Made by a program: the position numbers and the translations under genes | The notes under the pieces: model-generated | Seen by the model: only the letters and a program-made list of their open reading frames with translations | Databases searched by the model: none | Told to the model about the DNA's origin: nothing | In this document: positions 1 to 64,000 of the stretch, piece after piece | How positions within the stretch are numbered: position 1 is the stretch's first letter | Layout: each line of letters opens with the position of its first letter | NCBI RefSeq assembly: GCF_030012175.1 | Contig: NZ_JASCXW010000005.1 | Location: 1 to 64,000, forward strand | Direction: 5' to 3' | Length of the DNA: 64,000 nucleotides | Source: Peloplasma aerotolerans | Lineage (GTDB): Bacteria > Bacillota_I > Bacilli_A > Acholeplasmatales > Acholeplasmataceae

Positions 1-14
1 TATAAGGGGATATT

Positions 15-1136
15 ATGGGAGTTTTTTTGAAAATCGATATTAATTTGATATCAATCTTTATGTTAAGTCTAGTTTTTTTAATTGCTTACAGAAGACTTGA
101 TCGATCAGATACACTTAACAGATTATATTTATATACAGTTGTTGCGATTATATTTGGTTTACTCATCGAAGCAGCTACAGTTGTCATGAATGGTGTCAAT
201 ATACCTTGGCTCATTTTCGTAAACAATGGTTTTCACGCAGTTCTCTTTATAGTTGCACCAATCTTGAGTTGCTTATGGTACTTTTTACTTCGTAATTTTA
301 TTTCTGTTAAAGTTAAAGTGACTAAACAACAAAAAATATTACTTTTTATTCCAGTGGCTTTAAATCTTGTATTAAGTTTATTATCGCCTTTCTTTGATTT
401 TTATTTCAACATTAGTCAAACCAATGTTTATGCTAGAGGATCATGGTTTATGATTTCTATCATTATTATTTATTTCTATTTGATACTCGGTATAATACAT
501 GTAATTACACATCGAAAAAACATTATAACAACAGAGTATTATTTACTGATTGCATTTGGGTTTTTACCGATTATGGGTGGTATTGGACAAGGTTTGATTT
601 ATGGTATCCTTTTAATGTGGAGTAGTGCTGCATTTGCACTGATTATTGTATATATTTATTTACAAGAACGACTTATACATTTGGACAATCTAACTGGTGC
701 TTGGACGAGAAAATCATTTATTTACTATATGAATAAAAAACTAAATCAAAGGAAAATTGAACCATTTGGTGGTATTTATTTTGACATTGATGATTTAAAG
801 AAAATCAATGATAATTATGGTCATTTAGAAGGAGATTTCGCAATTTCTGAAATTGTAAAAAGAGTCAAAGGTATTATGTATGATGGAGAAATCATAGCAA
901 GACTTGGTGGCGATGAGTTCGTAATCATAACGAATGATAATAGCGAAAAACGACTTAAATCATTAGCTGAAGACATTGATTTCTCATTATCCGTATTTAA
1001 TGAAAATTCAGATAAAGCTTATCAATTATCGTGTAGTTATGGAACTGGTGTGTTCAATGATGAATTCAAAAGTGTTGATCAATTCTTAAGATATATTGAC
1101 TATAAAATGTATTTAAACAAAAAGAATAATCACTAA
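15..1136 (+). CDS. Membrane-bound diguanylate cyclase (GGDEF)
   Basis: Predicted to make cyclic di-GMP from two GTP at the inner face of the membrane. The first ~220 residues hold about seven hydrophobic segments, a probable membrane sensor module of unknown ligand. The last ~150 residues form a GGDEF domain with the metal-site stretch FDIDDLKKINDNYGH and an intact active-site loop RLGGDEF. The RxxD inhibitory site usually found five residues before GGDEF is replaced by IMYD, so feedback inhibition is probably absent. Start is the ATG after a GGGGATATT-like ribosome site near the window edge; the gene upstream is outside the window. A hairpin terminator follows at once. Three c-di-GMP riboswitches and two EAL genes lie downstream in this window, so this enzyme is a plausible supplier of their signal (inference). 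Confidence 0.88.
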   Translation: MGVFLKIDINLISIFMLSLVFLIAYRRLDRSDTLNRLYLYTVVAIIFGLLIEAATVVMNGVNIPWLIFVNNGFHAVLFIVAPILSCLWYFLLRNFISVKVKVTKQQKILLFIPVALNLVLSLLSPFFDFYFNISQTNVYARGSWFMISIIIIYFYLILGIIHVITHRKNIITTEYYLLIAFGFLPIMGGIGQGLIYGILLMWSSAAFALIIVYIYLQERLIHLDNLTGAWTRKSFIYYMNKKLNQRKIEPFGGIYFDIDDLKKINDNYGHLEGDFAISEIVKRVKGIMYDGEIIARLGGDEFVIITNDNSEKRLKSLAEDIDFSLSVFNENSDKAYQLSCSYGTGVFNDEFKSVDQFLRYIDYKMYLNKKNNH

Positions 1137-1161
1137 TAAGTTGCTTAGGCGACTTATTTTT
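1135..1161 (+). terminator. Intrinsic terminator after the diguanylate cyclase
   Basis: The stem AATAAGTTGC / GCGACTTATT with a short loop overlaps the stop codon and runs into a T tract. Confidence 0.8.
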
Positions 1162-1195
1162 TTACAGATATGTTTTATCTAAACTCATGGTGTTG

Positions 1196-1201
1196 TATAA
1201 T
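1196..1201 (+). promoter_or_regulatory. -10 box upstream of the LURP-one-like gene
   Basis: A perfect TATAAT lies 33 bases before the next start codon and just after the preceding terminator. No convincing -35 is seen at 17 bases; the call rests on position and the -10 only. Confidence 0.4.
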
Positions 1202-1233
1202 AGAGTTATCATGATTCAAAATAGAGGTGAACA

Positions 1234-1740
1234 ATGAAACATTTTTATTTGAAACAAAAGGTTTTTTCTGTTAGAGATAAGTATAAAGTGCATGATGCAA
1301 ATCAAAATGTAGTTTATCATTGTAGAAGTAGTATGTTTTCATTGAGACATAAACTCAATTTTTTTGAAACAAAAAGTGAGAAACTTCTTTTTACATTTAA
1401 AAGAAAGTTATTAAGCTTTATGCCTACTTATTATCTTTATGATCAAGAAGGTGAGCATTTAGCGAAAGTAAGAAGAAAATGGACACTGTTGAGGCCAAAA
1501 GTATTTGTAGAAAGTTCAATAGCTAATTATCAAATTGATGGTGATTATTGGAGCCACAGTTTTGTAATTCTTGATCAACAACACGAAGTGGCAAGCGTAA
1601 GGAAGAAATTTCTGTCGTGGGGAGACTCATATGAGATTTCTATTGACGATGATCAAAACGATGAGTTTTTATTAGCATTAGTTGTTTCTATAGATAGTAT
1701 TTTCCATAGTAAAAAATCTAAAAAAAGAAGAAGATATTAA
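1234..1740 (+). CDS. LURP-one-related (tubby-like fold) protein
   Basis: 168 residues, close to the usual size of bacterial LURP-one-related (LOR, DUF567/YxjI-type) proteins. The sequence alternates short beta strands with the pattern typical of the family: YYLYDQEGEHLAKVRRK in the middle, a later repeat around VASVRKKFLSWGDSYEI, and a hydrophobic helix LLALVVSIDSI near the end that would fill the barrel. There is no signal peptide; the tail is very basic (SKKSKKRRRY). The biochemical role of bacterial LOR proteins is not established, although membrane or phospholipid interaction has been suggested from the tubby-like fold. Start is an ATG preceded by AGAGGTGA. It is followed after two bases by ogt, so the two are probably cotranscribed. 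Confidence 0.72.
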   Translation: MKHFYLKQKVFSVRDKYKVHDANQNVVYHCRSSMFSLRHKLNFFETKSEKLLFTFKRKLLSFMPTYYLYDQEGEHLAKVRRKWTLLRPKVFVESSIANYQIDGDYWSHSFVILDQQHEVASVRKKFLSWGDSYEISIDDDQNDEFLLALVVSIDSIFHSKKSKKRRRY

Positions 1741-1742
1741 AT

Positions 1743-2201
1743 ATGTTAGGTAAATATAAATCCAAATATGGAATGATTTATTATCTTGTGCAAGATGATA
1801 AACTTCGAGAATTAATGATTCAAGACTTAAAAATGGAAACTGATGAAAATATGTTGATCAACGAGGTTAAAAATCAACTCAATTTATATTTTAATCATCA
1901 GTTAAGAAAGTTTGATCTGCCCATTGGCTTTAATCGGGGAACAGATTTTCAAAAAGATGTATGGCAAGCATTATTAACGATTCCATATGGTGAGACAAGA
2001 TCTTATCAAGATATTGCAAACCTAATTGGAAAACCTAAAGCTGTCCGTGCAGTTGGGCAAGCATGCAAGAAAAATCCAATTGGTATCATTGTGCCTTGTC
2101 ACCGTGTTATTGGAAAAGATGGATCAATGACTGGGTATTCAGGGAAAGAGCATACTGATTTAAAACAGAAATTAATCAATCATGAGAAAATATTAGATTA
2201 A
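1743..2201 (+). CDS. ogt: Methylated-DNA--protein-cysteine methyltransferase
   Basis: Suicidal repair protein that moves the alkyl group from O6-alkylguanine (and O4-alkylthymine) in DNA onto its own cysteine. The active-site motif PCHRVIG is present with the acceptor cysteine near residue 119, preceded by the helix-turn-helix region TRSYQDIANLIGKPKAVRAVG and the family stretch TDFQKDVWQALLTIPYGET. At 152 residues it has the short N-terminal domain usual for Ogt/MGT and no Ada regulatory domain. It starts two bases after the LURP-one-like gene, so it is translationally linked to it; dapL follows after 27 bases. Confidence 0.95.
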   Translation: MLGKYKSKYGMIYYLVQDDKLRELMIQDLKMETDENMLINEVKNQLNLYFNHQLRKFDLPIGFNRGTDFQKDVWQALLTIPYGETRSYQDIANLIGKPKAVRAVGQACKKNPIGIIVPCHRVIGKDGSMTGYSGKEHTDLKQKLINHEKILD

Positions 2202-2228
2202 TAATAAGACATTTGAAAGTAGGTTATT

Positions 2229-3356
2229 ATGACGAAAGATAAGTTGAAAATATACCGACAAGAATTGCATCAAATCCCCGAGTTAGCATTCGACCTTTTT
2301 AAGACACATCAATACGTGGATGAAAAATTAAAAGGTTTAGGTTATCAAACAGAAACGGTTGCTAAAACAGGTTTAATTGCAGTTAAAAAAGGGAGAATTA
2401 AGGAAGCAATTGCCTTTAGAAGTGATATGGATGCACTTCCAGTTACCGAAAAAACAAATGTTTCTTTCAAATCAAGACATGTGGGAAATATGCATGCATG
2501 TGGACATGATGGTCATATGGCTATGCTTTTAGGGTTTGCAGAATATGTTAGTCAACTCAAAGAAATCAATCAAACGATTGTCTTTATTTTTCAACCTGCA
2601 GAAGAAGGACCAGGAGGGGCAAAAGTCATCATTGAGGAAGGTGTTTTCGAAAAATACCATATTCAAAAGATTTTCGGTATTCATTTATATCCCGACCTAG
2701 AAGAAGGATTGTATGGACTTGTTAATGGTCCGATGATGGCTCAAAATGGCGAGTTCAATCTTAAAGTTACTGGTCTATCAGCTCATGGGGCACAGCCACA
2801 TTTCGGTCATGATGCGATTTTAGCAGCATCAAATCTAGTGACTCAGTATCATCATATTGTTTCAAGATTTATTGATCCGCTAGATCCTGTTGTCGTAACG
2901 ATTGGAACCATATCAGGAGGAGAAGCAAGAAATATTATTGCTCAAGAAGTTAAATTAACTGGAACCATAAGAAGTTTTAATCAGTTAAATTATGATACAA
3001 TCAAGCAAAAAATGAGAGAAATCGATCAAGGCGTATCGATAGCTTATGATGTCAAAGTTGAAAATGATATTATTGATTATTATCCACCTGTTATCAATGA
3101 TGGGCAACTATTTGAAATGTTAAAATCTAGTTTAGATGCAAAGCAATATCAATATTTAAAACCCATGATGTTTGCTGAAGACTTCGCTTTCTATCAACAA
3201 AAAGTTCCGGGTATGTTTGTTATGCTAGGTACTAGAAATGAATCCTTAGGATATGTTCATCCACTTCATAGTTGTTATTTCAACTTTAAAGAAGATGTTT
3301 TAATTAAAGGTGTTGAGTTATATATACATATCGGTAAGACATTAAAACTATTTTAA
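2229..3356 (+). CDS. dapL: M20 amidohydrolase, probable N-acetyl-LL-diaminopimelate deacetylase
   Basis: Metal-dependent peptidase-family M20D enzyme of 375 residues. Metal ligands are visible in MHACGHDGH (residues ~88-96), in QPAEEGPGG (~127-135) and in the C-terminal VHPLHSCYF. The middle dimerisation domain contains LVTQYHHIVSRFIDPLDPVV and NIIAQEVKLTGTIR, which closely follow the pattern I recall for the Bacillus deacetylase YkuR/DapL rather than hippurate hydrolases. The window otherwise encodes DapH (tetrahydrodipicolinate N-acetyltransferase) and a matching aminotransferase but no other deacetylase, so this gene would supply the missing step. It lies outside the lysine-riboswitch operon, behind ogt. 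A broader N-acyl amino acid amidohydrolase role is the alternative. Confidence 0.78.
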   Translation: MTKDKLKIYRQELHQIPELAFDLFKTHQYVDEKLKGLGYQTETVAKTGLIAVKKGRIKEAIAFRSDMDALPVTEKTNVSFKSRHVGNMHACGHDGHMAMLLGFAEYVSQLKEINQTIVFIFQPAEEGPGGAKVIIEEGVFEKYHIQKIFGIHLYPDLEEGLYGLVNGPMMAQNGEFNLKVTGLSAHGAQPHFGHDAILAASNLVTQYHHIVSRFIDPLDPVVVTIGTISGGEARNIIAQEVKLTGTIRSFNQLNYDTIKQKMREIDQGVSIAYDVKVENDIIDYYPPVINDGQLFEMLKSSLDAKQYQYLKPMMFAEDFAFYQQKVPGMFVMLGTRNESLGYVHPLHSCYFNFKEDVLIKGVELYIHIGKTLKLF

Positions 3357-3384
3357 ATTACTTAAATAAATATAAAAAGAAAAA

Positions 3385-3418
3385 AATAAACCATATCTAT
3401 GATAAGGTTATTTTTTTT
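3385..3418. terminator. Bidirectional terminator between dapL and the kinase gene
   Basis: Inverted repeat AATAAACC-ATATC / GATAA-GGTTATT is flanked by A residues on the left and a long T tract on the right, so it can serve both converging genes. Confidence 0.75.
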
Positions 3419-3442
3419 ATAATATTGATTTATTTTTTTAGC

Positions 3443-5050
3443 TTAATCTTCTGATGGTAACCAGTTTGATAATGCCTTACTTAAGGACTTTGGATCAATT
3501 GGTTTAGCTAGAAAATCATTCATACCTGCATTTAAACATAGGGCTCGATCTTCAGCAAAAGCATTAGCAGTCATCGCAAGTATAGGTGTTTTTTCATCAA
3601 TTTTTCTAATTTCTTTAGCAGCTTCTAGACCATCCATAATTGGCATTTGAATATCTAAGATAATCAGATCATACTGATTTGTTTTAGAAAGATCAACAGC
3701 AATCTTCCCGTTATTAGCAACCGTTACAATCATCCCCATATTGGTTAAAATACGATGTGCTAATTTTTGACTTAAAAAATTATCTTCAGCAACCAATATT
3801 CTCGAACCTACTTTAGGTTTAGGTAAAACTTCTTCATCTTTTTCAATTTGCTTTCTTGTAGATTCGTGTTCATCAACTTCTAAAGGTATTGTAACGATAA
3901 ATTCGCTACCTTCATTTAATTCAGACTCAACTTCGATTTTTCCGTGCATTAATTCAGCCAACTTCTTACTAATGGATAATCCTAAACCTGTTCCTCCATA
4001 AATTCTCGTTGTTGATGTATCAGCCTGTTCAAATTCTTCGAATAGACGTTTTTTCTGACCTTTTGTCATCCCAATGCCTGTATCTTTTACTTTAAAACTT
4101 ATTTTAACAAGGTGATCTTCTAACTTTTCATCAACATAACATACAAGGCTAATACCGCCAGTTTCCGTAAACTTAACAGCATTACTTAAAACATTGATCA
4201 ATATTTGACGAATTCGATTGACGTCTCCAATAAATACTTCGGGACAGTCGATTTTTTCGATATCAAAAAATAGATTTTTTTGTTTCACATTTTCATAAAC
4301 CAAGGACTTGACTTCTTCAAGTAGTTTATCTAATTTAAAAGCTCTTTGTTCAATTAACATTTTGCCAGCTTCAATTTTAGATAAATCTAGAATGTTATTA
4401 ATAATCCCTAGCAAATGGTTAGAAGCATCCTTAATCCGATTAATATATTCTAAATGTTCAGGATCGTTTGTTTTTTCCTCAATTAAATGTGTGAAGCCAA
4501 TAATCGCGTTCATTGGTGTTCTAATTTCATGGCTCATATTAGACAAGAAACTCGTTTTTGCTAAATTGGATTGTTCAGCTTGAGATTTTGCGTGTTCAAG
4601 TTCTAGTATTTTTTCTTCAATGCTTTGTATTAACTCACTTTTCTGACTTTCTAATAAATGAATGTGGTCTTGATGATCCGTAACGTCTAGCATTGATCCA
4701 TAAGCACCAATCACCATTTTTTCATCATTAAAAAGTATTTTGGAATGGACAGCAACCCATTTTATACCTTTGCTCGTTATAATACGATGCATGATATGAT
4801 AAGGTGTTCCAAAAGTCTTACTTTCATCCCAGGTTGCTAAAACCACTTCATAATCTTCTGGATGAATCATTGAAATAAATTTTTCTTCTGTAATCGGTAT
4901 TTTAGTATCCAACTCAAAAATTTTGTAACTTTCTTTAGACCATAACAATTGGTCATCTTCAAAGTTAAAATACCATTTTCCTATTTTTGTTAAGGCATCG
5001 ATTTCATTGAAAATGTTTTCTACATGTTTTGGTAGTGTGGATTTCATCAT
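3443..5050 (-). CDS. Cytoplasmic hybrid histidine kinase (PAS-HisKA-HATPase-REC)
   Basis: 535-residue sensor kinase without membrane segments. Order of domains: PAS fold of the PAS_3 type (residues ~20-130, with IKWVAVHSKILF and GSMLDVTD), a short coiled coil, HisKA with the phospho-accepting histidine at residue ~174 in NMSHEIRTPMNA, HATPase with the N box LINVLSNAVKF, G1 box DTGIGM and G2 box GGTGLGLSI, and a C-terminal receiver domain with the acceptor aspartate in LIILDIQMPIMDG and the conserved lysine in FLAKPID. The signal is therefore intracellular or carried by a cofactor or ligand in the PAS pocket. No separate response regulator or Hpt protein is encoded nearby, so the phosphorelay partner is elsewhere. 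It is alone on its strand between two plus-strand units. Confidence 0.93.
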   Translation of the reverse strand: MMKSTLPKHVENIFNEIDALTKIGKWYFNFEDDQLLWSKESYKIFELDTKIPITEEKFISMIHPEDYEVVLATWDESKTFGTPYHIMHRIITSKGIKWVAVHSKILFNDEKMVIGAYGSMLDVTDHQDHIHLLESQKSELIQSIEEKILELEHAKSQAEQSNLAKTSFLSNMSHEIRTPMNAIIGFTHLIEEKTNDPEHLEYINRIKDASNHLLGIINNILDLSKIEAGKMLIEQRAFKLDKLLEEVKSLVYENVKQKNLFFDIEKIDCPEVFIGDVNRIRQILINVLSNAVKFTETGGISLVCYVDEKLEDHLVKISFKVKDTGIGMTKGQKKRLFEEFEQADTSTTRIYGGTGLGLSISKKLAELMHGKIEVESELNEGSEFIVTIPLEVDEHESTRKQIEKDEEVLPKPKVGSRILVAEDNFLSQKLAHRILTNMGMIVTVANNGKIAVDLSKTNQYDLIILDIQMPIMDGLEAAKEIRKIDEKTPILAMTANAFAEDRALCLNAGMNDFLAKPIDPKSLSKALSNWLPSED

Positions 5051-5220
5051 CGTTCTCCTAATATGTATTAGTATTGATTATTTTTATTATATCACGTATG
5101 TAAGCATCACACATTTTAGATATCTTATATTTAATGGATAAAATTAGAATAATGATACATTTTCATAGACATTTGATTAAACTTATGTTATCCTTTTTTT
5201 ATAATTAAATCACTACGATT

Positions 5221-5380
5221 TTAGAGGCTGCGTTGATTCAATAGTACCATTAGGGAAAGGGAGTGACGCCGAAGCATTGAAAATATGCTGGGCTTATGTT
5301 GAACAAACATAAGACTGTTCCCACAAGTTGCCCAACTTGAAAGGAGTGCGCTAGATCGTGGAAGGGCGAAAGCATTGTAC
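5221..5380 (+). promoter_or_regulatory. Lysine riboswitch (L box) aptamer
   Basis: The leader matches the landmarks of the lysine aptamer in order: AGAGGCTGCG, AGTA, GGGAGTGACGCCGAAG, a hairpin ending in GCTGGG, a long hairpin CTTATGTTgaacAAACATAAG followed by GACTGT, and GGAGTGCGCTA at the 3' side. A terminator follows, then lysA, the last gene of lysine synthesis, which heads an operon of lysine genes. Lysine binding is expected to favour termination. A TATAAT at 5200-5205 is the likely -10 box. The remaining stretch from the kinase start (5050) to the aptamer shows only AT-rich sequence with no gene. Confidence 0.88.
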
Positions 5381-5383
5381 ATT

Positions 5384-5410
5384 AACCGCAGGCTTTTGCT
5401 GTGGTTTTTA
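5384..5410 (+). terminator. Riboswitch-controlled terminator before lysA
   Basis: Stem AACCGCAG / CTGTGGTT with loop GCTTTTG followed by TTTATTT. It lies between the lysine aptamer and lysA, as expected for transcription attenuation. Confidence 0.85.
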
Positions 5411-5430
5411 TTTATTTTAAGGAGAAAGTT

Positions 5431-6720
5431 ATGTCAAAAAACACAATAAACAATCATTTATATATCGGTGGAGTCAGTGCTTTTGATTTGGTAAGAACAT
5501 ATCATACGCCACTTTATGTGATGGATGAATCAAAAATAAGAAGTCAATGCCAAATGTTTAAAAAACATTTTGTTAGTGACCATATAGAAACTGAAACGAT
5601 TTATGCATCGAAGGCTTTTTTGAGTCTTGCAATGTGTGAACTTGTTGATTCTGAAGGTTTATCATTAGACGTTGTTTCAGGAGGAGAATTATATACAGCT
5701 CATCAAGCTGGTTTCCCGATGCACAAAATTTATTTTCATGGAAATAATAAATCACTTGAGGAATTGAAACTTGCAATAGAGTATCAAGTAGGAACGATAG
5801 TTGTTGATCATAGACATGAGTTATTAACTTTGATCAATTTAATACCAAAGAATCAGAAGATCAATGTGATGTTAAGAGTTAATCCAGGCATTGAAGCGCA
5901 TACACATGAGTATATTCGTACGACACATCATGATTCCAAATTTGGTTTGAGCATCTATGATGAGTCAACACTTGATTTAATCAAAGAGATCAATCAATAT
6001 GACTCTTTGATATTTAAAGGCTTCCATAGTCACATTGGCTCACAGATTTTTGAAGAGCAATCCTTTATTGAACATGCACAAACCGTATTAACTTATATAT
6101 CTGATGTCTATTTAAAAACAGGTATTGTTGTTGAAGAAATGAATTTAGGTGGTGGGTTTGGTGCAAAATACACAGCTGAAGATAAACCATTTGAACTAAA
6201 GTTTTTTTTACCTACACTATTAGAGCATATTGGTGAAACTTCTAAGAAATTAAGGATTAAAGTTCCTAAAGTGTTCATAGAACCTGGAAGAAGTATTGTT
6301 GCTGAAGCTGGATATACATTGTATACCGTAGGTGGTACAAAAAAGACAACCAGTGGTAAGCAATATGTTTTTATTGATGGATCTATGGCTGACCATATGA
6401 GAACTGCTTTATATCAAGCTAAATATGATGCTGTTATTGCAAACAAGTTAAATGATGAAGCAAATACATCATATACAGTTGCTGGAAAAGCATGCGAATC
6501 AGGTGATATTATCATTAAAGATGTAAAACTTCCAAAACCAGAAGCAAATGATATTCTTGCAGTTAAAACTACAGGTGCTTATCATTATTCTATGAGTTCA
6601 AACTACAACCGTTTAACAAGACCTGCAGTTGTATTTGTAAAAGATGGTAAATCAAAATTGATTGTTCAAAGAGAAACTTATCAAGATTTAATTAGAAATG
6701 ACTTGAAGTTAGAGGACTAA
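5431..6720 (+). CDS. lysA: Diaminopimelate decarboxylase
   Basis: Converts meso-diaminopimelate to L-lysine and CO2 using PLP; cytoplasmic, last step of lysine synthesis. The PLP lysine lies in IYASKAF (~residue 60), the glycine-rich phosphate loop in LGGGFGAKY, the substrate site in EPGRSIVAEAG, and the C-terminal active-site cysteine in ACESGDII. The start is the ATG at 5431 with AAGGAGAAAGTT in front. An in-frame GTG at 5401 would place the N-terminus inside the terminator stem and is rejected. The product is 429 residues, normal for the family. It is first in the riboswitch-led operon and is followed after eight bases by lysC. Confidence 0.96.
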   Translation: MSKNTINNHLYIGGVSAFDLVRTYHTPLYVMDESKIRSQCQMFKKHFVSDHIETETIYASKAFLSLAMCELVDSEGLSLDVVSGGELYTAHQAGFPMHKIYFHGNNKSLEELKLAIEYQVGTIVVDHRHELLTLINLIPKNQKINVMLRVNPGIEAHTHEYIRTTHHDSKFGLSIYDESTLDLIKEINQYDSLIFKGFHSHIGSQIFEEQSFIEHAQTVLTYISDVYLKTGIVVEEMNLGGGFGAKYTAEDKPFELKFFLPTLLEHIGETSKKLRIKVPKVFIEPGRSIVAEAGYTLYTVGGTKKTTSGKQYVFIDGSMADHMRTALYQAKYDAVIANKLNDEANTSYTVAGKACESGDIIIKDVKLPKPEANDILAVKTTGAYHYSMSSNYNRLTRPAVVFVKDGKSKLIVQRETYQDLIRNDLKLED

Positions 6721-6728
6721 ACATAAAA

Positions 6729-7934
6729 ATGGAAAATAAAATCGTTTTAAAGTTCGGGGGTTCATCTGTTGAATCCATCGAAAAGATGCAACAAATCGTT
6801 CAAAAAATTATTAGAAAGAAAGAGAAGTACCAACAAATAGTTGTTGTTGTATCCGCAATGGGAAAAACAACAAATCAATTACTAGATCTTGCAAAACAAG
6901 CATCTAAGTCTCCTTCTAAAAGAGAAATGGATATGCTGATTTCAACTGGTGAACAAGTCTCAATCTCTTTATTAACAATGATATTAAATGAACAAGGACA
7001 ACCTGCTATTGCGTTAACTGGATTTCAAGCAGGTATCAAAACTGCTGGTCTCCATACGAAAAATAAAATATTGGATATAGATACCTCAAAAATAGAGAAA
7101 CATCTTGATTCAGGAAAAGTTGTTGTTGTTGCTGGATTTCAAGGGTTTAATGAAGATGGAGATATTACAACACTAGGTCGTGGTGGATCTGATACGACTG
7201 CTGTTGCAATCGCTGCGAAACTTAAGTGCCCTGCAGAAATATATACAGATGTTGAAGGTATTTATGGTGTTGATCCCAGGTTATATCCATATGCAAAAAA
7301 ACTGGATGTTATTAGTTATGAAGAAATGAAAGAAATGGCGTTTTTAGGTGCTAAAGTGATGGAACCAAGATCGATAGAGATTGGACAGAAATATGGAGTT
7401 GTTATCTATGTTTCATCATCACTAACCGAAAACGGTGGAACATACATAAAGGAGTATAAGAAAGTGGAAGAAAAAAGTATAACAGGTTTATCAATAAGCG
7501 AGAAAGTGATGATGGTGACCATTAAAAACTTTCCGAATCATTCGAGTGATATTGCAGCGTTATTTATTCTATTAGCTGATAATGAAGTTAATGTCGATAT
7601 GATTAGCCAGACACCTACAGAAAATGGGTATATCAACTTATCATTTACTGCATCAGCTGACGATTTAGATGCGATTAATGAGGTTTTAGGTTTAATGGGC
7701 AAAAAGTATCATGATATTGAAACTGTTAAAAATATAAATGTTGTTAAATTGTCTGTTGTTGGTTCAGGTATGAGAACACAATCAGGTGTTGCTGCTGATA
7801 TGTTTAAATTATTTGCAGATCATAACATTGATTTTATGTTAGTTACGACATCAGAAATCAGTATTTCATATACGATTGATAAAAAGTTAATGAAAAAGGC
7901 AGTATTAGCAATCTCCGAAAAATTCGGATTATAG
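6729..7934 (+). CDS. lysC: Aspartate kinase
   Basis: Phosphorylates aspartate, the entry step to lysine, threonine and methionine. The N-terminal kinase domain shows the signature VLKFGGSSVES at residues 4-14 and LGRGGSDTTAVAIAA, with EIYTDVEGIYGVDPR in the nucleotide region. The last ~140 residues form two ACT domains (around MVTIKNFPNHSSDIAALF and KLSVVGSGMRTQSGVAADM), the usual site of feedback control by lysine or threonine. At 401 residues it is a monofunctional class like Bacillus DapG/LysC. Its place directly behind lysA under a lysine riboswitch suggests the lysine-responsive isozyme (inference). Confidence 0.95.
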   Translation: MENKIVLKFGGSSVESIEKMQQIVQKIIRKKEKYQQIVVVVSAMGKTTNQLLDLAKQASKSPSKREMDMLISTGEQVSISLLTMILNEQGQPAIALTGFQAGIKTAGLHTKNKILDIDTSKIEKHLDSGKVVVVAGFQGFNEDGDITTLGRGGSDTTAVAIAAKLKCPAEIYTDVEGIYGVDPRLYPYAKKLDVISYEEMKEMAFLGAKVMEPRSIEIGQKYGVVIYVSSSLTENGGTYIKEYKKVEEKSITGLSISEKVMMVTIKNFPNHSSDIAALFILLADNEVNVDMISQTPTENGYINLSFTASADDLDAINEVLGLMGKKYHDIETVKNINVVKLSVVGSGMRTQSGVAADMFKLFADHNIDFMLVTTSEISISYTIDKKLMKKAVLAISEKFGL

Positions 7935-7943
7935 GAGGAAACC

Positions 7944-8759
7944 ATGGAATTTCAAAAGTATCATGGAACAGGCAATGATTTCATTTTGATTCATGAAATA
8001 CCTAATAACCCAAATCAGTTAGCAAAGAGCATTTGTGATCGTCATTTTGGTATTGGTGCTGATGGTTTGATTTATGCAAGTCCATCTCAAATCGCTGATA
8101 TCAAATTTAACTACTATAACAGTGATGGTTCGATTGCACCTATGTGTGGTAATGGCATGAGATGTTTTGTTAAATATTTAAAGGATAACGATTTAATTGC
8201 TAAAAACGAGTTTATGGTAGAAACATTAGCAGGTTTAGTATCTGTATGTTACAACACAGAGACCAAACATATTAAAATAGGTCTAGGACAACCGAAATTT
8301 GATCTAGACACACCAGATGTAAATCCACCTATCAAGTCACTAGAAGAACAATCAATTGCTTATGAAGGGCAAATCATTAGATTTTATGTTGTCAACCTAG
8401 GAACGTTACATACAATCGTTTTTGTGAATGACTCAATTGATATCAATCAAATAGGTCCTTATCTATCATCAATTCCGTTGTTTCCTAATTTAAGTAACAT
8501 TAATTTTGTTGAAATTGTTGATCAAAATATACTTAAAGTAACAACATATGAGCGGGGTGCAGGTTGGACATTATCATGTGGCACTGGTGTAAGTGCTAGT
8601 GCAGTTGTTTCCTATCAATTAAAAAAAACAAAACAAGATGTTAATATCATTGTTCCAGGTGGCAAATTAAAAGTATATGTGCAAAAGCAAGTTTTCCTAG
8701 AGGGACCAGCAGTTAGAATTGCTACAGGAGATTATGAGGTTTCAAATGAGAAAATATAG
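7944..8759 (+). CDS. dapF: Diaminopimelate epimerase
   Basis: Interconverts LL- and meso-diaminopimelate without cofactor, using two cysteines as acid and base. Both are present: the first in APMCGNGMRC and the second in LSCGTGVSASA. The N-terminus MEFQKYHGTGNDFILI is typical and the length of 271 residues is normal. The ATG follows TAGGAGGAAACC, a strong ribosome site, nine bases after lysC. The asd start codon lies inside the end of this gene, so asd translation is coupled to it. Confidence 0.96.
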   Translation: MEFQKYHGTGNDFILIHEIPNNPNQLAKSICDRHFGIGADGLIYASPSQIADIKFNYYNSDGSIAPMCGNGMRCFVKYLKDNDLIAKNEFMVETLAGLVSVCYNTETKHIKIGLGQPKFDLDTPDVNPPIKSLEEQSIAYEGQIIRFYVVNLGTLHTIVFVNDSIDINQIGPYLSSIPLFPNLSNINFVEIVDQNILKVTTYERGAGWTLSCGTGVSASAVVSYQLKKTKQDVNIIVPGGKLKVYVQKQVFLEGPAVRIATGDYEVSNEKI

Positions 8760-9732
8760 AGTTGCAATTGTTGGAGCAACCGGTATGGTTGGTCAAACAT
8801 TTATTGAAGTGTTGAAAGAAAGGCAATTTCCAATAGAATCTATTTCATTTTTTGCATCAGCAAATTCTCATGGTAGAGAAATTGCTTTTGATGGGAAAAT
8901 ATACTTAATAGAAACGTTAACAAAGTCATCTTTTGATCGTGGTTTTGATTTTGCATTATTTTCAGCAGGTAGCGATATAAGTTTAGAGTATGCGCAAATT
9001 GCAGCTGACCAGAATATTATTGTGATTGATAATTCAAGCGCATGGAGGATGAAACCAGGTATTTCTTTGGTTGTGCCAGAAGTGAATGCAAGTGTATTAA
9101 CTAAAAATGATAAAATCATTGCGAATCCAAATTGTTCAACCATTCAAGCGGTTGTACCATTAAAGATTATCGATGACTTATTTAATATCACACGCATTAC
9201 TTATAGTACATATCAAGCAGTATCAGGCTCAGGATATCAAGGTATTGCTGATCTTAAAAGAGGATACAATAACGAGGAAAATCTATTTTATGATAAATCA
9301 ATATATGACAACTGTTTTCCTCACATTGATGATTTTTTAGAAACAGGGTATACTAAAGAAGAACAAAAAATGATTGATGAAACGATGAAAATCTTAAATA
9401 AGAAAATCAAGATTTCAGCGACATGTGTTCGTATCCCAGTAACCATTGGTCATAGTATTTCTGTTCATGTTGAATGTGAAAAGGCAATTGATTTAAATCA
9501 ATTAAGACATGCTTATAAGGAAAATAATGATATTGTGTTCTATGAACACAATACATATCCTACTCCAAAAGATGTTGTTGGAAATGATTTGGTTCATGTA
9601 GGCCGATTAAGAAAAGACTTAAGTGTAGATCATGGTGTTATATTATGGGTGGTGGCTGATAATATCAGAAAAGGTGCAGCAACCAATGCAGTTCAAATTG
9701 CTGAATATTTAATCAAGGAGGATTTAGTATGA
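8746..9732 (+). CDS. asd: Aspartate-semialdehyde dehydrogenase
   Basis: Reduces aspartyl phosphate to aspartate semialdehyde with NADPH. The N-terminal nucleotide loop [12 protein letters not shown], the catalytic cysteine in [10 protein letters not shown] and the active-site region [17 protein letters not shown] are visible. I place the start at the ATG at 8746 ([13 protein letters not shown]), which gives the usual N-terminus and has GAGG six bases ahead; in-frame ATGs at 8719 and 8734 would add an unneeded leader. The gene overlaps the end of dapF by 14 bases and its TGA overlaps the dapA start (ATGA), so the operon is strongly coupled. The product is 328 residues. Confidence 0.94.
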
Positions 9733-10616
9733 AACTATTTACAGGATCAGGCGTTGCAATCATTACACCGTTTAATAAAAATGGTGTAAATTATGAAGTT
9801 TTTAGACAACTTATTGAGTGGCACATTAAGGAAAAAACGGATGCAATTATTGTTTACGGAACAACTGGAGAGTCAGCAACTTTATCACTTGAAGAGAAAA
9901 AGGAGATTGTAAAATTTGCAGTAGAAGTTGCACAGAAAAGAGTGCAAATTATTGCAGGAACAGGCAGTAACAATACCCAAGCAAGTATTGAACTATCTCA
10001 ATATGCAGAATCTGTTGGTGCAGATGGACTTTTATTGATAACACCATACTATAATAAACCAACTCAAAAAGGTTTATATGCGCATTTTAAAGCCATTTCA
10101 GACCATGTTAATATTCCGATTATTTTATACAATGTTCCATCAAGAACAAGTATTAATTTACTCCCAGAGACAGTCTTAGAACTTTCAAAAATAAAGCAAA
10201 TATTAGCAATAAAAGAGGCTTCTGCAGATATTAGTCAAATCGCAAAAGTTATTGAATTATGTCCCAAAGATTTTATTGTTTATTCGGGTAACGATGACCA
10301 GACTTTACCTATTCTTTCTTTAGGAGGAAAAGGTGTTATTTCTGTAACCGCTAATATAACTCCCAGATTAATTCATGATCAAGTTATCAGATACTTAAAT
10401 GGTGATCAAGGCGTCATAGAATCATTTCTAAAAACAAGAGAATTACATCAAATGATGTTTATTGAAAGTAATCCAGTACCTGTTAAAAATGCACTCAATT
10501 TGATGGGATTTAATGTTGGATCTGTTCGATTACCCTTAGTTGAACTAGAGTCAGAAAATTTAATAAAACTTAAAGATATTTTAGATAAATATAAGTTATT
10601 AGGTGATTCCAAATGA
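9729..10616 (+). CDS. dapA: 4-Hydroxy-tetrahydrodipicolinate synthase
   Basis: Condenses pyruvate with aspartate semialdehyde, the first committed step of the diaminopimelate branch. The Schiff-base lysine is in AIKEAS (~residue 161), the proton-relay tyrosine in LYNVPSRT, and the family signature GTTGES and [19 protein letters not shown] are intact. Length 295 residues is standard. Its start overlaps the asd stop by four bases and its own TGA overlaps the dapB start, with GGAG in front of the start. Confidence 0.96.
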
Positions 10617-11344
10617 AAGCTTTAGTGATTGGTTCATTAGGAAAAATGGGAAGTTTAATTAAGCAATTGTTAATACAAGATTCATTTTTTAGTGAGGTAC
10701 TAGGATATGATATTAATGATGAAAATCATCAGTTACTATCAGAGTATCCAAAAGTTGATGTTGTTATTGATTTTTCTCATCCTAGTTTGATTACACATAT
10801 CTTATCTTATGCTAAAAAAAATAAAACTGCTTTAGTTATCGCTACCACGGGTTATTCGACCCACGAACAAGAACTTATTGAAGACGCACAAAAAGATATT
10901 CCTATCTTTATGAGCTCAAATTTTTCGTTTGGTATTGAAATTGTGACTCAAGCTTTGAAACATATATCAAAATGGATTGAGCATGATTTTGATATTGAAA
11001 TCATTGAAAAACATCATCACCATAAAATTGATGCTCCTAGTGGAACAGCAATTCATCTAGCTAGAACCATCAATGAAGCTTTAAAAAGTCCGAAAAATGT
11101 TATTAACGAACATAAACAAGCTCATTCTACTGATCTTGCTATTCATTCCATTCGGAGTGGGTCCATTGTTGGTGAACATACGGTTATGTTTGCAGGAAAT
11201 GATGAAATTATTGAAATTAAACATACCGCACAATCAAAGTCAATTTTCGCATATGGTGCCATTAAGGCTGCAAAATATTTAATCAACAGGAAACCTGGTT
11301 ATTATACAATGGAAGACTTAACAAAGGAGAATAGTCATGAGTGA
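10613..11344 (+). CDS. dapB: 4-Hydroxy-tetrahydrodipicolinate reductase
   Basis: NAD(P)H-dependent reduction of the DapA product to tetrahydrodipicolinate. The N-terminal Rossmann loop [12 protein letters not shown] and the substrate/catalytic signature [15 protein letters not shown] are clear, as is the mid-protein [10 protein letters not shown]. At 243 residues it is slightly shorter than Escherichia DapB (about 270) but has all motifs. Translationally coupled at both ends: ATGA overlap with dapA upstream, and the dapH start lies inside its last codons. Confidence 0.95.
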
Positions 11345-12047
11345 ATTTTTACTAGATGCATATGAAATTGCTAGATACATTAAAGAAGCTACTAAAAAAA
11401 CACCAATTAAACTACATTTAAAAGGTGATATGAATCAAATTGACTTTAGCCAAGTCAAAGCTTTTGGTGATCAAAATCATCAAACAGTTTTTGGTGAAAT
11501 CAAAGATATTGAGCTTATATTAGAAAACTATAAAAATTATATAACTGATTACGTTATAGAATACGATCGAAGAAATTCTGCAATTCCATTACTAGATATT
11601 ACGAAAATACCAGCACGTATTGAACCAGGATCATTCATTAGAGAGCATGCTGTCATCAATCAAGATGCAGTTATCATGATGGGTGCAGTCATTAATATTG
11701 GTGCGGTTATCGGTGAAAAAACAATGATTGATATGAATTGCGTTATCGGTGCACGGGCTATTATTGGACAACGGTGTCATATTGGTGCTGGTGCAGTCGT
11801 TGCTGGTGTTTTAGAACCGCCATCAAAAGATCCAGTCGTCATAGAAGATGACGTCTTAGTTGGAGCTAATGCTGTTATTTTAGAAGGTGTAAGAATCGGT
11901 AAAGGAGCAGTAGTTGCTGCTGGAGCGATTGTTACACAAGACGTCCCTGAATTATCGGTTGTAGCAGGATCACCTGCTCGTGTGATTAAAATGAAAGATG
12001 AAAAAACGAGTGACAAAACAAAAATACTTGATGATTTAAGAAAGTGA
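11337..12047 (+). CDS. dapH: Tetrahydrodipicolinate N-acetyltransferase
   Basis: Acetylates tetrahydrodipicolinate with acetyl-CoA, the step that commits the pathway to the N-acetyl branch. The N-terminal ~85 residues are the DapH-type alpha/beta cap. From [16 protein letters not shown] onward there are hexapeptide repeats (for example [16 protein letters not shown] and [16 protein letters not shown]) forming a left-handed beta-helix, ending in [10 protein letters not shown]. 236 residues, like Bacillus DapH, and distinct from the succinyl-type DapD. It starts within the last bases of dapB and is followed after four bases by the aminotransferase. Confidence 0.94.
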
Positions 12048-12051
12048 ACTT

Positions 12052-13230
12052 ATGAATGATTTTAATTTAGACCAAAAATATATATTAAATACCTATAAAA
12101 GACTACCTATCGAAATCAAAAAAGGTCGAGGGTCTTATTTATATGACATCAACAATAAGAAATATTTAGATATGTTCGCTGGTATTGCTGTATCAAGTTT
12201 AGGACATCATCATCCGAAAATTATAAAAGCAATTAAAAAGCAGTCAAAGAATTACTTACATTTATCGAATTATTATACATCAAAAACATCCGTTGCACTT
12301 GCGAAAAAACTTGTTGAACATAGTTTCGCATCAAAAGTTTTTTTCACAAATTCTGGAACAGAAGCAAACGAAGCTGCACTTAAACTTGTTAGAAAATATG
12401 GCAAAACAATTGATTCTAAAAAAACAAAGATTATTGCCCTTCATGAAGCGTTTCATGGCAGAACATATGGTGGACTATCCTTAACAGGACAACCTCATTA
12501 TCAAGAAGCATTTAAGCCTTTAATTCCAGATATTATTCATATCCAAAGAAATGATGTTAAAGCATTAGAAACTGTAGTTTCAGATGATGTATGTGCGATT
12601 TTTATTGAAATGATTCAAGGTGAAAGTGGTGTTCAACCCTTGGATTCAGATTTTATTAACGCGATTAATATATATGCAAAAAAACATCAATTTTTAATTG
12701 TTGCTGATGAAGTTCAGACTGGCTTACTTAGAACAGGAAAACTATTTGCATATGAACATACGAATTTAGTCCCAGATATTTTAACATTAGCGAAATCCTT
12801 AGGTGGAGGTCTTCCATTAGGTGCCATGCTTGTTAGTAGACTCTATGAAGATATTTTAAAACCAGGAGATCATGGAACCACATTTGGGGGAAACCCATTA
12901 TCATGTGCAACTGGCCTTGTCGTCATGCAGGAACTATCAAATTCAAAAATGATTTTAGCAGTACAAGATAAATCAGAGTACTTGTTTCAACAACTAGAAA
13001 ACTTGAAAAGCAAATATCCGGTCATCACAGAGATTCGTGGAAAAGGATTAATGATAGGGGTTGAGGTTGGACAAAAGGCATTAGATATACAGGTTAAGGC
13101 ATATGAGTTAGGTGTTTTACTAAATGTAACTCATCAAACGGTAATTCGGTTACTACCGCCATTAAACATTCATAAAAAAGAACTTGATCAGTTCATCAAT
13201 ATATTTGAAAGTATACTAAAAACCGTATAA
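12052..13230 (+). CDS. Class-III aminotransferase, probable N-acetyl-LL-diaminopimelate aminotransferase
   Basis: PLP enzyme of the ArgD/acetylornithine aminotransferase family, 392 residues. Visible motifs are NSGTEANEAALKL (phosphate-binding), EAFHGRTYGGLS, the cofactor aspartate in VADEVQTGLLRTG, and the PLP lysine in LAKSLGGGLPLGAM. Its position at the end of the lysine operon, right after dapH, says it most likely transaminates N-acetyl-L-2-amino-6-oxopimelate. In Bacillus subtilis this step is done by PatA, a class-I enzyme, so the recruitment of an ArgD-type protein is a real difference; ArgD-type enzymes are known to act on the succinylated analogue in Escherichia coli. No arginine genes are nearby. 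Start ATG follows a few bases after dapH. Confidence 0.82.
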   Translation: MNDFNLDQKYILNTYKRLPIEIKKGRGSYLYDINNKKYLDMFAGIAVSSLGHHHPKIIKAIKKQSKNYLHLSNYYTSKTSVALAKKLVEHSFASKVFFTNSGTEANEAALKLVRKYGKTIDSKKTKIIALHEAFHGRTYGGLSLTGQPHYQEAFKPLIPDIIHIQRNDVKALETVVSDDVCAIFIEMIQGESGVQPLDSDFINAINIYAKKHQFLIVADEVQTGLLRTGKLFAYEHTNLVPDILTLAKSLGGGLPLGAMLVSRLYEDILKPGDHGTTFGGNPLSCATGLVVMQELSNSKMILAVQDKSEYLFQQLENLKSKYPVITEIRGKGLMIGVEVGQKALDIQVKAYELGVLLNVTHQTVIRLLPPLNIHKKELDQFINIFESILKTV

Positions 13231-13248
13231 AATATACGAATATTAATA

Positions 13249-13279
13249 AAAATGGGGACGAGATGCTACCCATTTTTTC
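13249..13279 (+). terminator. Terminator of the lysine operon
   Basis: Stem AAATGGG / CCCATTT around a 12-base loop, followed by a T run, 18 bases after the aminotransferase stop. The rest of the gap up to 13446 holds a candidate promoter and nothing else recognisable. Confidence 0.78.
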
Positions 13280-13388
13280 TTTATAAGGTATAATGTTTTC
13301 AAAGCACAATAGTTTATAATCATTTTTAATAAAATGAGATTAGACGATTATTATAACCTCTTTAATTTAACTGTTCACTTGTGAAAGG

Positions 13389-13417
13389 TTGAATTTATAT
13401 TCGATATACACTAAAAT
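13389..13417 (+). promoter_or_regulatory. Candidate promoter for the EAL gene pair
   Basis: TTGAAT and TAAAAT separated by 17 bases, about 30 bases before the start codon of the first GGDEF/EAL gene. Both hexamers deviate from consensus, so this is a moderate call. Confidence 0.5.
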
Positions 13418-13446
13418 AATATTATACAAAAGAAAGAAGGACATGA

Positions 13447-16032
13447 ATGAAACGCTACACGTGGAAACTTGCAATTGCTTTTATCTTATCCTACGTACTG
13501 CTTATGGTAGTTGTTGTTTTTTCGTATACCCGAATTTCTGAAAACTTTATTTTAAATCAAGCAAAACAAAACTTGATTGATCAAAATCAAATTATAACAA
13601 ATAGAATCAACGCTCAATTTGATTTCGACTATCAACAGTTTAATGAGTTAATTTTATATTATGAAAACTTATCATTAAATCCGATTGATGAGTTAAATGC
13701 AAATATCGAAATGATTTCAGTTAATGGCCAAAACTTTGAAGGATTTGGAACCCTTGATCAAAGAACTTTAAGTTTATTAGAAGAAACTTTTACTTATCTA
13801 TCTGCTTTTGATAATGAAGACTTTGAGCAAAACATTGCAATCTATTCGTTTGCTGAAGCTTTTGGCGATGCTAATCAAACCGTCTACATATTTTTTATGG
13901 TTGATGAATATGTTGCATATTTTGATGCGCAAATATACCTTGACTCTATTCTAGATTTATCAGATATGCATGATCATTACTTGATTGTTAGTGCTGATAA
14001 TGTAGTTGCATACCGTAGTTTTTTAAACGGATCATTTAATTATTTCTATGACTACTTAAGAGCTGAAGGTGTTAGTGAAAGCTCAATTGATGTTATAAAG
14101 AGTAAACTGATGAGTGGCACTAGTGGTGCGAGCCAACATAAATTTTTAGGTGTTAACTCTTTTATTGTTTATAGTCCATTAAATACAGAGCTATCAACAA
14201 AGAACTATTACCTAATTCAAACATTTAATGAGAATGTTGTGATTACATCATTGGGATATTTAACAAACATTTTATGGGCATTATTCTTTGTTATATTTAT
14301 TTTGTTTGCAGGGGCACTTGTTTTGCTCTTTAAAATCCTTGAACAAAAAGTTAATGATATTGAAAATGCAAGGTTAGCACATTATTATGCGAAACCATAT
14401 ATCGTTAGAGTCTCTCATAAAGGCAAGATTAAGTCATACAATCATAGTTTTAAAAAACTACTTGGAGATTATGATATCTATGATTATGTAACTGATTTTG
14501 ATACAAGACAAGATTCAGACCTTGATTTAATTGAGGACGTATTAAAAAGACAACGTGCCTTTACTGCAATATTTGAACTTGGATTTCACAAACTGGTCTA
14601 TGTGCGTTTTATTCCACTGAAGACGACAGGTGGATATATTTTAATTGGTGATGATATTACATCTATTGAAGGTAAATTTGATGAATACCGTCATATGGCA
14701 TTGTTTAACAAAGTAACTCATTTACCGAACTATAATAGTTTAAAACAAGATTTGCAATCATTTTTTGATAATGTAGAACTCCTTGAAAAGAAAAATTCAT
14801 TGTTAGCTTTAGATATTGTCTCTTTTTCTAAGATTAATTTACTTCTAGGAGAAAAAAGTGGGGATCGCTTCTTAGTCATTGTTTCAGAATTAATAGATGA
14901 ATCACTAGAAGGATACCCCGCAACCCTTTACAATATCGTCGCTGATAGTTTTGTCGTATTCTTTAAAGATATTGAAAACTATAATTGGGTAACAAGGTGG
15001 GCACAAAAATTGATTACCACTTTTGAAAAACCGATAACCATTGACAAGAACTTTATTAACATCGATGTTAAAATGGGTATTTTCAATATTGAAGTAGCAA
15101 AATATGAAATCATGAATAGTGAAATTGTTTATGAGAATATGCAGTTAGCACTAAACCATGCAAAAGAGTCTACACAACAAAAATACTTTATCTATGACGT
15201 TAGTTTAAGTATGGTAGCATCAAGAGAGCAGCGCATGGAACAAGACTTGGCATATGCAATTAAAAATAATGAGTTTTATATGGCACTTCAACCTCAATAT
15301 GATAATCAAAAGGAAAAGATTACAGGTTTTGAAGCTTTAATTAGATGGAACAATCCTAAATATGCATCTGAATCACCACTTAAGTTTATTGAAATGGCTG
15401 AAAGAAACAATATGATTATTGACATTGGTCGTATTGCACTTCATGAAACATTTTTAATTGCTAAAGAATTAGAAAGATACGATATTCATATTTCTATGAA
15501 CATCTCACCTGTTCAGTTGTTACAAGCAGGGTTTGTTAATGAAGTATGTACCATTTATGAACAATACGATTTAAAAAAAGGTGCTGTAAGCTTAGAGATT
15601 ACCGAAACATTTTTAATTGGTTCATTTGAATTGATTATTAATAAATTGAAGCTATTAAAAAAATATGGATTTAATATTCATCTTGATGACTTTGGTACTG
15701 GCTATTCATCACTTCAATACCTAAAAGATTTACCAATTAATACTTTAAAAATTGATAGAGCGTTTATTATTAATCTTGAATCAGATGCCTATTCAAGAGC
15801 AATTGTTCAAATGATTTCATCTTTAGCGAAAAACGTTGGACTTGAAGTTATTGCTGAAGGTATCGAAAACGATCGTCAAAATCAATTGGTGTACAAGAGT
15901 GGATGTAACATTATTCAAGGTTACTTAATTTCACCAGCTGTTGTCAAATCAGAAGCAATTAAGTTAATTGAGGATTATAATATAAATAAGACTAAAAAAG
16001 TAGAAGTGCAAAAAAAGGAGATTAAGCGATGA
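13447..16032 (+). CDS. Membrane sensor GGDEF-EAL protein, probable c-di-GMP phosphodiesterase
   Basis: 861 residues. A first membrane helix (residues ~7-29) and a second (~274-297) bracket an extracytoplasmic sensor domain of about 240 residues, dCache-like by layout. A PAS-like stretch (~310-410) precedes a GGDEF domain whose motif has become VADSF with the metal motif LDIVSFSKIN, so cyclase activity is unlikely. The C-terminal EAL domain looks complete: GFEALIRW (~residue 627), NISPVQL, EITETF, LDDFGTGYSSLQYL (~748), IDRAFI, AEGIE and QGYLIS. It should therefore hydrolyse c-di-GMP to pGpG, with the degenerate GGDEF perhaps binding GTP. Its stop overlaps the next EAL gene (ATGA), so both are made together. 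It lies directly upstream of the duplicated surface locus. Confidence 0.9.
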   Translation: MKRYTWKLAIAFILSYVLLMVVVVFSYTRISENFILNQAKQNLIDQNQIITNRINAQFDFDYQQFNELILYYENLSLNPIDELNANIEMISVNGQNFEGFGTLDQRTLSLLEETFTYLSAFDNEDFEQNIAIYSFAEAFGDANQTVYIFFMVDEYVAYFDAQIYLDSILDLSDMHDHYLIVSADNVVAYRSFLNGSFNYFYDYLRAEGVSESSIDVIKSKLMSGTSGASQHKFLGVNSFIVYSPLNTELSTKNYYLIQTFNENVVITSLGYLTNILWALFFVIFILFAGALVLLFKILEQKVNDIENARLAHYYAKPYIVRVSHKGKIKSYNHSFKKLLGDYDIYDYVTDFDTRQDSDLDLIEDVLKRQRAFTAIFELGFHKLVYVRFIPLKTTGGYILIGDDITSIEGKFDEYRHMALFNKVTHLPNYNSLKQDLQSFFDNVELLEKKNSLLALDIVSFSKINLLLGEKSGDRFLVIVSELIDESLEGYPATLYNIVADSFVVFFKDIENYNWVTRWAQKLITTFEKPITIDKNFINIDVKMGIFNIEVAKYEIMNSEIVYENMQLALNHAKESTQQKYFIYDVSLSMVASREQRMEQDLAYAIKNNEFYMALQPQYDNQKEKITGFEALIRWNNPKYASESPLKFIEMAERNNMIIDIGRIALHETFLIAKELERYDIHISMNISPVQLLQAGFVNEVCTIYEQYDLKKGAVSLEITETFLIGSFELIINKLKLLKKYGFNIHLDDFGTGYSSLQYLKDLPINTLKIDRAFIINLESDAYSRAIVQMISSLAKNVGLEVIAEGIENDRQNQLVYKSGCNIIQGYLISPAVVKSEAIKLIEDYNINKTKKVEVQKKEIKR

Positions 16033-17507
16033 CATGGTTCACAATTTATCAAATCACTGATCAAGCAACTATCATATTATCCATCTTATCTATGCTCATC
16101 ATGCTAGGTGGCATTTATTGGCTTGCACGTTCTTATTTTAAAGAAAGACAACGAATTATTGAAGAAAAAGCTATGACAATTGAAGGTGTTTTGACAAAAG
16201 CAGAAATTTCTTCAATTATTACAACTCATATTGCTAGATCTGGAAAAGATGGTCAATTTAGTTTGGTTTATTTGGATTTAGATAAGTTTTCTGATTTCAT
16301 TAATGCATTTGGTCAAAATGAAAGTGAAAAGATATTAGAAAAGATTGTTAAGAATATGGAGTATGCAATACCAAAAGGTGTAAAAATTGCAAGACTTCAA
16401 AATGATGAGTTTCTGATTTTCTTATCGATGGATTATGACCGTACTGAAGCTGTTGATATCGCTAACAAGCTTAAAGCAGCAATTGCAAGACCAATTAAAC
16501 TCTTTGGTGATACAGCAATCAATGCGACAGCATCGATAGCGATTGCCTTTTATCCAATTCATGGTGGAACGTTAAAAGACTTAATAACTTCATTGAAACT
16601 AGCAACCTATATTATTAAAAAAAATGGTGGTAACAATATTAGAGTCTATTCTGATGAAATGGATAATGAAGGTGGAGAACATGTTGAGTATTACTATCAA
16701 ATTAAACATGCGATCCAGCACAAAGAATTCCAACTGTATTATCATCCAATGATTGATTTGAAAAATAACGATATTTACGGTGTTGAAGCACTTATTCGTT
16801 GGAATCACCCTGAACACGGTTTATTATCACCTTTTAAGTTTTTAGGGATTATGGAACAATCAGGTGATATTAACTGGATTGGTCTATGGGGATTAGAAAC
16901 TTGCATTAAGACATATCAAGAGTTGAAACAAGAGTTTCCTAAAAAAGATATCAAGTTCAGTATTAACTTGAGTCCTAAGCAATTAATGAATGAGACATTG
17001 CCAAATGAATTTCAAAAAGTATTGAAAAAGTATAGAATGAACGCTGAACATATTATATTAGAAATCATTGAGTTTGCAGTGTTCGATCGCCCACTACAAA
17101 TCCATAAAAACATTGAGACATTAAAGAAAATGGGATTTAAGATTGCAATCGATGGTTTTGGACTAGACTATGCAACACTTTCAAAAGTTAAAGTATTAGA
17201 TATTGATATCTTAAAACTTGATAATGAGTTTTTAAAAGAAGAAGAATCTTATATGAAAGCTAAGTTTGCATCATTACTAGTAGAGTTTGCTAAGAAGAAT
17301 AACTACGAAGTTATATGTGAAGCGATAGAATCTTTAGAAATGCTAGAAGAAGCTAAGACATATGACATTAATATTATGCAAGGCTTTTATTACACGAAAC
17401 CATTATCAGCAGAAGCACTAAGGGGATATATCGGAACAGAGAGTTGGAAAGATGTCAGTAGACATGGCGTAGACTCACCTGATCAAAGGAATGAACTTCT
17501 AAAATAA
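16029..17507 (+). CDS. Degenerate GGDEF-EAL membrane protein, possible c-di-GMP receptor
   Basis: 492 residues: one N-terminal membrane helix (~15-37), a GGDEF domain with the signature replaced by RLQNDEF (~residue 122), and an EAL domain in which only part of the catalytic set is kept. VEALIRW and QGFYYTKP are present, but the glutamate motif reads LEIIEF instead of E-T-E, the metal-binding DDFGTGYSS has become IDGFGLDYATL, and EGIE is EAIE. Loss of the second aspartate of the DD motif normally abolishes phosphodiesterase activity. A role as c-di-GMP binding effector or as regulatory partner of the preceding enzyme is more likely (inference). The four-base overlap with the preceding gene implies fixed stoichiometry. 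Confidence 0.85.
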   Translation: MTWFTIYQITDQATIILSILSMLIMLGGIYWLARSYFKERQRIIEEKAMTIEGVLTKAEISSIITTHIARSGKDGQFSLVYLDLDKFSDFINAFGQNESEKILEKIVKNMEYAIPKGVKIARLQNDEFLIFLSMDYDRTEAVDIANKLKAAIARPIKLFGDTAINATASIAIAFYPIHGGTLKDLITSLKLATYIIKKNGGNNIRVYSDEMDNEGGEHVEYYYQIKHAIQHKEFQLYYHPMIDLKNNDIYGVEALIRWNHPEHGLLSPFKFLGIMEQSGDINWIGLWGLETCIKTYQELKQEFPKKDIKFSINLSPKQLMNETLPNEFQKVLKKYRMNAEHIILEIIEFAVFDRPLQIHKNIETLKKMGFKIAIDGFGLDYATLSKVKVLDIDILKLDNEFLKEEESYMKAKFASLLVEFAKKNNYEVICEAIESLEMLEEAKTYDINIMQGFYYTKPLSAEALRGYIGTESWKDVSRHGVDSPDQRNELLK

Positions 17508-17541
17508 ACAATATTATTTTAGCAAATAAAATCAATTAAGG

Positions 17542-17572
17542 AACAACTTACTTTAGGTAGGTTGTTTTTTTT
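17542..17572 (+). terminator. Terminator of the EAL gene pair
   Basis: Stem AACAACTTAC / GTAGGTTGTT (one U-G pair) with loop TTTAG followed by eight T residues. Confidence 0.85.
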
Positions 17573-17827
17573 ATACCATGAAAACGAATGAAAATGTTGT
17601 ATGAAATCAAAAGATTTCATATACGTGTAAGATGTAAAATTAAGAATAATAGTCGTATAATCAATTAAAATATGTGCAAAAAATAGTATAAATTAACTTA
17701 ATAATCGATTTTTAAGGAAAAGTAAGAAAAGTGAAAGAAAGTTAATAAAAACTTAACTGGAACTTAATTTTATTTTGATTGACAGGGTGATATAATCGAC
17801 CATGTAAAAGGAAAGAAGTGATCTTAA
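17573..17827 (+). promoter_or_regulatory. Leader/promoter region of surface locus copy A
   Basis: No gene is seen here. The clearest signal is an extended -10, TGATATAAT, ending at 17796, about 30 bases before the first gene of copy A. A perfect 9-base inverted repeat TATGAAATC-AAAA-GATTTCATA lies at 17600-17621 and could be a protein operator. Unlike copy B there is no c-di-GMP riboswitch and no leader terminator, so copy A is regulated differently. Confidence 0.5.
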
Positions 17828-18535
17828 ATGAAGCTGTCCAGAGTGCTACAAGTTAAGAAATCGATGCAGCGTAAGAGGATTCACACACTGATGTTTATTA
17901 GTAGTGGAATCTTGTCTATCATCTTTGTTTTAATTACCTTTTATGGAACACAAGCTGGAAATTTCATCATGACAGTTGACTATGATGCATATAAGCGAGG
18001 GATTGTCTTATCACAAAATGATGACTTCGATGATCCACAAGCTAGATTGATGACAAGACCTGTCACAGAAGCAAGAGACATGACATACTCCTGGTTAAAG
18101 ATTGAAGAAGTATTATCAACAACCGGAAACTATACAGACCCAGATTATGATTATGTCGCGTACACATTCTATTTACAAAACAATGGATTAGAGACAGTCA
18201 ACGTCATCTATCACATCCGTATTACAGAAGTTTATAAAAATATGGATGAAGCAATTCGAGTTCTTGTTATTGAAGAAGGTGAAGAAACAATTTATCAAAA
18301 GCCTGATAAGAAAGTTGGTGGTGTATTGATCAGTTACCCACTCGAACTACAAGAAACAAAACACTTTCTATCAGACACAATTGTTACTAGAAAGAAAATT
18401 GAGAATTTCAGACCAGGCCAATTAAGAAAATACAGTGTGCTGATGTGGATTGAGGGAACAGACCCTGATACGACAGATGACATTTTAGGTGGTATGGTCA
18501 AGTTACAAATGAACTTCTCAATTGAGAATCCATAA
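17828..18535 (+). CDS. TasA/camelysin-like secreted or membrane-tethered protein A1
   Basis: 235 residues with a basic N-terminus, one hydrophobic helix (residues ~21-42) and the junction TFYGTQAGNFIMTVD, which resembles the start of mature SipW-dependent proteins. The rest is predicted beta-rich, with a tract in the middle (VAYTFYLQNNGLETVNVIYHI) of the kind seen in TasA-type jelly-roll domains. It ends with the signature MWIEGTDPDTTDDILGG (~205-220), a version of the W-[IL]-E-G-x-D motif shared with A2, A3 and their copy-B partners. I infer a subunit or anchor of an extracellular fibre. The counterpart in copy B starts at 32646. First gene of the block; A2 begins three bases after its stop. 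Exact function unknown. Confidence 0.72.
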   Translation: MKLSRVLQVKKSMQRKRIHTLMFISSGILSIIFVLITFYGTQAGNFIMTVDYDAYKRGIVLSQNDDFDDPQARLMTRPVTEARDMTYSWLKIEEVLSTTGNYTDPDYDYVAYTFYLQNNGLETVNVIYHIRITEVYKNMDEAIRVLVIEEGEETIYQKPDKKVGGVLISYPLELQETKHFLSDTIVTRKKIENFRPGQLRKYSVLMWIEGTDPDTTDDILGGMVKLQMNFSIENP

Positions 18536-18538
18536 AAT

Positions 18539-19516
18539 GTGAAGATAGCTCATTTTAGAAAAATCAATTTATCAATCTTATCACTGATCTTCATCTTATT
18601 AATCTTTGGAACTGTAACATATGCTTGGATATCCATGTCAACCATTAACAACATTGAAGGTATGTCGATTACAGCTACAGCAGGAAATGAACTTGAAATA
18701 TCACTCGATGGTGAAAACTTCGCAAACAACTTAACCATTCAAGAACTCAATGATCTCTTTGAAAACATTGTTCTAAGAGATGTTACAACAACAGATGGTA
18801 TAGATTTCACGCGAGGTGGACTAACACTCGGTGGACGAGCAACTCCAAATCAACATTATTTATCATTTGAGTTGTGGTTTAGAACAACAAGAACTGAACT
18901 TAACGTTTATCTCATCAACAATGTCAGTCATGAAATGGAATATGACTCAATAAAAGACGGTACTTATGTAGTATCAAGAGGCATAACTTGGATGAGTAGT
19001 CATGATTTCCAATATGGTCCTGAAATAACAGATATGATCTTTAGAGGAGAAACAAGACAATATTTTGCAAGTGAAGCAATCAGAATCGGTTCAGTTGAAC
19101 TACATGATGAATCCAATGAACTTGACAATAGAACCGATGAGCAACTCAAAAGATTTATATTTGATCCTTCAGAAAATGAAGGCAGAGGATATGGAAAACC
19201 CTACGGAGCTTATAGCTTCTTCAAAGAAAGAACAAGGGTTACTCTGGAATTACCCGAAACCCTACCTAATACATCATATCGATTATCAACACTTGATCCA
19301 ATCAATCCGTATCAAGCACTAGATAATGAGAGTTTGATTGCTACCTTGCAGGAAACCAATCAAGTCGATGCACAAGGTAGAACAATTTATCAAGGCAAAA
19401 TCAGAATTAATGTATGGATTGAAGGATGGGACGCAGACGCATTCGATGCAATTATCAATGACCGCATCAAAATACAACTGCAATTTAAGATAGCTAGAAG
19501 AGCTATAAATGAATAG
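18539..19516 (+). CDS. SipW/TasA-type fibre protein A2
   Basis: 325 residues. N-terminal hydrophobic segment followed by TVTYAWISMSTINNIEG, a typical SipW-dependent signal with likely processing near the AW. The C-terminus carries INVWIEGWDADAFDAI (~291-305), nearly the same signature as in A3. The middle holds FDPSENEGRGYGKPYGAYSFF and SYRLSTLDPINPYQALDNES, both closely conserved in the copy-B partner. Start is a GTG three bases after the A1 stop; an ATG two bases before it is out of frame and blocked at once, so translation is probably coupled to A1. No strong ribosome site is seen. Predicted secreted minor fibre subunit (inference). Confidence 0.72.
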   Translation: MKIAHFRKINLSILSLIFILLIFGTVTYAWISMSTINNIEGMSITATAGNELEISLDGENFANNLTIQELNDLFENIVLRDVTTTDGIDFTRGGLTLGGRATPNQHYLSFELWFRTTRTELNVYLINNVSHEMEYDSIKDGTYVVSRGITWMSSHDFQYGPEITDMIFRGETRQYFASEAIRIGSVELHDESNELDNRTDEQLKRFIFDPSENEGRGYGKPYGAYSFFKERTRVTLELPETLPNTSYRLSTLDPINPYQALDNESLIATLQETNQVDAQGRTIYQGKIRINVWIEGWDADAFDAIINDRIKIQLQFKIARRAINE

Positions 19517-19520
19517 GTTT

Positions 19521-19541
19521 CAATTTAACAATCGTTAATTG
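19521..19541 (+). other. mRNA stem-loop upstream of A3
   Basis: CAATTTAAC-AATC-GTTAATTG can pair with one bulge. It is not followed by T residues but by an A-rich, unstructured leader with a strong ribosome site. The equivalent spot in copy B (34328-34348) also has a stem-loop of different sequence. Confidence 0.5.
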
Positions 19542-19578
19542 ATAAAAAAAATAAAAAGAAAAAATAAGGAGAAAGAAA

Positions 19579-20523
19579 ATGAGTAAAGTTACTAGAAAAT
19601 TATTATTATCAGTATTATCAGTCGTTTTAACAGTCGTAGCACTTGGAACAACGACATTTGCGTGGTTTACAATAACCAATATTGCATCAGTTCAACCGTT
19701 TGAGGCACAAGTACTAGCAGATGCCGGTATTGAAATTGCATTAGGTGATCTCGGTGATGGTGTAAACCCATCGACGTTAAACTGGGTGACTACTTTAACA
19801 ACAGAAGATATTATGGCATATATAGGAGAATTAGGTACATTTAGATTTGATCATGTTACTACTTCAGATGGAATAGAGTTCTGGACTTTAGGTAGTGGAT
19901 CATTATCACGTGTTTATAGTGGATTTTTAGAAATCCCATTGCATTTTAGATCTAATAATGCAACTGGTATTAATTGGACAAGTGTTTCTTTAACGTCTGG
20001 TTTAACACCGTGGATTGCAGATGTTGCGTTTACTTCAGCACAAGGTGATGCTGTTCAATCAGGACAATCTATTTCAGTCGATGCAGCAAGTGCAATGAGA
20101 ATAGCTATTCAAGGTACAGTTAATGAAGATCCAAATCACGTTGTTGGTTATGAAAAAGCTGGAAGCACAACAAATGTTTATTTAGGCACTGGTGGAGACT
20201 TACGCGGTGATGAAATTGGTGAGCCTGAATCAGGTATATATTATGGTGCTAATGGTGCGATGAACTATTTCTATAGAAAAAATAATGAACTTCCTGCTGG
20301 AATTGATGCAGTAGCAACTTTAGCTACATTAACAGAAATTGGAGCAGAAAAAGTTCTAGATATGGAAAGTGGTCAAGCATTAACAGCTGGAAATGAGTAT
20401 TATGGAAAAGTTACATTACGTATTTGGCTAGAAGGTTGGGATGCAGATGCATACAACGCAATTTTAAACCGAGTAGTTACAGTTGCTTTAAGTTTCCAAG
20501 GCGACGTTGAGGACCAAGAATAA
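19579..20523 (+). CDS. SipW/TasA-type fibre protein A3, candidate major subunit
   Basis: 314 residues. The leader (MSKVTRKLLLSVLSVVLTVV...) followed by GTTTFAWFTITN is a textbook SipW-dependent signal and is almost identical to that of the copy-B partner. The mature part is acidic, glycine/threonine-rich and predicted all-beta, and ends with LRIWLEGWDADAYNAIL (~281-296). An A-rich leader with AATAAGGAGAAAG gives very good translation. The gene is bracketed by a stem-loop on each side, which would favour a stable processed message. These signals suggest it is the abundant subunit of the structure (inference). It is followed by the signal peptidase gene, as tasA-like genes sit beside sipW in Bacillus. 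Confidence 0.75.
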   Translation: MSKVTRKLLLSVLSVVLTVVALGTTTFAWFTITNIASVQPFEAQVLADAGIEIALGDLGDGVNPSTLNWVTTLTTEDIMAYIGELGTFRFDHVTTSDGIEFWTLGSGSLSRVYSGFLEIPLHFRSNNATGINWTSVSLTSGLTPWIADVAFTSAQGDAVQSGQSISVDAASAMRIAIQGTVNEDPNHVVGYEKAGSTTNVYLGTGGDLRGDEIGEPESGIYYGANGAMNYFYRKNNELPAGIDAVATLATLTEIGAEKVLDMESGQALTAGNEYYGKVTLRIWLEGWDADAYNAILNRVVTVALSFQGDVEDQE

Positions 20524-20554
20524 TTAAACTTTCTAGGTAACTTCATTTTAGTGA

Positions 20555-20582
20555 GGATTGGTGTAAATGTTTACACCAATCC
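20555..20582 (+). other. Strong stem-loop between A3 and the signal peptidase gene
   Basis: Perfect 13-base inverted repeat GGATTGGTGTAAA-TG-TTTACACCAATCC. No T tract follows (next bases ACTCCATCTTG), so it looks like an mRNA stabiliser or processing site rather than a terminator. A different but equally strong hairpin occupies the same place in copy B. Confidence 0.75.
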
Positions 20583-20633
20583 ACTCCATCTTGAAGTTAA
20601 TATAGTTTATTAGATCAAAACAAGGAGTATTAT

Positions 20634-21335
20634 ATGGAAAAGAAAAAACCAGCAGGCATCAAAGTCCTGAGAGTATCCATGAATGTATTATTTTACACGT
20701 TAATCCTATTTTTAATGGTCTTTTCAATTGCAAACATTAAAATCAAAACAGAAAATGATATTGCTAATGTCTTTGGCATGGGCTTCTTATCTGTACAATC
20801 TGATTCGATGGCTGGCAATGAAAAAGATTCATTTAGCCAAGGTGATATGGTATTCGTTAAGCTGTTAAATGATAGTCATCGTCAAAACCTTCAAGTCGGC
20901 GATGTTATTACTTATTATGATATATCTATTAAAGCTTTTAACACGCATAGAATTGTTGAAGTTTTAGAACTTGATGGAGAAAAGTTTTTATACACTAAAG
21001 GTGATAATACATCAGGTATAGATAAGCCCATTCATATATCAGAAGCTATAGCGGTTCACCAATCATCAGTAAGTTCATTAGGAACTACATTAGATTATTT
21101 ACAATCACCTGGAGGATTCGCATTATTTGTGATCTTACCAGTCGCAGTATTGTTAATTGTCGAAGGTATATTCTTAGCAAGAAATTTATTGAATATGAAT
21201 AGAGTTAAGCTTGAAGAGAAATTTAAAAAAGAAGTTAAACAAACTCAAGAGAGCTTAGAAACAGAGTACGAGAAAATCCGTAAGCAAGTCTTAGCAGAGA
21301 TAGAAATGAACAAGAACTTAAAAACAAGTAGATAG
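20634..21335 (+). CDS. SipW-like type I signal peptidase, copy A
   Basis: 233 residues. N-terminal membrane helix (~17-35), then the catalytic box VQSDSM with serine ~58. A histidine at ~105 in FNTHRIVEV takes the place of the lysine of usual bacterial enzymes, which marks the archaeal/ER-type SipW group, and an aspartate lies in TKGDNTSGID. A second membrane helix (~163-183) is followed by a charged coiled-coil tail of ~45 residues. It should remove the AWFT-type signals of the neighbouring secreted proteins on the outer side of the membrane. The ATG follows AAGGAGTATTAT. Strong resemblance to the copy-B partner at 35481. Confidence 0.92.
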   Translation: MEKKKPAGIKVLRVSMNVLFYTLILFLMVFSIANIKIKTENDIANVFGMGFLSVQSDSMAGNEKDSFSQGDMVFVKLLNDSHRQNLQVGDVITYYDISIKAFNTHRIVEVLELDGEKFLYTKGDNTSGIDKPIHISEAIAVHQSSVSSLGTTLDYLQSPGGFALFVILPVAVLLIVEGIFLARNLLNMNRVKLEEKFKKEVKQTQESLETEYEKIRKQVLAEIEMNKNLKTSR

Positions 21336-21359
21336 CAAACACGATTTATTGGAGGATAT

Positions 21360-22886
21360 ATGGTCGAATTTGGACGTTATTATATCAACTTCATTAGAGA
21401 ATTTTTTGAGAATGTTGGTGCATTTTTTAGAGGTTTATTCGAAGTCTTCGTAGGATTCTTCGTTAATGATATTGGTCAAATGTTTAGCAACTTCATCATA
21501 TCAAGTATCCACTTTACATTACTCGATTGGGTAATGACTTTAATCGTGTTTGCAATTAACATTGTCTTTATTGTCTTTTTGACAATGAAAGTTGCACAAG
21601 CACTTAAGAAATATATTAAGTTTAGAAAAGAAGAAATAGAAAAAGATGAATTGGTAGCTGAAATAGCTTTCTTGAATCAAAAAACGATGGAACTCATCGA
21701 TGAGAAAAACAAGATATTAGCTTTAAAGGTATCTAATTTAGGCATTAATCCAAATGGTGATGATGAAGATATTGAGTTAACAGAAGAGGAAATAGCAACT
21801 TCAAGATTTGTGAAATTACTTCAAGTCGATAAAAAATATGAAGATACAATTACACAAATTCATATGAATGAAAATGATATGATTACACTGAATGAACTCG
21901 TTGTTAGATTTATAAACTTTTCTGCAAACAAACTTGGTCTTTATTATGATCGAAAGATCATTTCAGCATTCTTTTCTGGTATGGCAGCATCTAAAACAAT
22001 GATTTTAGAAGGTATTTCTGGTACAGGTAAAACATCATTACCTTACGCAATGGGAAAATTCTTCCAACATGATGCAAGTATTATTGCTGTTCAGCCTTCG
22101 TGGAGAGATCGTGCAGAAATGATTGGTTATTTAAATGAGTTTACCAAAAAATTTAACGAAACAGATTTTTTAAAGGCAATTTATGAGACAACATATCGTG
22201 ATGATATCAATATCATCGTCTTAGATGAAATGAACTTAGCACGTGTAGAATATTACTTTGCTGAGCTACTGTCATTACTAGAAATGCCAGATCATGATGC
22301 TTGGTTAGTAGATGTTGTACCTGATACACAACCTGGTGACCCTAAAAATCTAATCAACGGTAAATTATTGTTACCGCAAAACGTATGGTTTATTGGTACA
22401 GCAAATAAAGATGATTCAACATTTATTATTACTGATAAAGTTTATGACCGCGCTACACCGATTGAAATTAACACGAAGAGTCAATATATTGATGCACCAA
22501 AAACTGAGGGAGTAACATTTAGTTATGATTATCTTCAAGAGTTGTTTGGACAAGCATATAAAGATCATCCAATGAGTTTACCAGCAATTGAAAATCTTGA
22601 AAAATTAGATAACTTTATCACTAAAAACTTTAAAGTTACTTTTGGTAACCGTATTATGAAGCAAATTAGAGCATTTGTTCCAGTCTATGTTGCTTGTGGT
22701 GGTTCAGAATATGAAGCACTTGATTATATGGTTGCACGTAAGATCTTTAGAAAATTTGAAGGATTGAACTTGCCATTTTTACAAACTGAAATTAATGACT
22801 TGTCAAAACTTCTAGATAAACTATTTGGTAAAAATAATTTTGAAGAGTGTCAAGCATTTCTAAACAATATTAAAAAGCAGTTTTAA
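21360..22886 (+). CDS. Membrane-anchored McrB/MoxR-like AAA+ ATPase, copy A
   Basis: 508 residues. Amphipathic N-terminus rich in Phe, a membrane helix at ~57-79, a coiled-coil linker (~85-125), then an AAA+ module: Walker A GISGTGKTS (~218-226), the McrB-type stretch VQPSWRDRAEMIGYL, Walker B IIVLDEMNLARVEYYF (~284-299), and the sensor region WFIGTANKDDS (~342). This is the McrB/AAA_5 family, normally GTP- or ATP-driven motors. Here it is tied to the membrane, with no nuclease next to it, inside an operon of secreted beta proteins, so a role in assembly, secretion or quality control of the fibre is more likely than restriction (inference). Very highly conserved with the copy-B partner. Confidence 0.85.
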   Translation: MVEFGRYYINFIREFFENVGAFFRGLFEVFVGFFVNDIGQMFSNFIISSIHFTLLDWVMTLIVFAINIVFIVFLTMKVAQALKKYIKFRKEEIEKDELVAEIAFLNQKTMELIDEKNKILALKVSNLGINPNGDDEDIELTEEEIATSRFVKLLQVDKKYEDTITQIHMNENDMITLNELVVRFINFSANKLGLYYDRKIISAFFSGMAASKTMILEGISGTGKTSLPYAMGKFFQHDASIIAVQPSWRDRAEMIGYLNEFTKKFNETDFLKAIYETTYRDDINIIVLDEMNLARVEYYFAELLSLLEMPDHDAWLVDVVPDTQPGDPKNLINGKLLLPQNVWFIGTANKDDSTFIITDKVYDRATPIEINTKSQYIDAPKTEGVTFSYDYLQELFGQAYKDHPMSLPAIENLEKLDNFITKNFKVTFGNRIMKQIRAFVPVYVACGGSEYEALDYMVARKIFRKFEGLNLPFLQTEINDLSKLLDKLFGKNNFEECQAFLNNIKKQF

Positions 22887-22898
22887 GGTGGTGAAATG

Positions 22899-23663
22899 AT
22901 GACAAATAATAATACAAACACATTACGCCGTTTAATGCTTGTCTCTGTTGTATATTTCCTTTTAGCATTAAGTGTTTTTACAGTCGTTGTTTATGCATGG
23001 TTTACATTAACCAATACGAATCTCACAGCTTTAGTATCTAAAGTATCTGAAGTTGAAGCAGAATATGAATTTTATGTGTATAAAGATCAATTGCATAATG
23101 GAAGTACAAATTTAACATTAATTGATAATGTATGTCTAACAGAAACTGATGATTTATGTTATCGATATATTCCGAATCCAACAACAGCACATTTAATTGA
23201 TGGTAGTGTTGCACCTGGAGAGCGCTTTTCATTTGCAATAAAAATTTTAAACATCGGATCATCACAGGCTTATTTGAAACTTGATTTTGGTGGTGTAGAG
23301 TCTAGTGGTTACGATTTAGCAGTTAATAAGATACAAACAGCATTTTTATATGAAGTCACCCAGATATCATACATCATTGATGGGGTTGAATCAGAAGATA
23401 TGAAAGAAAATGCTCCTAGTATTTATCATTCAAGTTATTTTTCATCTAACAGTGAGATGATATATCCACTGGTAAAAAACATACCTATGACTGTAGGTGG
23501 AGCTAATAACTCCATGGTCGTTATTTATTTTGATTTATATTTTGATCCAACTATATATGGTGAGGATGAGTTTGGTGTTCCTTATACAAATAGTAATATA
23601 TTTAAAAAACAGTCTTTTATCGTAGAGCATGTCTATATGATTATTACTGCAAATACGGACTAA
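22899..23663 (+). CDS. TasA-like secreted protein A6 with cysteine pair
   Basis: 254 residues. Hydrophobic leader (~13-32) ending in VYAWFTLTN. The region SVAPGERFSFAIKILNIGSSQAY follows the pattern of TasA/camelysin proteins (Pro-Gly, then a strand, then N-x-G-S), making this the most TasA-like member of the set. Two cysteines eight apart in NVCLTETDDLCYRY (~79-87) are kept in the copy-B partner and could form an extracellular disulfide. The first ATG (22896) is directly followed by a second; I choose the second, which has better spacing from AAGGTGGTGA and aligns with the copy-B start. Directly behind the ATPase gene. Confidence 0.75.
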   Translation: MTNNNTNTLRRLMLVSVVYFLLALSVFTVVVYAWFTLTNTNLTALVSKVSEVEAEYEFYVYKDQLHNGSTNLTLIDNVCLTETDDLCYRYIPNPTTAHLIDGSVAPGERFSFAIKILNIGSSQAYLKLDFGGVESSGYDLAVNKIQTAFLYEVTQISYIIDGVESEDMKENAPSIYHSSYFSSNSEMIYPLVKNIPMTVGGANNSMVVIYFDLYFDPTIYGEDEFGVPYTNSNIFKKQSFIVEHVYMIITANTD

Positions 23664-23695
23664 ACCAAAGGCTTTAAGTTAGAAAGGAGATCCTG

Positions 23696-24352
23696 ATGAA
23701 AAAACATTTAATCATTGCACTTTCTATCTTTTTAATCATTGTCTCTATCACTGGAGTAACGTATACTTGGTTTACTTATGTGCATAGGAAGTCTTTAGCA
23801 CAGTTTGTTTCTAACGAGATTGAAGTTATCGCGGAAATCAATCAAACGATTGTTATCGACGAAATTCTTATGGATAATTTATCATTTATCGATTATGAAA
23901 ATGATTTAATTCAAGATCAGACCGGTATGTTAAGTTATATGTCATCAACAATTGAAATTGTCGTTAGAATTCCTAATGGATCTCCATTATCAAAACACAA
24001 AATTCAATTTGAGAATTTATCTAATGATGATAGTCTTATTTATTTAATTGTCTATGATGGCATGAATTTAGAAGAACCCTATACATTTACAAAAAACTAT
24101 CATGAACGCATTGGAATTATTATTGATGGATTAACGACTAAAGCAGATCGGTTGAATGCGATTAGTAGTTATAATCAACAAGTACTAGATGACTTATATC
24201 AAGTAATAACCAAATCAGATGATGTCCTATTTTTGCAAATTGCAATCTGGGGAGACTATGATGCAGTGGTTGATCAAACCAATTATCTCAATCAAGTCTA
24301 TGCATTTCGTTTCGTTATTGATACTGTAAGCTCAAAAGGTGAGGTGAGTTAG
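23696..24352 (+). CDS. SipW/TasA-type secreted protein A7
   Basis: 218 residues. Leader of ~20 hydrophobic residues ending in VTYTWFTYVHRKSLAQF, a SipW-type signal, then a predicted beta-rich mature part with few recognisable motifs. It ends with FRFVIDTVSSKGEVS, which is also conserved in the partner at 41251. Very strong ribosome site (AGAAAGGAGATCCTG). The next gene starts two bases after its stop. In copy B the equivalent gene is the first one behind the internal riboswitch. Function unknown; probably a minor fibre or accessory component. Confidence 0.68.
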   Translation: MKKHLIIALSIFLIIVSITGVTYTWFTYVHRKSLAQFVSNEIEVIAEINQTIVIDEILMDNLSFIDYENDLIQDQTGMLSYMSSTIEIVVRIPNGSPLSKHKIQFENLSNDDSLIYLIVYDGMNLEEPYTFTKNYHERIGIIIDGLTTKADRLNAISSYNQQVLDDLYQVITKSDDVLFLQIAIWGDYDAVVDQTNYLNQVYAFRFVIDTVSSKGEVS

Positions 24353-24354
24353 AT

Positions 24355-25038
24355 ATGAGAAAATTAAATAATAAATGGGTAATCATAACCATACTATATT
24401 TGATATTATTGATATCATCTTTTGCGATTACCTATGCTTATTATGTCTCACAAAAAGCGTATGGCATAACTTTACAAACAGGAGAGTTTGAAGTAGAAAT
24501 CTTTATCTCTTTTGATAACAATGCCATTTTAATTGATAGTCCTTATTATGATCAAGAAAAAAATGTTGTCCTGGTTAATAGTTATGATCCAAATAGCGAA
24601 AACTATATCGGGAAACTTAAAATATCAGTTTTAATTACACCAGCAGTTGCTGCTCGTGTCCGTTTTAAAATTATGGATGAATGGGAACTTACAAGAACTT
24701 ACTTAGATCAAAACCCTGAATATCCAGTTGATCCCGTTGTTGAATCAATTTATCATACTGCTAAAGATGAGACATACTATCCGTTTTCATTGTTAAAAGT
24801 TGATCCAACATTTGATGTTAAATTTGATTTAGATAGCTATGCCTATTTTAATGATGTTCTTCAACATGGTAAGCCAAGAATGATTCATTTGATTGACGGT
24901 GGAGACAGGTTTTTAGTACGTTCGAATAATATTTTCGAAGAAACAGTTTATATTAAACTTGGTTTTCTAATTGAAGTTGTTCAAGCAAATCGTATCGTAG
25001 AATTATGGGGGATCGATCAAACATTTTATACAGAATAA
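24355..25038 (+). CDS. SipW/TasA-type secreted protein A8
   Basis: 227 residues. Leader followed by AITYAYYVSQKAYGITLQ, close to the TasA/camelysin type of processing site. The mature part has two very conserved stretches shared with the copy-B partner: YDPNSENYIGKLKISVLITP and DEWELTRTYLDQNPEYP. It is coupled to A7 (start two bases after its stop, ribosome site GAGGTG inside A7) and followed after 11 bases by the giant protein gene. The tight linkage A7-A8-giant is kept in copy B, so these three probably act together (inference). Confidence 0.7.
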   Translation: MRKLNNKWVIITILYLILLISSFAITYAYYVSQKAYGITLQTGEFEVEIFISFDNNAILIDSPYYDQEKNVVLVNSYDPNSENYIGKLKISVLITPAVAARVRFKIMDEWELTRTYLDQNPEYPVDPVVESIYHTAKDETYYPFSLLKVDPTFDVKFDLDSYAYFNDVLQHGKPRMIHLIDGGDRFLVRSNNIFEETVYIKLGFLIEVVQANRIVELWGIDQTFYTE

Positions 25039-25049
25039 GAGGTGAAAAT

Positions 25050-28000
25050 ATGACAAAAACAATTGTAAAAAAAATCGTCTTACTTGTTTTTGTCGTGGTT
25101 TCACTTTTTTTGTTTATAAACTCTGTGGGACTTTCAAAAATAGGTGCATATGACGTTCAAATGTTTAGTCCTTGGAAAGGAAACGATTTAGATTTTAGTC
25201 ATCTAGAAGATATCCCTTTTGAAAGTTCATATCAACCATTTAAGACCATCATAGAATCAACACAAGAAGTTAATATGAATCATTATTATGTTATCGAAGA
25301 CGCCTATGACTTATATAAACTGTCAGAACTTAGTTTGGGTGAAGATAAGATTACTTATTTGAGTTTAAATTATGTATTAGGTAATAATATTGACTACTAT
25401 GATACTGTATTAGAAAATATTAACCATAGATTCCATCCAATAGGCTTTATAGAGCCTTTTGTTGGAACATTTGATGGACAGGGTTTTGAAATATCAAACT
25501 TGTATTTTCAAACGATATTAGATGAAGAAACTTATAACAATCAATATTCAGGATTGCGTTTTTTCTCAATGTTTTCTAAAGTTGGGATTCAAGGAACAAT
25601 TAAAAATTTAGGATTGATTAATCCGATTATTATTCAACCAATTGAATGGGGAATCATGGATCATGCTTCAGCTTTAGTTGGTGAAAATTATGGACACATC
25701 GAAAATGTTTACCTAATTGATACAAGAATGGAAACTGCTGGTTTCCATGTTGAAGGTGCATTTCATGTATCTGGTATGATTTCTATTAATCAAGGAACTG
25801 TTAGCAATGCATTTATAGCAACTCCTTATGTTAAATCAAATGCTGTCGTTAATCTTCAATCGATTAATGTCTTTATGCATCAAAATTATGGAATTGTTAC
25901 ACAATCATATTATGATCAAAGTATTTATGGAGATATCAATGGATTAACCAATCATGTTGTTGGTTTGAGTACAGAAGATTTTCAAGATGATGCATATTTT
26001 TCTAATGCTTGGTACTTTAACGATCATTATTTAGGATTAACTTTGCAAGTCTATGAAGAATCACAAGCATCCTTAAACCATACATATCCAATTTTACAAG
26101 GTTTATCATATGATCAAGGTGTTTTGCAAATAAGTAACGCTATTGAGTTTAATTATATGAATAAGCTTTTGGTTCTATCAGGATTTTTTAGATCTAGACA
26201 TTATCAAGTTGTAAAAGATATTGATATGAATCAAATTGCACGAGGTGCATATCGAGGTGCAAGTGTTGGATTTAATGGTGAATTTTCAAGTGCACTTCGC
26301 ACACCACAAAGTTCACTTTATGAAAGAAGTATTGATCAAGGTGGAGATCTTAATTATCACACAGTGATAGGATTAAAAATATGTCATGCCTCAGAAGTAG
26401 GTAATTTTTCTAGTTATGCGATGTTTGCTTCATTGTTTGGAATTGTTAGAAATGTCAATTTTGTTCGTTTTGAAATTACAACAAACGACTTGCAAACTCA
26501 TACGAATAAAACAAAAATTTTAATCGGTACAATTGCTGGACAAATGAACAATGGCAGAATAGAAAATGTTCATATTCTAGGTGATATTGATATAATATCT
26601 ATTCAAACCTCTACAACTAGAATATACGCTGGAGGCGTTATTGGTGAAGGTTCAGGTACAATAAAAAATGTCTCTACTAAAGGAACAATAACACATGGAG
26701 TACAAATCTATGCATCTAAGAACAATGAAAGTTCTACTGCAGGTATCATCGCTAAATCGAATGGTATAACCATAGAAAATCTCATTAATAGCTTTGATGT
26801 AATGGGTATGAGTTATTCAAATCATGTATCATCAAAACATTATGTATCTGGAGTGATTGGATACGGAAAAGTAAATAGTTTAACTAAAGTAGTTAACTTA
26901 GGACATATTAAGTCTCACGATGTTTTAGGCTATATGGATACACTGTATATCAGTGGTATTATCGGACTACAAATGAGTCAAAATAATGAAATAGAAAAAG
27001 TATACAATCAAGGTTCTATAACCACTTATATGACAAATCCAATGACGCTAAGTCTATCTGGATTTGGTTCAGTTGATGGTAGTTTGGATGCTAGTGAATC
27101 AACATATCTCTACCGAAGCTTAACGAATAATGGCATCATTTCATTAAACCATCCAAACGGCAATCAATTTACGGAATTAGAGTTAAGTGAAATGGATATA
27201 AAAATATCAAGCTTAATTATTGCTGATGCAGTTGATGCATCCTTTTATGGCTTGTTTAATGAAAGAAGTATATCTCTGGATTTAAGTTTAATTGACGCAT
27301 ATAGTTCAAATCTAATTATTTCTAACTCTAATAAATCATCAATTACTCAATCTTATAACACTGGAAATATTACATTGACATCAGAAAATACTATAGTTAA
27401 AGAAAATATTAGAGTGTCTGGGAATATATTGGGGTCTAATATTTCAATGACGCATTTGAGAAATGAAGGAAACATTAATGTTTCGTTTAACAATGCATCA
27501 CTGAATAACAATGGTCAATTATATGTATTTGGTTTGTTTGAAGATGTTAGTCAAGATATGACTGCAAACGATGGTTTCAATGGAGGAGACATCACGATAT
27601 CAAAAGCACCATCAGTTGATGTTTATCATGATATATGGGTATCAGGTATTGGTTACAAACATTCAAATACAAATTATATGGATGAACACCATATCGATCC
27701 AACATCGATTCAAATTACTGATATTACAGGATCAATGAATCATTTTATTAATGATGGTGATTTATCGATTGTAGGAGATTATCATAGCTCTACAAGAGCA
27801 TCAGGTATTCTGCTTCATAATTATGGATTGCTTACTAAAGCAATCAATCTAGGTTCAATTCAAAATAAAAATAATCTTCAGGTCTTAAATCACGAAGTTG
27901 AGTCATCAGGTATTGTTTATATGATGATTGGTGCATATGCTCAAGTTAAAGACTCAGCAAATTATGGTGATATTGTTTCAGTTTCGACAACAGATCAGGG

Positions 28001-31000
28001 TTATACATCAGCATCAGGTATCGTTGGAAGAAATGATCGTTTAGAAAATTTAAGTTATACAACTCAAGGTACAAATCATAAGTATGCTAAAATATTGTTT
28101 AGTATTAACTATGGAGATGTTTATGCATATAGTGGTGTTGATGAATCAACATATACCATAACAAATGAGACGAGATCTAAAGCATCTGGTATTTTTGGTC
28201 AAGGTTTATTAAGTATCGTGAATGTGATTAATTATGGAGATACTTTCTCAAAATATTTAGCAGCTGGTATTTTTGGGTTTGTTGACTTCCCTAAGTTTGG
28301 TGAAATCGCTAAAACTCAAGTTTACTTAGCAAACGCAATCAATTATGGAAAAGTAAGAGCAATCACAAGTTATGATGGAACATTTAATATAGATATGACT
28401 TCATATCCTATGAGAACAAGCTATAATGCCTTTAGTTCATTTATCGGTAAATATCATACAGGAACATCATCATGGGAATTCTTATCTGTATCCTCTAGTG
28501 CATTATATCCTATTGACAATATAAACTTTGGGTACATCGTTAACTTTGATGATTTAGGCAATATGTTAGGCAATGCACCACAATTTACACTAGCCGATAA
28601 TTTAGCCGATAACGGTATAGGAAACTCAGATTTATTAGCTATTATCAATAAATTTTCAACTACAAATGATACAGACAGCTCAAAAGAACCATTTAAATTA
28701 TTTTATGTAGGTACACATCCAAAAGGTTCTAATTATGGTAAGGCTATTCATAGTTACTTATTAGATGAAACTAGTTTTGGAATTTTCAACACAAATTTTA
28801 TCCTAAAAACACCACCTGTATCATTTACTGGAACTGATCAGTATTTGAGAAACTATATATCATATGTACCGATTGATAAAGCAAATAGTGTTTTAATTGA
28901 TCAACTTGAATCGAATACAACACAGGAATACATGGGGCTTTATGTTTTAACCAGTAGTCGTGGAGTTGCAAATGGTATTTATATGCCTGACCATATGGAT
29001 CTAGAAGCTCTACATCCATATTATGGTGAAATCGAAGATACGACATGGTTAGGTGATACTAGTGATACAAACAGTGTTATCTATAAGTTGACGCACGGTA
29101 TGCGTCAAATTCAAGTGTCTTATGCAACAACGATTTATGATTTAGAAATCATGCAAGTTGATGAAAGTGGAAATCCAATTCAAAATGGGTTATCACTGCA
29201 AAAACCAATTATTGATGAACAAAGAGGTTTAATTACTTATTATTTACCTAGTAATGCACAAATATTAAACCATTTAACATCACAAACCAAATCGACCTAT
29301 AGTTTCGTTGAAGCATCTCAAGGTATGGAAGGTGTTAGAAAAGTACCTTATGTTTATGATGAAGCTTCGCAAACATGGAGTTATAAGTATGTTGGTGATT
29401 ATCAAAAAGTTGGATATTATTATGAAGAAATAGGTCCCTATCATTCAACTGGGACAGTCAATTTAACATTTTCTGTTGATCCTATATTGATTGAAAGTAA
29501 GAATTCAGAAAACTATGTGACAAACGCTACTTACACATATCAAACACAAGAAGCAGAATCTATATTGAATCAAGTCTTTAAACATTTACCACATTACCAA
29601 CGTTACGTTTCACATAACTTTTGGTGGACACAAACCGGACATACTGTCACTGGTATTTCAACAGTTCTTGGTAGCTATGGTGCATATAAAAGAGTTGTTG
29701 AACCTTATCCAGCATCAATTTATGGTGATGGAGTTTATGAGTATGTTGGACCCCATGAAGCCATCGTCACCTATATGCGTTCAGAATCAGAGACGATGAC
29801 AATTTTTGAAGATGCAGGTGTTTACTTTAAAGCAAGTACAGCAACAGGAAGTTACGTGATTGCTGATGGTGCATCACTTTTGAATAATGGAATGCCACAA
29901 TTAGAACTGATTACAATCCCTAAATCATTTGGTGCTTATGATGTGATTCATGATAGTACAAATGATGATTTAATTGATAGTTTAGAAAGTCATTATGGCA
30001 AAGTTAGAATTTATTCATCAAACTATGAATCAGCAGATCCACAAACATATCGCGATTATGACATTAGAATCATTCGTACAGCTGATCAAAGTTTAATAGA
30101 TATTGAGTCTTTACATGTTAATGGAATTGACGCAATACCGACAGTTACAGACTTTAGAGATATAACATCGACTGTTGATATCAATTTTATTTCTGATGGC
30201 TCAAATGGTGTTTTAAGTGTGCGCTATCAAACGATGAATATGGCTACGGGATATAATATTTTATCTTTGGTGTCGTTGTATGATGAAATCACATCAAATA
30301 TGATAGAATCAGATTTATATTTGCTTCATAAAGGTGTTGTAGAAAACACGAATGTCTTTAATAATTTGACAGGTGTATGGGGAAATGGTTATGTGACCTA
30401 TGATTTTGAAGTAACAGATTTACTTCCAAGTGGGTCTTATCGTTTAGAACTAGAGCTTGTTACTGGAGAAGTCGCAACCATATTTTTTGAAAAAATAGAG
30501 AGTTCTAACGGATTTATTGTTGAATTTAATTATCAAAATGAAGTGATTCATCCAGATGGTTTAATAGAAATTTCAATGATTCCTTATGGTATCTTTTATG
30601 ATGTATCTGATGCTAGAACTGAAATTGTCAATTTTTCTAACTTATCAAGTTTATCGAATATTGATTACTTAGACATAGAAAACAATATCCCTAGTTATTT
30701 AAATCATTTAGTAATTTCACCGTTTTCTACGCTTATTAGTATTGATTTATCGATTGCTCAAATTGGAGGATATAAATATCAATACGATATCCTATACACT
30801 ATTGAAGCAGAAGATGGTACTTTAAGTGGTTTCACACATCGTTTGTTAGAATATGATATCAATCCAAACCCGATTTATATTTATAATAATGGTGGGGAAG
30901 TTGATTTACCATTTGATGAACTCGTTATCGGATATATGGATGCTCCAACAGTACGTGTTGAATTTAATTTAACCAATGTTTATTTACCAGATACACAAAC

Positions 31001-32093
31001 ACTCAATGTATCATCATCCATGACACCAACAGATCAAACAATAGGTTATCCAGATGTCGATTTCTTTATAACTTATTTAGGTGGCATTGGTTATAGCGTT
31101 GACTTCAATCAAAACATGCCTTTAGGTTATTATGAGTTTAATTATGTCTATACATCTGAAGTTAGCCTATGGGGAGAGTTGCTATTATGGACATTTGAGT
31201 TTGAGGAAGTTACTGTTTTAAAAGTTAAGAATAGTGATAGTTTATTAAAAAATATCTTGTTTGTTTCAGACTCTATTTTCACAGGATTTAATACAATCGT
31301 GGATATTGCAGAAATGACAGTTGAAACGTATGTTGGTTACCTAGAAAACCCTGAAACAAGAAAAATGACTGTGCTACCTACAAAAGGTATCTATTATGGA
31401 GACTATGATCATTATCCGATTTATTGGATTGTTGGACAAGTTCAAAAAACAAATCTAACTGTATATCAACCATCATTTGAACTTCCAAATGGCGCAGTAA
31501 TTAGAAAAGTCGTTGACTTTATGAATGTTGGTATTGAATATCAATCTGAAGAGTTAACAGCAGATTTTTCTCCAGTTGGAGATATGCTCAACTATATTCT
31601 TTATCGTGTATATGCACATGATTTTGATGATTATCCTACACACTATACAGATTATTATGTAGCAGTTCAAGACATAACCAATAACATTAGATTTAACTTG
31701 ACAGTTGAAAATGATACGAATTATCCATTTAGTGAAATCTATATTAAAGTTAATGTTTGCCAAGTTGAAGTTGGATATACTGGTATATGTAGTCAAAAAG
31801 ATCGCATATTGGGTATGGGTGTATTCTCACATTATAATCAGTCAACTGAACAATTTGAAAATAATCAGTTCCAAACGACGATGTATGGAACATATGTTAT
31901 TGAAGCTGTACTTCCAAAAGGATTTACATTTACCCTAAGGGTTCAAGATGTTGAAGTTCCTGGTCGATCATTTTATTTAGAAGATTCATTGTTACCAAGA
32001 AAGTATTATATAACATTAACCATTATTGAAGATGGAACACCGATTCAATGGGGACAAGAAGAGATTATTGACTATGTTCCTAACAGTAATTAA
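25050..32093 (+). CDS. Giant secreted GLUG/beta-helix protein, copy A
   Basis: 2347 residues. An N-terminal hydrophobic segment (~5-27) is a signal peptide or anchor. Residues ~70-160 show the GLUG-domain lead-in: AYDLYKLSEL, LNYVLGNNIDYYD, then GTFDGQGFEISNLYF. Up to about residue 1130 there are many degenerate repeats of the type N-x-G-x-[IV] ... ASGI-x-G (VNLGHIKS, YNTGNIT, ANYGDIVS, INYGDVYA, INYGKVRA), expected to fold as a right-handed beta-helix. The C-terminal half is non-repetitive and beta-rich, with two cysteines in VCQVEVGYTGIC (~2236-2247). No LPxTG or C-terminal membrane segment exists. The start is the ATG at 25050 after GAGGTGAAA; an in-frame upstream start would overlap A8. 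Probable adhesin or fibre tip (inference). Confidence 0.78.
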   Translation: MTKTIVKKIVLLVFVVVSLFLFINSVGLSKIGAYDVQMFSPWKGNDLDFSHLEDIPFESSYQPFKTIIESTQEVNMNHYYVIEDAYDLYKLSELSLGEDKITYLSLNYVLGNNIDYYDTVLENINHRFHPIGFIEPFVGTFDGQGFEISNLYFQTILDEETYNNQYSGLRFFSMFSKVGIQGTIKNLGLINPIIIQPIEWGIMDHASALVGENYGHIENVYLIDTRMETAGFHVEGAFHVSGMISINQGTVSNAFIATPYVKSNAVVNLQSINVFMHQNYGIVTQSYYDQSIYGDINGLTNHVVGLSTEDFQDDAYFSNAWYFNDHYLGLTLQVYEESQASLNHTYPILQGLSYDQGVLQISNAIEFNYMNKLLVLSGFFRSRHYQVVKDIDMNQIARGAYRGASVGFNGEFSSALRTPQSSLYERSIDQGGDLNYHTVIGLKICHASEVGNFSSYAMFASLFGIVRNVNFVRFEITTNDLQTHTNKTKILIGTIAGQMNNGRIENVHILGDIDIISIQTSTTRIYAGGVIGEGSGTIKNVSTKGTITHGVQIYASKNNESSTAGIIAKSNGITIENLINSFDVMGMSYSNHVSSKHYVSGVIGYGKVNSLTKVVNLGHIKSHDVLGYMDTLYISGIIGLQMSQNNEIEKVYNQGSITTYMTNPMTLSLSGFGSVDGSLDASESTYLYRSLTNNGIISLNHPNGNQFTELELSEMDIKISSLIIADAVDASFYGLFNERSISLDLSLIDAYSSNLIISNSNKSSITQSYNTGNITLTSENTIVKENIRVSGNILGSNISMTHLRNEGNINVSFNNASLNNNGQLYVFGLFEDVSQDMTANDGFNGGDITISKAPSVDVYHDIWVSGIGYKHSNTNYMDEHHIDPTSIQITDITGSMNHFINDGDLSIVGDYHSSTRASGILLHNYGLLTKAINLGSIQNKNNLQVLNHEVESSGIVYMMIGAYAQVKDSANYGDIVSVSTTDQGYTSASGIVGRNDRLENLSYTTQGTNHKYAKILFSINYGDVYAYSGVDESTYTITNETRSKASGIFGQGLLSIVNVINYGDTFSKYLAAGIFGFVDFPKFGEIAKTQVYLANAINYGKVRAITSYDGTFNIDMTSYPMRTSYNAFSSFIGKYHTGTSSWEFLSVSSSALYPIDNINFGYIVNFDDLGNMLGNAPQFTLADNLADNGIGNSDLLAIINKFSTTNDTDSSKEPFKLFYVGTHPKGSNYGKAIHSYLLDETSFGIFNTNFILKTPPVSFTGTDQYLRNYISYVPIDKANSVLIDQLESNTTQEYMGLYVLTSSRGVANGIYMPDHMDLEALHPYYGEIEDTTWLGDTSDTNSVIYKLTHGMRQIQVSYATTIYDLEIMQVDESGNPIQNGLSLQKPIIDEQRGLITYYLPSNAQILNHLTSQTKSTYSFVEASQGMEGVRKVPYVYDEASQTWSYKYVGDYQKVGYYYEEIGPYHSTGTVNLTFSVDPILIESKNSENYVTNATYTYQTQEAESILNQVFKHLPHYQRYVSHNFWWTQTGHTVTGISTVLGSYGAYKRVVEPYPASIYGDGVYEYVGPHEAIVTYMRSESETMTIFEDAGVYFKASTATGSYVIADGASLLNNGMPQLELITIPKSFGAYDVIHDSTNDDLIDSLESHYGKVRIYSSNYESADPQTYRDYDIRIIRTADQSLIDIESLHVNGIDAIPTVTDFRDITSTVDINFISDGSNGVLSVRYQTMNMATGYNILSLVSLYDEITSNMIESDLYLLHKGVVENTNVFNNLTGVWGNGYVTYDFEVTDLLPSGSYRLELELVTGEVATIFFEKIESSNGFIVEFNYQNEVIHPDGLIEISMIPYGIFYDVSDARTEIVNFSNLSSLSNIDYLDIENNIPSYLNHLVISPFSTLISIDLSIAQIGGYKYQYDILYTIEAEDGTLSGFTHRLLEYDINPNPIYIYNNGGEVDLPFDELVIGYMDAPTVRVEFNLTNVYLPDTQTLNVSSSMTPTDQTIGYPDVDFFITYLGGIGYSVDFNQNMPLGYYEFNYVYTSEVSLWGELLLWTFEFEEVTVLKVKNSDSLLKNILFVSDSIFTGFNTIVDIAEMTVETYVGYLENPETRKMTVLPTKGIYYGDYDHYPIYWIVGQVQKTNLTVYQPSFELPNGAVIRKVVDFMNVGIEYQSEELTADFSPVGDMLNYILYRVYAHDFDDYPTHYTDYYVAVQDITNNIRFNLTVENDTNYPFSEIYIKVNVCQVEVGYTGICSQKDRILGMGVFSHYNQSTEQFENNQFQTTMYGTYVIEAVLPKGFTFTLRVQDVEVPGRSFYLEDSLLPRKYYITLTIIEDGTPIQWGQEEIIDYVPNSN

Positions 32094-32135
32094 TCCAATT
32101 TTCTTCCTAAAATAAAACAATAGAAATGATAAAAT

Positions 32136-32167
32136 GATAGGAATATTTCGGTATTTCTATCTTTTTT
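32136..32167 (+). terminator. Terminator after giant protein A
   Basis: Stem GATAGGAATAT-TTCG-GTATTTCTATC followed by six T residues, 43 bases behind the stop codon. It separates the transcripts of copies A and B. Confidence 0.82.
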
Positions 32168-32322
32168 ATGAAAAAAATAAAAAAAAATTTTTATAAATAT
32201 TTCTCTATTTTATGAAGATGATGAGAAAACCTTACATAAGTAAAGTTTCAAAATAGCGCAGATAAGGGTAAAAATTTAGAATCAAAATAAATAGAGTTCA
32301 AAAAGAAAATGAGTTAAAAGTA
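32168..32322 (+). other. AT-rich spacer between copies A and B
   Basis: Runs of A and T with no start codon followed by a credible reading frame; nothing recognisable before the promoter at 32323. Confidence 0.5.
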
Positions 32323-32351
32323 TTGACAGCGTTTGCAAAATGAAATATAAT
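32323..32351 (+). promoter_or_regulatory. Consensus sigma-A promoter of copy B with overlapping cre-like box
   Basis: TTGACA and TATAAT are both perfect and 17 bases apart, just ahead of the tandem riboswitches. The stretch TGACAGCGTTTGCA (32324-32337), which includes the -35, fits the catabolite-response (cre) pattern TGWAANCGNTNNCA with one mismatch. Binding of CcpA or another LacI-family repressor there would block transcription; this second point is inference. Confidence 0.85.
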
Positions 32352-32378
32352 TATGGCGAAATGAGTAATTTCATACAA

Positions 32379-32471
32379 ATGTAAAAGGCAAAACTAGGGA
32401 AACCTAGCGACGCAAAGCTATAGGGCCTTCAATGGTAGCCAGTTGTCATCTTAAATGACGCGGGCTTTTTT
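32379..32471 (+). promoter_or_regulatory. c-di-GMP-I (GEMM-I) riboswitch 1 with terminator
   Basis: Aptamer at 32379-32449 shows the conserved GEMM-I parts: GGCAAAACTAGG, a GAAA tetraloop in CTAGG-GAAA-CCTAG, ACGCAAAGCTATAGGGCC, and the receptor arm ending TGGTAGCCAGTTG. The 3' end of the aptamer, AGCCAGTTGTCAT, is also the 5' arm of a terminator (AGCC...GTCAT / ATGAC...GGCT, T tract at 32465-32471). The two folds exclude each other, so ligand binding should prevent termination, an ON switch (inference). Confidence 0.92.
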
Positions 32472-32513
32472 GTTTCTATTAATATAAGAAAAAAGCGCGA
32501 TAATTCAATAAAA

Positions 32514-32604
32514 ATGTAAAAGGCAAAACTAGGGAAACCTAGCGACGCAAAGCTATAGGGCCTTCAATGGTAGCCAGTTGTCATATCAATGACGCTGGCT
32601 TTTT
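32514..32604 (+). promoter_or_regulatory. c-di-GMP-I (GEMM-I) riboswitch 2 with terminator
   Basis: The aptamer (32514-32584) is identical to riboswitch 1 from the ATGTAAAAGGC start to the closing GTCAT. It has its own terminator of different, stronger sequence (AGCCAG...GTCAT / ATGAC...CTGGCT then TTTTT). RNA polymerase must pass both before reaching the first gene of copy B at 32646. Confidence 0.93.
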
Positions 32605-32645
32605 GTTTCTTAAAAAGTAAGTAAAAATAAAGGAAGTGATGAAGG

Positions 32646-33347
32646 ATGCGACTATCTACAGTTCTTGGCATTAGACGAATAAAGTTAAGAAATAGAATAT
32701 TCTCACTCGGAATCATCATCACTGGGATGCTATCATTAGTTTTTGGGGTTGTTACATTTTATGGACAAAATGCAGGTAACTTCGTCATGTCAGTTGATAC
32801 AGCAGCAAGACTTAGAGGTATTGTACTATCAACTGATCCAGAGTTTGAAACGAAATCAGCAAGATTAATGAGTGATCCAATCAATGAAGCAAGAGATATT
32901 ACATATGCATGGCTTAAATTAGATGAGATTACACAAACAAATGGGAATTATACAGATATAGATCACGATTATGTTGCCTATACCTTCTATCTGAAAAACG
33001 AAGGAATGGAAACAGTTGATCTTAACTACTATATAAGAATCACGGAGGTATATAACAACTTAGATCGTGGTATTCGCATATTGGTTATTGAAGATGGTGT
33101 AGAAACCATGTACATGAAAAGAGATACAATTAGTGGAAACTTCTACCCAGAATATATGCCAGAAGCTGAATACTTTCTAACAGATAATACAGTTATGAGA
33201 AAGATGATTGTTAACCTCAAACCAGAACAAGTCAAAAAATTTAGTATCGTTGTTTGGTTAGAAGGTAATGATCCAGATACAACAGATGATTTACTTGGTG
33301 GCATGATCAAGATGCAAATGAACTTCACGATTAATAGGCTAAACTAG
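32646..33347 (+). CDS. TasA/camelysin-like secreted or membrane-tethered protein B1
   Basis: 233 residues, the copy-B partner of A1. Basic start, one hydrophobic helix (~20-42), junction TFYGQNAGNFVMSVD, then a beta-rich part containing AYTFYLKNEGMETVDLNYYI and the terminal signature VWLEGNDPDTTDDLLGG (~203-219). It shares long stretches with A1, for example SARLM and the block around EARDITYAWLKLDE. First gene behind the two tandem c-di-GMP riboswitches, so its synthesis should follow c-di-GMP. ATG with GAAGTGATGAAGG in front. Function inferred only from family likeness: extracellular fibre component or anchor. Confidence 0.72.
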   Translation: MRLSTVLGIRRIKLRNRIFSLGIIITGMLSLVFGVVTFYGQNAGNFVMSVDTAARLRGIVLSTDPEFETKSARLMSDPINEARDITYAWLKLDEITQTNGNYTDIDHDYVAYTFYLKNEGMETVDLNYYIRITEVYNNLDRGIRILVIEDGVETMYMKRDTISGNFYPEYMPEAEYFLTDNTVMRKMIVNLKPEQVKKFSIVVWLEGNDPDTTDDLLGGMIKMQMNFTINRLN

Positions 33348-33356
33348 GTGATCATG

Positions 33357-34325
33357 ATGAGAAAAACGAAAAGAATTTATATTTCTCTTCTAGGTTTAGT
33401 TATTTCAATGTTTATTTTCGGTACTGTATCATATGCCTGGATTAGCTTAGCAACGATTAACAATATCGAAGGATTAACATTAACAGCATCATCAGGAAAC
33501 GAATTACAAATTTCTATAGACGGTATTGAGTTCTCAAATAGATTACCAACTGCAGTCTTAACAGAAATTTTTGAAGATATTAGATTAATTGATTTAACGA
33601 GTTTAGATGGTATCAACTTTGAATTAGGCGGATTAAGAGATTTTGAAGGCGTAATAGCAAATGAACACTATTTATCATTTGATTTATGGTTTAGGACAAT
33701 TAGACCTGAAAGAACGATTTACTTAATTAATAATGTCAATGATCAAGTAGATTTTAATACAGCTATTCAAGGAACTTACGTCGTATCTCAAGGTGTTAGT
33801 TGGAGAGCAGATCATTCATTTATCAACGGAGCAACCATGGATGATATCGTCGAAAAAGGTGATATTGGAATCTATCATGCTAGTGACGCGATTAGAATTT
33901 CAGTCATTGAATTAAATGATGATTTAAATCCTCTTGATCAAAGAGATGAAGAGGAGTTAAGAAGATTTATATATGACCCTTCTGAAAATCCAAGTAGAGG
34001 TTATGGTGTACCAATTGGCATGTTTAGTTACTTTGTACAAAAAACAAAATGGTATATCAAACTTCCAGACACATTTCCAGAAACAAGTTATAGATTGACA
34101 AAATTTGATACTCATAACCCTTATCAAGCTTTAGATAATGAATCATGGGTAGCAACACTTCAAGAAACTGATGAAGTAGATAACTTAGGAAGAACTTATT
34201 ATAAAGCAAAGATTAGAGTTAACATTTGGGTAGAAGGATGGGATGCAGATGCATTTGATGCAATCGATAAAGACACAGTCTTGATCCAACTACAATTTAA
34301 AGCGGCTGACAAAGCTATTGAATAA
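33357..34325 (+). CDS. SipW/TasA-type fibre protein B2
   Basis: Partner of A2. Signal segment ends in TVSYAWISLATINNIEG; the C-terminal signature is VNIWVEGWDADAFDAI (~289-304). Conserved inner blocks include FIYDPSENPSRGYG and NPYQALDNESWVATLQET. Several starts are possible: GTG at 33348 directly after the B1 stop, and ATGs at 33354 and 33357. I take the last, which is spaced best from AGGTG and gives an N-terminus (MRKTKRIYISLLG) of normal length, but the GTG would mirror the GTG start of A2. Product 322 residues. Predicted secreted. Confidence 0.7.
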   Translation: MRKTKRIYISLLGLVISMFIFGTVSYAWISLATINNIEGLTLTASSGNELQISIDGIEFSNRLPTAVLTEIFEDIRLIDLTSLDGINFELGGLRDFEGVIANEHYLSFDLWFRTIRPERTIYLINNVNDQVDFNTAIQGTYVVSQGVSWRADHSFINGATMDDIVEKGDIGIYHASDAIRISVIELNDDLNPLDQRDEEELRRFIYDPSENPSRGYGVPIGMFSYFVQKTKWYIKLPDTFPETSYRLTKFDTHNPYQALDNESWVATLQETDEVDNLGRTYYKAKIRVNIWVEGWDADAFDAIDKDTVLIQLQFKAADKAIE

Positions 34326-34327
34326 GG

Positions 34328-34348
34328 ATTAACTTAACGAAAGTTAAT
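34328..34348 (+). other. mRNA stem-loop upstream of B3
   Basis: Perfect stem ATTAACTT / AAGTTAAT with a five-base loop, followed by an A-rich leader and the ribosome site AAAGGAGACT of B3. Same position and layout as the stem-loop at 19521 in copy A. Confidence 0.55.
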
Positions 34349-34400
34349 AGAAATAAAAAAATAAAAGAAAAAATAGAGAAATAAAAGGAGACTAGAAAAA

Positions 34401-35339
34401 ATGAACAAAATTGCAAGAAAATTAGTATTATCGATTTTAACGGTCGTTCTCACAGTGATTGCACTGGGAACTACGACATTTGCGTGGTTTACGTTAACCA
34501 ATACAGCACAAGTACAACAATTCCAAGCACAAATTGTTGCTGATACCGGTATCGAGATTGCTATAGGTGTTCCAAATCCTGCAGAACCTAACTATGGATT
34601 AAACTGGGTTACTACACTTACAACTGCAGCTGTTAATCAATATATTTCAGATGCATATGGTGGAGCATTTAGATTTCAACATGTAACAACAACTGATGGT
34701 AGAAGTTTTAGAACTTTAGGTCTTGATGAGTTTGGTAATCCAATTACATCACAAGGTACCACTACTGGTATTCTTGTTCTTCCAATCCATTTTAGATCAG
34801 CATCATCAAATCAAATTAGATGGACGGGGGCTTCATTATCAAGCACTAAAGCAGATTGGATAGTTAACCAAACGTTTACTGATGAAACAGGAACACTTAT
34901 GAATGCTGGTAGTACAGTAGAAATTGATGCATCTGATTCTATGAGAATTTCAGTATTTGGTACTTTAAACGAACCTACTGGGATAGCACTTGCTTATGAA
35001 AAACCTGCTGGTGATCGTAATGTTACCAGTCAAACAGGTGACTTAACTAATGGTGGAATTGGTGTTAATGGAGCAATGAACTATTACTTTAGTTCTACAG
35101 CTTCTTTACCTGGTGGAGCTGATAATGTTCAACTAGTTCCAACATTAACTTCAATGGTAACTTCACCTCTAGTATTAGATATGGCTAGTGGATTTGCTGC
35201 AACAGCTGGTCAAGAATACTATGGTACAGTTAACGTTAGAGTATGGATCGAAGGTTGGGATGCAAATGCATACAACTCAATTCTTGATAGAGTAATTAAT
35301 GCATCATTAGTCTTTGAAGGCGATTACTTAGCACCTTAA
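34401..35339 (+). CDS. SipW/TasA-type fibre protein B3, candidate major subunit
   Basis: 312 residues, partner of A3 with an almost identical leader (LTVIALGTTTFAWFTLTN). The mature part is Thr/Gly/Ala-rich, has no cysteine visible to me, and ends in VRVWIEGWDANAYNSIL (~279-295). Strong ribosome site AAAAGGAGACTAG in an unstructured A-rich leader, a stem-loop on each side, and position ahead of the signal peptidase all match A3. Those signals imply a highly expressed structural protein (inference). Its expression depends on the tandem c-di-GMP riboswitches of this unit. Confidence 0.75.
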   Translation: MNKIARKLVLSILTVVLTVIALGTTTFAWFTLTNTAQVQQFQAQIVADTGIEIAIGVPNPAEPNYGLNWVTTLTTAAVNQYISDAYGGAFRFQHVTTTDGRSFRTLGLDEFGNPITSQGTTTGILVLPIHFRSASSNQIRWTGASLSSTKADWIVNQTFTDETGTLMNAGSTVEIDASDSMRISVFGTLNEPTGIALAYEKPAGDRNVTSQTGDLTNGGIGVNGAMNYYFSSTASLPGGADNVQLVPTLTSMVTSPLVLDMASGFAATAGQEYYGTVNVRVWIEGWDANAYNSILDRVINASLVFEGDYLAP

Positions 35340-35391
35340 TAATTAGTAATCATACATTTCAATAAATAGAGTTTAAAAATTATTCTAGTCG

Positions 35392-35427
35392 GGTAAGTAC
35401 AGCTTACAAAAATAAGTTGTACTTACC
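35392..35427 (+). other. Strong stem-loop between B3 and the signal peptidase gene
   Basis: GGTAAGTACAGCTTA-CAAAAA-TAAGTTGTACTTACC, a 15-pair stem with one G-U. As in copy A there is no T tract; both hairpins are followed by similar bases (CCATCTTG), the only obvious conserved part of this gap. Confidence 0.78.
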
Positions 35428-35480
35428 ATCCATCTTGGATAAAACTAGATCCATGTTTAAAAAACAATTGGGGAGTACAT

Positions 35481-36146
35481 ATGGAAAAGAAAAATACGCA
35501 AGTTGTTAAACGTGTCTTTAAGATTGTTTTTAACACGATATTTTATAGCATGATTGCCTTACTTATAGGTTTTTCAATTGCTACGATGAAGATCAAAAGT
35601 GAAGATAACATTGCCAATATATTTGGTGCTGGTTTTCTATCTGTTCAATCAGATTCCATGGAAGGTGACTTAAAAGATTCATTCTTTAAAGGTGACATGG
35701 TTTTTGTAAACATGCTTAACGATCAAACAAGAAAAGAACTTCAAGTCGGAGATATCGTTACATATTTTGATACCAATATTAGAGCGTTTAACACCCATAG
35801 AATTATTGAGGTTGTTCAAATTGAAGATCAACTTTATTACTTAACAAAAGGTGATAATACATCTGGTGATGATGGTTTACTTCATAGTAACCAAGCACTG
35901 GCTGTTTATCGTTCATCTGTTTCAGGTTTAGGTACCGCACTTGATTATTTGCAAACACCGTCAGGATTTGCATTATTTATCATATTACCTGTTGTTATGA
36001 TCTTAATTTTTGAAGGTGTTGTACTTATTAGGAACATCATGGCACTTAACCATGCGAAACTTGAGGATCAATATACATCTGAAAAAGAGAAGATTCGTCA
36101 GCAAATATTAGCTGAAATGAAAAAAGAACAGGGAACACAAGTATAA
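35481..36146 (+). CDS. SipW-like type I signal peptidase, copy B (first)
   Basis: 221 residues. N-terminal membrane helix (~16-34), catalytic serine ~59 in VQSDSM, histidine ~106 in FNTHRIIEV, aspartate in TKGDNTSGDDG, second membrane helix (~164-184) and a short charged tail. Ser/His catalysis marks the SipW (archaeal/ER-like) type. It differs from the copy-A enzyme mainly in the shorter tail. It presumably cleaves the AWFT-type leaders of B1-B3 and the following secreted proteins. The start follows TTGGGGAGTACAT. Confidence 0.92.
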   Translation: MEKKNTQVVKRVFKIVFNTIFYSMIALLIGFSIATMKIKSEDNIANIFGAGFLSVQSDSMEGDLKDSFFKGDMVFVNMLNDQTRKELQVGDIVTYFDTNIRAFNTHRIIEVVQIEDQLYYLTKGDNTSGDDGLLHSNQALAVYRSSVSGLGTALDYLQTPSGFALFIILPVVMILIFEGVVLIRNIMALNHAKLEDQYTSEKEKIRQQILAEMKKEQGTQV

Positions 36147-36177
36147 TCAAATCACGTAATGAATTATAGGAGAACGT

Positions 36178-37713
36178 ATGGTAGAATTTGCTCGTTACTA
36201 TATTAACTTCATTAGAGAATTCTTTGCAAATATCGGTGAATTTTTCAGAAGAATTTTTGAGGCATTTTCCGATTTATTTTTTAGTGGAGTCGCAGATTTT
36301 TTTAGAAATTTCATCTTAGCAAGTTCAAATTTCTCATTACTCGATTGGGTAATGGCTTTTCTCGTTCTTATTATCAACATGGCTTTTATTGTATTTTTGA
36401 CTCTCAAACTATATCAATTAATCAGAAGATATATTAAGTTTTCAGTCATTGAAATCGAAAAAGACGAATTACTCGAAGAAATATCATTCTTAAATCAAAA
36501 AACTGTCGAATTAATTGATGAAAAAAACAAGATTTTAGCATTAAAGGTCTCAAATTTAGGTATTTCACCTGAAGATGAAGAACGTATCCTAGGCGAAGAT
36601 GGTAAAGGTGATGAACCTTCAGGTCCATCAAGATTTGTTAAGTTAATTCAAGTTGATAAAGAATACGAAAACATGGTCACATCGATCCATATGAGAGATG
36701 AAGACATGATCAACTTAAACGACTTAGTGAAAAGATTTATTAATTTCTCAGCTTCAAAACTAGGTTTATTTTATGATCGTAAAATTATATCAGCATTCTT
36801 TGCTGGTATGGCAGCATCAAAAACAATGATTTTAGAAGGTATCTCTGGTACCGGAAAGACTTCTCTTCCTTACGCGATGGGTAAATTTTTTGGTAACGAC
36901 TCAGACATTATTGCTGTTCAACCATCATGGAGAGATCGTGCTGAAATGATTGGTTATTTAAATGAATTTACAAAGAAATTCAATGAAACAGACTTCTTAA
37001 AAGCAATTTATGAAACAACTTATAGAGATGATATATGTATTATTGTCCTAGATGAAATGAACTTAGCACGTGTAGAATACTACTTTGCTGAATTATTATC
37101 CTTACTTGAAATGCCAGATAGTGATGCATGGTTAATTGATATTGTTCCAGATATGCAACCTGGTGACCCAAAGAACCTAAAAAATGGTAAAATGTTATTA
37201 CCGCAGAATGTTTGGTTTATTGGGACTGCAAATAAGGATGATTCAACGTTTACGATTACAGACAAAGTCTATGACCGTGCGACACCAATTGAAATTAATG
37301 CAAAGGCTGCATATATCGATGCACCTGAAACAGAAGGCGTTACTTTCAGTTATGATTATATGTCTGAACTATTTAGACAAGCTTATAAAGATCATCCGAT
37401 GACCATTAAAGCGGTCGAAAATCTAGAAAAATTAGATGCTTTTATTACCAAGAACTTAAAAGTAACGTTTGGTAACCGTATTATGAAGCAAATTCGTGCA
37501 TTTGTACCTGTCTTTGTTTCATGTGGTGGTTCAGAATATGAAGCACTGGATTACATGGTAGCACGTAAAATTTTTAGAAAGTTCGAAAGCTTAAACCTTC
37601 CATTCTTGCAAGATGAAATCAATGAATTGTCAAATCTACTTGATCGTTTGTTCGGTAAAAACACATTTGTTGAATGTCAAACTTATTTAGCAAACATCAA
37701 AAAACAATTCTAA
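36178..37713 (+). CDS. Membrane-anchored McrB/MoxR-like AAA+ ATPase, copy B
   Basis: 511 residues, with the same layout as the copy-A protein: Phe-rich amphipathic start, membrane helix (~57-80), coiled-coil linker, and an AAA+ domain with Walker A GISGTGKTS, AVQPSWRDRAEMIGYL, Walker B IIVLDEMNLARVEYYF and the sensor WFIGTANKDDS. The AAA+ half is nearly the same as in copy A, much more alike than the secreted proteins are, so the motor is under the strongest constraint. Here it is followed at once by a DUF2357-like gene, the usual partner of McrB-like ATPases. Probable energy source for fibre assembly or export (inference). Confidence 0.86.
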   Translation: MVEFARYYINFIREFFANIGEFFRRIFEAFSDLFFSGVADFFRNFILASSNFSLLDWVMAFLVLIINMAFIVFLTLKLYQLIRRYIKFSVIEIEKDELLEEISFLNQKTVELIDEKNKILALKVSNLGISPEDEERILGEDGKGDEPSGPSRFVKLIQVDKEYENMVTSIHMRDEDMINLNDLVKRFINFSASKLGLFYDRKIISAFFAGMAASKTMILEGISGTGKTSLPYAMGKFFGNDSDIIAVQPSWRDRAEMIGYLNEFTKKFNETDFLKAIYETTYRDDICIIVLDEMNLARVEYYFAELLSLLEMPDSDAWLIDIVPDMQPGDPKNLKNGKMLLPQNVWFIGTANKDDSTFTITDKVYDRATPIEINAKAAYIDAPETEGVTFSYDYMSELFRQAYKDHPMTIKAVENLEKLDAFITKNLKVTFGNRIMKQIRAFVPVFVSCGGSEYEALDYMVARKIFRKFESLNLPFLQDEINELSNLLDRLFGKNTFVECQTYLANIKKQF

Positions 37714-37731
37714 TTCTTGTTAGGAGGAACT

Positions 37732-39597
37732 ATGAAAAAAATTAGCGATCTTAGAAAATTTCATGAACAGCTAACAGATGCATTTTATGAGCTAGAAAAA
37801 GAAGAAGAATTTCCCAATCATTTTTATCAGGCATTTTTATCAGGGGAAAACAGTTTATCTCAAAAAAGTATATCTGAAACCAAAACTTTTCATGAAGATT
37901 GGATAGGGACGATTGAGTCCTATTTTCCAAGTTTAGATAAAATAACAAAAGATCCAAAATCAGGGTTGAAGTATCTTCAAGAAGTTACAGCAATCGAAAA
38001 AGCAAAAAAGACCAATAGTGATTCTATTCGTCATTTAGCTGCTAATACGCATTTGATTAAAGAAATTAGAAATCATCAAGTGGTCCCTAAAAAGATCTTA
38101 ACAACTCAAGCTGAAATTGAATATGCAATTTACGAAAATCGCTTTATTAAAACGTTAGTTGAACGTCTATTTGATTTTGTTAACAGACGATATAAACTCG
38201 TAAAAGAAAATGTGGATTCATTTCAAGATAAGCTATTTAACTTGAATTCAAAATTCAATATTCGTGATACAGAAATACAAATGGATATTGATTTAAAAAT
38301 AAGAGAAGATTTAGGTGATGAAACTGTTAATAAATATAATCACGATGTGTTAAATCGGATTCAAAATTTATTAAAGAAAGTTAATGGTATTAGAGTTTCT
38401 CCGTTTATGGAAGAAATTAAAAATGCTAAGCCAATTACACCACCTATTATGAAGACATCAATTATTTTAAAAAATATTGATTACAATAACTGCTACAACT
38501 TATGGTTATTTTTAGATAAATATAACACTCTAAGTTTTGATATTGATGTAAAAGAACAAAATTTAACATTTGATAAGTACTATTTAAAAAATATATATCA
38601 AACAGCATTAACGACATTTACAACAGTTTATGGAAATCAAAAAGCATTAGAAGACCATTATCAATATTTAGATGTAATGGAATATCAAAGAAAAAGTCCA
38701 AAAATCGCCAAAAAGAGTTTAAAAGATATTATAAAAAATCCTGATCCATTGGTTGTTGAAGATAACCTAATGAATCAATACTTCCTAGATCAAAACAAAG
38801 AATTATTCAAAGAAAAATTAAATCAAAACGTTGATGAATCTTCGACATATGAAATTGGACTAAGAAAAGCTATTCGAGATACATTAGCAATTACCAATGC
38901 ATTGTTTGAAGACTATTTTGAATTTAATGATGAAGATAATGATGAAGATATGTTTTTCCAAAGAATGGTTAAGACAGATCTTGAGACTGAACACTTAAAA
39001 GCAAAAGATAAAGCAAGGGTTGCCAAAATCATTCGAGAAGTTAAAGAAGTTGATTATAATAATGCCATTAGATTAGAAAAACGAATGCTTAAAGAAATTG
39101 AGTATTATGATAAACAAATCGCTAAAGAGTTAAAGAAGAAATCAATTAAAGAATCTAAGAAACAAGCGATTGAAGAAAAAATAAAACTTGAAAGAAAAAA
39201 TTTAGACAGAAATCAAAAGATTCTTACTGAGTATCTTGAATTCGTAAGTGCTCAAAAAGAAATCTTGACAGAAGAACATCGAGCGGCTCAAGAAAAATTA
39301 AGACTTGAGACCAAACGAATCAAAGAAGAAGAATTAGCTTTAATTGAAGTTGAAAAGAAAAAAGTTAGAGAAAAATATGAGCAAGAAATGAAGAAGCTTA
39401 AAGAAAAACAACGTATTCAAAAACAAAAAGTTGTTTCTCAGGCAAGAAAAGAGAAACAAGATGAAAAGCGCAACCTAAAGAATGAACAAAAGAAATTAGA
39501 AAAAGCTTCCAAAACTCGTATTAGAAAAGAAAAGACAAAAATTAAAAAGCAAATGGATGATAAAATCAAGAAAGAAAAGGTTAAATTAAGCAAATAA
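37732..39597 (+). CDS. DUF2357-like coiled-coil partner of the AAA+ ATPase
   Basis: 621 residues, no leader or membrane helix, so cytoplasmic. The part around residues 90-160 reads DSIRHLAANTHLIKEI ... YENRFIKTLVERLFDFV, the pattern I know from DUF2357 proteins that pair with McrB-like ATPases (McrC relatives). In McrC-type proteins a PD-(D/E)xK nuclease follows; here I see no such motif. Instead the last ~190 residues are almost only Lys, Glu, Arg and Gln in a long coiled coil. A non-nuclease adaptor is therefore likely. The start is the ATG at 37732 behind a perfect AGGAGGAACT; an in-frame TTG at 37717 is rejected. Absent from copy A, so it may serve both ATPases. Family call moderate, function inferred. 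Confidence 0.62.
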   Translation: MKKISDLRKFHEQLTDAFYELEKEEEFPNHFYQAFLSGENSLSQKSISETKTFHEDWIGTIESYFPSLDKITKDPKSGLKYLQEVTAIEKAKKTNSDSIRHLAANTHLIKEIRNHQVVPKKILTTQAEIEYAIYENRFIKTLVERLFDFVNRRYKLVKENVDSFQDKLFNLNSKFNIRDTEIQMDIDLKIREDLGDETVNKYNHDVLNRIQNLLKKVNGIRVSPFMEEIKNAKPITPPIMKTSIILKNIDYNNCYNLWLFLDKYNTLSFDIDVKEQNLTFDKYYLKNIYQTALTTFTTVYGNQKALEDHYQYLDVMEYQRKSPKIAKKSLKDIIKNPDPLVVEDNLMNQYFLDQNKELFKEKLNQNVDESSTYEIGLRKAIRDTLAITNALFEDYFEFNDEDNDEDMFFQRMVKTDLETEHLKAKDKARVAKIIREVKEVDYNNAIRLEKRMLKEIEYYDKQIAKELKKKSIKESKKQAIEEKIKLERKNLDRNQKILTEYLEFVSAQKEILTEEHRAAQEKLRLETKRIKEEELALIEVEKKKVREKYEQEMKKLKEKQRIQKQKVVSQARKEKQDEKRNLKNEQKKLEKASKTRIRKEKTKIKKQMDDKIKKEKVKLSK

Positions 39598-39618
39598 AAG
39601 GATATAGGTGGTGATTTC

Positions 39619-40371
39619 ATGTCAAACAAAAAATATCAATCACTTAATCGTTTGATTATGATTTCAGTCGTATATTTTATCCTTTCATTAGCCATATTAA
39701 CATCAGTGATCTATGCTTGGTTTACATTGACAAACATATCAAAAGCAGATTTAGTAGCACAAATTGCAGGTGTTGAAGCAGAGTATCAGTTTTATGTTTA
39801 TAAAGATGAAACGCATACAGGTAGTTTAAACCCTACTTTAACTGATAATGTGTGTTCCATAGGTCAAGATTTATGTTATGAATATATTCCTAATCCAACG
39901 TATTCACATTTGATTGATGGGTATGTTGCTCCTGGTGAAAGATTTTCTTTCGCAATTCGTATAGTAAGCGTTGGTGCAGCTGGTGGAATGTTAAAACTTG
40001 ATTTAAGTGGTTTAGTTTCAGCAGGGTTTGATATCCCTCAAAATAAAATTCAAAGAGCATTCTTTTATGAAGTCACTAAACTAACATATATTAATAACAA
40101 TGTAGAATCTAGTGATTATAAAGACCATGATCCAGTTGTCTATTATGCTCAACATTTTCAATACGACCATGATGGTATTTATCCGCTTATTGCCAATGTT
40201 CCTATGGGTGTTGAAAATACAAGCAACTCTATTCTTATCGTTTTCTTTGATATATATTTTGATCCTGAAATTTATGGTCAAACAATTGATGGTGTATCAC
40301 ATGAAAACAGCAATATTTTTATGAATCAACTATTTATTATCAACTTTATATTTATGAACATTTATTCTTAA
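39619..40371 (+). CDS. TasA-like secreted protein B6 with cysteine pair
   Basis: 250 residues, partner of A6. Leader ends in VIYAWFTLTNISKADL. The TasA-like tract is YVAPGERFSFAIRIVSVGAAG, and two cysteines lie in NVCSIGQDLCYEY, a pair retained from copy A although the spacer differs by one residue. Ribosome site AGGTGGTGATTTC. Placed between the DUF2357-like gene and the second signal peptidase. Predicted extracellular fibre component. Confidence 0.75.
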   Translation: MSNKKYQSLNRLIMISVVYFILSLAILTSVIYAWFTLTNISKADLVAQIAGVEAEYQFYVYKDETHTGSLNPTLTDNVCSIGQDLCYEYIPNPTYSHLIDGYVAPGERFSFAIRIVSVGAAGGMLKLDLSGLVSAGFDIPQNKIQRAFFYEVTKLTYINNNVESSDYKDHDPVVYYAQHFQYDHDGIYPLIANVPMGVENTSNSILIVFFDIYFDPEIYGQTIDGVSHENSNIFMNQLFIINFIFMNIYS

Positions 40372-40382
40372 AGGAGTCACAC

Positions 40383-41048
40383 ATGAAAAAGATAATTGCT
40401 TATACTTTTACAACTATTGCCATCTTAATCTTTATCTTTTCCATCGCAATTATGCTTATAGGTTCTAGAGCTATGAGAAACAATGAACCCTTATATATTT
40501 TTGGATATACCTTTTCAATCATCCCAACAGATTCAATGATTGGTGATCAAGATGACTCATTGGATCGTTATGATATAGCTATTGTTCGATCTGCAAGTTT
40601 TGATGAAATCGAAATTGGTAATGTGGTTGTTTTTCAAAGTGAGGTAAGTGGTGTAGAAATACTTGTTATCCATAGAGTCATTGGTTTGCATCCTGATGGA
40701 GGATATCAGACTCAAGGTGACAATAATGAATTTGCAGATTCTGAACCTGTAACCGAAGAAAATTTCCAAGGTATCTATTATTCAAAAATAACTTTCTTGA
40801 AACCGATTGCAAGTATTGCAGTAAATTCAAGAAATCTTATTTTTGGATTACTCAGTGTTGTTTTAATTGTGTTACTCGTTACAGAAGGAACTCATATCAT
40901 TAGGACAATTAGTAAAGAGAAAAAGGCAGAATTAGAGCAGCAACATCAACAAGATTTAGAGTCACTTCGAGAAAAAGAAAGACAAAAAATAAAAGATCAA
41001 ATCATGGAAGAAGAAAAAGCTAAAAATAAGGACAAAAGCGAGTCATAA
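40383..41048 (+). CDS. Second SipW-like signal peptidase in copy B
   Basis: 221 residues. N-terminal membrane helix (~7-27), catalytic serine ~51 in IPTDSMIG, histidine ~97 in VIHRVIG, aspartate ~113 in TQGDNNEFADSEP, second helix (~150-168), then a charged coiled-coil tail. It is again of the Ser/His type but clearly different from the enzymes at 20634 and 35481, so it is not a recent copy of them. It probably has a different substrate, perhaps the TYAWFT/VYAYF leaders of the next genes (inference). Copy A has no equivalent. Last gene of the front transcription unit; a new promoter follows directly. Confidence 0.9.
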   Translation: MKKIIAYTFTTIAILIFIFSIAIMLIGSRAMRNNEPLYIFGYTFSIIPTDSMIGDQDDSLDRYDIAIVRSASFDEIEIGNVVVFQSEVSGVEILVIHRVIGLHPDGGYQTQGDNNEFADSEPVTEENFQGIYYSKITFLKPIASIAVNSRNLIFGLLSVVLIVLLVTEGTHIIRTISKEKKAELEQQHQQDLESLREKERQKIKDQIMEEEKAKNKDKSES

Positions 41049-41051
41049 CTA

Positions 41052-41080
41052 TTGAAATAATTAGCTTTTTGAAGTATAAT
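41052..41080 (+). promoter_or_regulatory. Internal sigma-A promoter of copy B
   Basis: TTGAAA and TATAAT with 17 bases between them start three bases after the signal peptidase stop. A short (AT) repeat at 41090-41113 and then the third riboswitch follow. Confidence 0.8.
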
Positions 41081-41114
41081 TAAATCAAAGATATATATAT
41101 ATATTATATATATC

Positions 41115-41216
41115 ACATAAAAAAGGGCAAAACTAGGGAAACCTAGTGACGCAAAGCTATAGGGCCTATAAACGGTAGCCAGTTGCATCTATTTATTTAG
41201 ATACGGCTGGCTTTTT
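41115..41216 (+). promoter_or_regulatory. c-di-GMP-I (GEMM-I) riboswitch 3 with terminator
   Basis: GGGCAAAACTAGG-GAAA-CCTAG, ACGCAAAGCTATAGGGCC and GGTAGCCAGTTG are all present; compared with riboswitches 1 and 2 it differs at a few places. The aptamer end AGCCAGTTGCATCTA is the 5' arm of a terminator with TAGATACGGCTGGCT and a T tract ending at 41216. Same mutually exclusive design as the other two. It gives the last three genes their own c-di-GMP control. Confidence 0.92.
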
Positions 41217-41250
41217 GTATTTTTATAAACCGTCGAAAGGAGGCAAGTCG

Positions 41251-41907
41251 ATGAGAAAATATTTGATATCCATCATAACCATTACATTGCTAATAGCATC
41301 TATTGCAACTGTGACTTATGCATGGTTTACTTATGTAGAAAAAAAATCACTTGCTACTTTTGAAGCAGGAGAAATATCGATTACAGCTGCTGCCAATGAT
41401 CAATTGTTGGTTGACAATATTTTGCTTGAAGATTTAGCCTTTATCGACTACCAAAAAGATTTGATAGACGATACAACAGGTCATTTTGATTTAATGGCAT
41501 CCACATTGACGATTACGATTCAAAATTCTGATCGCTCAGTTTTAACTAGAAACAAAATTGTTTTAACCGAAGAAGGAACTATTGATGGTTTACTTTACTT
41601 TCTAGTTTTAGATGGTGTTAATATTGGCGGAACTGAAAATATCAGTACAAATTATCAATCCATGATTCTTTCAGTTATATCTAGTTATGCTACGAAAGAA
41701 GAGCAATTACTTGCTATCATGGACCATAATACTTTAGTTCTAGATGATATTTATAACACTGTTATTGGTGCATCCGACGTACTAACATTCCAAATCATAT
41801 TTTGGGGAGATTATGACGAGTTAACCGATCCAGAGTCATATTTGGATATGATATATAGTTTTAGTATTTTCATTGATACCATCAACTCTAAAGGCGAGGT
41901 GGTATAA
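41251..41907 (+). CDS. SipW/TasA-type secreted protein B8
   Basis: 218 residues, partner of A7. Leader ends in VTYAWFTYVEKKSLATFEAG. Conserved with A7 in AFIDYQKDLIDD and the terminal FIDTINSKGEV. The start is the ATG at 41251 behind GAAAGGAGGCAAGTCG; an in-frame ATG at 41215 lies in the terminator T tract and is rejected. First gene after riboswitch 3. Its stop and the next start overlap in TAATG. Probable secreted accessory or fibre component; no known activity. Confidence 0.7.
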   Translation: MRKYLISIITITLLIASIATVTYAWFTYVEKKSLATFEAGEISITAAANDQLLVDNILLEDLAFIDYQKDLIDDTTGHFDLMASTLTITIQNSDRSVLTRNKIVLTEEGTIDGLLYFLVLDGVNIGGTENISTNYQSMILSVISSYATKEEQLLAIMDHNTLVLDDIYNTVIGASDVLTFQIIFWGDYDELTDPESYLDMIYSFSIFIDTINSKGEVV

Positions 41908-42590
41908 TGACATTTCGACTAAAAACTAGATTAATGACATTATCACTCGTGATTATCCTCTTGCTATCAAGTTCATTACTTGTTGTTTATGCTTACTTTA
42001 TTAAGAAACAAGATCATGGCATTATCGTTGTTACAGGTGAGTTTACGGTTGAAATTTTTGCATCATTTAATGATGAAGTTATCAACATAGAAAGTCCCTT
42101 TTATGATGCTGATAAGAAGATCATTATCGTTAATGCGTATGATCCTGAAAGTGAAAACTATATTGGAAAATTAAAAATTGATATCGCTATAACTCCAGAA
42201 GTAGCAGCAAGAGTTAGAATCAAGCTAAAAGATGAATGGGAGCTTACAAGAATATACTTAGACCAAAATCCTGAGTATCCGATTGCTCCAGTTATTGAAA
42301 ATGTATATCATACGCCAAAAGGTAGTGGTTATTATCCATTTTCATTACTCAAAGTTGACCCATCACTCAATGCTTTATATGATTTACAAGGTTATACATA
42401 TATCAATCAAATTATTCCTAAGAATAAAACAACAGTAGTTCATTTTATTAATAGTGGTGATCGTTATCCAACACGATCTAATGAGGTTTTCCATGAAATG
42501 AGTTTTGTCTACATTGACATGATTGTCGATGTCGTTCAAGCCAATAGATTCGCAGAAAAATGGGGTATTGAACCAAACTTCTTCGGATAA
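41907..42590 (+). CDS. SipW/TasA-type secreted protein B9
   Basis: 227 residues, exactly as long as A8. Leader ends in LLVVYAYFIKKQDHG. Conserved core YDPESENYIGKLKIDIAITP and DEWELTRIYLDQNPEYP as in A8. One-base overlap with B8 couples translation; the giant protein gene follows after 29 bases. The strict order B8-B9-giant in both copies suggests that these two small proteins escort or anchor the giant protein (inference). Confidence 0.7.
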   Translation: MTFRLKTRLMTLSLVIILLLSSSLLVVYAYFIKKQDHGIIVVTGEFTVEIFASFNDEVINIESPFYDADKKIIIVNAYDPESENYIGKLKIDIAITPEVAARVRIKLKDEWELTRIYLDQNPEYPIAPVIENVYHTPKGSGYYPFSLLKVDPSLNALYDLQGYTYINQIIPKNKTTVVHFINSGDRYPTRSNEVFHEMSFVYIDMIVDVVQANRFAEKWGIEPNFFG

Positions 42591-42619
42591 TAATTAATTA
42601 AAAGAAATGAGGTGACAGA

Positions 42620-45600
42620 ATGAAAAGAATCATGTTAAAGAAAATGATTTTAAGTCTTTTTATTGCTGTCGCTTTTTTGTTTTTAGTTAACCTATTAGGA
42701 TTTCATGGCATTAAAGGTATTGATTATCAAGAATCAAGTTCTTGGAAGGGTCATGATTTAGGATTTGTTCCTCAATCGGATGTAAATTTTGAAAGTCAAT
42801 ATGTACCATTTGGTGATATTATTGAATCCATTAGTTCAATTGATGTTAATAAGAAATATGTTATTGAATCTGCTTATGATCTATATATGTTTTCTGAACT
42901 CAGTAGAGGTCCTCATAAGACAGCATATTTATCATTAAATTATGTGCTCGGTGGACATATCGATTACTATGAAATTGTTCAACAAAACATTAGTTATCGA
43001 TATATACCTGTTGGTTTCTTAGAACCATTTACAGGAACTTTTGATGGACAAGGTTATGAAATTACCAATCTATTTTTCCAATCAATTTTAAGCGAGGATG
43101 ACTATAATAATAATTATCCTGGGTTAAGATTTTTTGCTATGTTTTCAAGAGTAAGTTCAACAGGTGTTGTAAAAAATCTAGGACTTATCAATCCAATTAT
43201 TATCCAGCCTATTGAATGGGGAATTATGGATCACGTTTCCATCGTTGCTGGAGAAAATTTCGGTTTAATTGAAAATGTTTATGTGATCGATGAAAGAGGA
43301 ACAACAGCTGGATTGAATGTCGAAGGGGCATTTAATATCTCAGGATTAGTCTCCATTAATCAAGGTACTTTTAGATATAGTTATATCGCATCGCCACATA
43401 TTAAATCTTCAGCAGTCGTCGACAACATTTCTACGCACGTAGTGTCTTACTTAAATCTAGGAACAATGAATCATGTATATTATGATGAATCTATATTAGT
43501 AGGTGTTGATACGATAACAACAATTGGTATCGGTTTAACAACTGAAGCCTTTCAAAATCATACTTATTTTTCTGAAGATTGGTTCTTCAATGATTCATAT
43601 CATGGACTGGCAAATGGATCAAACGGTCATGCGTTACTAACTTTAAATGATACATATCCAATCTTACAAGGCTTAAAAGTTAATGAAACCAAAATGTATA
43701 TAACAAATGCAGTTGACTTTGTTTACATGAATAAGCTTTTGAATACTTCAGGGTATTTTAGAGATAGTCATTATCAAATCACACATGATATTGACATGAA
43801 TCAGGTTTCAGCAACCGCTTATCAAGCAGCAAGAGTTGCCTTTACTGGAACATTGTCAGGTTCAGTTTCTAGTGAATCTACAAGACTTTATGAAAGAAAT
43901 TCAAGTCAAGGTGGAGATATTAATTACCATACGATTCTTAATTTAAGAATCACAATTGCATCAGAAGTTGGTAACTTTGCAAGTTATGCTCTATTCTCGT
44001 CTTTCTTTGGAACGGTTGAAAATATTAACTTTGTAAATTACTCAATCGAAACGAGTGGTATTAACAACTATACACATAAAGCGAAAATTCTAGTTGGTTC
44101 AATAGCTGGACAAATGAATTCTGGAATGATTCATAATGTACACGTTCATGGAAACATTCATGTGGTCCAATCACCATCAGATATGACAAAACTTTATGTC
44201 GGTGGTCTCGTTGGTGAAGGTAGTGGCTTGATTGATTATGCATCAACCAATGGAACATTAGTTCACGATTTGCAGTCCTATCATGCGAAAAGTAGTGGAA
44301 GTGCAACCGGAGGTTTTGTAGGACGATCAAATGGCTTAACGGTTGAGTATGGTTATAATGCGTTAGACATAACTGGTTTAGGTTACTTAAATATGAACAC
44401 ATCAGTAACTTATATTGGAGGCATCATCGGTTTTGGTCAAATCGACTCTATGTTAAAAGTCATCAATGAAGGATTGGTTTTATCACATGATGAAATGGGA
44501 TATCTTCATACTTTATATGCAGGTGGTATTATTGGTCTTAGTTCGAATCAATTAGGTGCGATTAAGCAAATCTACAATGAAGGTAATGTTGATGTGATTG
44601 TAAATAATCCTTTAACACTGACTTTAGCTGGATTTGGCTTTGTTGATGGTTCTAATAAAGAACTTGAATCTAGATATGAATTTGTTAGCATTACCAATAA
44701 TGGACGCTTAAGAATGGTGTTACCAAGTGGTAACAATTTTAATCAAAGTGAATTAGGACAGTTTAATATACGAATGGCTGGAGTTGTTATAGCTGATCAA
44801 GTTGATGCAGCTTTTTATGGCTTATTTAATGATAGAAATGTCGGAATTGACATGAGTTTAGTCAATCAATATGCTGGTGTTCTATCTATAGAAAATACGA
44901 CAAATTCTTCAGTTACACAAGCCTATAATACTGGTTTAATTAATGTGGTTACAGAAAATGTGATTACAGATCAAACTGTAAAAATATCAGGTAACATCTT
45001 AGGCTCAAATATGGATTATGAACACTTACGTAATGAAGGAGATATCAATATCGAATTCAATCATAATACGACATTTGCATCAGGTAATCTATATGTCTAT
45101 GGGCTATTTGAAGAAGTTAGCCAAAATAAAACAGCAAACAATGGTTTCAATGGCGGTCATATCTCTATCATTCAAAATCAAGCAACAATCATTAACTTTA
45201 ATGTGTTTGCATCTGGTGTTACACACGCTAACAAAAACACAAACTATTTTTCAGAGCACGATATTAATCATATGTCTATTGAGAATATTACAGGCATTCA
45301 TGGTTCAATAGATAACGTATTAAACCATGGGAACATTCTCATTGATGGATCATTTAATGGTTCAACAAGAGCATCAGGAATCGTGATGATTAATGAATCA
45401 TTATTAACAACAGCAATCAATTTGGGGAATATCATCAATCATAATGATATCGCATTAACGAATGGTGAAGTCGCATCTGCTGGTATATCATACCTACTTG
45501 CAGGTCAATATGCCCAAGTCAAAGACTCTGCAAACTACGGTAGAGTAGAAGCGCTATCTTTAACAACTAACGGTTTTGCACATGCTTCAGGTATTGTTGT

Positions 45601-48600
45601 AAGAAATGATTTAAATGCGAACTTATCTGTTGTAAGTAGTGGCACACTCAGTAAATACGCTAAGATCCTATTTAGCATTAACTATGGCGACATTTATGCC
45701 TTTAGTGGTAACGATGAATCAGCATATGCCATAACAAGTGAAACAAGATCAAAAGCCTCAGGTATATTTGCCTCAGGTCTTTTAACCATTATGAATACCA
45801 TCAACTACGGTAATGCGTATTCTAAATATTTAGCTGCGGGTATCTTTGGATTTGTCTATTTAAATAGATTTGGAACAATCCAATCTAATCAAGTCTATAT
45901 TGCTAATAATATGAATTACGGGAAAACTAGACAAATAACTGGATATGTTTCAGATTACACCATCAATATGATGAGTATTCCAACAAGAACTTCATTCAAT
46001 GCATTTTCATCATTTATTGGTAAATTCCATACTGGAACAACAACTTGGGAATTCTTATCAAATTCATCTTATGCTTTATACCCACTTGATTTAATTAACT
46101 TTGGGTTTAATCATAACTTTGATTCAATCGCAAACATGCTAGGTAATGCACCAGCAACAACGATGGATCCAAATCTCGCTGGTGGGGATCCTAGAGGTCA
46201 AGGTAACACTTTACTAACTGCGATTGTAGAAAAACTATCAACAACCAATTTAAATGATCAATCGATTGCACCATTCACACCTAAAGAACTAGGAGAGCAT
46301 CCTAAAGTTGCTATTTACGGGATGCCAATACCAAAGTATCAGATGGATGAAACAACAGCAGGTGTTTTCAATCCACTATTTATCTTTAGAAGATTACCAG
46401 TAAGAACATCTGGTCCTGATCAATATTTAAAAAACTATTTTGCTTATATGCCTTTAGATAAAGCTAATAGTGATTTAGTCGACCGACTAGAAGAAAACAC
46501 ATCAAATACATATATGGGACTCTATGTTTTGTCCAGTAGTGAAGGGATTAATAATGGGATATTTATTCCAGATCATCTTGATTTAGAAACGCTTAATCCA
46601 CATCATTTAAATGAGGATCCTGATACAACATGGCTTGGAGTTAAAGAAGATTCTAATAGTATTATCTATAAACTAACGATTGGTATGAGCCAATTAGAAA
46701 TGACTTATGCAACGACAATTTATGATTTAGAAATTATGCAAGTTGATTCAAATGGCAATCCAATTCAAAATGGATTAACGTTGAAGAAACCAATCATTGA
46801 TGAAGATCGTGGCATGATTACTTATTATTTGCCAAGTAATGCATCAATCATCAATCACATTACATCTAGTCAAGTTATGACAACAAGTTTCGTAGAAGCA
46901 TCAGAAGGTGTTGGACGTAAAGTTCCAGATTACTATGATGCTAATTTAGGTGACTGGGTTTATAAATGGGTTGGAGATTATAAAAAAGTTGGCGATGATT
47001 ACGTAGCGATTGGTCCATATGATACTGTTGGTACACATCATGTTACTTTCAGTTCTATTCAATACGAAATAGAATACAATAGATCCAATGAAATATTAGT
47101 GCCTGTTTATTCAAGATCACCTGTACTTTCAAATATTCCAGGGTTAAATTATGTTCATAAACATGTTGATCATATTTATAGCTGGACAGGTAATCAAGGC
47201 AACTATCGTTATATTGCTACAGGATATACAAGAAGTACTGCAACACCTGCAGATCCAGGATATGGAGCATATCGTTTTGTCACGCATTCTAACCCAGGAA
47301 CACAAACATTACCCTATTACATTAATGGAACTTATGAATATGTAGGTCCAAGTAAAGAACTTGTTACTTATGTTGAATCAGAACAAAGCATTAATACAGT
47401 TTTTGATGATGCTGGTGTTTATTTCCAAGCTAATTTAGCACCAGATACTTACATGCTAGCTAATGGAGCAACCTTCTATGAAAACGGATCTCCTATCTTA
47501 ACTTCTACAACCATTCCGTTATCCTATGGTATATATGATAGTCTAAATGATGCGACCACTGGTGAGTTGATTGACAAATTAGAATATCATTATGGATCAG
47601 TAAGAGTTTTTTCTGATCAATACGATGGTATGAACCCTAATACTTATAGAGATTATCAAATTCGAATTATTAGAACTGCTGATCAATATTTAGATAGCTT
47701 AAATACATTATCTGTTAATGGTATCAATGCAATGCCATCATATAGTGATTTTAGAGACGTCATTGCCACACAAGATATCCATTATGAAAAAGATGGAGAT
47801 TTAGGTGTACTAAGTTTCTCTTACAGTATTTTAAATGCATCTAATGAATACAATGTTTTACCATTAATCAATTTATATCATGATGTAACTGATGAAATGA
47901 TTGACAGATCACTTTATATCCTATTAAGTGGTGTTGTTGTTAATGAGAACCAATTTAATAACTTAACAGGTGTTTGGGGGATAGGGGTAACTGTAATTGA
48001 TTTTGAGGTTACTGATAAACTACCAAGTGGTGCTTATCGACTTGAGCTTGAGCTTGTTACTGGTGAAGTCGCGATGATTCACTTTAGTAAAATTGAAAGT
48101 TCTAATGGATTCTTGCTGGATATTACCTATCAAGGAAAAGTTGTCGTTCCTCAAAATGGAAATATTTTCTCAAATATACCATTTGGGATTCATTACCTAA
48201 CATCAGATGAAAGTACTCATATTGTCAATTTTACAAATCTAGAATCACTAACAAACATATATGAAGAAGATTTGACAAATGGGTTGTTGCCTGATTATTT
48301 AGAAAATATGACGATATCTCCTTTTGCTACATTGATTTCTGTTGATTTATCAATTACCATGATAGATAGTTATCGTTATCGCTATACAATCACATATGAT
48401 ATTGAAGCAGAAGATGGTACGCCATTTACATATACCCATGTTTTAGAAGAAAATGAAATATCAACGACACCAGAATTTGTTTATCAAAATGGTGGTGAAA
48501 TTGAAAAACCTTATGGAGATTTAATGATTGGTTATAATGAATCACCAACCATACGTGTTGAGCTAGATACAGATCGTATTTATTTTCCACATGATGAGGT

Positions 48601-49693
48601 TCTCAATATATATGCTACATTTACGCCAGAAAATGGAGTTGATCAAGCAATTGAAAATCAACATTATTTCATGTCATTAATTTCTGGTATTGGTTATCAA
48701 GTGGATTTTAATAAAAACACACCTATTGGATATTATCAAACACATGCTGAATATGAATATACGATTAATCTTTGGGGTCAGTCTTTTACTTGGGTATATG
48801 TATTTGATACAATATCTGCACACAAGTTAAAGAATAATGAGAGTATGCTTTTAAATATTACGTTTGTATCTGATACAGTATTTTCTGGCTTTAATACGAT
48901 TGTTGATACTGAAGTTATTAATGAACCAATGTATATCAATTACTTACAACATCCAGAAACAAGAAAAATGTCTGTCTTGCCAACAACTGGTATTTTCTAT
49001 GGTGAATATGCAAACTTACCTGATTATTGGATTATTGGTCAAGTGCAAAGAACTTCATTAACTGCTTATACACCAAACTTTATCTTACCTGATGGAGCAA
49101 TCATCCGACGTGTTGTTGATCAAGAAAATATAGGTTATGAGTATCAAAGTATCTTATTAACAACAGATTTTGAAGGAACAGATGGTGTGATTAAGTACAT
49201 TCAATATCGTGTCTATGCACATGATTATGATGACAATCCTACAAATTATACGGATTATTTTGTAGCGGTTCAAGATGTTACGAATAATATTAGATTTAAT
49301 TTGACAGTGATTAATGATACTGATGAGATTTTTGATAAAATATTTGTTAAGATCAATGTATGTCGTGTTCTAGATGAAGAAACACCTTGTACAATCAACG
49401 ATATGATTTTATCTATGAATGCTTTATCATATTATGATGCAACAACAGATAGTTATATCAATAACCAGTTCCAAACCACCGCATACGGAGTTTACTTAAT
49501 CTATGTTGACTTACCTGTTGGTTATACATTTAGTGTCCAAGTTCAACAAGTATCGATTGATGGCAGTCAATTTTTCTTAGAAGACTCAGTTCTTCCCCGT
49601 AAGTATTATGTTACGATTACCATCATTGAACAAGCATATGATGAAGCATGGGGCTATCAAGAAATCATTGATTATGAACCACAAGATAATTAA
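42620..49693 (+). CDS. Giant secreted GLUG/beta-helix protein, copy B
   Basis: 2357 residues, collinear with the copy-A giant over its full length. Signal or anchor segment ~8-28; GLUG lead-in SAYDLYMFSEL, LNYVLGGHIDYYE and GTFDGQGYEITNLFF; beta-helix repeats to ~1130 such as INEGLVLS, YNTGLINV, INLGNIIN, ANYGRVEA, INYGDIYA and INYGNAYS; then a non-repetitive beta-rich half with near-identical islands to copy A (for example LPSGAYRLELELVTGE and PETRKMSVLPTTGIFYG). Cysteine pair in VCRVLDEETPC (~2247-2257). No wall-anchor motif. GAGGTGACAG precedes the ATG. Controlled by riboswitch 3. Likely adhesin, fibre tip or matrix protein. Confidence 0.78.
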   Translation: MKRIMLKKMILSLFIAVAFLFLVNLLGFHGIKGIDYQESSSWKGHDLGFVPQSDVNFESQYVPFGDIIESISSIDVNKKYVIESAYDLYMFSELSRGPHKTAYLSLNYVLGGHIDYYEIVQQNISYRYIPVGFLEPFTGTFDGQGYEITNLFFQSILSEDDYNNNYPGLRFFAMFSRVSSTGVVKNLGLINPIIIQPIEWGIMDHVSIVAGENFGLIENVYVIDERGTTAGLNVEGAFNISGLVSINQGTFRYSYIASPHIKSSAVVDNISTHVVSYLNLGTMNHVYYDESILVGVDTITTIGIGLTTEAFQNHTYFSEDWFFNDSYHGLANGSNGHALLTLNDTYPILQGLKVNETKMYITNAVDFVYMNKLLNTSGYFRDSHYQITHDIDMNQVSATAYQAARVAFTGTLSGSVSSESTRLYERNSSQGGDINYHTILNLRITIASEVGNFASYALFSSFFGTVENINFVNYSIETSGINNYTHKAKILVGSIAGQMNSGMIHNVHVHGNIHVVQSPSDMTKLYVGGLVGEGSGLIDYASTNGTLVHDLQSYHAKSSGSATGGFVGRSNGLTVEYGYNALDITGLGYLNMNTSVTYIGGIIGFGQIDSMLKVINEGLVLSHDEMGYLHTLYAGGIIGLSSNQLGAIKQIYNEGNVDVIVNNPLTLTLAGFGFVDGSNKELESRYEFVSITNNGRLRMVLPSGNNFNQSELGQFNIRMAGVVIADQVDAAFYGLFNDRNVGIDMSLVNQYAGVLSIENTTNSSVTQAYNTGLINVVTENVITDQTVKISGNILGSNMDYEHLRNEGDINIEFNHNTTFASGNLYVYGLFEEVSQNKTANNGFNGGHISIIQNQATIINFNVFASGVTHANKNTNYFSEHDINHMSIENITGIHGSIDNVLNHGNILIDGSFNGSTRASGIVMINESLLTTAINLGNIINHNDIALTNGEVASAGISYLLAGQYAQVKDSANYGRVEALSLTTNGFAHASGIVVRNDLNANLSVVSSGTLSKYAKILFSINYGDIYAFSGNDESAYAITSETRSKASGIFASGLLTIMNTINYGNAYSKYLAAGIFGFVYLNRFGTIQSNQVYIANNMNYGKTRQITGYVSDYTINMMSIPTRTSFNAFSSFIGKFHTGTTTWEFLSNSSYALYPLDLINFGFNHNFDSIANMLGNAPATTMDPNLAGGDPRGQGNTLLTAIVEKLSTTNLNDQSIAPFTPKELGEHPKVAIYGMPIPKYQMDETTAGVFNPLFIFRRLPVRTSGPDQYLKNYFAYMPLDKANSDLVDRLEENTSNTYMGLYVLSSSEGINNGIFIPDHLDLETLNPHHLNEDPDTTWLGVKEDSNSIIYKLTIGMSQLEMTYATTIYDLEIMQVDSNGNPIQNGLTLKKPIIDEDRGMITYYLPSNASIINHITSSQVMTTSFVEASEGVGRKVPDYYDANLGDWVYKWVGDYKKVGDDYVAIGPYDTVGTHHVTFSSIQYEIEYNRSNEILVPVYSRSPVLSNIPGLNYVHKHVDHIYSWTGNQGNYRYIATGYTRSTATPADPGYGAYRFVTHSNPGTQTLPYYINGTYEYVGPSKELVTYVESEQSINTVFDDAGVYFQANLAPDTYMLANGATFYENGSPILTSTTIPLSYGIYDSLNDATTGELIDKLEYHYGSVRVFSDQYDGMNPNTYRDYQIRIIRTADQYLDSLNTLSVNGINAMPSYSDFRDVIATQDIHYEKDGDLGVLSFSYSILNASNEYNVLPLINLYHDVTDEMIDRSLYILLSGVVVNENQFNNLTGVWGIGVTVIDFEVTDKLPSGAYRLELELVTGEVAMIHFSKIESSNGFLLDITYQGKVVVPQNGNIFSNIPFGIHYLTSDESTHIVNFTNLESLTNIYEEDLTNGLLPDYLENMTISPFATLISVDLSITMIDSYRYRYTITYDIEAEDGTPFTYTHVLEENEISTTPEFVYQNGGEIEKPYGDLMIGYNESPTIRVELDTDRIYFPHDEVLNIYATFTPENGVDQAIENQHYFMSLISGIGYQVDFNKNTPIGYYQTHAEYEYTINLWGQSFTWVYVFDTISAHKLKNNESMLLNITFVSDTVFSGFNTIVDTEVINEPMYINYLQHPETRKMSVLPTTGIFYGEYANLPDYWIIGQVQRTSLTAYTPNFILPDGAIIRRVVDQENIGYEYQSILLTTDFEGTDGVIKYIQYRVYAHDYDDNPTNYTDYFVAVQDVTNNIRFNLTVINDTDEIFDKIFVKINVCRVLDEETPCTINDMILSMNALSYYDATTDSYINNQFQTTAYGVYLIYVDLPVGYTFSVQVQQVSIDGSQFFLEDSVLPRKYYVTITIIEQAYDEAWGYQEIIDYEPQDN

Positions 49694-49705
49694 CAAAAAA
49701 AGTTA

Positions 49706-49735
49706 TGAAAAAAGGACCGTTTTGGTCCTTTTTTT
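49706..49735. terminator. Bidirectional terminator closing copy B
   Basis: AAAAAAGGACC-GTTTT-GGTCCTTTTTT, a near-perfect symmetrical hairpin with A and T tracts on the two sides, between the giant protein gene and the convergent exporter operon. Confidence 0.88.
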
Positions 49736-49742
49736 GTCTTAC

Positions 49743-49937
49743 TTAGCCTAAAATTAAGATGCCACCGACAAGTGCTGCTATACCGAAGACAAGAATCAAA
49801 ATATTAAAACCTGTCTTTCCCATCATTTTAATAAACATTTTAGATTTTGCGTTGTTGTAGAAAAATGGGAACTGAAACAATAAACCTGCTAACATGAATG
49901 CTCCATAAATAATTAAAATTATACCTAATATTTCCAT
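49743..49937 (-). CDS. Small two-helix membrane protein
   Basis: 64 residues with hydrophobic segments at ~4-24 and ~42-63 separated by the short basic loop YNNAKSKMFIKMMG. I do not recognise the family. It ends the tetR/ABC exporter operon and has a strong ribosome site (AGGAGGAGATC) nine bases behind the preceding permease, so it is very likely translated. It could be an accessory or immunity-like subunit of the exporter (inference). Confidence 0.6.
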   Translation of the reverse strand: MEILGIILIIYGAFMLAGLLFQFPFFYNNAKSKMFIKMMGKTGFNILILVFGIAALVGGILILG

Positions 49938-49946
49938 GATCTCCTC

Positions 49947-50666
49947 CTATATATTAACTCTTTTTGTATAGAGCTTGAAAAACAATAATCCAATGACGAT
50001 ATTGACGATACATCCAATAACAAAATAAATCCATGATGCAGAAAAGAAAAACTCAATTGGTAATAACTGCATCGACACAATTCTTGCTGTCCAAAAACCA
50101 GGAATTATACCTAAAAGTAATTCAGTCCAGTTCGTTAGGAATAAAGCTGCAATAGGTACTAATAAGATAATCCCGGATAACTTCATAAAAACAAAACCTT
50201 CAACTTTGTTCGTAGCAAACGAATTAATAAACAAAGCAATAATAGGGCCTTGCATCGGTGCTAAAAGGATAATGAATAGGAAGTCTATTAAAGATATCGA
50301 ATTTAAAAACCCAGTTACCAAAATTAATAGCATTGTTGCTAGGACGCCTAGCACATAACTAATGGATAGTTTGATTGCTACATAGTATTTGACGTTAATT
50401 GGTGTAATTCTTAAGGATAATAAGACTTTATCATCTTGATCATCTAGTAATGTAAATCCAGTAATCGCACCAAACATAAAGCTATTCATTAAAACAAAGA
50501 TTAAAACAACGATATCTGCAGCAATTTGACTATCTAAATCTCTTAAATAAGGAACTAGAAAATAGGCGATAACTGCCATAATGATTGGATAAACAAGTAA
50601 GAATGTATACATTTTATCTCTCGTCATGCTTTTTAATTCGTGAATAAATACTCGATTAAACATCAT
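49947..50666 (-). CDS. ABC-2 type exporter permease
   Basis: 239 residues with about six membrane helices in the ABC-2 layout: a soluble N-terminus containing the elbow region HELKSMTRDKMYTFLLVYP, then helices with a central polar turn GFTLLDDQDDKVLLSLRITP. It is followed by the small membrane protein and preceded by a second permease with which it overlaps by one base (TAATG). The two permeases presumably form a heterodimer with the ATPase at 51393. Substrate unknown. Confidence 0.82.
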   Translation of the reverse strand: MMFNRVFIHELKSMTRDKMYTFLLVYPIIMAVIAYFLVPYLRDLDSQIAADIVVLIFVLMNSFMFGAITGFTLLDDQDDKVLLSLRITPINVKYYVAIKLSISYVLGVLATMLLILVTGFLNSISLIDFLFIILLAPMQGPIIALFINSFATNKVEGFVFMKLSGIILLVPIAALFLTNWTELLLGIIPGFWTARIVSMQLLPIEFFFSASWIYFVIGCIVNIVIGLLFFKLYTKRVNI

Positions 50667-51400
50667 TACACCCCACTTTGCTTAACAGCATAAGCTTTAA
50701 ATTTTGGTAGAATAAAGTATTTGTACCCTAATATACTTCCACCAAACAATAAAACGAATGCGATGATTGATTTTACTGCAATATCTGCACCAAATCCTAA
50801 TTCAATCAGTTTGGTTGCTGATTGTGTAGGTGCGATCAGTAATATATGTTCCCAGACTTCACCTTTGAAAACCAAACCAAAGAAATTTAATGCTGAAGGT
50901 ATTAAAAATACAAATGTATACATCATTACACCAACAAGCATAGATGTGAAATCTTTAGAATAAAATGAGAACACAAAGCCTAATAAACTATGAAAGAAAA
51001 TCGATACGATTAGAGCAATAATAATAAAGATCCAATTGACCTCAACACCTTTAACAAGATGAAAGACTAAGATGATTAAAAGTGATGATAATAGGTTATG
51101 GATTGTGTTCGCTACCGCTTTTGATAGGATGAGTTCTTGATTGGTAACAGGTGTAACAAGCATGGTTGAAAATGTTGATTCTGTTTTTTCAAAAAACATC
51201 ACTGCTCCAATAAAGATGATTGACATCATGGTTGCATCAACGATAATAACAAAGGGTAACATGGCTGCTAGTATATCCATATCATCGATAAAGTATAGAA
51301 GAAGAAACCATAACAAAGCTACAACAAAACTAATCGTTGTTACATTGTATTTGTTTAATCTTTGCAATTCTCCTTTAACCAATATTAAAAATCTACTCAT
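50666..51400 (-). CDS. ABC-2 type exporter permease
   Basis: 244 residues, about six membrane helices. The N-terminal segment ILVKGELQRLNKYNV and the loop FFEKTESTFSTMLVTPVTNQEL are the typical cytosolic elements of ABC-2 permeases such as those in fluoroquinolone or lantibiotic exporters. Its start lies within the last codons of the ATPase gene, giving coupled synthesis. Partner of the next permease; substrate cannot be read from the sequence. Confidence 0.82.
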   Translation of the reverse strand: MSRFLILVKGELQRLNKYNVTTISFVVALLWFLLLYFIDDMDILAAMLPFVIIVDATMMSIIFIGAVMFFEKTESTFSTMLVTPVTNQELILSKAVANTIHNLLSSLLIILVFHLVKGVEVNWIFIIIALIVSIFFHSLLGFVFSFYSKDFTSMLVGVMMYTFVFLIPSALNFFGLVFKGEVWEHILLIAPTQSATKLIELGFGADIAVKSIIAFVLLFGGSILGYKYFILPKFKAYAVKQSGV

Positions 51401-52250
51401 GGTTCAATCCTACACCAGTTACATGGATGAATATATCTTCTAGAGTTGTTTCTCCACTATGAAGGGTTTCGATATCTTTGGTTTGAAGTAAGTTTAAAAA
51501 TGTTTGGTTTTGACCAATACCGTCCATAGGGAATTCTTCAATAACTGTCTTTCCATTTTCTTTATATTCAAGTTTCATGGTTCTTTTTCCATACTTAAGT
51601 TTTAAGTTTCTTGGTGTATCCATTTCTTTGATTTGACCGTCGACAACAAAAGCTACACGATCACATAATTGATCGATATCAGACATAATATGACTTGTGA
51701 TAAATACAGTTCCACCATCTTTTTTAAATTCTTTAATCATATCTTTTAAAATCATAGCGTTTGTTGGATCAAGACCATTTGTTGGTTCATCTAAAAATAA
51801 CATTTCAGGAGAGTTGAGCATCGCTCTAACAAAGTTAAGTCTGATTTTCATACCTTTTGAATACTCTGAGACCATCTTATCTTTATCTTCCCATAAACCT
51901 ACACGCTTCATTAATTTTTCTATATCATTATTTTTCTTATACAGTTTTAAGAAGAAGTTGATGTTTTCCATTGCTGTCATTTTTGAGAAATGGATTGGCA
52001 TTTCAAAGCTAACTCCAATACTTTCAAAAAAGGAATCATTGATTTCAGCAATATTTTGATTGTTATAATAAATTGCACCTTTGTATTGATCTAAAAGCTT
52101 TATTAAAATCTTTTGTGTTGTACTCTTGCCAGCTCCGCTTGGCCCTAAAAATCCAAAAATCTCACCTTTAGAGATTTCAAAAGATATACCTTTTATGGTT
52201 TCATCTTTATTTTTTGGATACGTAAAATGTAAGTTTTCTACTTTAAACAT
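51393..52250 (-). CDS. ABC exporter ATP-binding protein
   Basis: 285 residues: Walker A GPSGAGKSTTQK, a signature helix SEYSKGMKIRLNFVRAML (YSKGM instead of LSGGQ, common in exporters of this class), Walker B MLFLDEPTNGLDP and the switch histidine in FITSHIMSD. A C-terminal ~70-residue extension ends in DIFIHVTG. The start is the ATG at 52250, two bases behind the TetR stop, with AAGAAAGGAATCG inside the tetR end; a longer in-frame start would overlap the regulator. Drives efflux together with two permeases. Confidence 0.93.
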   Translation of the reverse strand: MFKVENLHFTYPKNKDETIKGISFEISKGEIFGFLGPSGAGKSTTQKILIKLLDQYKGAIYYNNQNIAEINDSFFESIGVSFEMPIHFSKMTAMENINFFLKLYKKNNDIEKLMKRVGLWEDKDKMVSEYSKGMKIRLNFVRAMLNSPEMLFLDEPTNGLDPTNAMILKDMIKEFKKDGGTVFITSHIMSDIDQLCDRVAFVVDGQIKEMDTPRNLKLKYGKRTMKLEYKENGKTVIEEFPMDGIGQNQTFLNLLQTKDIETLHSGETTLEDIFIHVTGVGLNHE

Positions 52251-52251
52251 G

Positions 52252-52860
52252 TTATTCGATTCCTTTCTTGAGAATGTCAATGAGTTGATTGACAATATCT
52301 TCTATATTTTCTAGATGAATATCGTCTTTTAAATACTCATCTAGCGTAACTTTATTCATAAACTCTAAAATAAAATTAGCGAGCAATCTTGGTTCAATGT
52401 CCTTCCTGATTCGACCAAGTTTTTGATCGCATTCGATAAAACCTGCATACATGGTAACAGCTTGCTTAAGACCTTCTTTAACTCGAGGACTTTGCTTGTA
52501 GTAATCTGAATCCATCATTTTTTTTGCTGCTTTGACTAATCTAGGGTTCTCTTTTGCATAATAGAATCCTTTAATGTAGATTTGATAGAAGCGCTCTAAA
52601 AATGGTAAATCTTGGTTAGATGTAAATAAATCACCCCAATATTTAAACTTGTTCATAGCAACATAAGTCAAGAAGTAATCAAATAGGTCGTTTTTATCTT
52701 TAAAGTACTGGTAAAAACTACCTCTTGGAATTTGAGACTCTCTAATGATATTTGCAAGATTTAAGCTTTCATAAGCATGAAGTGATAGTTCATTTAGAGT
52801 CGCATCCATTATACGTTCTTGTTTTTCTTTTGGTAAGTTAAAAAATGTTTGTGTTGGCAT
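52252..52860 (-). CDS. TetR-family transcriptional regulator
   Basis: 202 residues. The N-terminal helix-turn-helix (~8-55) reads KQERIMDATLNELSLHAYES ... IPRGSFYQYFKDKNDLFDYFL, the canonical TetR DNA-binding pattern. The ligand domain is helical and not similar to any class I can name. It is the first gene of the exporter operon and has a perfect inverted repeat in its own promoter, so it probably represses itself and the exporter until the exporter substrate or another inducer binds. Confidence 0.93.
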   Translation of the reverse strand: MPTQTFFNLPKEKQERIMDATLNELSLHAYESLNLANIIRESQIPRGSFYQYFKDKNDLFDYFLTYVAMNKFKYWGDLFTSNQDLPFLERFYQIYIKGFYYAKENPRLVKAAKKMMDSDYYKQSPRVKEGLKQAVTMYAGFIECDQKLGRIRKDIEPRLLANFILEFMNKVTLDEYLKDDIHLENIEDIVNQLIDILKKGIE

Positions 52861-52875
52861 AGATTCACCTCAATG

Positions 52876-52889
52876 TGACAACCTTGTCA
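52876..52889 (-). promoter_or_regulatory. TetR-family operator
   Basis: Inverted repeat TGACAA-CC-TTGTCA lies between the -10 box and the tetR start codon. A related half-site, TTGACAACCTG, coincides with the -35 box, which suggests a second, weaker binding position. Confidence 0.75.
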
Positions 52890-52896
52890 TATTGAT

Positions 52897-52925
52897 ATTG
52901 TACACCAAAAAATACAGGTTGTCAA
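52897..52925 (-). promoter_or_regulatory. Promoter of the tetR/ABC exporter operon
   Basis: On the minus strand TTGACA and TACAAT are separated by 17 bases, about 36 bases upstream of the tetR start codon and immediately upstream of the palindromic operator. Confidence 0.85.
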
Positions 52926-52926
52926 T

Positions 52927-52955
52927 AAAAAAAGAAGAGAACCCGAAAGTTCTCT
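52927..52955 (-). terminator. Terminator of the two-gene unit upstream of tetR
   Basis: On the minus strand AGAGAAC-TTTCGG-GTTCTCT is followed by TTCTTTTTTT. It ends transcription of the gene at 52978-53289 and its neighbour just before the tetR promoter. Confidence 0.82.
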
Positions 52956-52977
52956 AATGTAGGTGAATATATTTTAT

Positions 52978-53289
52978 TTATTCTTCTGAATCTTGGCAAC
53001 AATCGTCGTCATGATCTTTGCAACAATCTTCATGTTGTTTTCTTCGCATGACTAAGACTTTGTATAAATCATTTTCAATCTTGAATACTTCGACATTTTC
53101 GATATCTTCAAGACCATTGACATATTCAACCATTTCGGCTTTGTCAGTAAATAACTTAACTTCTTTTTTCATATGCATACCACCATGTCTACGCTTTTTA
53201 TCGTAGTTAAACGGCCCATGCTCTGCAATATCTTTAAATCTTTTTTTAAACTCTTCTTTATCGATTTCTATGATCTTTTTCTTTTCCAT
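52978..53289 (-). CDS. Small acidic/basic protein with a Cys-His-Asp tail
   Basis: 103 residues, no leader. The N-terminus is highly charged (KKKIIEIDKEEFKKRFKDI), the middle has a short alpha/beta pattern with EVKLFTDKAEMVEYVNGL, and the tail holds four cysteines in two CC pairs with His and Asp (EDCCKDHDDDCCQDSEE). The tail looks suited to bind a soft or transition metal. No family recognised. It lies 35 bases behind the four-helix membrane protein gene on the same strand and is probably cotranscribed with it. The ribosome site is weak. Confidence 0.62.
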   Translation of the reverse strand: MEKKKIIEIDKEEFKKRFKDIAEHGPFNYDKKRRHGGMHMKKEVKLFTDKAEMVEYVNGLEDIENVEVFKIENDLYKVLVMRRKQHEDCCKDHDDDCCQDSEE

Positions 53290-53324
53290 AAGATCTCACG
53301 CTCTCTCTCACCTACACTTATATC

Positions 53325-53828
53325 TTATTCAGATTCAGTGTCTGTGTCAAGCGAGTTTGTTTTTATGGTACATTTCCCATTTTTAATCTCATGCATTACC
53401 CATGTCAATCCAATAACGATTAAGATAAGTGAAAACAATTTATAAGGTAGACCTGCTAGTGGTAATGCAATGACTGAAAATGCGATACCAACAGCTGCGA
53501 AAAATGCGATGACACAAGATGTACAACCATAAGTTAGGATACCGAAGAAGACGGAGAAGAAGCCAAATTTAGCACCTTTACCTTCTTTACCTTTAAGTTC
53601 AACCATCGCAGTACTTAAGTTCATTAATAATGCACTTAAAAATGACATTGTGAAGTTTAGAACAATGTTAATGATGACTAAATATAATCCATATGTAGAA
53701 ATCATATTGATATAGGACATATTGAGCCCGTCAACCAATGTATAAATTAAGAGAAATGTCAAAAAAAATAGAGAACCTTGAATGATATATTTTTTTGTTT
53801 TCTGCAGTTTGATTGCTTCTGTTAACAT
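53325..53828 (-). CDS. Four-helix membrane protein with a CTSC motif
   Basis: 167 residues with hydrophobic segments at ~18-36, ~43-67, ~85-112 and ~113-140. The third segment holds FGILTYGCTSCVIAFFAAVG; the paired cysteines in a membrane helix recall proteins that handle metal or thiol redox, but I do not recognise the family. The soluble tail is acidic (NSLDTDTESE). Start ATG follows AAAAAGGAGCATTTAT. The next gene in the unit has a cysteine-rich tail, so a shared metal or redox role is possible (inference). Confidence 0.6.
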   Translation of the reverse strand: MLTEAIKLQKTKKYIIQGSLFFLTFLLIYTLVDGLNMSYINMISTYGLYLVIINIVLNFTMSFLSALLMNLSTAMVELKGKEGKGAKFGFFSVFFGILTYGCTSCVIAFFAAVGIAFSVIALPLAGLPYKLFSLILIVIGLTWVMHEIKNGKCTIKTNSLDTDTESE

Positions 53829-53947
53829 ATAAATGCTCCTTTTTAATAGTTTATATCTTCCATTTATTTAAGTATAACATAGAGGGGTCTATTTTTTGGC
53901 GAAATTGCTATGCCATGATTTAACTTTTAATATTTATATTATTATCA

Positions 53948-53975
53948 TTGACAAACAATTCATATCTTATATAAT
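53948..53975 (+). promoter_or_regulatory. Promoter of potABCD
   Basis: TTGACA and TATAAT separated by 16 bases. The transcript would have a ~100-base leader containing the palindrome AACGCTTAGCGTT (54040-54052) of unknown role. Confidence 0.75.
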
Positions 53976-54080
53976 ATATGTGTTATGGTTTAGATAAGGT
54001 TAACGAAATGTTTATAAATAATAAACATCTACATGTTTTTAACGCTTAGCGTTTAACACAAGTAAACTTGAGGTGAGCAT

Positions 54081-55379
54081 ATGGCAGCATTAATTGAATT
54101 AAAAGATATAACAAAAGAATTTAATGGTCAAGTCGTTTTACGAGGTATCGATTTAACTATAGAACAAAATGAGTTTGTAACCCTATTAGGACCATCTGGT
54201 TGTGGTAAGACAACAACACTAAGAATTATTGGTGGGTTTGTCGAACCTAGCGCTGGAGAAGTCCTTTTTGATGGCAAAAACATTTTGGATACTCCTGCTC
54301 ATAAAAGACCTACAAATACTGTGTTTCAACGCTATGCATTATTCCCTCATTTAGATGTGTTCGAGAATGTTGCTTTTGGCTTAAGAGTTAAAAGTGATCC
54401 TTTATCGACTTTAATGCAAATCAGACAACTACAAGATGACTATCAAGAAAAGATTAGAAAATTAAAAGATAAATCGGAGATTCATAACTTAAAGAAAATG
54501 CTTAAAGAAGAAATCAAAATACTAAGAGATCCTAACTCTGATCGAAAAAAGGAAATTTCAAAACTTCAAAAATCTTTAAAAACGTTATCTAATCTCGATG
54601 AACAAGAAAAAATTAAGAATCAAATTCAAGAAATCAAAAATACATTCGTTACTAAAAAGACTAAAGAAAAAGAAATTCAAGATAAAGTCAGTAAATATTT
54701 AAAGATGGTTGGACTTGAAGGATATGAAACAAGACCAGTTCATAAATTATCAGGTGGTCAACAGCAAAGAGTTGCCATTGCAAGAGCTTTGATTAACGAG
54801 CCTAAGGTTTTACTTTTAGATGAACCACTCGCTGCTCTTGACTTAAAATTAAGACAAGAAATGCAATATGAGTTAAAAGAGATTCAAAGAAACTCTGGGA
54901 TTACTTTCTTATTTGTTACGCATGACCAAGAAGAAGCTTTAACCATGAGTGATAAAATCGTTGTTATGAATCAAGGTGAAATCTATCAAATCGGAACACC
55001 TGAAGATATATATAATGAACCAGCGAATACGTTTGTTGCTAAGTTCATTGGGGAATCGAATATTATTTCTGGGACGATGAAAGATGATTATTTAGTATCT
55101 TTTGATGATGTGGATTATCCATGTGTTGATAAAGGTTTTGCTCGTAATGAGGCTGTAGATATCGTTATCCGTCCAGAGGATATCGATATTGTAGAAAAAG
55201 GAAATGGGTTATTAACCGGACTTGTAGATAGTATTGCATTTAAAGGTGTACATTATGAGATTGATGTAAAAACTAAGGATAGAATCTACACCATCCATAC
55301 AACAGATTATGCAGATGAAGGTTCAGAAATTGATATTACGTTTGGACCTGAAGATTTGCATATTATGGAGAAATGGTAA
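54081..55379 (+). CDS. potA: Spermidine/putrescine ABC transporter ATPase with coiled-coil insertion
   Basis: 432 residues. Walker [14 protein letters not shown]-loop [12 protein letters not shown], signature [15 protein letters not shown], Walker [12 protein letters not shown] and H-loop FVTHDQEEA are intact, and a TOBE-like domain follows (~350-430). Between the Q-loop and the signature, residues ~112-205 are an extra charged coiled coil (around [19 protein letters not shown]) missing in Escherichia PotA (about 378 residues). A comparable insertion is described for mollicute PotA proteins. Energises polyamine uptake with PotBC and the lipoprotein PotD encoded downstream. The potB start overlaps its stop (TAATG). 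Confidence 0.93.
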
Positions 55380-56233
55380 TGCAAGCAAATGCATTAAGGG
55401 TTAAAAATAAACCTAAGAAGAAGCTAGAATTCTTCTTAAGTATCCCCTATTATTTTGTTTTAATATCATTGGTTGTTGTTCCTATTTTTCTACTCGTTAT
55501 CTCATCATTTCAATTTGATAATCGAAGTGGTATCTATCCAATTAGTTTTACATTTGATCATTACCTTGATTTTTTAAGAGCAACAGCATTTGTTAGAGCA
55601 ATGACAGCATCGCTTTGGATTGCTGCAGCAACAACTGTTGTGACATTAATGATTGGTTATCCATTAGCTTATATTTTAACAAAGATGAAATTAAGGACTC
55701 AAATTGCATTGCTTTTATTAATTAATGCTCCAATGTGGATCAACATGTTATTAAGAGTTAGAGCGTTAGAACAAATTATGCGAATGTTCTTCCCTTATTT
55801 AATTGATACCGTACCAGGTGTTGTGTTAGGACTTGTATATGTTTATTTACCATTTATGGTTTTACCAATCTACGCAGTATTATCAAAGATAGATCCTAAT
55901 TATTTAGAATCATCTGCTGATTTAGGAGCAAATAAATTTAAAACCATTGTTAAAGTTGTTATTCCTTTATCATTATCAGGCGTTTTAGCAGGAATACTTA
56001 TGGTATTCTTACCAGCAGCAACTACAATTATTATTCCTCAATATTTAGCACCTAGTCAAAATATTTATATGATTGGGACATTAATTGAAAAGAGTATTAT
56101 CAATAATGGAAGAATTAGTTATGCATCAGCGGTTGCGATTGTTTTATCGATTGTAATTCTTGGTATTGTTTATTATATTAAAAAACTTGATCGCTATAAG
56201 GGGGTTAATCAAAATGAAAAAGAAACGTATTAA
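55379..56233 (+). CDS. potB: Spermidine/putrescine ABC permease
   Basis: 284 residues, six membrane helices. The cytoplasmic EAA-type loop, SSADLGANKFKTIVKVVIPLSLSG in part, contacts PotA. Two ATGs are possible; the one at 55379 overlaps the potA stop as TAATG and has GGAG eight bases ahead, while the earlier one at 55373 is too close to the ribosome site. The last 20 bases overlap potC. Forms the membrane channel with PotC. Confidence 0.93.
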   Translation: MQANALRVKNKPKKKLEFFLSIPYYFVLISLVVVPIFLLVISSFQFDNRSGIYPISFTFDHYLDFLRATAFVRAMTASLWIAAATTVVTLMIGYPLAYILTKMKLRTQIALLLLINAPMWINMLLRVRALEQIMRMFFPYLIDTVPGVVLGLVYVYLPFMVLPIYAVLSKIDPNYLESSADLGANKFKTIVKVVIPLSLSGVLAGILMVFLPAATTIIIPQYLAPSQNIYMIGTLIEKSIINNGRISYASAVAIVLSIVILGIVYYIKKLDRYKGVNQNEKETY

Positions 56234-57026
56234 CCCTACGCAAATCATTTTTATTATTTTAGTATTTCTATTTATTTACGCACCAATTATTTCTATTGCG
56301 GTTTTCTCATTCAATGAAGCGAACTCATTAACAAGATGGTCTGGTTTTACACTGCAGCGATATGTTGATCTATTTACAGACCGTGAACTATTTAATTATA
56401 GAAATCCAAGGGAAAGTATTGTCTTTATGACATTATGGATTGCAATTGTATCAACATTGGTTTCGACTGTCTTTGGAACGTTTGCAGCCATTGCTTTAAC
56501 GAAATCGAAAAAAATAATTAGAGATTTAACGATGAGTGTCAATAACATTCCAATTGTTAGTCCAGAAATCATTACTGCAGTCTCTTTAATTGTATTATTT
56601 GGTGCACTACAAATTGCTCCTAGTTATAATACGATGTTAATCGCACATATTGCTTTTAGTACACCCTATGTATTAATAACAGTGTATCCAAAAGTAAAAA
56701 GCTTAGATCCAAATATAGCAGATGCAGCCTACGACTTAGGTGCTTCACCATTTAAAGCTTTGATTAAGGTTATCCTACCTCAAATTAAAGTAGCAATTAT
56801 CGCTGGTGCGGCTATTGCGTTTACCATGTCATTTGATGATTTTATCATTTCATACTTTGTTGCTGGATCATCAGGGGATAAAAATATATCGATTTACTTA
56901 TATACGAATCGTTTAAGCCCCAAACCTATTATTAATGCATTATCCACCATAATTTTATTGATTATTGGTGGTAAAATAACCTATGATTATTTCAAATCTG
57001 GGAAAAAGATGGAGGAATTAGAATGA
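56214..57026 (+). CDS. potC: Spermidine/putrescine ABC permease
   Basis: 270 residues, six membrane helices, with the EAA-type loop DAAYDLGASPFKALIKVILP. The N-terminus is basic (MKKKRINPTQ), the start at 56214 has AAGGGGG ahead and lies inside potB; a longer in-frame start at 56160 would only add potB-overlapping sequence. Its stop overlaps potD (ATGA). Partner of PotB. Confidence 0.93.
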   Translation: MKKKRINPTQIIFIILVFLFIYAPIISIAVFSFNEANSLTRWSGFTLQRYVDLFTDRELFNYRNPRESIVFMTLWIAIVSTLVSTVFGTFAAIALTKSKKIIRDLTMSVNNIPIVSPEIITAVSLIVLFGALQIAPSYNTMLIAHIAFSTPYVLITVYPKVKSLDPNIADAAYDLGASPFKALIKVILPQIKVAIIAGAAIAFTMSFDDFIISYFVAGSSGDKNISIYLYTNRLSPKPIINALSTIILLIIGGKITYDYFKSGKKMEELE

Positions 57027-58201
57027 AAAAAAGTTTTTTAATGATCTTATTATTGACACTTACCTTATTATTGGTATCATGTGAAACAGGACCAGTTTTG
57101 AGGTTATATAACTGGGGAGAGTATATTGACGATGAATTAGTTGAGCAATTTGAAGCAGAAACTGGCATACGTGTTAAACAAATTGCGTTTGATTCAAATG
57201 AAGTTGCGATTACTCAAATCAAAGGTGGAAATCAATATGATTTAGTAATTCCAAGCGACTATGCGATTGAGCAATTGGCAAGTGAAAGTTTAATCATACC
57301 CATCAATTGGACAAAAATAACAACATTTGATCCTGAGACTGATTTAGCTGATGGATTGGATTCAATATTGGATACATTAGAAAGTGGAGCAAACGGTTTT
57401 GATTTATTAGAATATGCGGTTCCATACTTTTGGGGCAATGTAGGCGTTTTATATAATACTGAAATAGTCGATGAAAATGATTTAACAGGTTGGGATGTTT
57501 TAAAGAATACTGACTATAAAGTTGCCTTTTATAACAGTTCAAGGGATGCCTTTATGCCTGCTTTAAAATCTATTGGTGCAGGATCGATCAACCATCCTAC
57601 AACAGCAGAATTTGATGCAGCAGTTGCATGGCTAAATGAAGCTTTGACAGCACAAACTGACGTGATTACAGATGATATCTTTGAAGCAATGCTACATCCT
57701 GCAAGATATGATCTAGCTGTTGCGTATTCAGGTGATGCAAATTATTTAATGTCTGAAAATGATACGTTAGGATTCTTTGTCCCTGAAGAAGGAACAAACA
57801 TTTGGGTAGATGCATTTGTTATACCTGTTCAAGCAAATCAAGATTATGCATATCAATTTATTAACTTTATGATGTCTTATGAAGCTGCACTACAAAATAC
57901 AGAGTATGTAGGATACTCTACACCTAGAAAAGATGTGTTTGAAGAAGTTTTAGGTGTTGGTGGTGAGTTTGAAGACTATAGTGATTCTTATAACGTAAGA
58001 ATTAGTGTAAACGATGAAGTCTATCGCTACAATGAAAGCTTAAAGCTTCAAATGGATACAAAATGGCAAGAAATTCTAGCAAACAAGGGTTATGATGATG
58101 ATGGATTAGGATTTGCTGCTATTTTAACCATTGTATTGATTGGCGTCATTGTCGTCACGACAACAGGATATTCAATTATTAGAAAACGAAGAAGAACATA
58201 A
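57023..58201 (+). CDS. potD: Spermidine/putrescine-binding lipoprotein with C-terminal membrane helix
   Basis: 392 residues. Lipobox LLLVSC with the lipid-carrying cysteine at ~19, then a periplasmic-binding fold with the PotD-type start LRLYNWGEYIDDELVEQFE and polyamine-site region IPSDYAIEQLA. Unusually, the last ~30 residues form a clear membrane helix (FAAILTIVLIGVIVVTTTG) followed by the basic end RKRRRT. Most PotD proteins (about 348 residues) lack this, so this one may be held at both ends in the membrane. It delivers polyamines to PotBC. Confidence 0.92.
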   Translation: MKKSFLMILLLTLTLLLVSCETGPVLRLYNWGEYIDDELVEQFEAETGIRVKQIAFDSNEVAITQIKGGNQYDLVIPSDYAIEQLASESLIIPINWTKITTFDPETDLADGLDSILDTLESGANGFDLLEYAVPYFWGNVGVLYNTEIVDENDLTGWDVLKNTDYKVAFYNSSRDAFMPALKSIGAGSINHPTTAEFDAAVAWLNEALTAQTDVITDDIFEAMLHPARYDLAVAYSGDANYLMSENDTLGFFVPEEGTNIWVDAFVIPVQANQDYAYQFINFMMSYEAALQNTEYVGYSTPRKDVFEEVLGVGGEFEDYSDSYNVRISVNDEVYRYNESLKLQMDTKWQEILANKGYDDDGLGFAAILTIVLIGVIVVTTTGYSIIRKRRRT

Positions 58202-58210
58202 TATGTATAG

Positions 58211-58239
58211 AAAGTGGATCTTATAGATTCACTTTTTTT
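58211..58239 (+). terminator. Terminator of potABCD
   Basis: Stem AAAGTGGATC / GATTCACTTT with loop TTATA followed by T residues, directly behind potD. Confidence 0.82.
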
Positions 58240-58309
58240 ATGAATAAAAAGAAAGAAAATCAAATTATTTGTCTCATCAAAATTTATGAAAGCGTATGTC
58301 AAAAAACTA

Positions 58310-58338
58310 TTGACAACGGTTTCACATCATGGTAAAAT
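58310..58338 (+). promoter_or_regulatory. uxaC promoter with overlapping cre/LacI-type operator
   Basis: TTGACA and TAAAAT are 17 bases apart. TGACAACGGTTTCA at 58311-58324 overlaps the -35 and fits the LacI/CcpA-type pattern TGWAANCGNTNNCA with one mismatch, with nearly symmetrical arms. This would allow catabolite repression or control by a hexuronate-responsive LacI-family repressor (inference). Confidence 0.78.
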
Positions 58339-58514
58339 AAATCTAGATATAAACAGTGTCCGTATATAAAGACGGTTTAGAGTTAGATATTCTTTAAAGA
58401 TTCTAAACTCAAATATAATAAATGAGTCATCAAATTAGCAGAACAATGAAATTCGATGATTTATTGTAATGTGCTTATCTAATCATTTCAATAAGTACTC
58501 AAGGAGAACGACCG
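58339..58514 (+). other. Structured leader of uxaC
   Basis: About 170 untranslated bases with three possible stem-loops: CCGT/ACGG near 58370, GTTTAGA/TCTAAAC at 58374-58409, and AATAAAT...CATC / GATG-ATTTATT from 58418 to 58465. None ends in a T tract and I match no known riboswitch class. A good ribosome site (CAAGGAGAACGACCG) precedes uxaC. Confidence 0.45.
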
Positions 58515-59909
58515 ATGAAAACTTTTATTCATGAAGATTTTTTATTACATAATGAAGTGGCTAAAAAACTATTTCACCAACATGCTAAAAAAATGCCGAT
58601 TATTGATTATCATTGTCATTTAGATCCAAAAGAAATTTATGAAGATAAAAAATTCAGAAATTTATTCGATGCATGGCTTTCAGGAGACCACTATAAGTGG
58701 AGATTAATGAGAGCAAATGGTGTTACAGAAGACTATATAACTGGAAATAAACCAGAATTTGATAAATTTATGAAATGGGCAGAAGTTGTTCCAACGCTTG
58801 TTGGTAATCCTTTGTATCATTGGACACATTTTGAGTTAAAGCGTTTTTTTGGAATTGATACACTATTAAGCCCTGAAACAGCAGAAGACATCTATAAAGA
58901 AGTTAATCAAAAATTAGAGAGTTTAACTGCTAGAAAGTTAATCGAAATGAGTCATGTTGATGTGATATGTACAACAGATGACCCAATCGATTCGTTGGAA
59001 TGGCACGATAAGTTAAATGAAGATCAAAACTTTAAAACTACGGTTTTACCAGCTTTTAGACCGGATAAAGCAATTAACATTGAATTACCGTGGTTTCAAG
59101 AATGGATTATTAAATTAGGTAAAGTAGTTGGTTATACATTATCTAACATTAATTTACTAAAAAAAGCAATCACCGAAAGAATTGAATTTTTCCATGAAAA
59201 AGGATGTAGATTATCTGATCATGCACTTGATGTTGTTTCATATGAGAGAACAACCAATGAAGAGATTGCGATGATTTATGAAAAAGCAATGCAACACGAA
59301 GATTTAACACCTAGAGAAATTAGAAAGTATAAAGGATATTTACTCGTTTTCTTAGGTCAAGAATATAAAAAAAGAGACTGGGTCCAACAATATCATATTG
59401 GTGCACTCAGAAACTTATCAGAACGTATGCTTAAAAATTTAGGACCAGATACAGGTTTTGATGCAATTAATGATGGTCTTATTGCTAAACCATTAAGTCA
59501 ATTGATGGATGCACTAGATGCAACCGGAGATCTGCCAAAAACCATTTTATATACTCTAAATCCAAGAGATTTTGAAGTTGCGATTACGTTGATGCAAGCT
59601 TTCCAGGGTGGTGGCATTGCTGGTAAGATACAATTTGGTTCAGCTTGGTGGTTCTTAGATACCATTGATGGCATGACAAAGCAAATTAAAGCACTAGCAA
59701 ATAACGGATTGTTATCTAGATTTGTTGGCATGTTAACAGATTCAAGAAGTTTCTTATCTTATCCAAGACATGAGTACTTTAGAAGATTGTTATGCAACAT
59801 TATTGGTGAACAAGTAATGCTAGGTTATTTTCCTGAAGATTACACATTATTAGGTAAAATGGTTGAGGATATTTCTTATAGAAATGCGAAAGACTATTTT
59901 AACTTTTAA
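58515..59909 (+). CDS. uxaC: Glucuronate (uronate) isomerase
   Basis: Isomerises D-glucuronate to D-fructuronate and D-galacturonate to D-tagaturonate, the entry of hexuronate catabolism; cytoplasmic. 464 residues, normal length. Family motifs seen: MPIIDYHCHLDPKEIYEDKKF (first metal histidines) in part, VDVICTTDDPIDSLEWH, RLSDHALD, and near the C-terminus FGSAWWFLDT and MLTDSRSFLSYPRHEYFRR in part. Its stop codon shares bases with the stop of the pectinesterase gene on the other strand. With the neighbouring pectinesterase and importer it suggests growth on pectin-derived galacturonate; the later uxaB/uxaA-type enzymes are not in the window. Confidence 0.96.
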   Translation: MKTFIHEDFLLHNEVAKKLFHQHAKKMPIIDYHCHLDPKEIYEDKKFRNLFDAWLSGDHYKWRLMRANGVTEDYITGNKPEFDKFMKWAEVVPTLVGNPLYHWTHFELKRFFGIDTLLSPETAEDIYKEVNQKLESLTARKLIEMSHVDVICTTDDPIDSLEWHDKLNEDQNFKTTVLPAFRPDKAINIELPWFQEWIIKLGKVVGYTLSNINLLKKAITERIEFFHEKGCRLSDHALDVVSYERTTNEEIAMIYEKAMQHEDLTPREIRKYKGYLLVFLGQEYKKRDWVQQYHIGALRNLSERMLKNLGPDTGFDAINDGLIAKPLSQLMDALDATGDLPKTILYTLNPRDFEVAITLMQAFQGGGIAGKIQFGSAWWFLDTIDGMTKQIKALANNGLLSRFVGMLTDSRSFLSYPRHEYFRRLLCNIIGEQVMLGYFPEDYTLLGKMVEDISYRNAKDYFNF

Positions 59910-60802
59910 TCATTTATGGAGCAATTAAAATTATCCAATATATAAAGTTTTAGTTGCTCCATCCCCTCCGTTTTCAAGTCATGGGAAAACTTGGATTCTA
60001 TATAAGGAAACTCATAAAATCTATAATGTGTCTTATCCCAATTATCATAGCGTTCCTTTGCAAAGTTTCCTGTGAATTTCGAATTCACAAATACAGTTGA
60101 TCCGTAGTCTCTCCATGGTCTTGCAAGAAAGACAGTTTCAGATGTCATAGAGACTATTTCACATTGATTGAAAATCATCCCATACAATGATGTTTCATAA
60201 GTTGATGGTGCAGCTATATATCCTTTGGCTAAGGCAACAATGGTTGATTGATTAAATAAAGCTGTTCCACTACCAAAGATAAAATCAACATCACCTTCGA
60301 TATGGCAGGTCTCAAAGTAATGAAATAAATGATGGGTATGTCGCTGTTCATCTAGAAGAAAACCTTCATAACGTTCAGTTAGGTCAATAGGTAGTGGACC
60401 TAAAAATAAAGTATCTTGATGACCCATCAAATTGCAGTTTATCACTCTTGTATGATTGCCATACAAAGAAAGAGCAACCGCTTGACCGATTTTTAATCCG
60501 GATCCAGAAGTATTTTGAATGGTTAGGTAATTAAGTTCAACATAATCTCCTAAGACCATAACAGTAGAAGTACGAAACGTATTATATAATAATCCGTCTT
60601 CATGCATTTTATAGCTATAATCGTTATAGCATATTAAAGTTTTACCTGATTTTGAACCATATAATTTTAGATGATTATGCTTTATGCGAAGTTTTTGTAC
60701 ATAAACTCCAGGTTCTAAATAAACCTCCAAAGTTTCGCTTAAAGGATAACCATCAATGGTTTCTTGGATATTATCAGTTGTGTTTAAAGATAGCTTGATC
60801 AT
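59906..60802 (-). CDS. Pectinesterase without signal peptide
   Basis: 298 residues of the right-handed beta-helix pectin methylesterase family (CE8). Motifs in order: SGLKIGQAVALSLYG, GHQDTLFLG (with the catalytic-region aspartate), GDVDFIFGSGTALF with the nucleophilic aspartate, and LARPWRDYGSTVF with the conserved arginine and tryptophan. The protein starts directly with MIKLSLNTTDNIQETID, so there is no secretion signal and it should act in the cytoplasm on short imported, still methylated oligogalacturonides. Ribosome site AAAAAGGAGCATACCCT. Divergent from the small membrane protein and convergent with uxaC; the two stop codons overlap. Confidence 0.9.
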   Translation of the reverse strand: MIKLSLNTTDNIQETIDGYPLSETLEVYLEPGVYVQKLRIKHNHLKLYGSKSGKTLICYNDYSYKMHEDGLLYNTFRTSTVMVLGDYVELNYLTIQNTSGSGLKIGQAVALSLYGNHTRVINCNLMGHQDTLFLGPLPIDLTERYEGFLLDEQRHTHHLFHYFETCHIEGDVDFIFGSGTALFNQSTIVALAKGYIAAPSTYETSLYGMIFNQCEIVSMTSETVFLARPWRDYGSTVFVNSKFTGNFAKERYDNWDKTHYRFYEFPYIESKFSHDLKTEGMEQLKLYILDNFNCSIND

Positions 60803-60853
60803 AGGGTATGCTCCTTTTTAAGTCTATCTATATTATATAAAGGAGTTGTTAGT

Positions 60854-61405
60854 TTGACAATAAAGAAATTTCGAACAATGGACTTAATTGTTTTGACAAC
60901 AGCTGCTATCATCACTGATATATTGCTTGCTCTATTTGGATTAATTGGTATTCGTTTGTATTTAGCAATATCATATCCAATCATTATTCTTTGTTATATT
61001 CGTTGGAGAAAATATGGACTCTTTAGTCATATGGCGGTCGTATTTGCTCATTTCATTCTTTATGGTCTTTATTTAGATGTCGGTTGGTTGATTACGTTAG
61101 CTCATATTTTAGCATTGATGATGTTTGCACTTATCTTACCGATATTAAAGACTAAAACTTATAACAAAAAGCGTGTTGAAATGAAGTATAACATCTTATT
61201 ATACTTAGGTATTTATTTAACGGTATTTCTTGCAGAATGGATATTATTTGCAATCTTTGGATTTGGTTTAGAATTGCTTAATCATGCGCTAAATCATTCT
61301 CTAAATTTATTATTAGGGTTAGGACTTATTATGATCATGGCTTATCAAAAAGATTTAATGGTCAATATGCATCAGTATCTTTTAGAAAAAGATGAGGACA
61401 AGTAA
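60854..61405 (+). CDS. Multi-helix membrane protein
   Basis: 183 residues with about six hydrophobic helices and hardly any soluble part (MTIKKFRTMDL at the start, LLEKDEDK at the end). The start is a TTG at 60854 with AAGGAG eight bases before it. I do not recognise the family. The size and helix number would fit a substrate-binding (S) component of an ECF transporter or a DUF624/YesL-like protein found in pectin operons, but I see no decisive motif. It leads the operon with the two sugar permeases (three bases before the next gene), so it may aid uptake. Confidence 0.6.
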   Translation: MTIKKFRTMDLIVLTTAAIITDILLALFGLIGIRLYLAISYPIIILCYIRWRKYGLFSHMAVVFAHFILYGLYLDVGWLITLAHILALMMFALILPILKTKTYNKKRVEMKYNILLYLGIYLTVFLAEWILFAIFGFGLELLNHALNHSLNLLLGLGLIMIMAYQKDLMVNMHQYLLEKDEDK

Positions 61406-61408
61406 TAT

Positions 61409-62467
61409 ATGAATAAAGAAAATATGACTAAAAATCAAATTTCCATTGAAGAGATAAGAAGAGAAGAACTTATCGAAGAAATGGAACGCACTAGATTTCA
61501 TCGCTATTGGCACCAAGTCAAAAAAGACTGGCCAATTTATGTGATGCTTATTCCTGTCATCTTATTTTTCTATTTCTTTAGATATCGTCCAATTGGCGGT
61601 ATTATGATTGCGTTTAAAAATTATGATAATTATAGTGATACCGTAGGGAATGCAGATTTCTATGGTTTTTATGCGTTTAGATATATTATGTTTGGTCCAC
61701 AAGCAACAGCTTTTTGGCAAGCATTTAGAAATACATTTACATTAAGCACCTATGGATTGTTCTTTGGATTTCCAATTCCAATTATCTTAGCTTTATTATT
61801 TAGTGAAATGAAAAATGAAGCCTATCGTGCAACAACTCAGATTATTTCATATTTACCAAGATTCATCTCTACGGTTGTTATTACATCAATCTTAGGATTA
61901 ATGCTTGCTGGTGGTAATCAAGCCATGGCACCAGGCTTATTAAATGGTATGTTCGTAAGATGGGGTTGGATAGAGTTAGGTACGCCTATGCTATCAAAAC
62001 CTGAATATTTTAGGTCTATTTATATCTTATCGAATATTTGGGAATCAGCTGGTTATGGATCCATTGTATACTTTGCAGCAATTATGGCGATTAGTCCTAC
62101 CAATTATGAGGCAGCTAAAATTGATGGTGCAAATAAACTAGCTCAAATCAGATATGTAACATTACCTGGAATGGCACCAACGTTAACGATTATGTTGATT
62201 CTTAGAATCGGTGAAACGCTTAATGTCGGATATGAAAAAGTTATGTTATTAACAGCCAATCGAGGAAGTGAAGTGCTTCGAACAGCAGAAGTTATTTCCA
62301 CATATGTTTTAAAGCTAGGTAATATTGGTATTGGTGCGAGTGCTGGTTCTGCAGCTGGTGTGAATTTTGCAGCTGCAGCAGATGTGTTTAACTCATTTAT
62401 CGCAATGTTTTTGGTACTTGGGGCTAATTTTATTAGCCGTCGTGTCTCTGACACTTCGTTATTTTAG
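61409..62467 (+). CDS. Oligosaccharide ABC permease (LplB/YteP family)
   Basis: 352 residues with the features of the LplB/YteP group of carbohydrate permeases: a charged N-terminal extension (~1-40), first helix YVMLIPVILFFYFF, then the conserved YRPIGGIMIAFKNYD, six helices in all, and the EAA loop EAAKIDGANKLAQIRYVTLP. In Bacillus relatives of this group import rhamnogalacturonan or other complex oligosaccharides together with a YtcP-type permease, a YtcQ-type binding protein and a shared MsmX-like ATPase; no ATPase is encoded here. Next to uxaC and pectinesterase, pectin oligomers are the likely cargo (inference). Confidence 0.9.
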   Translation: MNKENMTKNQISIEEIRREELIEEMERTRFHRYWHQVKKDWPIYVMLIPVILFFYFFRYRPIGGIMIAFKNYDNYSDTVGNADFYGFYAFRYIMFGPQATAFWQAFRNTFTLSTYGLFFGFPIPIILALLFSEMKNEAYRATTQIISYLPRFISTVVITSILGLMLAGGNQAMAPGLLNGMFVRWGWIELGTPMLSKPEYFRSIYILSNIWESAGYGSIVYFAAIMAISPTNYEAAKIDGANKLAQIRYVTLPGMAPTLTIMLILRIGETLNVGYEKVMLLTANRGSEVLRTAEVISTYVLKLGNIGIGASAGSAAGVNFAAAADVFNSFIAMFLVLGANFISRRVSDTSLF

Positions 62468-62476
62468 GAGGCATCT

Positions 62477-63340
62477 ATGAAAAGACTAGATAAAAGTGAG
62501 TTAATCTTTAAAATACTAGCATATGTTTTAATAACTTTATTTGCCTTAACGACTTTATATCCTTTTATCTATAGTATTTCTATGGCTTTAAGTGGTATTG
62601 ATGCAGTAGAGCAAGGTCGAGTTGTTTTATGGCCAGTAGAGCTTCAATTTGATGCCTTTGGTGCGCTTTTATATGGCGAAAGAGCGAAAAGTTTTTGGAT
62701 TTCTTATACAAATACTTTGTTTTATACATTTTATGGTACTGCATTTAGTATTATCTTATCGATCTTTGCTGCTTATGCATTAGCAAAATCGAATTTATTA
62801 TTCAAGCGTCAAATCGCATTCTTAATCGTATTTACAATGTGGTTTAGTGCAGGTTTAATTCCTACTTATATTAACTACAGAGAACTATTAGTCAACAACC
62901 GTTGGGGTATTATTTACGGTTTTGGTGTTCAGGCATTTAATATTTTGTTATTAAGAAATTATTTCAATGGTATCTCCAAAGAGATTGAAGAAGCAGCAAT
63001 TGTTGATGGGGCAAACGAATTCCAAGTACTCGGTAGTATCTACATTCCAATGTCGAAGTCAGCACTAGCAACGGTTACATTATTTTATGCTCTAAATCGT
63101 TGGAATGGATATTTTTGGAATATGCGTCTTGTTCAAGGTAATGAACATCCGCTTCAAGTTATATTAAGAGGTATCACTGAGGCAGCACGTGATACTGATG
63201 TTGTTGTTAATTATCCGTATTCACTATTTTCACTTGCGTATGCTGCTATTATCTTGTCTATTATTCCAATCATCGTTATATATCCTTACTTGCAGAAGTA
63301 TTTTGCTAAAGGTGTTAACGTTGGTGGGGTTAAAGAATAA
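62477..63340 (+). CDS. Oligosaccharide ABC permease (YtcP/LplC family)
   Basis: 287 residues, six membrane helices. Typical of the second permease of this importer class: LITLFALTTLYPFIYSISMAL, WFSAGLIPTYI, and the EAA loop EEAAIVDGANEFQVLGSIYIP. Ends in GVNVGGVKE, the usual ...KG(V)xxGAxKG-like tail. Starts nine bases behind its partner with TTAGGAGGCATCT and is followed after 20 bases by the binding protein. Confidence 0.92.
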   Translation: MKRLDKSELIFKILAYVLITLFALTTLYPFIYSISMALSGIDAVEQGRVVLWPVELQFDAFGALLYGERAKSFWISYTNTLFYTFYGTAFSIILSIFAAYALAKSNLLFKRQIAFLIVFTMWFSAGLIPTYINYRELLVNNRWGIIYGFGVQAFNILLLRNYFNGISKEIEEAAIVDGANEFQVLGSIYIPMSKSALATVTLFYALNRWNGYFWNMRLVQGNEHPLQVILRGITEAARDTDVVVNYPYSLFSLAYAAIILSIIPIIVIYPYLQKYFAKGVNVGGVKE

Positions 63341-63360
63341 AAATAGAAAGGGAGAAAGAA

Positions 63361-64000
63361 ATGAAAAAGTTTTTCAGCTTTATGCTAGTTTTACTAGCGC
63401 TATTCACAATCGCTGCTTGTGCAGACGATGCAACTGATCCTGTAGACACACCTGTTGAAACACCAACAGAAAGTGACCCTGTTGTCTCAGATCCAGATAC
63501 TATTGATTATGATTCACAAGTTACTTTAAATGTAGCACTTAACTACACTTCAGGTGGAAACTTGATGAGTATCAGTTATCAAAAAGATGCTGCTTATGAG
63601 TCTTTCAATGGTAAAACTTATACAAAAGGTGATTTATTGCCAGCTTGGGAAAGAATCGGACAAAAATTGAATGTCACATTTGTTGACAGAGCAACTTCTG
63701 CCGATAATAACACAAATGCACAGTTTACAAGACTTCAAACTGAAGGTTTTGCTAACGTTGACCTAGTTAACGGTACTGGTGCATTGATTGGTCCTGAAGG
63801 TGTAAATGGAAACTTCGTTAACATAGGTAAATACTTAAGTGTTATGCCTAACCTAAATGCATTCTTAAATGCAAACCCATCAGTTAAAGTATCAATGACT
63901 TCAGCTGACGGAGGTATTTATTTCACACCTTATTTTGATGGTTTTGGCGAAATGGAACAAATGTTCTTAGCTCGTATTGACTGGATTAAAGATATTTTAG
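63361..64000 (+). CDS. Oligosaccharide-binding lipoprotein, cut by the window end
   Basis: The first 213 residues are present; the frame is still open at 64000. Signal peptide with lipobox FTIAACAD (lipid cysteine ~20), a low-complexity acidic/Thr/Pro linker (~21-50), then the start of a solute-binding fold (LNVALNYTSGGNLMSISY, DLLPAWERIGQKLNV, FVDRATSADN). Matches the LplA/YtcQ type of extracellular binding protein and is placed exactly where one is expected behind two permeases. It would capture pectin-derived oligosaccharide outside the membrane. Confidence 0.88.
   Translation, partial: MKKFFSFMLVLLALFTIAACADDATDPVDTPVETPTESDPVVSDPDTIDYDSQVTLNVALNYTSGGNLMSISYQKDAAYESFNGKTYTKGDLLPAWERIGQKLNVTFVDRATSADNNTNAQFTRLQTEGFANVDLVNGTGALIGPEGVNGNFVNIGKYLSVMPNLNAFLNANPSVKVSMTSADGGIYFTPYFDGFGEMEQMFLARIDWIKDIL

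Follow-up and report, generated by a model that had tools for sequence, protein, structure and literature searches.

The gene at positions 21360-22886 of the window, a stretch of 64,000 nucleotides of Peloplasma aerotolerans DNA, encodes a membrane-anchored McrB-like AAA+ protein (copy A) and lies in the first of two related surface operons, A and B. The reading we favor, with a probability of about 60%, is that the two operons specify a c-di-GMP-commanded, membrane-anchored and nuclease-free McrBC-derived machine of the CoCoPALM type, working together with SEC11/SipW-type signal peptidases in processing or assembling exported, SipW-dependent surface proteins. New here is the observation that c-di-GMP-I riboswitches are present in the leaders of operons that carry an McrC homologue, and that none occur in copy-A operons.

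All features described here are on the forward (+) strand. Upstream of operon A are two membrane proteins with EAL and GGDEF domains, CDG1 (13447-16032; Pfam EAL E 4.5e-62, GGDEF E 2.5e-15) and CDG2 (16029-17507; Pfam EAL E 4e-58). Most of the order's complete fibre-type loci have CDG1 at the same upstream place, and often two EAL/GGDEF proteins precede such loci. Operon A begins with three exported surface proteins, F1-F3 (17828-20523, with reading frames called at 17828-18535, 18539-19516 and 19579-20523). No family in Pfam or NCBIfam matched these proteins, of which F3 has a FAWF cleavage-type motif. They are followed by a SEC11/SipW-type signal peptidase with a cytosolic helical tail past its last membrane helix (20634-21335; TIGR02228, E 5.4e-18, above cut-off), by copy A, by the exported surface proteins F4-F6 (22896-25038), the order of which is conserved in relatives, and by a giant surface protein of 2362 amino acids that has no Pfam family (25005-32093).

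Operon B contains F1-F3 (32646-35339, 47-55% identical to copy A), a SEC11/SipW-type signal peptidase, SIP (35481-36146; TIGR02228, E 1.7e-19), the membrane-anchored McrB-like AAA+ protein of copy B, also with an NKDD motif (36178-37713), an McrC homologue (37717-39597), and F4 with a YAWF motif (39619-40371). A second signal peptidase, SIP2, is absent from operon A (40383-41048; TIGR02228, E 4.5e-15). It is followed by F5-F6 (41215-42590), of which F5 is weakly camelysin-like (Peptidase_M73), and by a giant surface protein of 2357 amino acids, 52% identical to that of copy A (42620-49693). The order in fibre-type loci is F1-F2-F3-SIP-AAA-McrC-F4-SIP2-F5-F6-giant protein. It varies outside the closest genera, and the part F1-F3-SIP-AAA-McrC is conserved in dozens of loci across many families.

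The assignment of copy A draws on its reading frame, motifs, profile, structural model and hydropathy. The reading frame is intact, with exact bounds at 21360 and 22886, and encodes 508 amino acids; the genome (2.04 Mb in 88 contigs) has just two such ATPase genes, at 21360 and 36178. The McrB-type Walker B and sensor motifs reported in an earlier note on this DNA were found again: Walker A is GISGTGKT, Walker B is IIVLDEMN, and the sensor-1/GTPase motif is NKDD, which is of the shortened NxD type. In this signature, usually followed by D or E, the N and D are invariant across the ATPase family. The best solved structure for a profile of 34 relatives was E. coli McrB (6hz4/6ut6, E 7e-4). With hhalign the family matched E. 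coli McrB at E 1.6e-7 and 93.9% probability, whereas against RavA no AAA match was obtained, so that on the proposed comparison of McrB and RavA both profile and hhalign favor McrB. Foldseek was non-discriminating: the AAA+ model matched dynein, MCM, Lon and MoxR-type proteins, McrB was not singled out, and NorQ, CbbQ and RavA were among the top matches. A phmmer search of the PDB with copy A as a single sequence gave chance matches only.

The N-terminal membrane helix claimed for copy A was borne out as well. Hydropathy (Kyte-Doolittle, 19-residue window) peaks at 2.71 at residue 58, a value reached by 1 of 1000 shuffled sequences, and a hydrophobic N-terminal segment is present in all 85 scored relatives with a recognizable Walker A. 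The peak for E. coli McrB is 0.94, without such a segment. In the copy A model, helices 2-49, 54-90 and 95-125 precede the core. The coiled coil noted along with the membrane helix is likely, but because helix 95-125 was modeled with low confidence it is not proven. A comparison of the N-terminal segment with one FtsB, that of E. coli, gave no hhalign match.

The statement that the ATPase has no nuclease neighbor was correct, but the McrC homologue directly after the copy B ATPase had been missed. This protein of 626 amino acids starts 3 bases after copy B and is absent from operon A; it combines a DUF2357 domain (PF09823, E 5.5e-11, 42.6 bits, cut-off 23.3) with a helical tail of about 200 residues and has no nuclease. 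Among 32 McrC homologues, 22 match DUF2357 and nothing else, and none matches a nuclease family. In the model, an N-terminal domain is followed by a single continuous helix (422-625) at the position where a nuclease would be expected. A placement of close relatives mainly beside McrC nucleases, which by the earlier note would have spoken against its proposal, was thus not found. The kinship of the partner with McrC is based on the Pfam DUF2357 assignment. In hhalign the family did not match E. coli McrC directly. Foldseek with the model found neither McrC nor any other plausible match, the probable reason being dominance of the long helix. In one locus (L004 10540-12294, MAG M17C-02), the helical tail of the McrC homologue looks frame-shifted and the whole-genome match has several stops, possibly from an assembly error.

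Distribution was examined in a sample of 150 genomes of the order, many of them incomplete, with mechanically called reading frames. They contain 97 near-full-length matches to the ATPase, 81 of which have an McrC homologue directly downstream. Copy-A orthologues account for 15 of the 16 exceptions, and in the remaining one (G070) an McrC homologue lies on another contig. The AAA-McrC pair is present in other families of the class too. Since the ATPase relatives normally adjoin an McrC homologue, it is the whole McrB-McrC pair that was adapted, with loss of the nuclease, and copy A is the derived exception. The suggestion of a restriction-type motor adapted to envelope work therefore survives as to an McrB-like, membrane-anchored, nuclease-free protein in a conserved surface operon, for which the gene context points to envelope work, and fails as to a lone motor.

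The order also contains related genes in other settings. In eight loci (L041, L044, L046, L048, L051, L068, L070 and L111), an AAA-McrC pair follows a protein of about 430 amino acids and a giant protein of about 2500 amino acids, without signal peptidase or riboswitch. The smaller protein has degenerate GGDEF/EAL domains in L044 and L048, and the giant protein of L041 has 14 cadherin-like domains. AAA-McrC-AAA tandems, in which a single McrC homologue lies between two similar membrane AAA+ genes and no riboswitch is present, were found in L049 (7832-12426, adjoining a transglutaminase-domain protein at 12452-14989), L053 (7499-12159) and L055 (7290-12217). Two further loci (L037 6319-10579 and L059 6699-10960) encode a CoCoNuT-like AAA+ protein of 900 amino acids with a zinc-ribbon McrC homologue, apart from the surface operon. 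Because some AAA-McrC relatives are without signal peptidases and riboswitches, coupling to a peptidase cannot be the sole role of the family.

Nine gene pairs are shared by operons A and B. As had been noticed before, the ATPase is the best conserved of these, with 78% identity against 43-55% for the other pairs. The McrC homologue is missing from all 15 copy-A loci, and the second signal peptidase is missing from copy-A operons too. In the tree, the copy-A proteins form one clade (support 95/95; 90/64 in a wider tree). Since this clade is nested within the McrC-bearing clade, one tandem duplication followed by loss would be the simplest history. Compared to its nearest orthologue, copy A has a dN of 0.041 and a dS of 0.73 (dN/dS about 0.06). 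Out of 90 columns that are invariant in 50 McrC-bearing relatives, 87 are kept in all 15 copy-A proteins, NKDD included; the same test on two control clades with McrC gave 87/98 and 87/93. Mean identity among the copy-A proteins is 71% versus 75%, i.e., they are slightly more divergent. According to Niu et al. (2020), as cited in Bell et al. (PMC11090510), the NxD aspartate of McrB contacts McrC. This aspartate is retained in copy A. From its retention and that of the invariant columns we infer that copy A still interacts with an McrC, presumably the one of operon B.

Operon B is preceded by a consensus sigma-70 promoter, TTGACA-17-TATAAT (32323-32351, 12/12 match). Its leader contains two c-di-GMP-I riboswitches, at 32377-32450 (RF01051, 60.5 bits) and 32512-32585 (62.3 bits), and a third lies within the operon before F5 (41116-41190, 63.3 bits); the gathering cut-off of the Rfam covariance model is 35 bits. 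Operon B thus holds three of the five c-di-GMP-I riboswitches in the genome, and their positions in the leader and before F5 are kept in relatives. Loci were surveyed with a model built from 18 examples (74 loci) and with Rfam (21 loci). A leader riboswitch before F1 was found in 31 of 34 McrC-bearing operons versus none of 13 copy-A operons, and the three McrC-bearing operons without one belong to two more distant families. None was found in the 74-locus survey at the AAA-McrC loci with cadherin-like giants, the AAA-McrC-AAA tandems or the genes for 900-residue CoCoNuT-like proteins. Downstream of riboswitch 2 is a terminator-like stem built with the 3' strand of the aptamer, and riboswitch 3 has a terminator-like fold with a z score of -3.8. 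Pairing of the aptamer 3' strand with a downstream strand before a T run occurs at 52 of 68 sites, compared with 55 of 340 (16%) when the downstream sequence is shuffled. This sharing of a strand between aptamer and terminator stem suggests that bound c-di-GMP would prevent termination, i.e., an ON switch is predicted.

The SIP family profile matches SEC11A (E 4e-11), which places it with the SEC11/archaeal/SipW type, and the residues Ser58, His105 and Asp124 are invariant. A conserved charged helical tail extends beyond the last membrane helix. The topology would make it cytosolic and put it on the same side of the membrane as the AAA+ domains. The tail is a candidate partner of the motor, or it may serve something else. 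SIP proteins of four loci (L052, L057, L061 and L063) from one family of the order are much longer, up to 494 amino acids, with low-complexity tails or N-terminal extensions. The F3 and F4 families share an invariant Ala-Trp past the signal segment, which is the type of site handled by SipW. Their profiles matched no TasA structure and no other known fibre fold or family. Only F5 of copy B reached Peptidase_M73, at E 0.0048 and below the cut-off. Because the F subunits match no fold or family, their fibre nature is a presumption. A weak NCBIfam match to 'bindosome BasB' was rejected as a chance match to a membrane helix. A search for PBP transpeptidase, positive in 10 of 14 control genomes, found none in this genome, consistent with a wall-less mollicute. 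In this genome without PBP transpeptidase, region 5401-13230 of the window carries genes that we take to resemble those of lysine/diaminopimelate synthesis.

In the mechanism that we propose, the AAA+ domains would form a ring that the N-terminal helices anchor to the inner face of the membrane. The DUF2357 domain of the McrC homologue would insert into the ring and stimulate hydrolysis via the NxD motif, and its long helical tail, having replaced the nuclease, may pass force or position to partners. Through the cytosolic tails of the peptidases, maturation or release of surface subunits could be coupled to the motor. High c-di-GMP would allow read-through of the leader riboswitches and thereby turn on operon B. 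Following the single tandem duplication, copy A would have lost riboswitches, McrC and the second peptidase, and it probably borrows the McrC of operon B or enters mixed rings with copy B. With such a dependence, activity of copy A would follow c-di-GMP indirectly. Of these elements, the family, the membrane helix, the order of the genes, the pattern of losses and the riboswitches can be read from the sequences, and we infer the ring, activation by McrC, coupling via helices, action in trans, the direction of the switch and the substrates. A more far-reaching version, which we consider tentative and rather doubtful, is that a restriction motor pair has become the power unit of c-di-GMP-switched surface assembly in wall-less bacteria, and that the riboswitch-free copy A is active only if the McrC-like activator of operon B is supplied through c-di-GMP.

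Other functions can be considered for such a protein. It could belong to a membrane-based system against phages, as has been proposed for related McrBC/CoCoNuT groups, in which the ring senses invasion and acts via the membrane or a surface structure. The only strong match in PADLOC was indeed to a defence candidate, PDC-M26A (E 6e-39), which also fits the 900-residue CoCoNuT-like proteins of the order, and the paper of Bell et al. (2024, PMC11090510) treats CoCoPALMs alongside restriction systems. However, neither the 32 McrC homologues nor the model has a nuclease, the arrangement with genes for secretion and surface proteins is conserved across families, c-di-GMP riboswitches control the operon, and separate CoCoNuT-like proteins occur in the same genomes (L037). 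This makes a defence role unlikely. We rate as equally improbable a MoxR-kind chaperone or disassembly factor that remodels a membrane complex independently of the signal peptidase. Such a role would agree with the presence of NorQ, CbbQ and RavA among the best Foldseek matches and with relatives beside cadherin-like giants without peptidase, but the sequence profile favors McrB over RavA and the partner is a DUF2357 protein, not a VWA protein.

The explanation that copy A is a decaying duplicate with no function of its own has the lowest probability. It would account for the missing McrC, SIP2 and riboswitches and for the slightly higher divergence of the copy-A proteins; against it, copy A is kept in 15 genomes at the low dN/dS given above, with 87 of the 90 invariant columns retained and all motifs intact. 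We retain the c-di-GMP-commanded machine acting with the peptidases, and it seems that machinery of defence has been put to new use in building the cell surface. If this is true, envelope biogenesis has taken over a defence-type GTPase pair, and bacteria that lack PBP-type wall synthesis may use a second messenger to control their surface.

Compared with known systems, E. coli McrBC, a Type IV restriction system, shares with the proteins described here an AAA+ core and a DUF2357-type partner. Here, the N-terminal methylcytosine-binding domain and the PD-(D/E)xK nuclease are lacking, NxD replaces NxxD, and a membrane helix is present. CoCoNuTs resemble them in belonging to the NxD branch, in their long coiled coils and in McrC homologues without active nuclease. 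They differ in that here there is no tandem nuclease gene and no Pfam-recognized RNA-binding domain, and in that the context is a surface operon and not defence. The SipW-TasA-TapA biofilm matrix operon of Bacillus also combines a SEC11/SipW-type peptidase with exported proteins in which aromatic residues (AWF) follow the end of the signal peptide, but the present subunits score below the TasA/camelysin cut-off, an ATPase and an McrC homologue are added, and control is by a c-di-GMP riboswitch.

The closest description is that of CoCoPALM, a large clade of NxD McrB GTPases with an FtsB-like membrane and coiled-coil segment (Bell et al., 2024, eLife, PMC11090510). Signal peptidases are associated with it and coiled coils occur on both subunits; details were deferred and no mechanism was given. 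The text of that paper does not mention c-di-GMP, riboswitches, SipW or TasA, and we found no later CoCoPALM papers in the open-access literature, to which the search was confined. A group named in 2024 without a proposed function is now tied to c-di-GMP riboswitches, tailed SEC11/SipW-type peptidases and an McrC-less duplicate, which provide testable handles. Like CoCoPALM, copy A belongs to the NxD McrB GTPases and has an N-terminal membrane segment, a likely coiled coil and an adjacent SEC11/SipW-type peptidase. The DUF2357 McrC homologue with a coiled coil is absent for copy A and present for copy B. Since, apart from similarity to FtsB, for which the one sequence compared gave no match, the operons have the CoCoPALM features except for McrC in copy A, we assign copy B to CoCoPALM and regard copy A as a derived variant that has no McrC.
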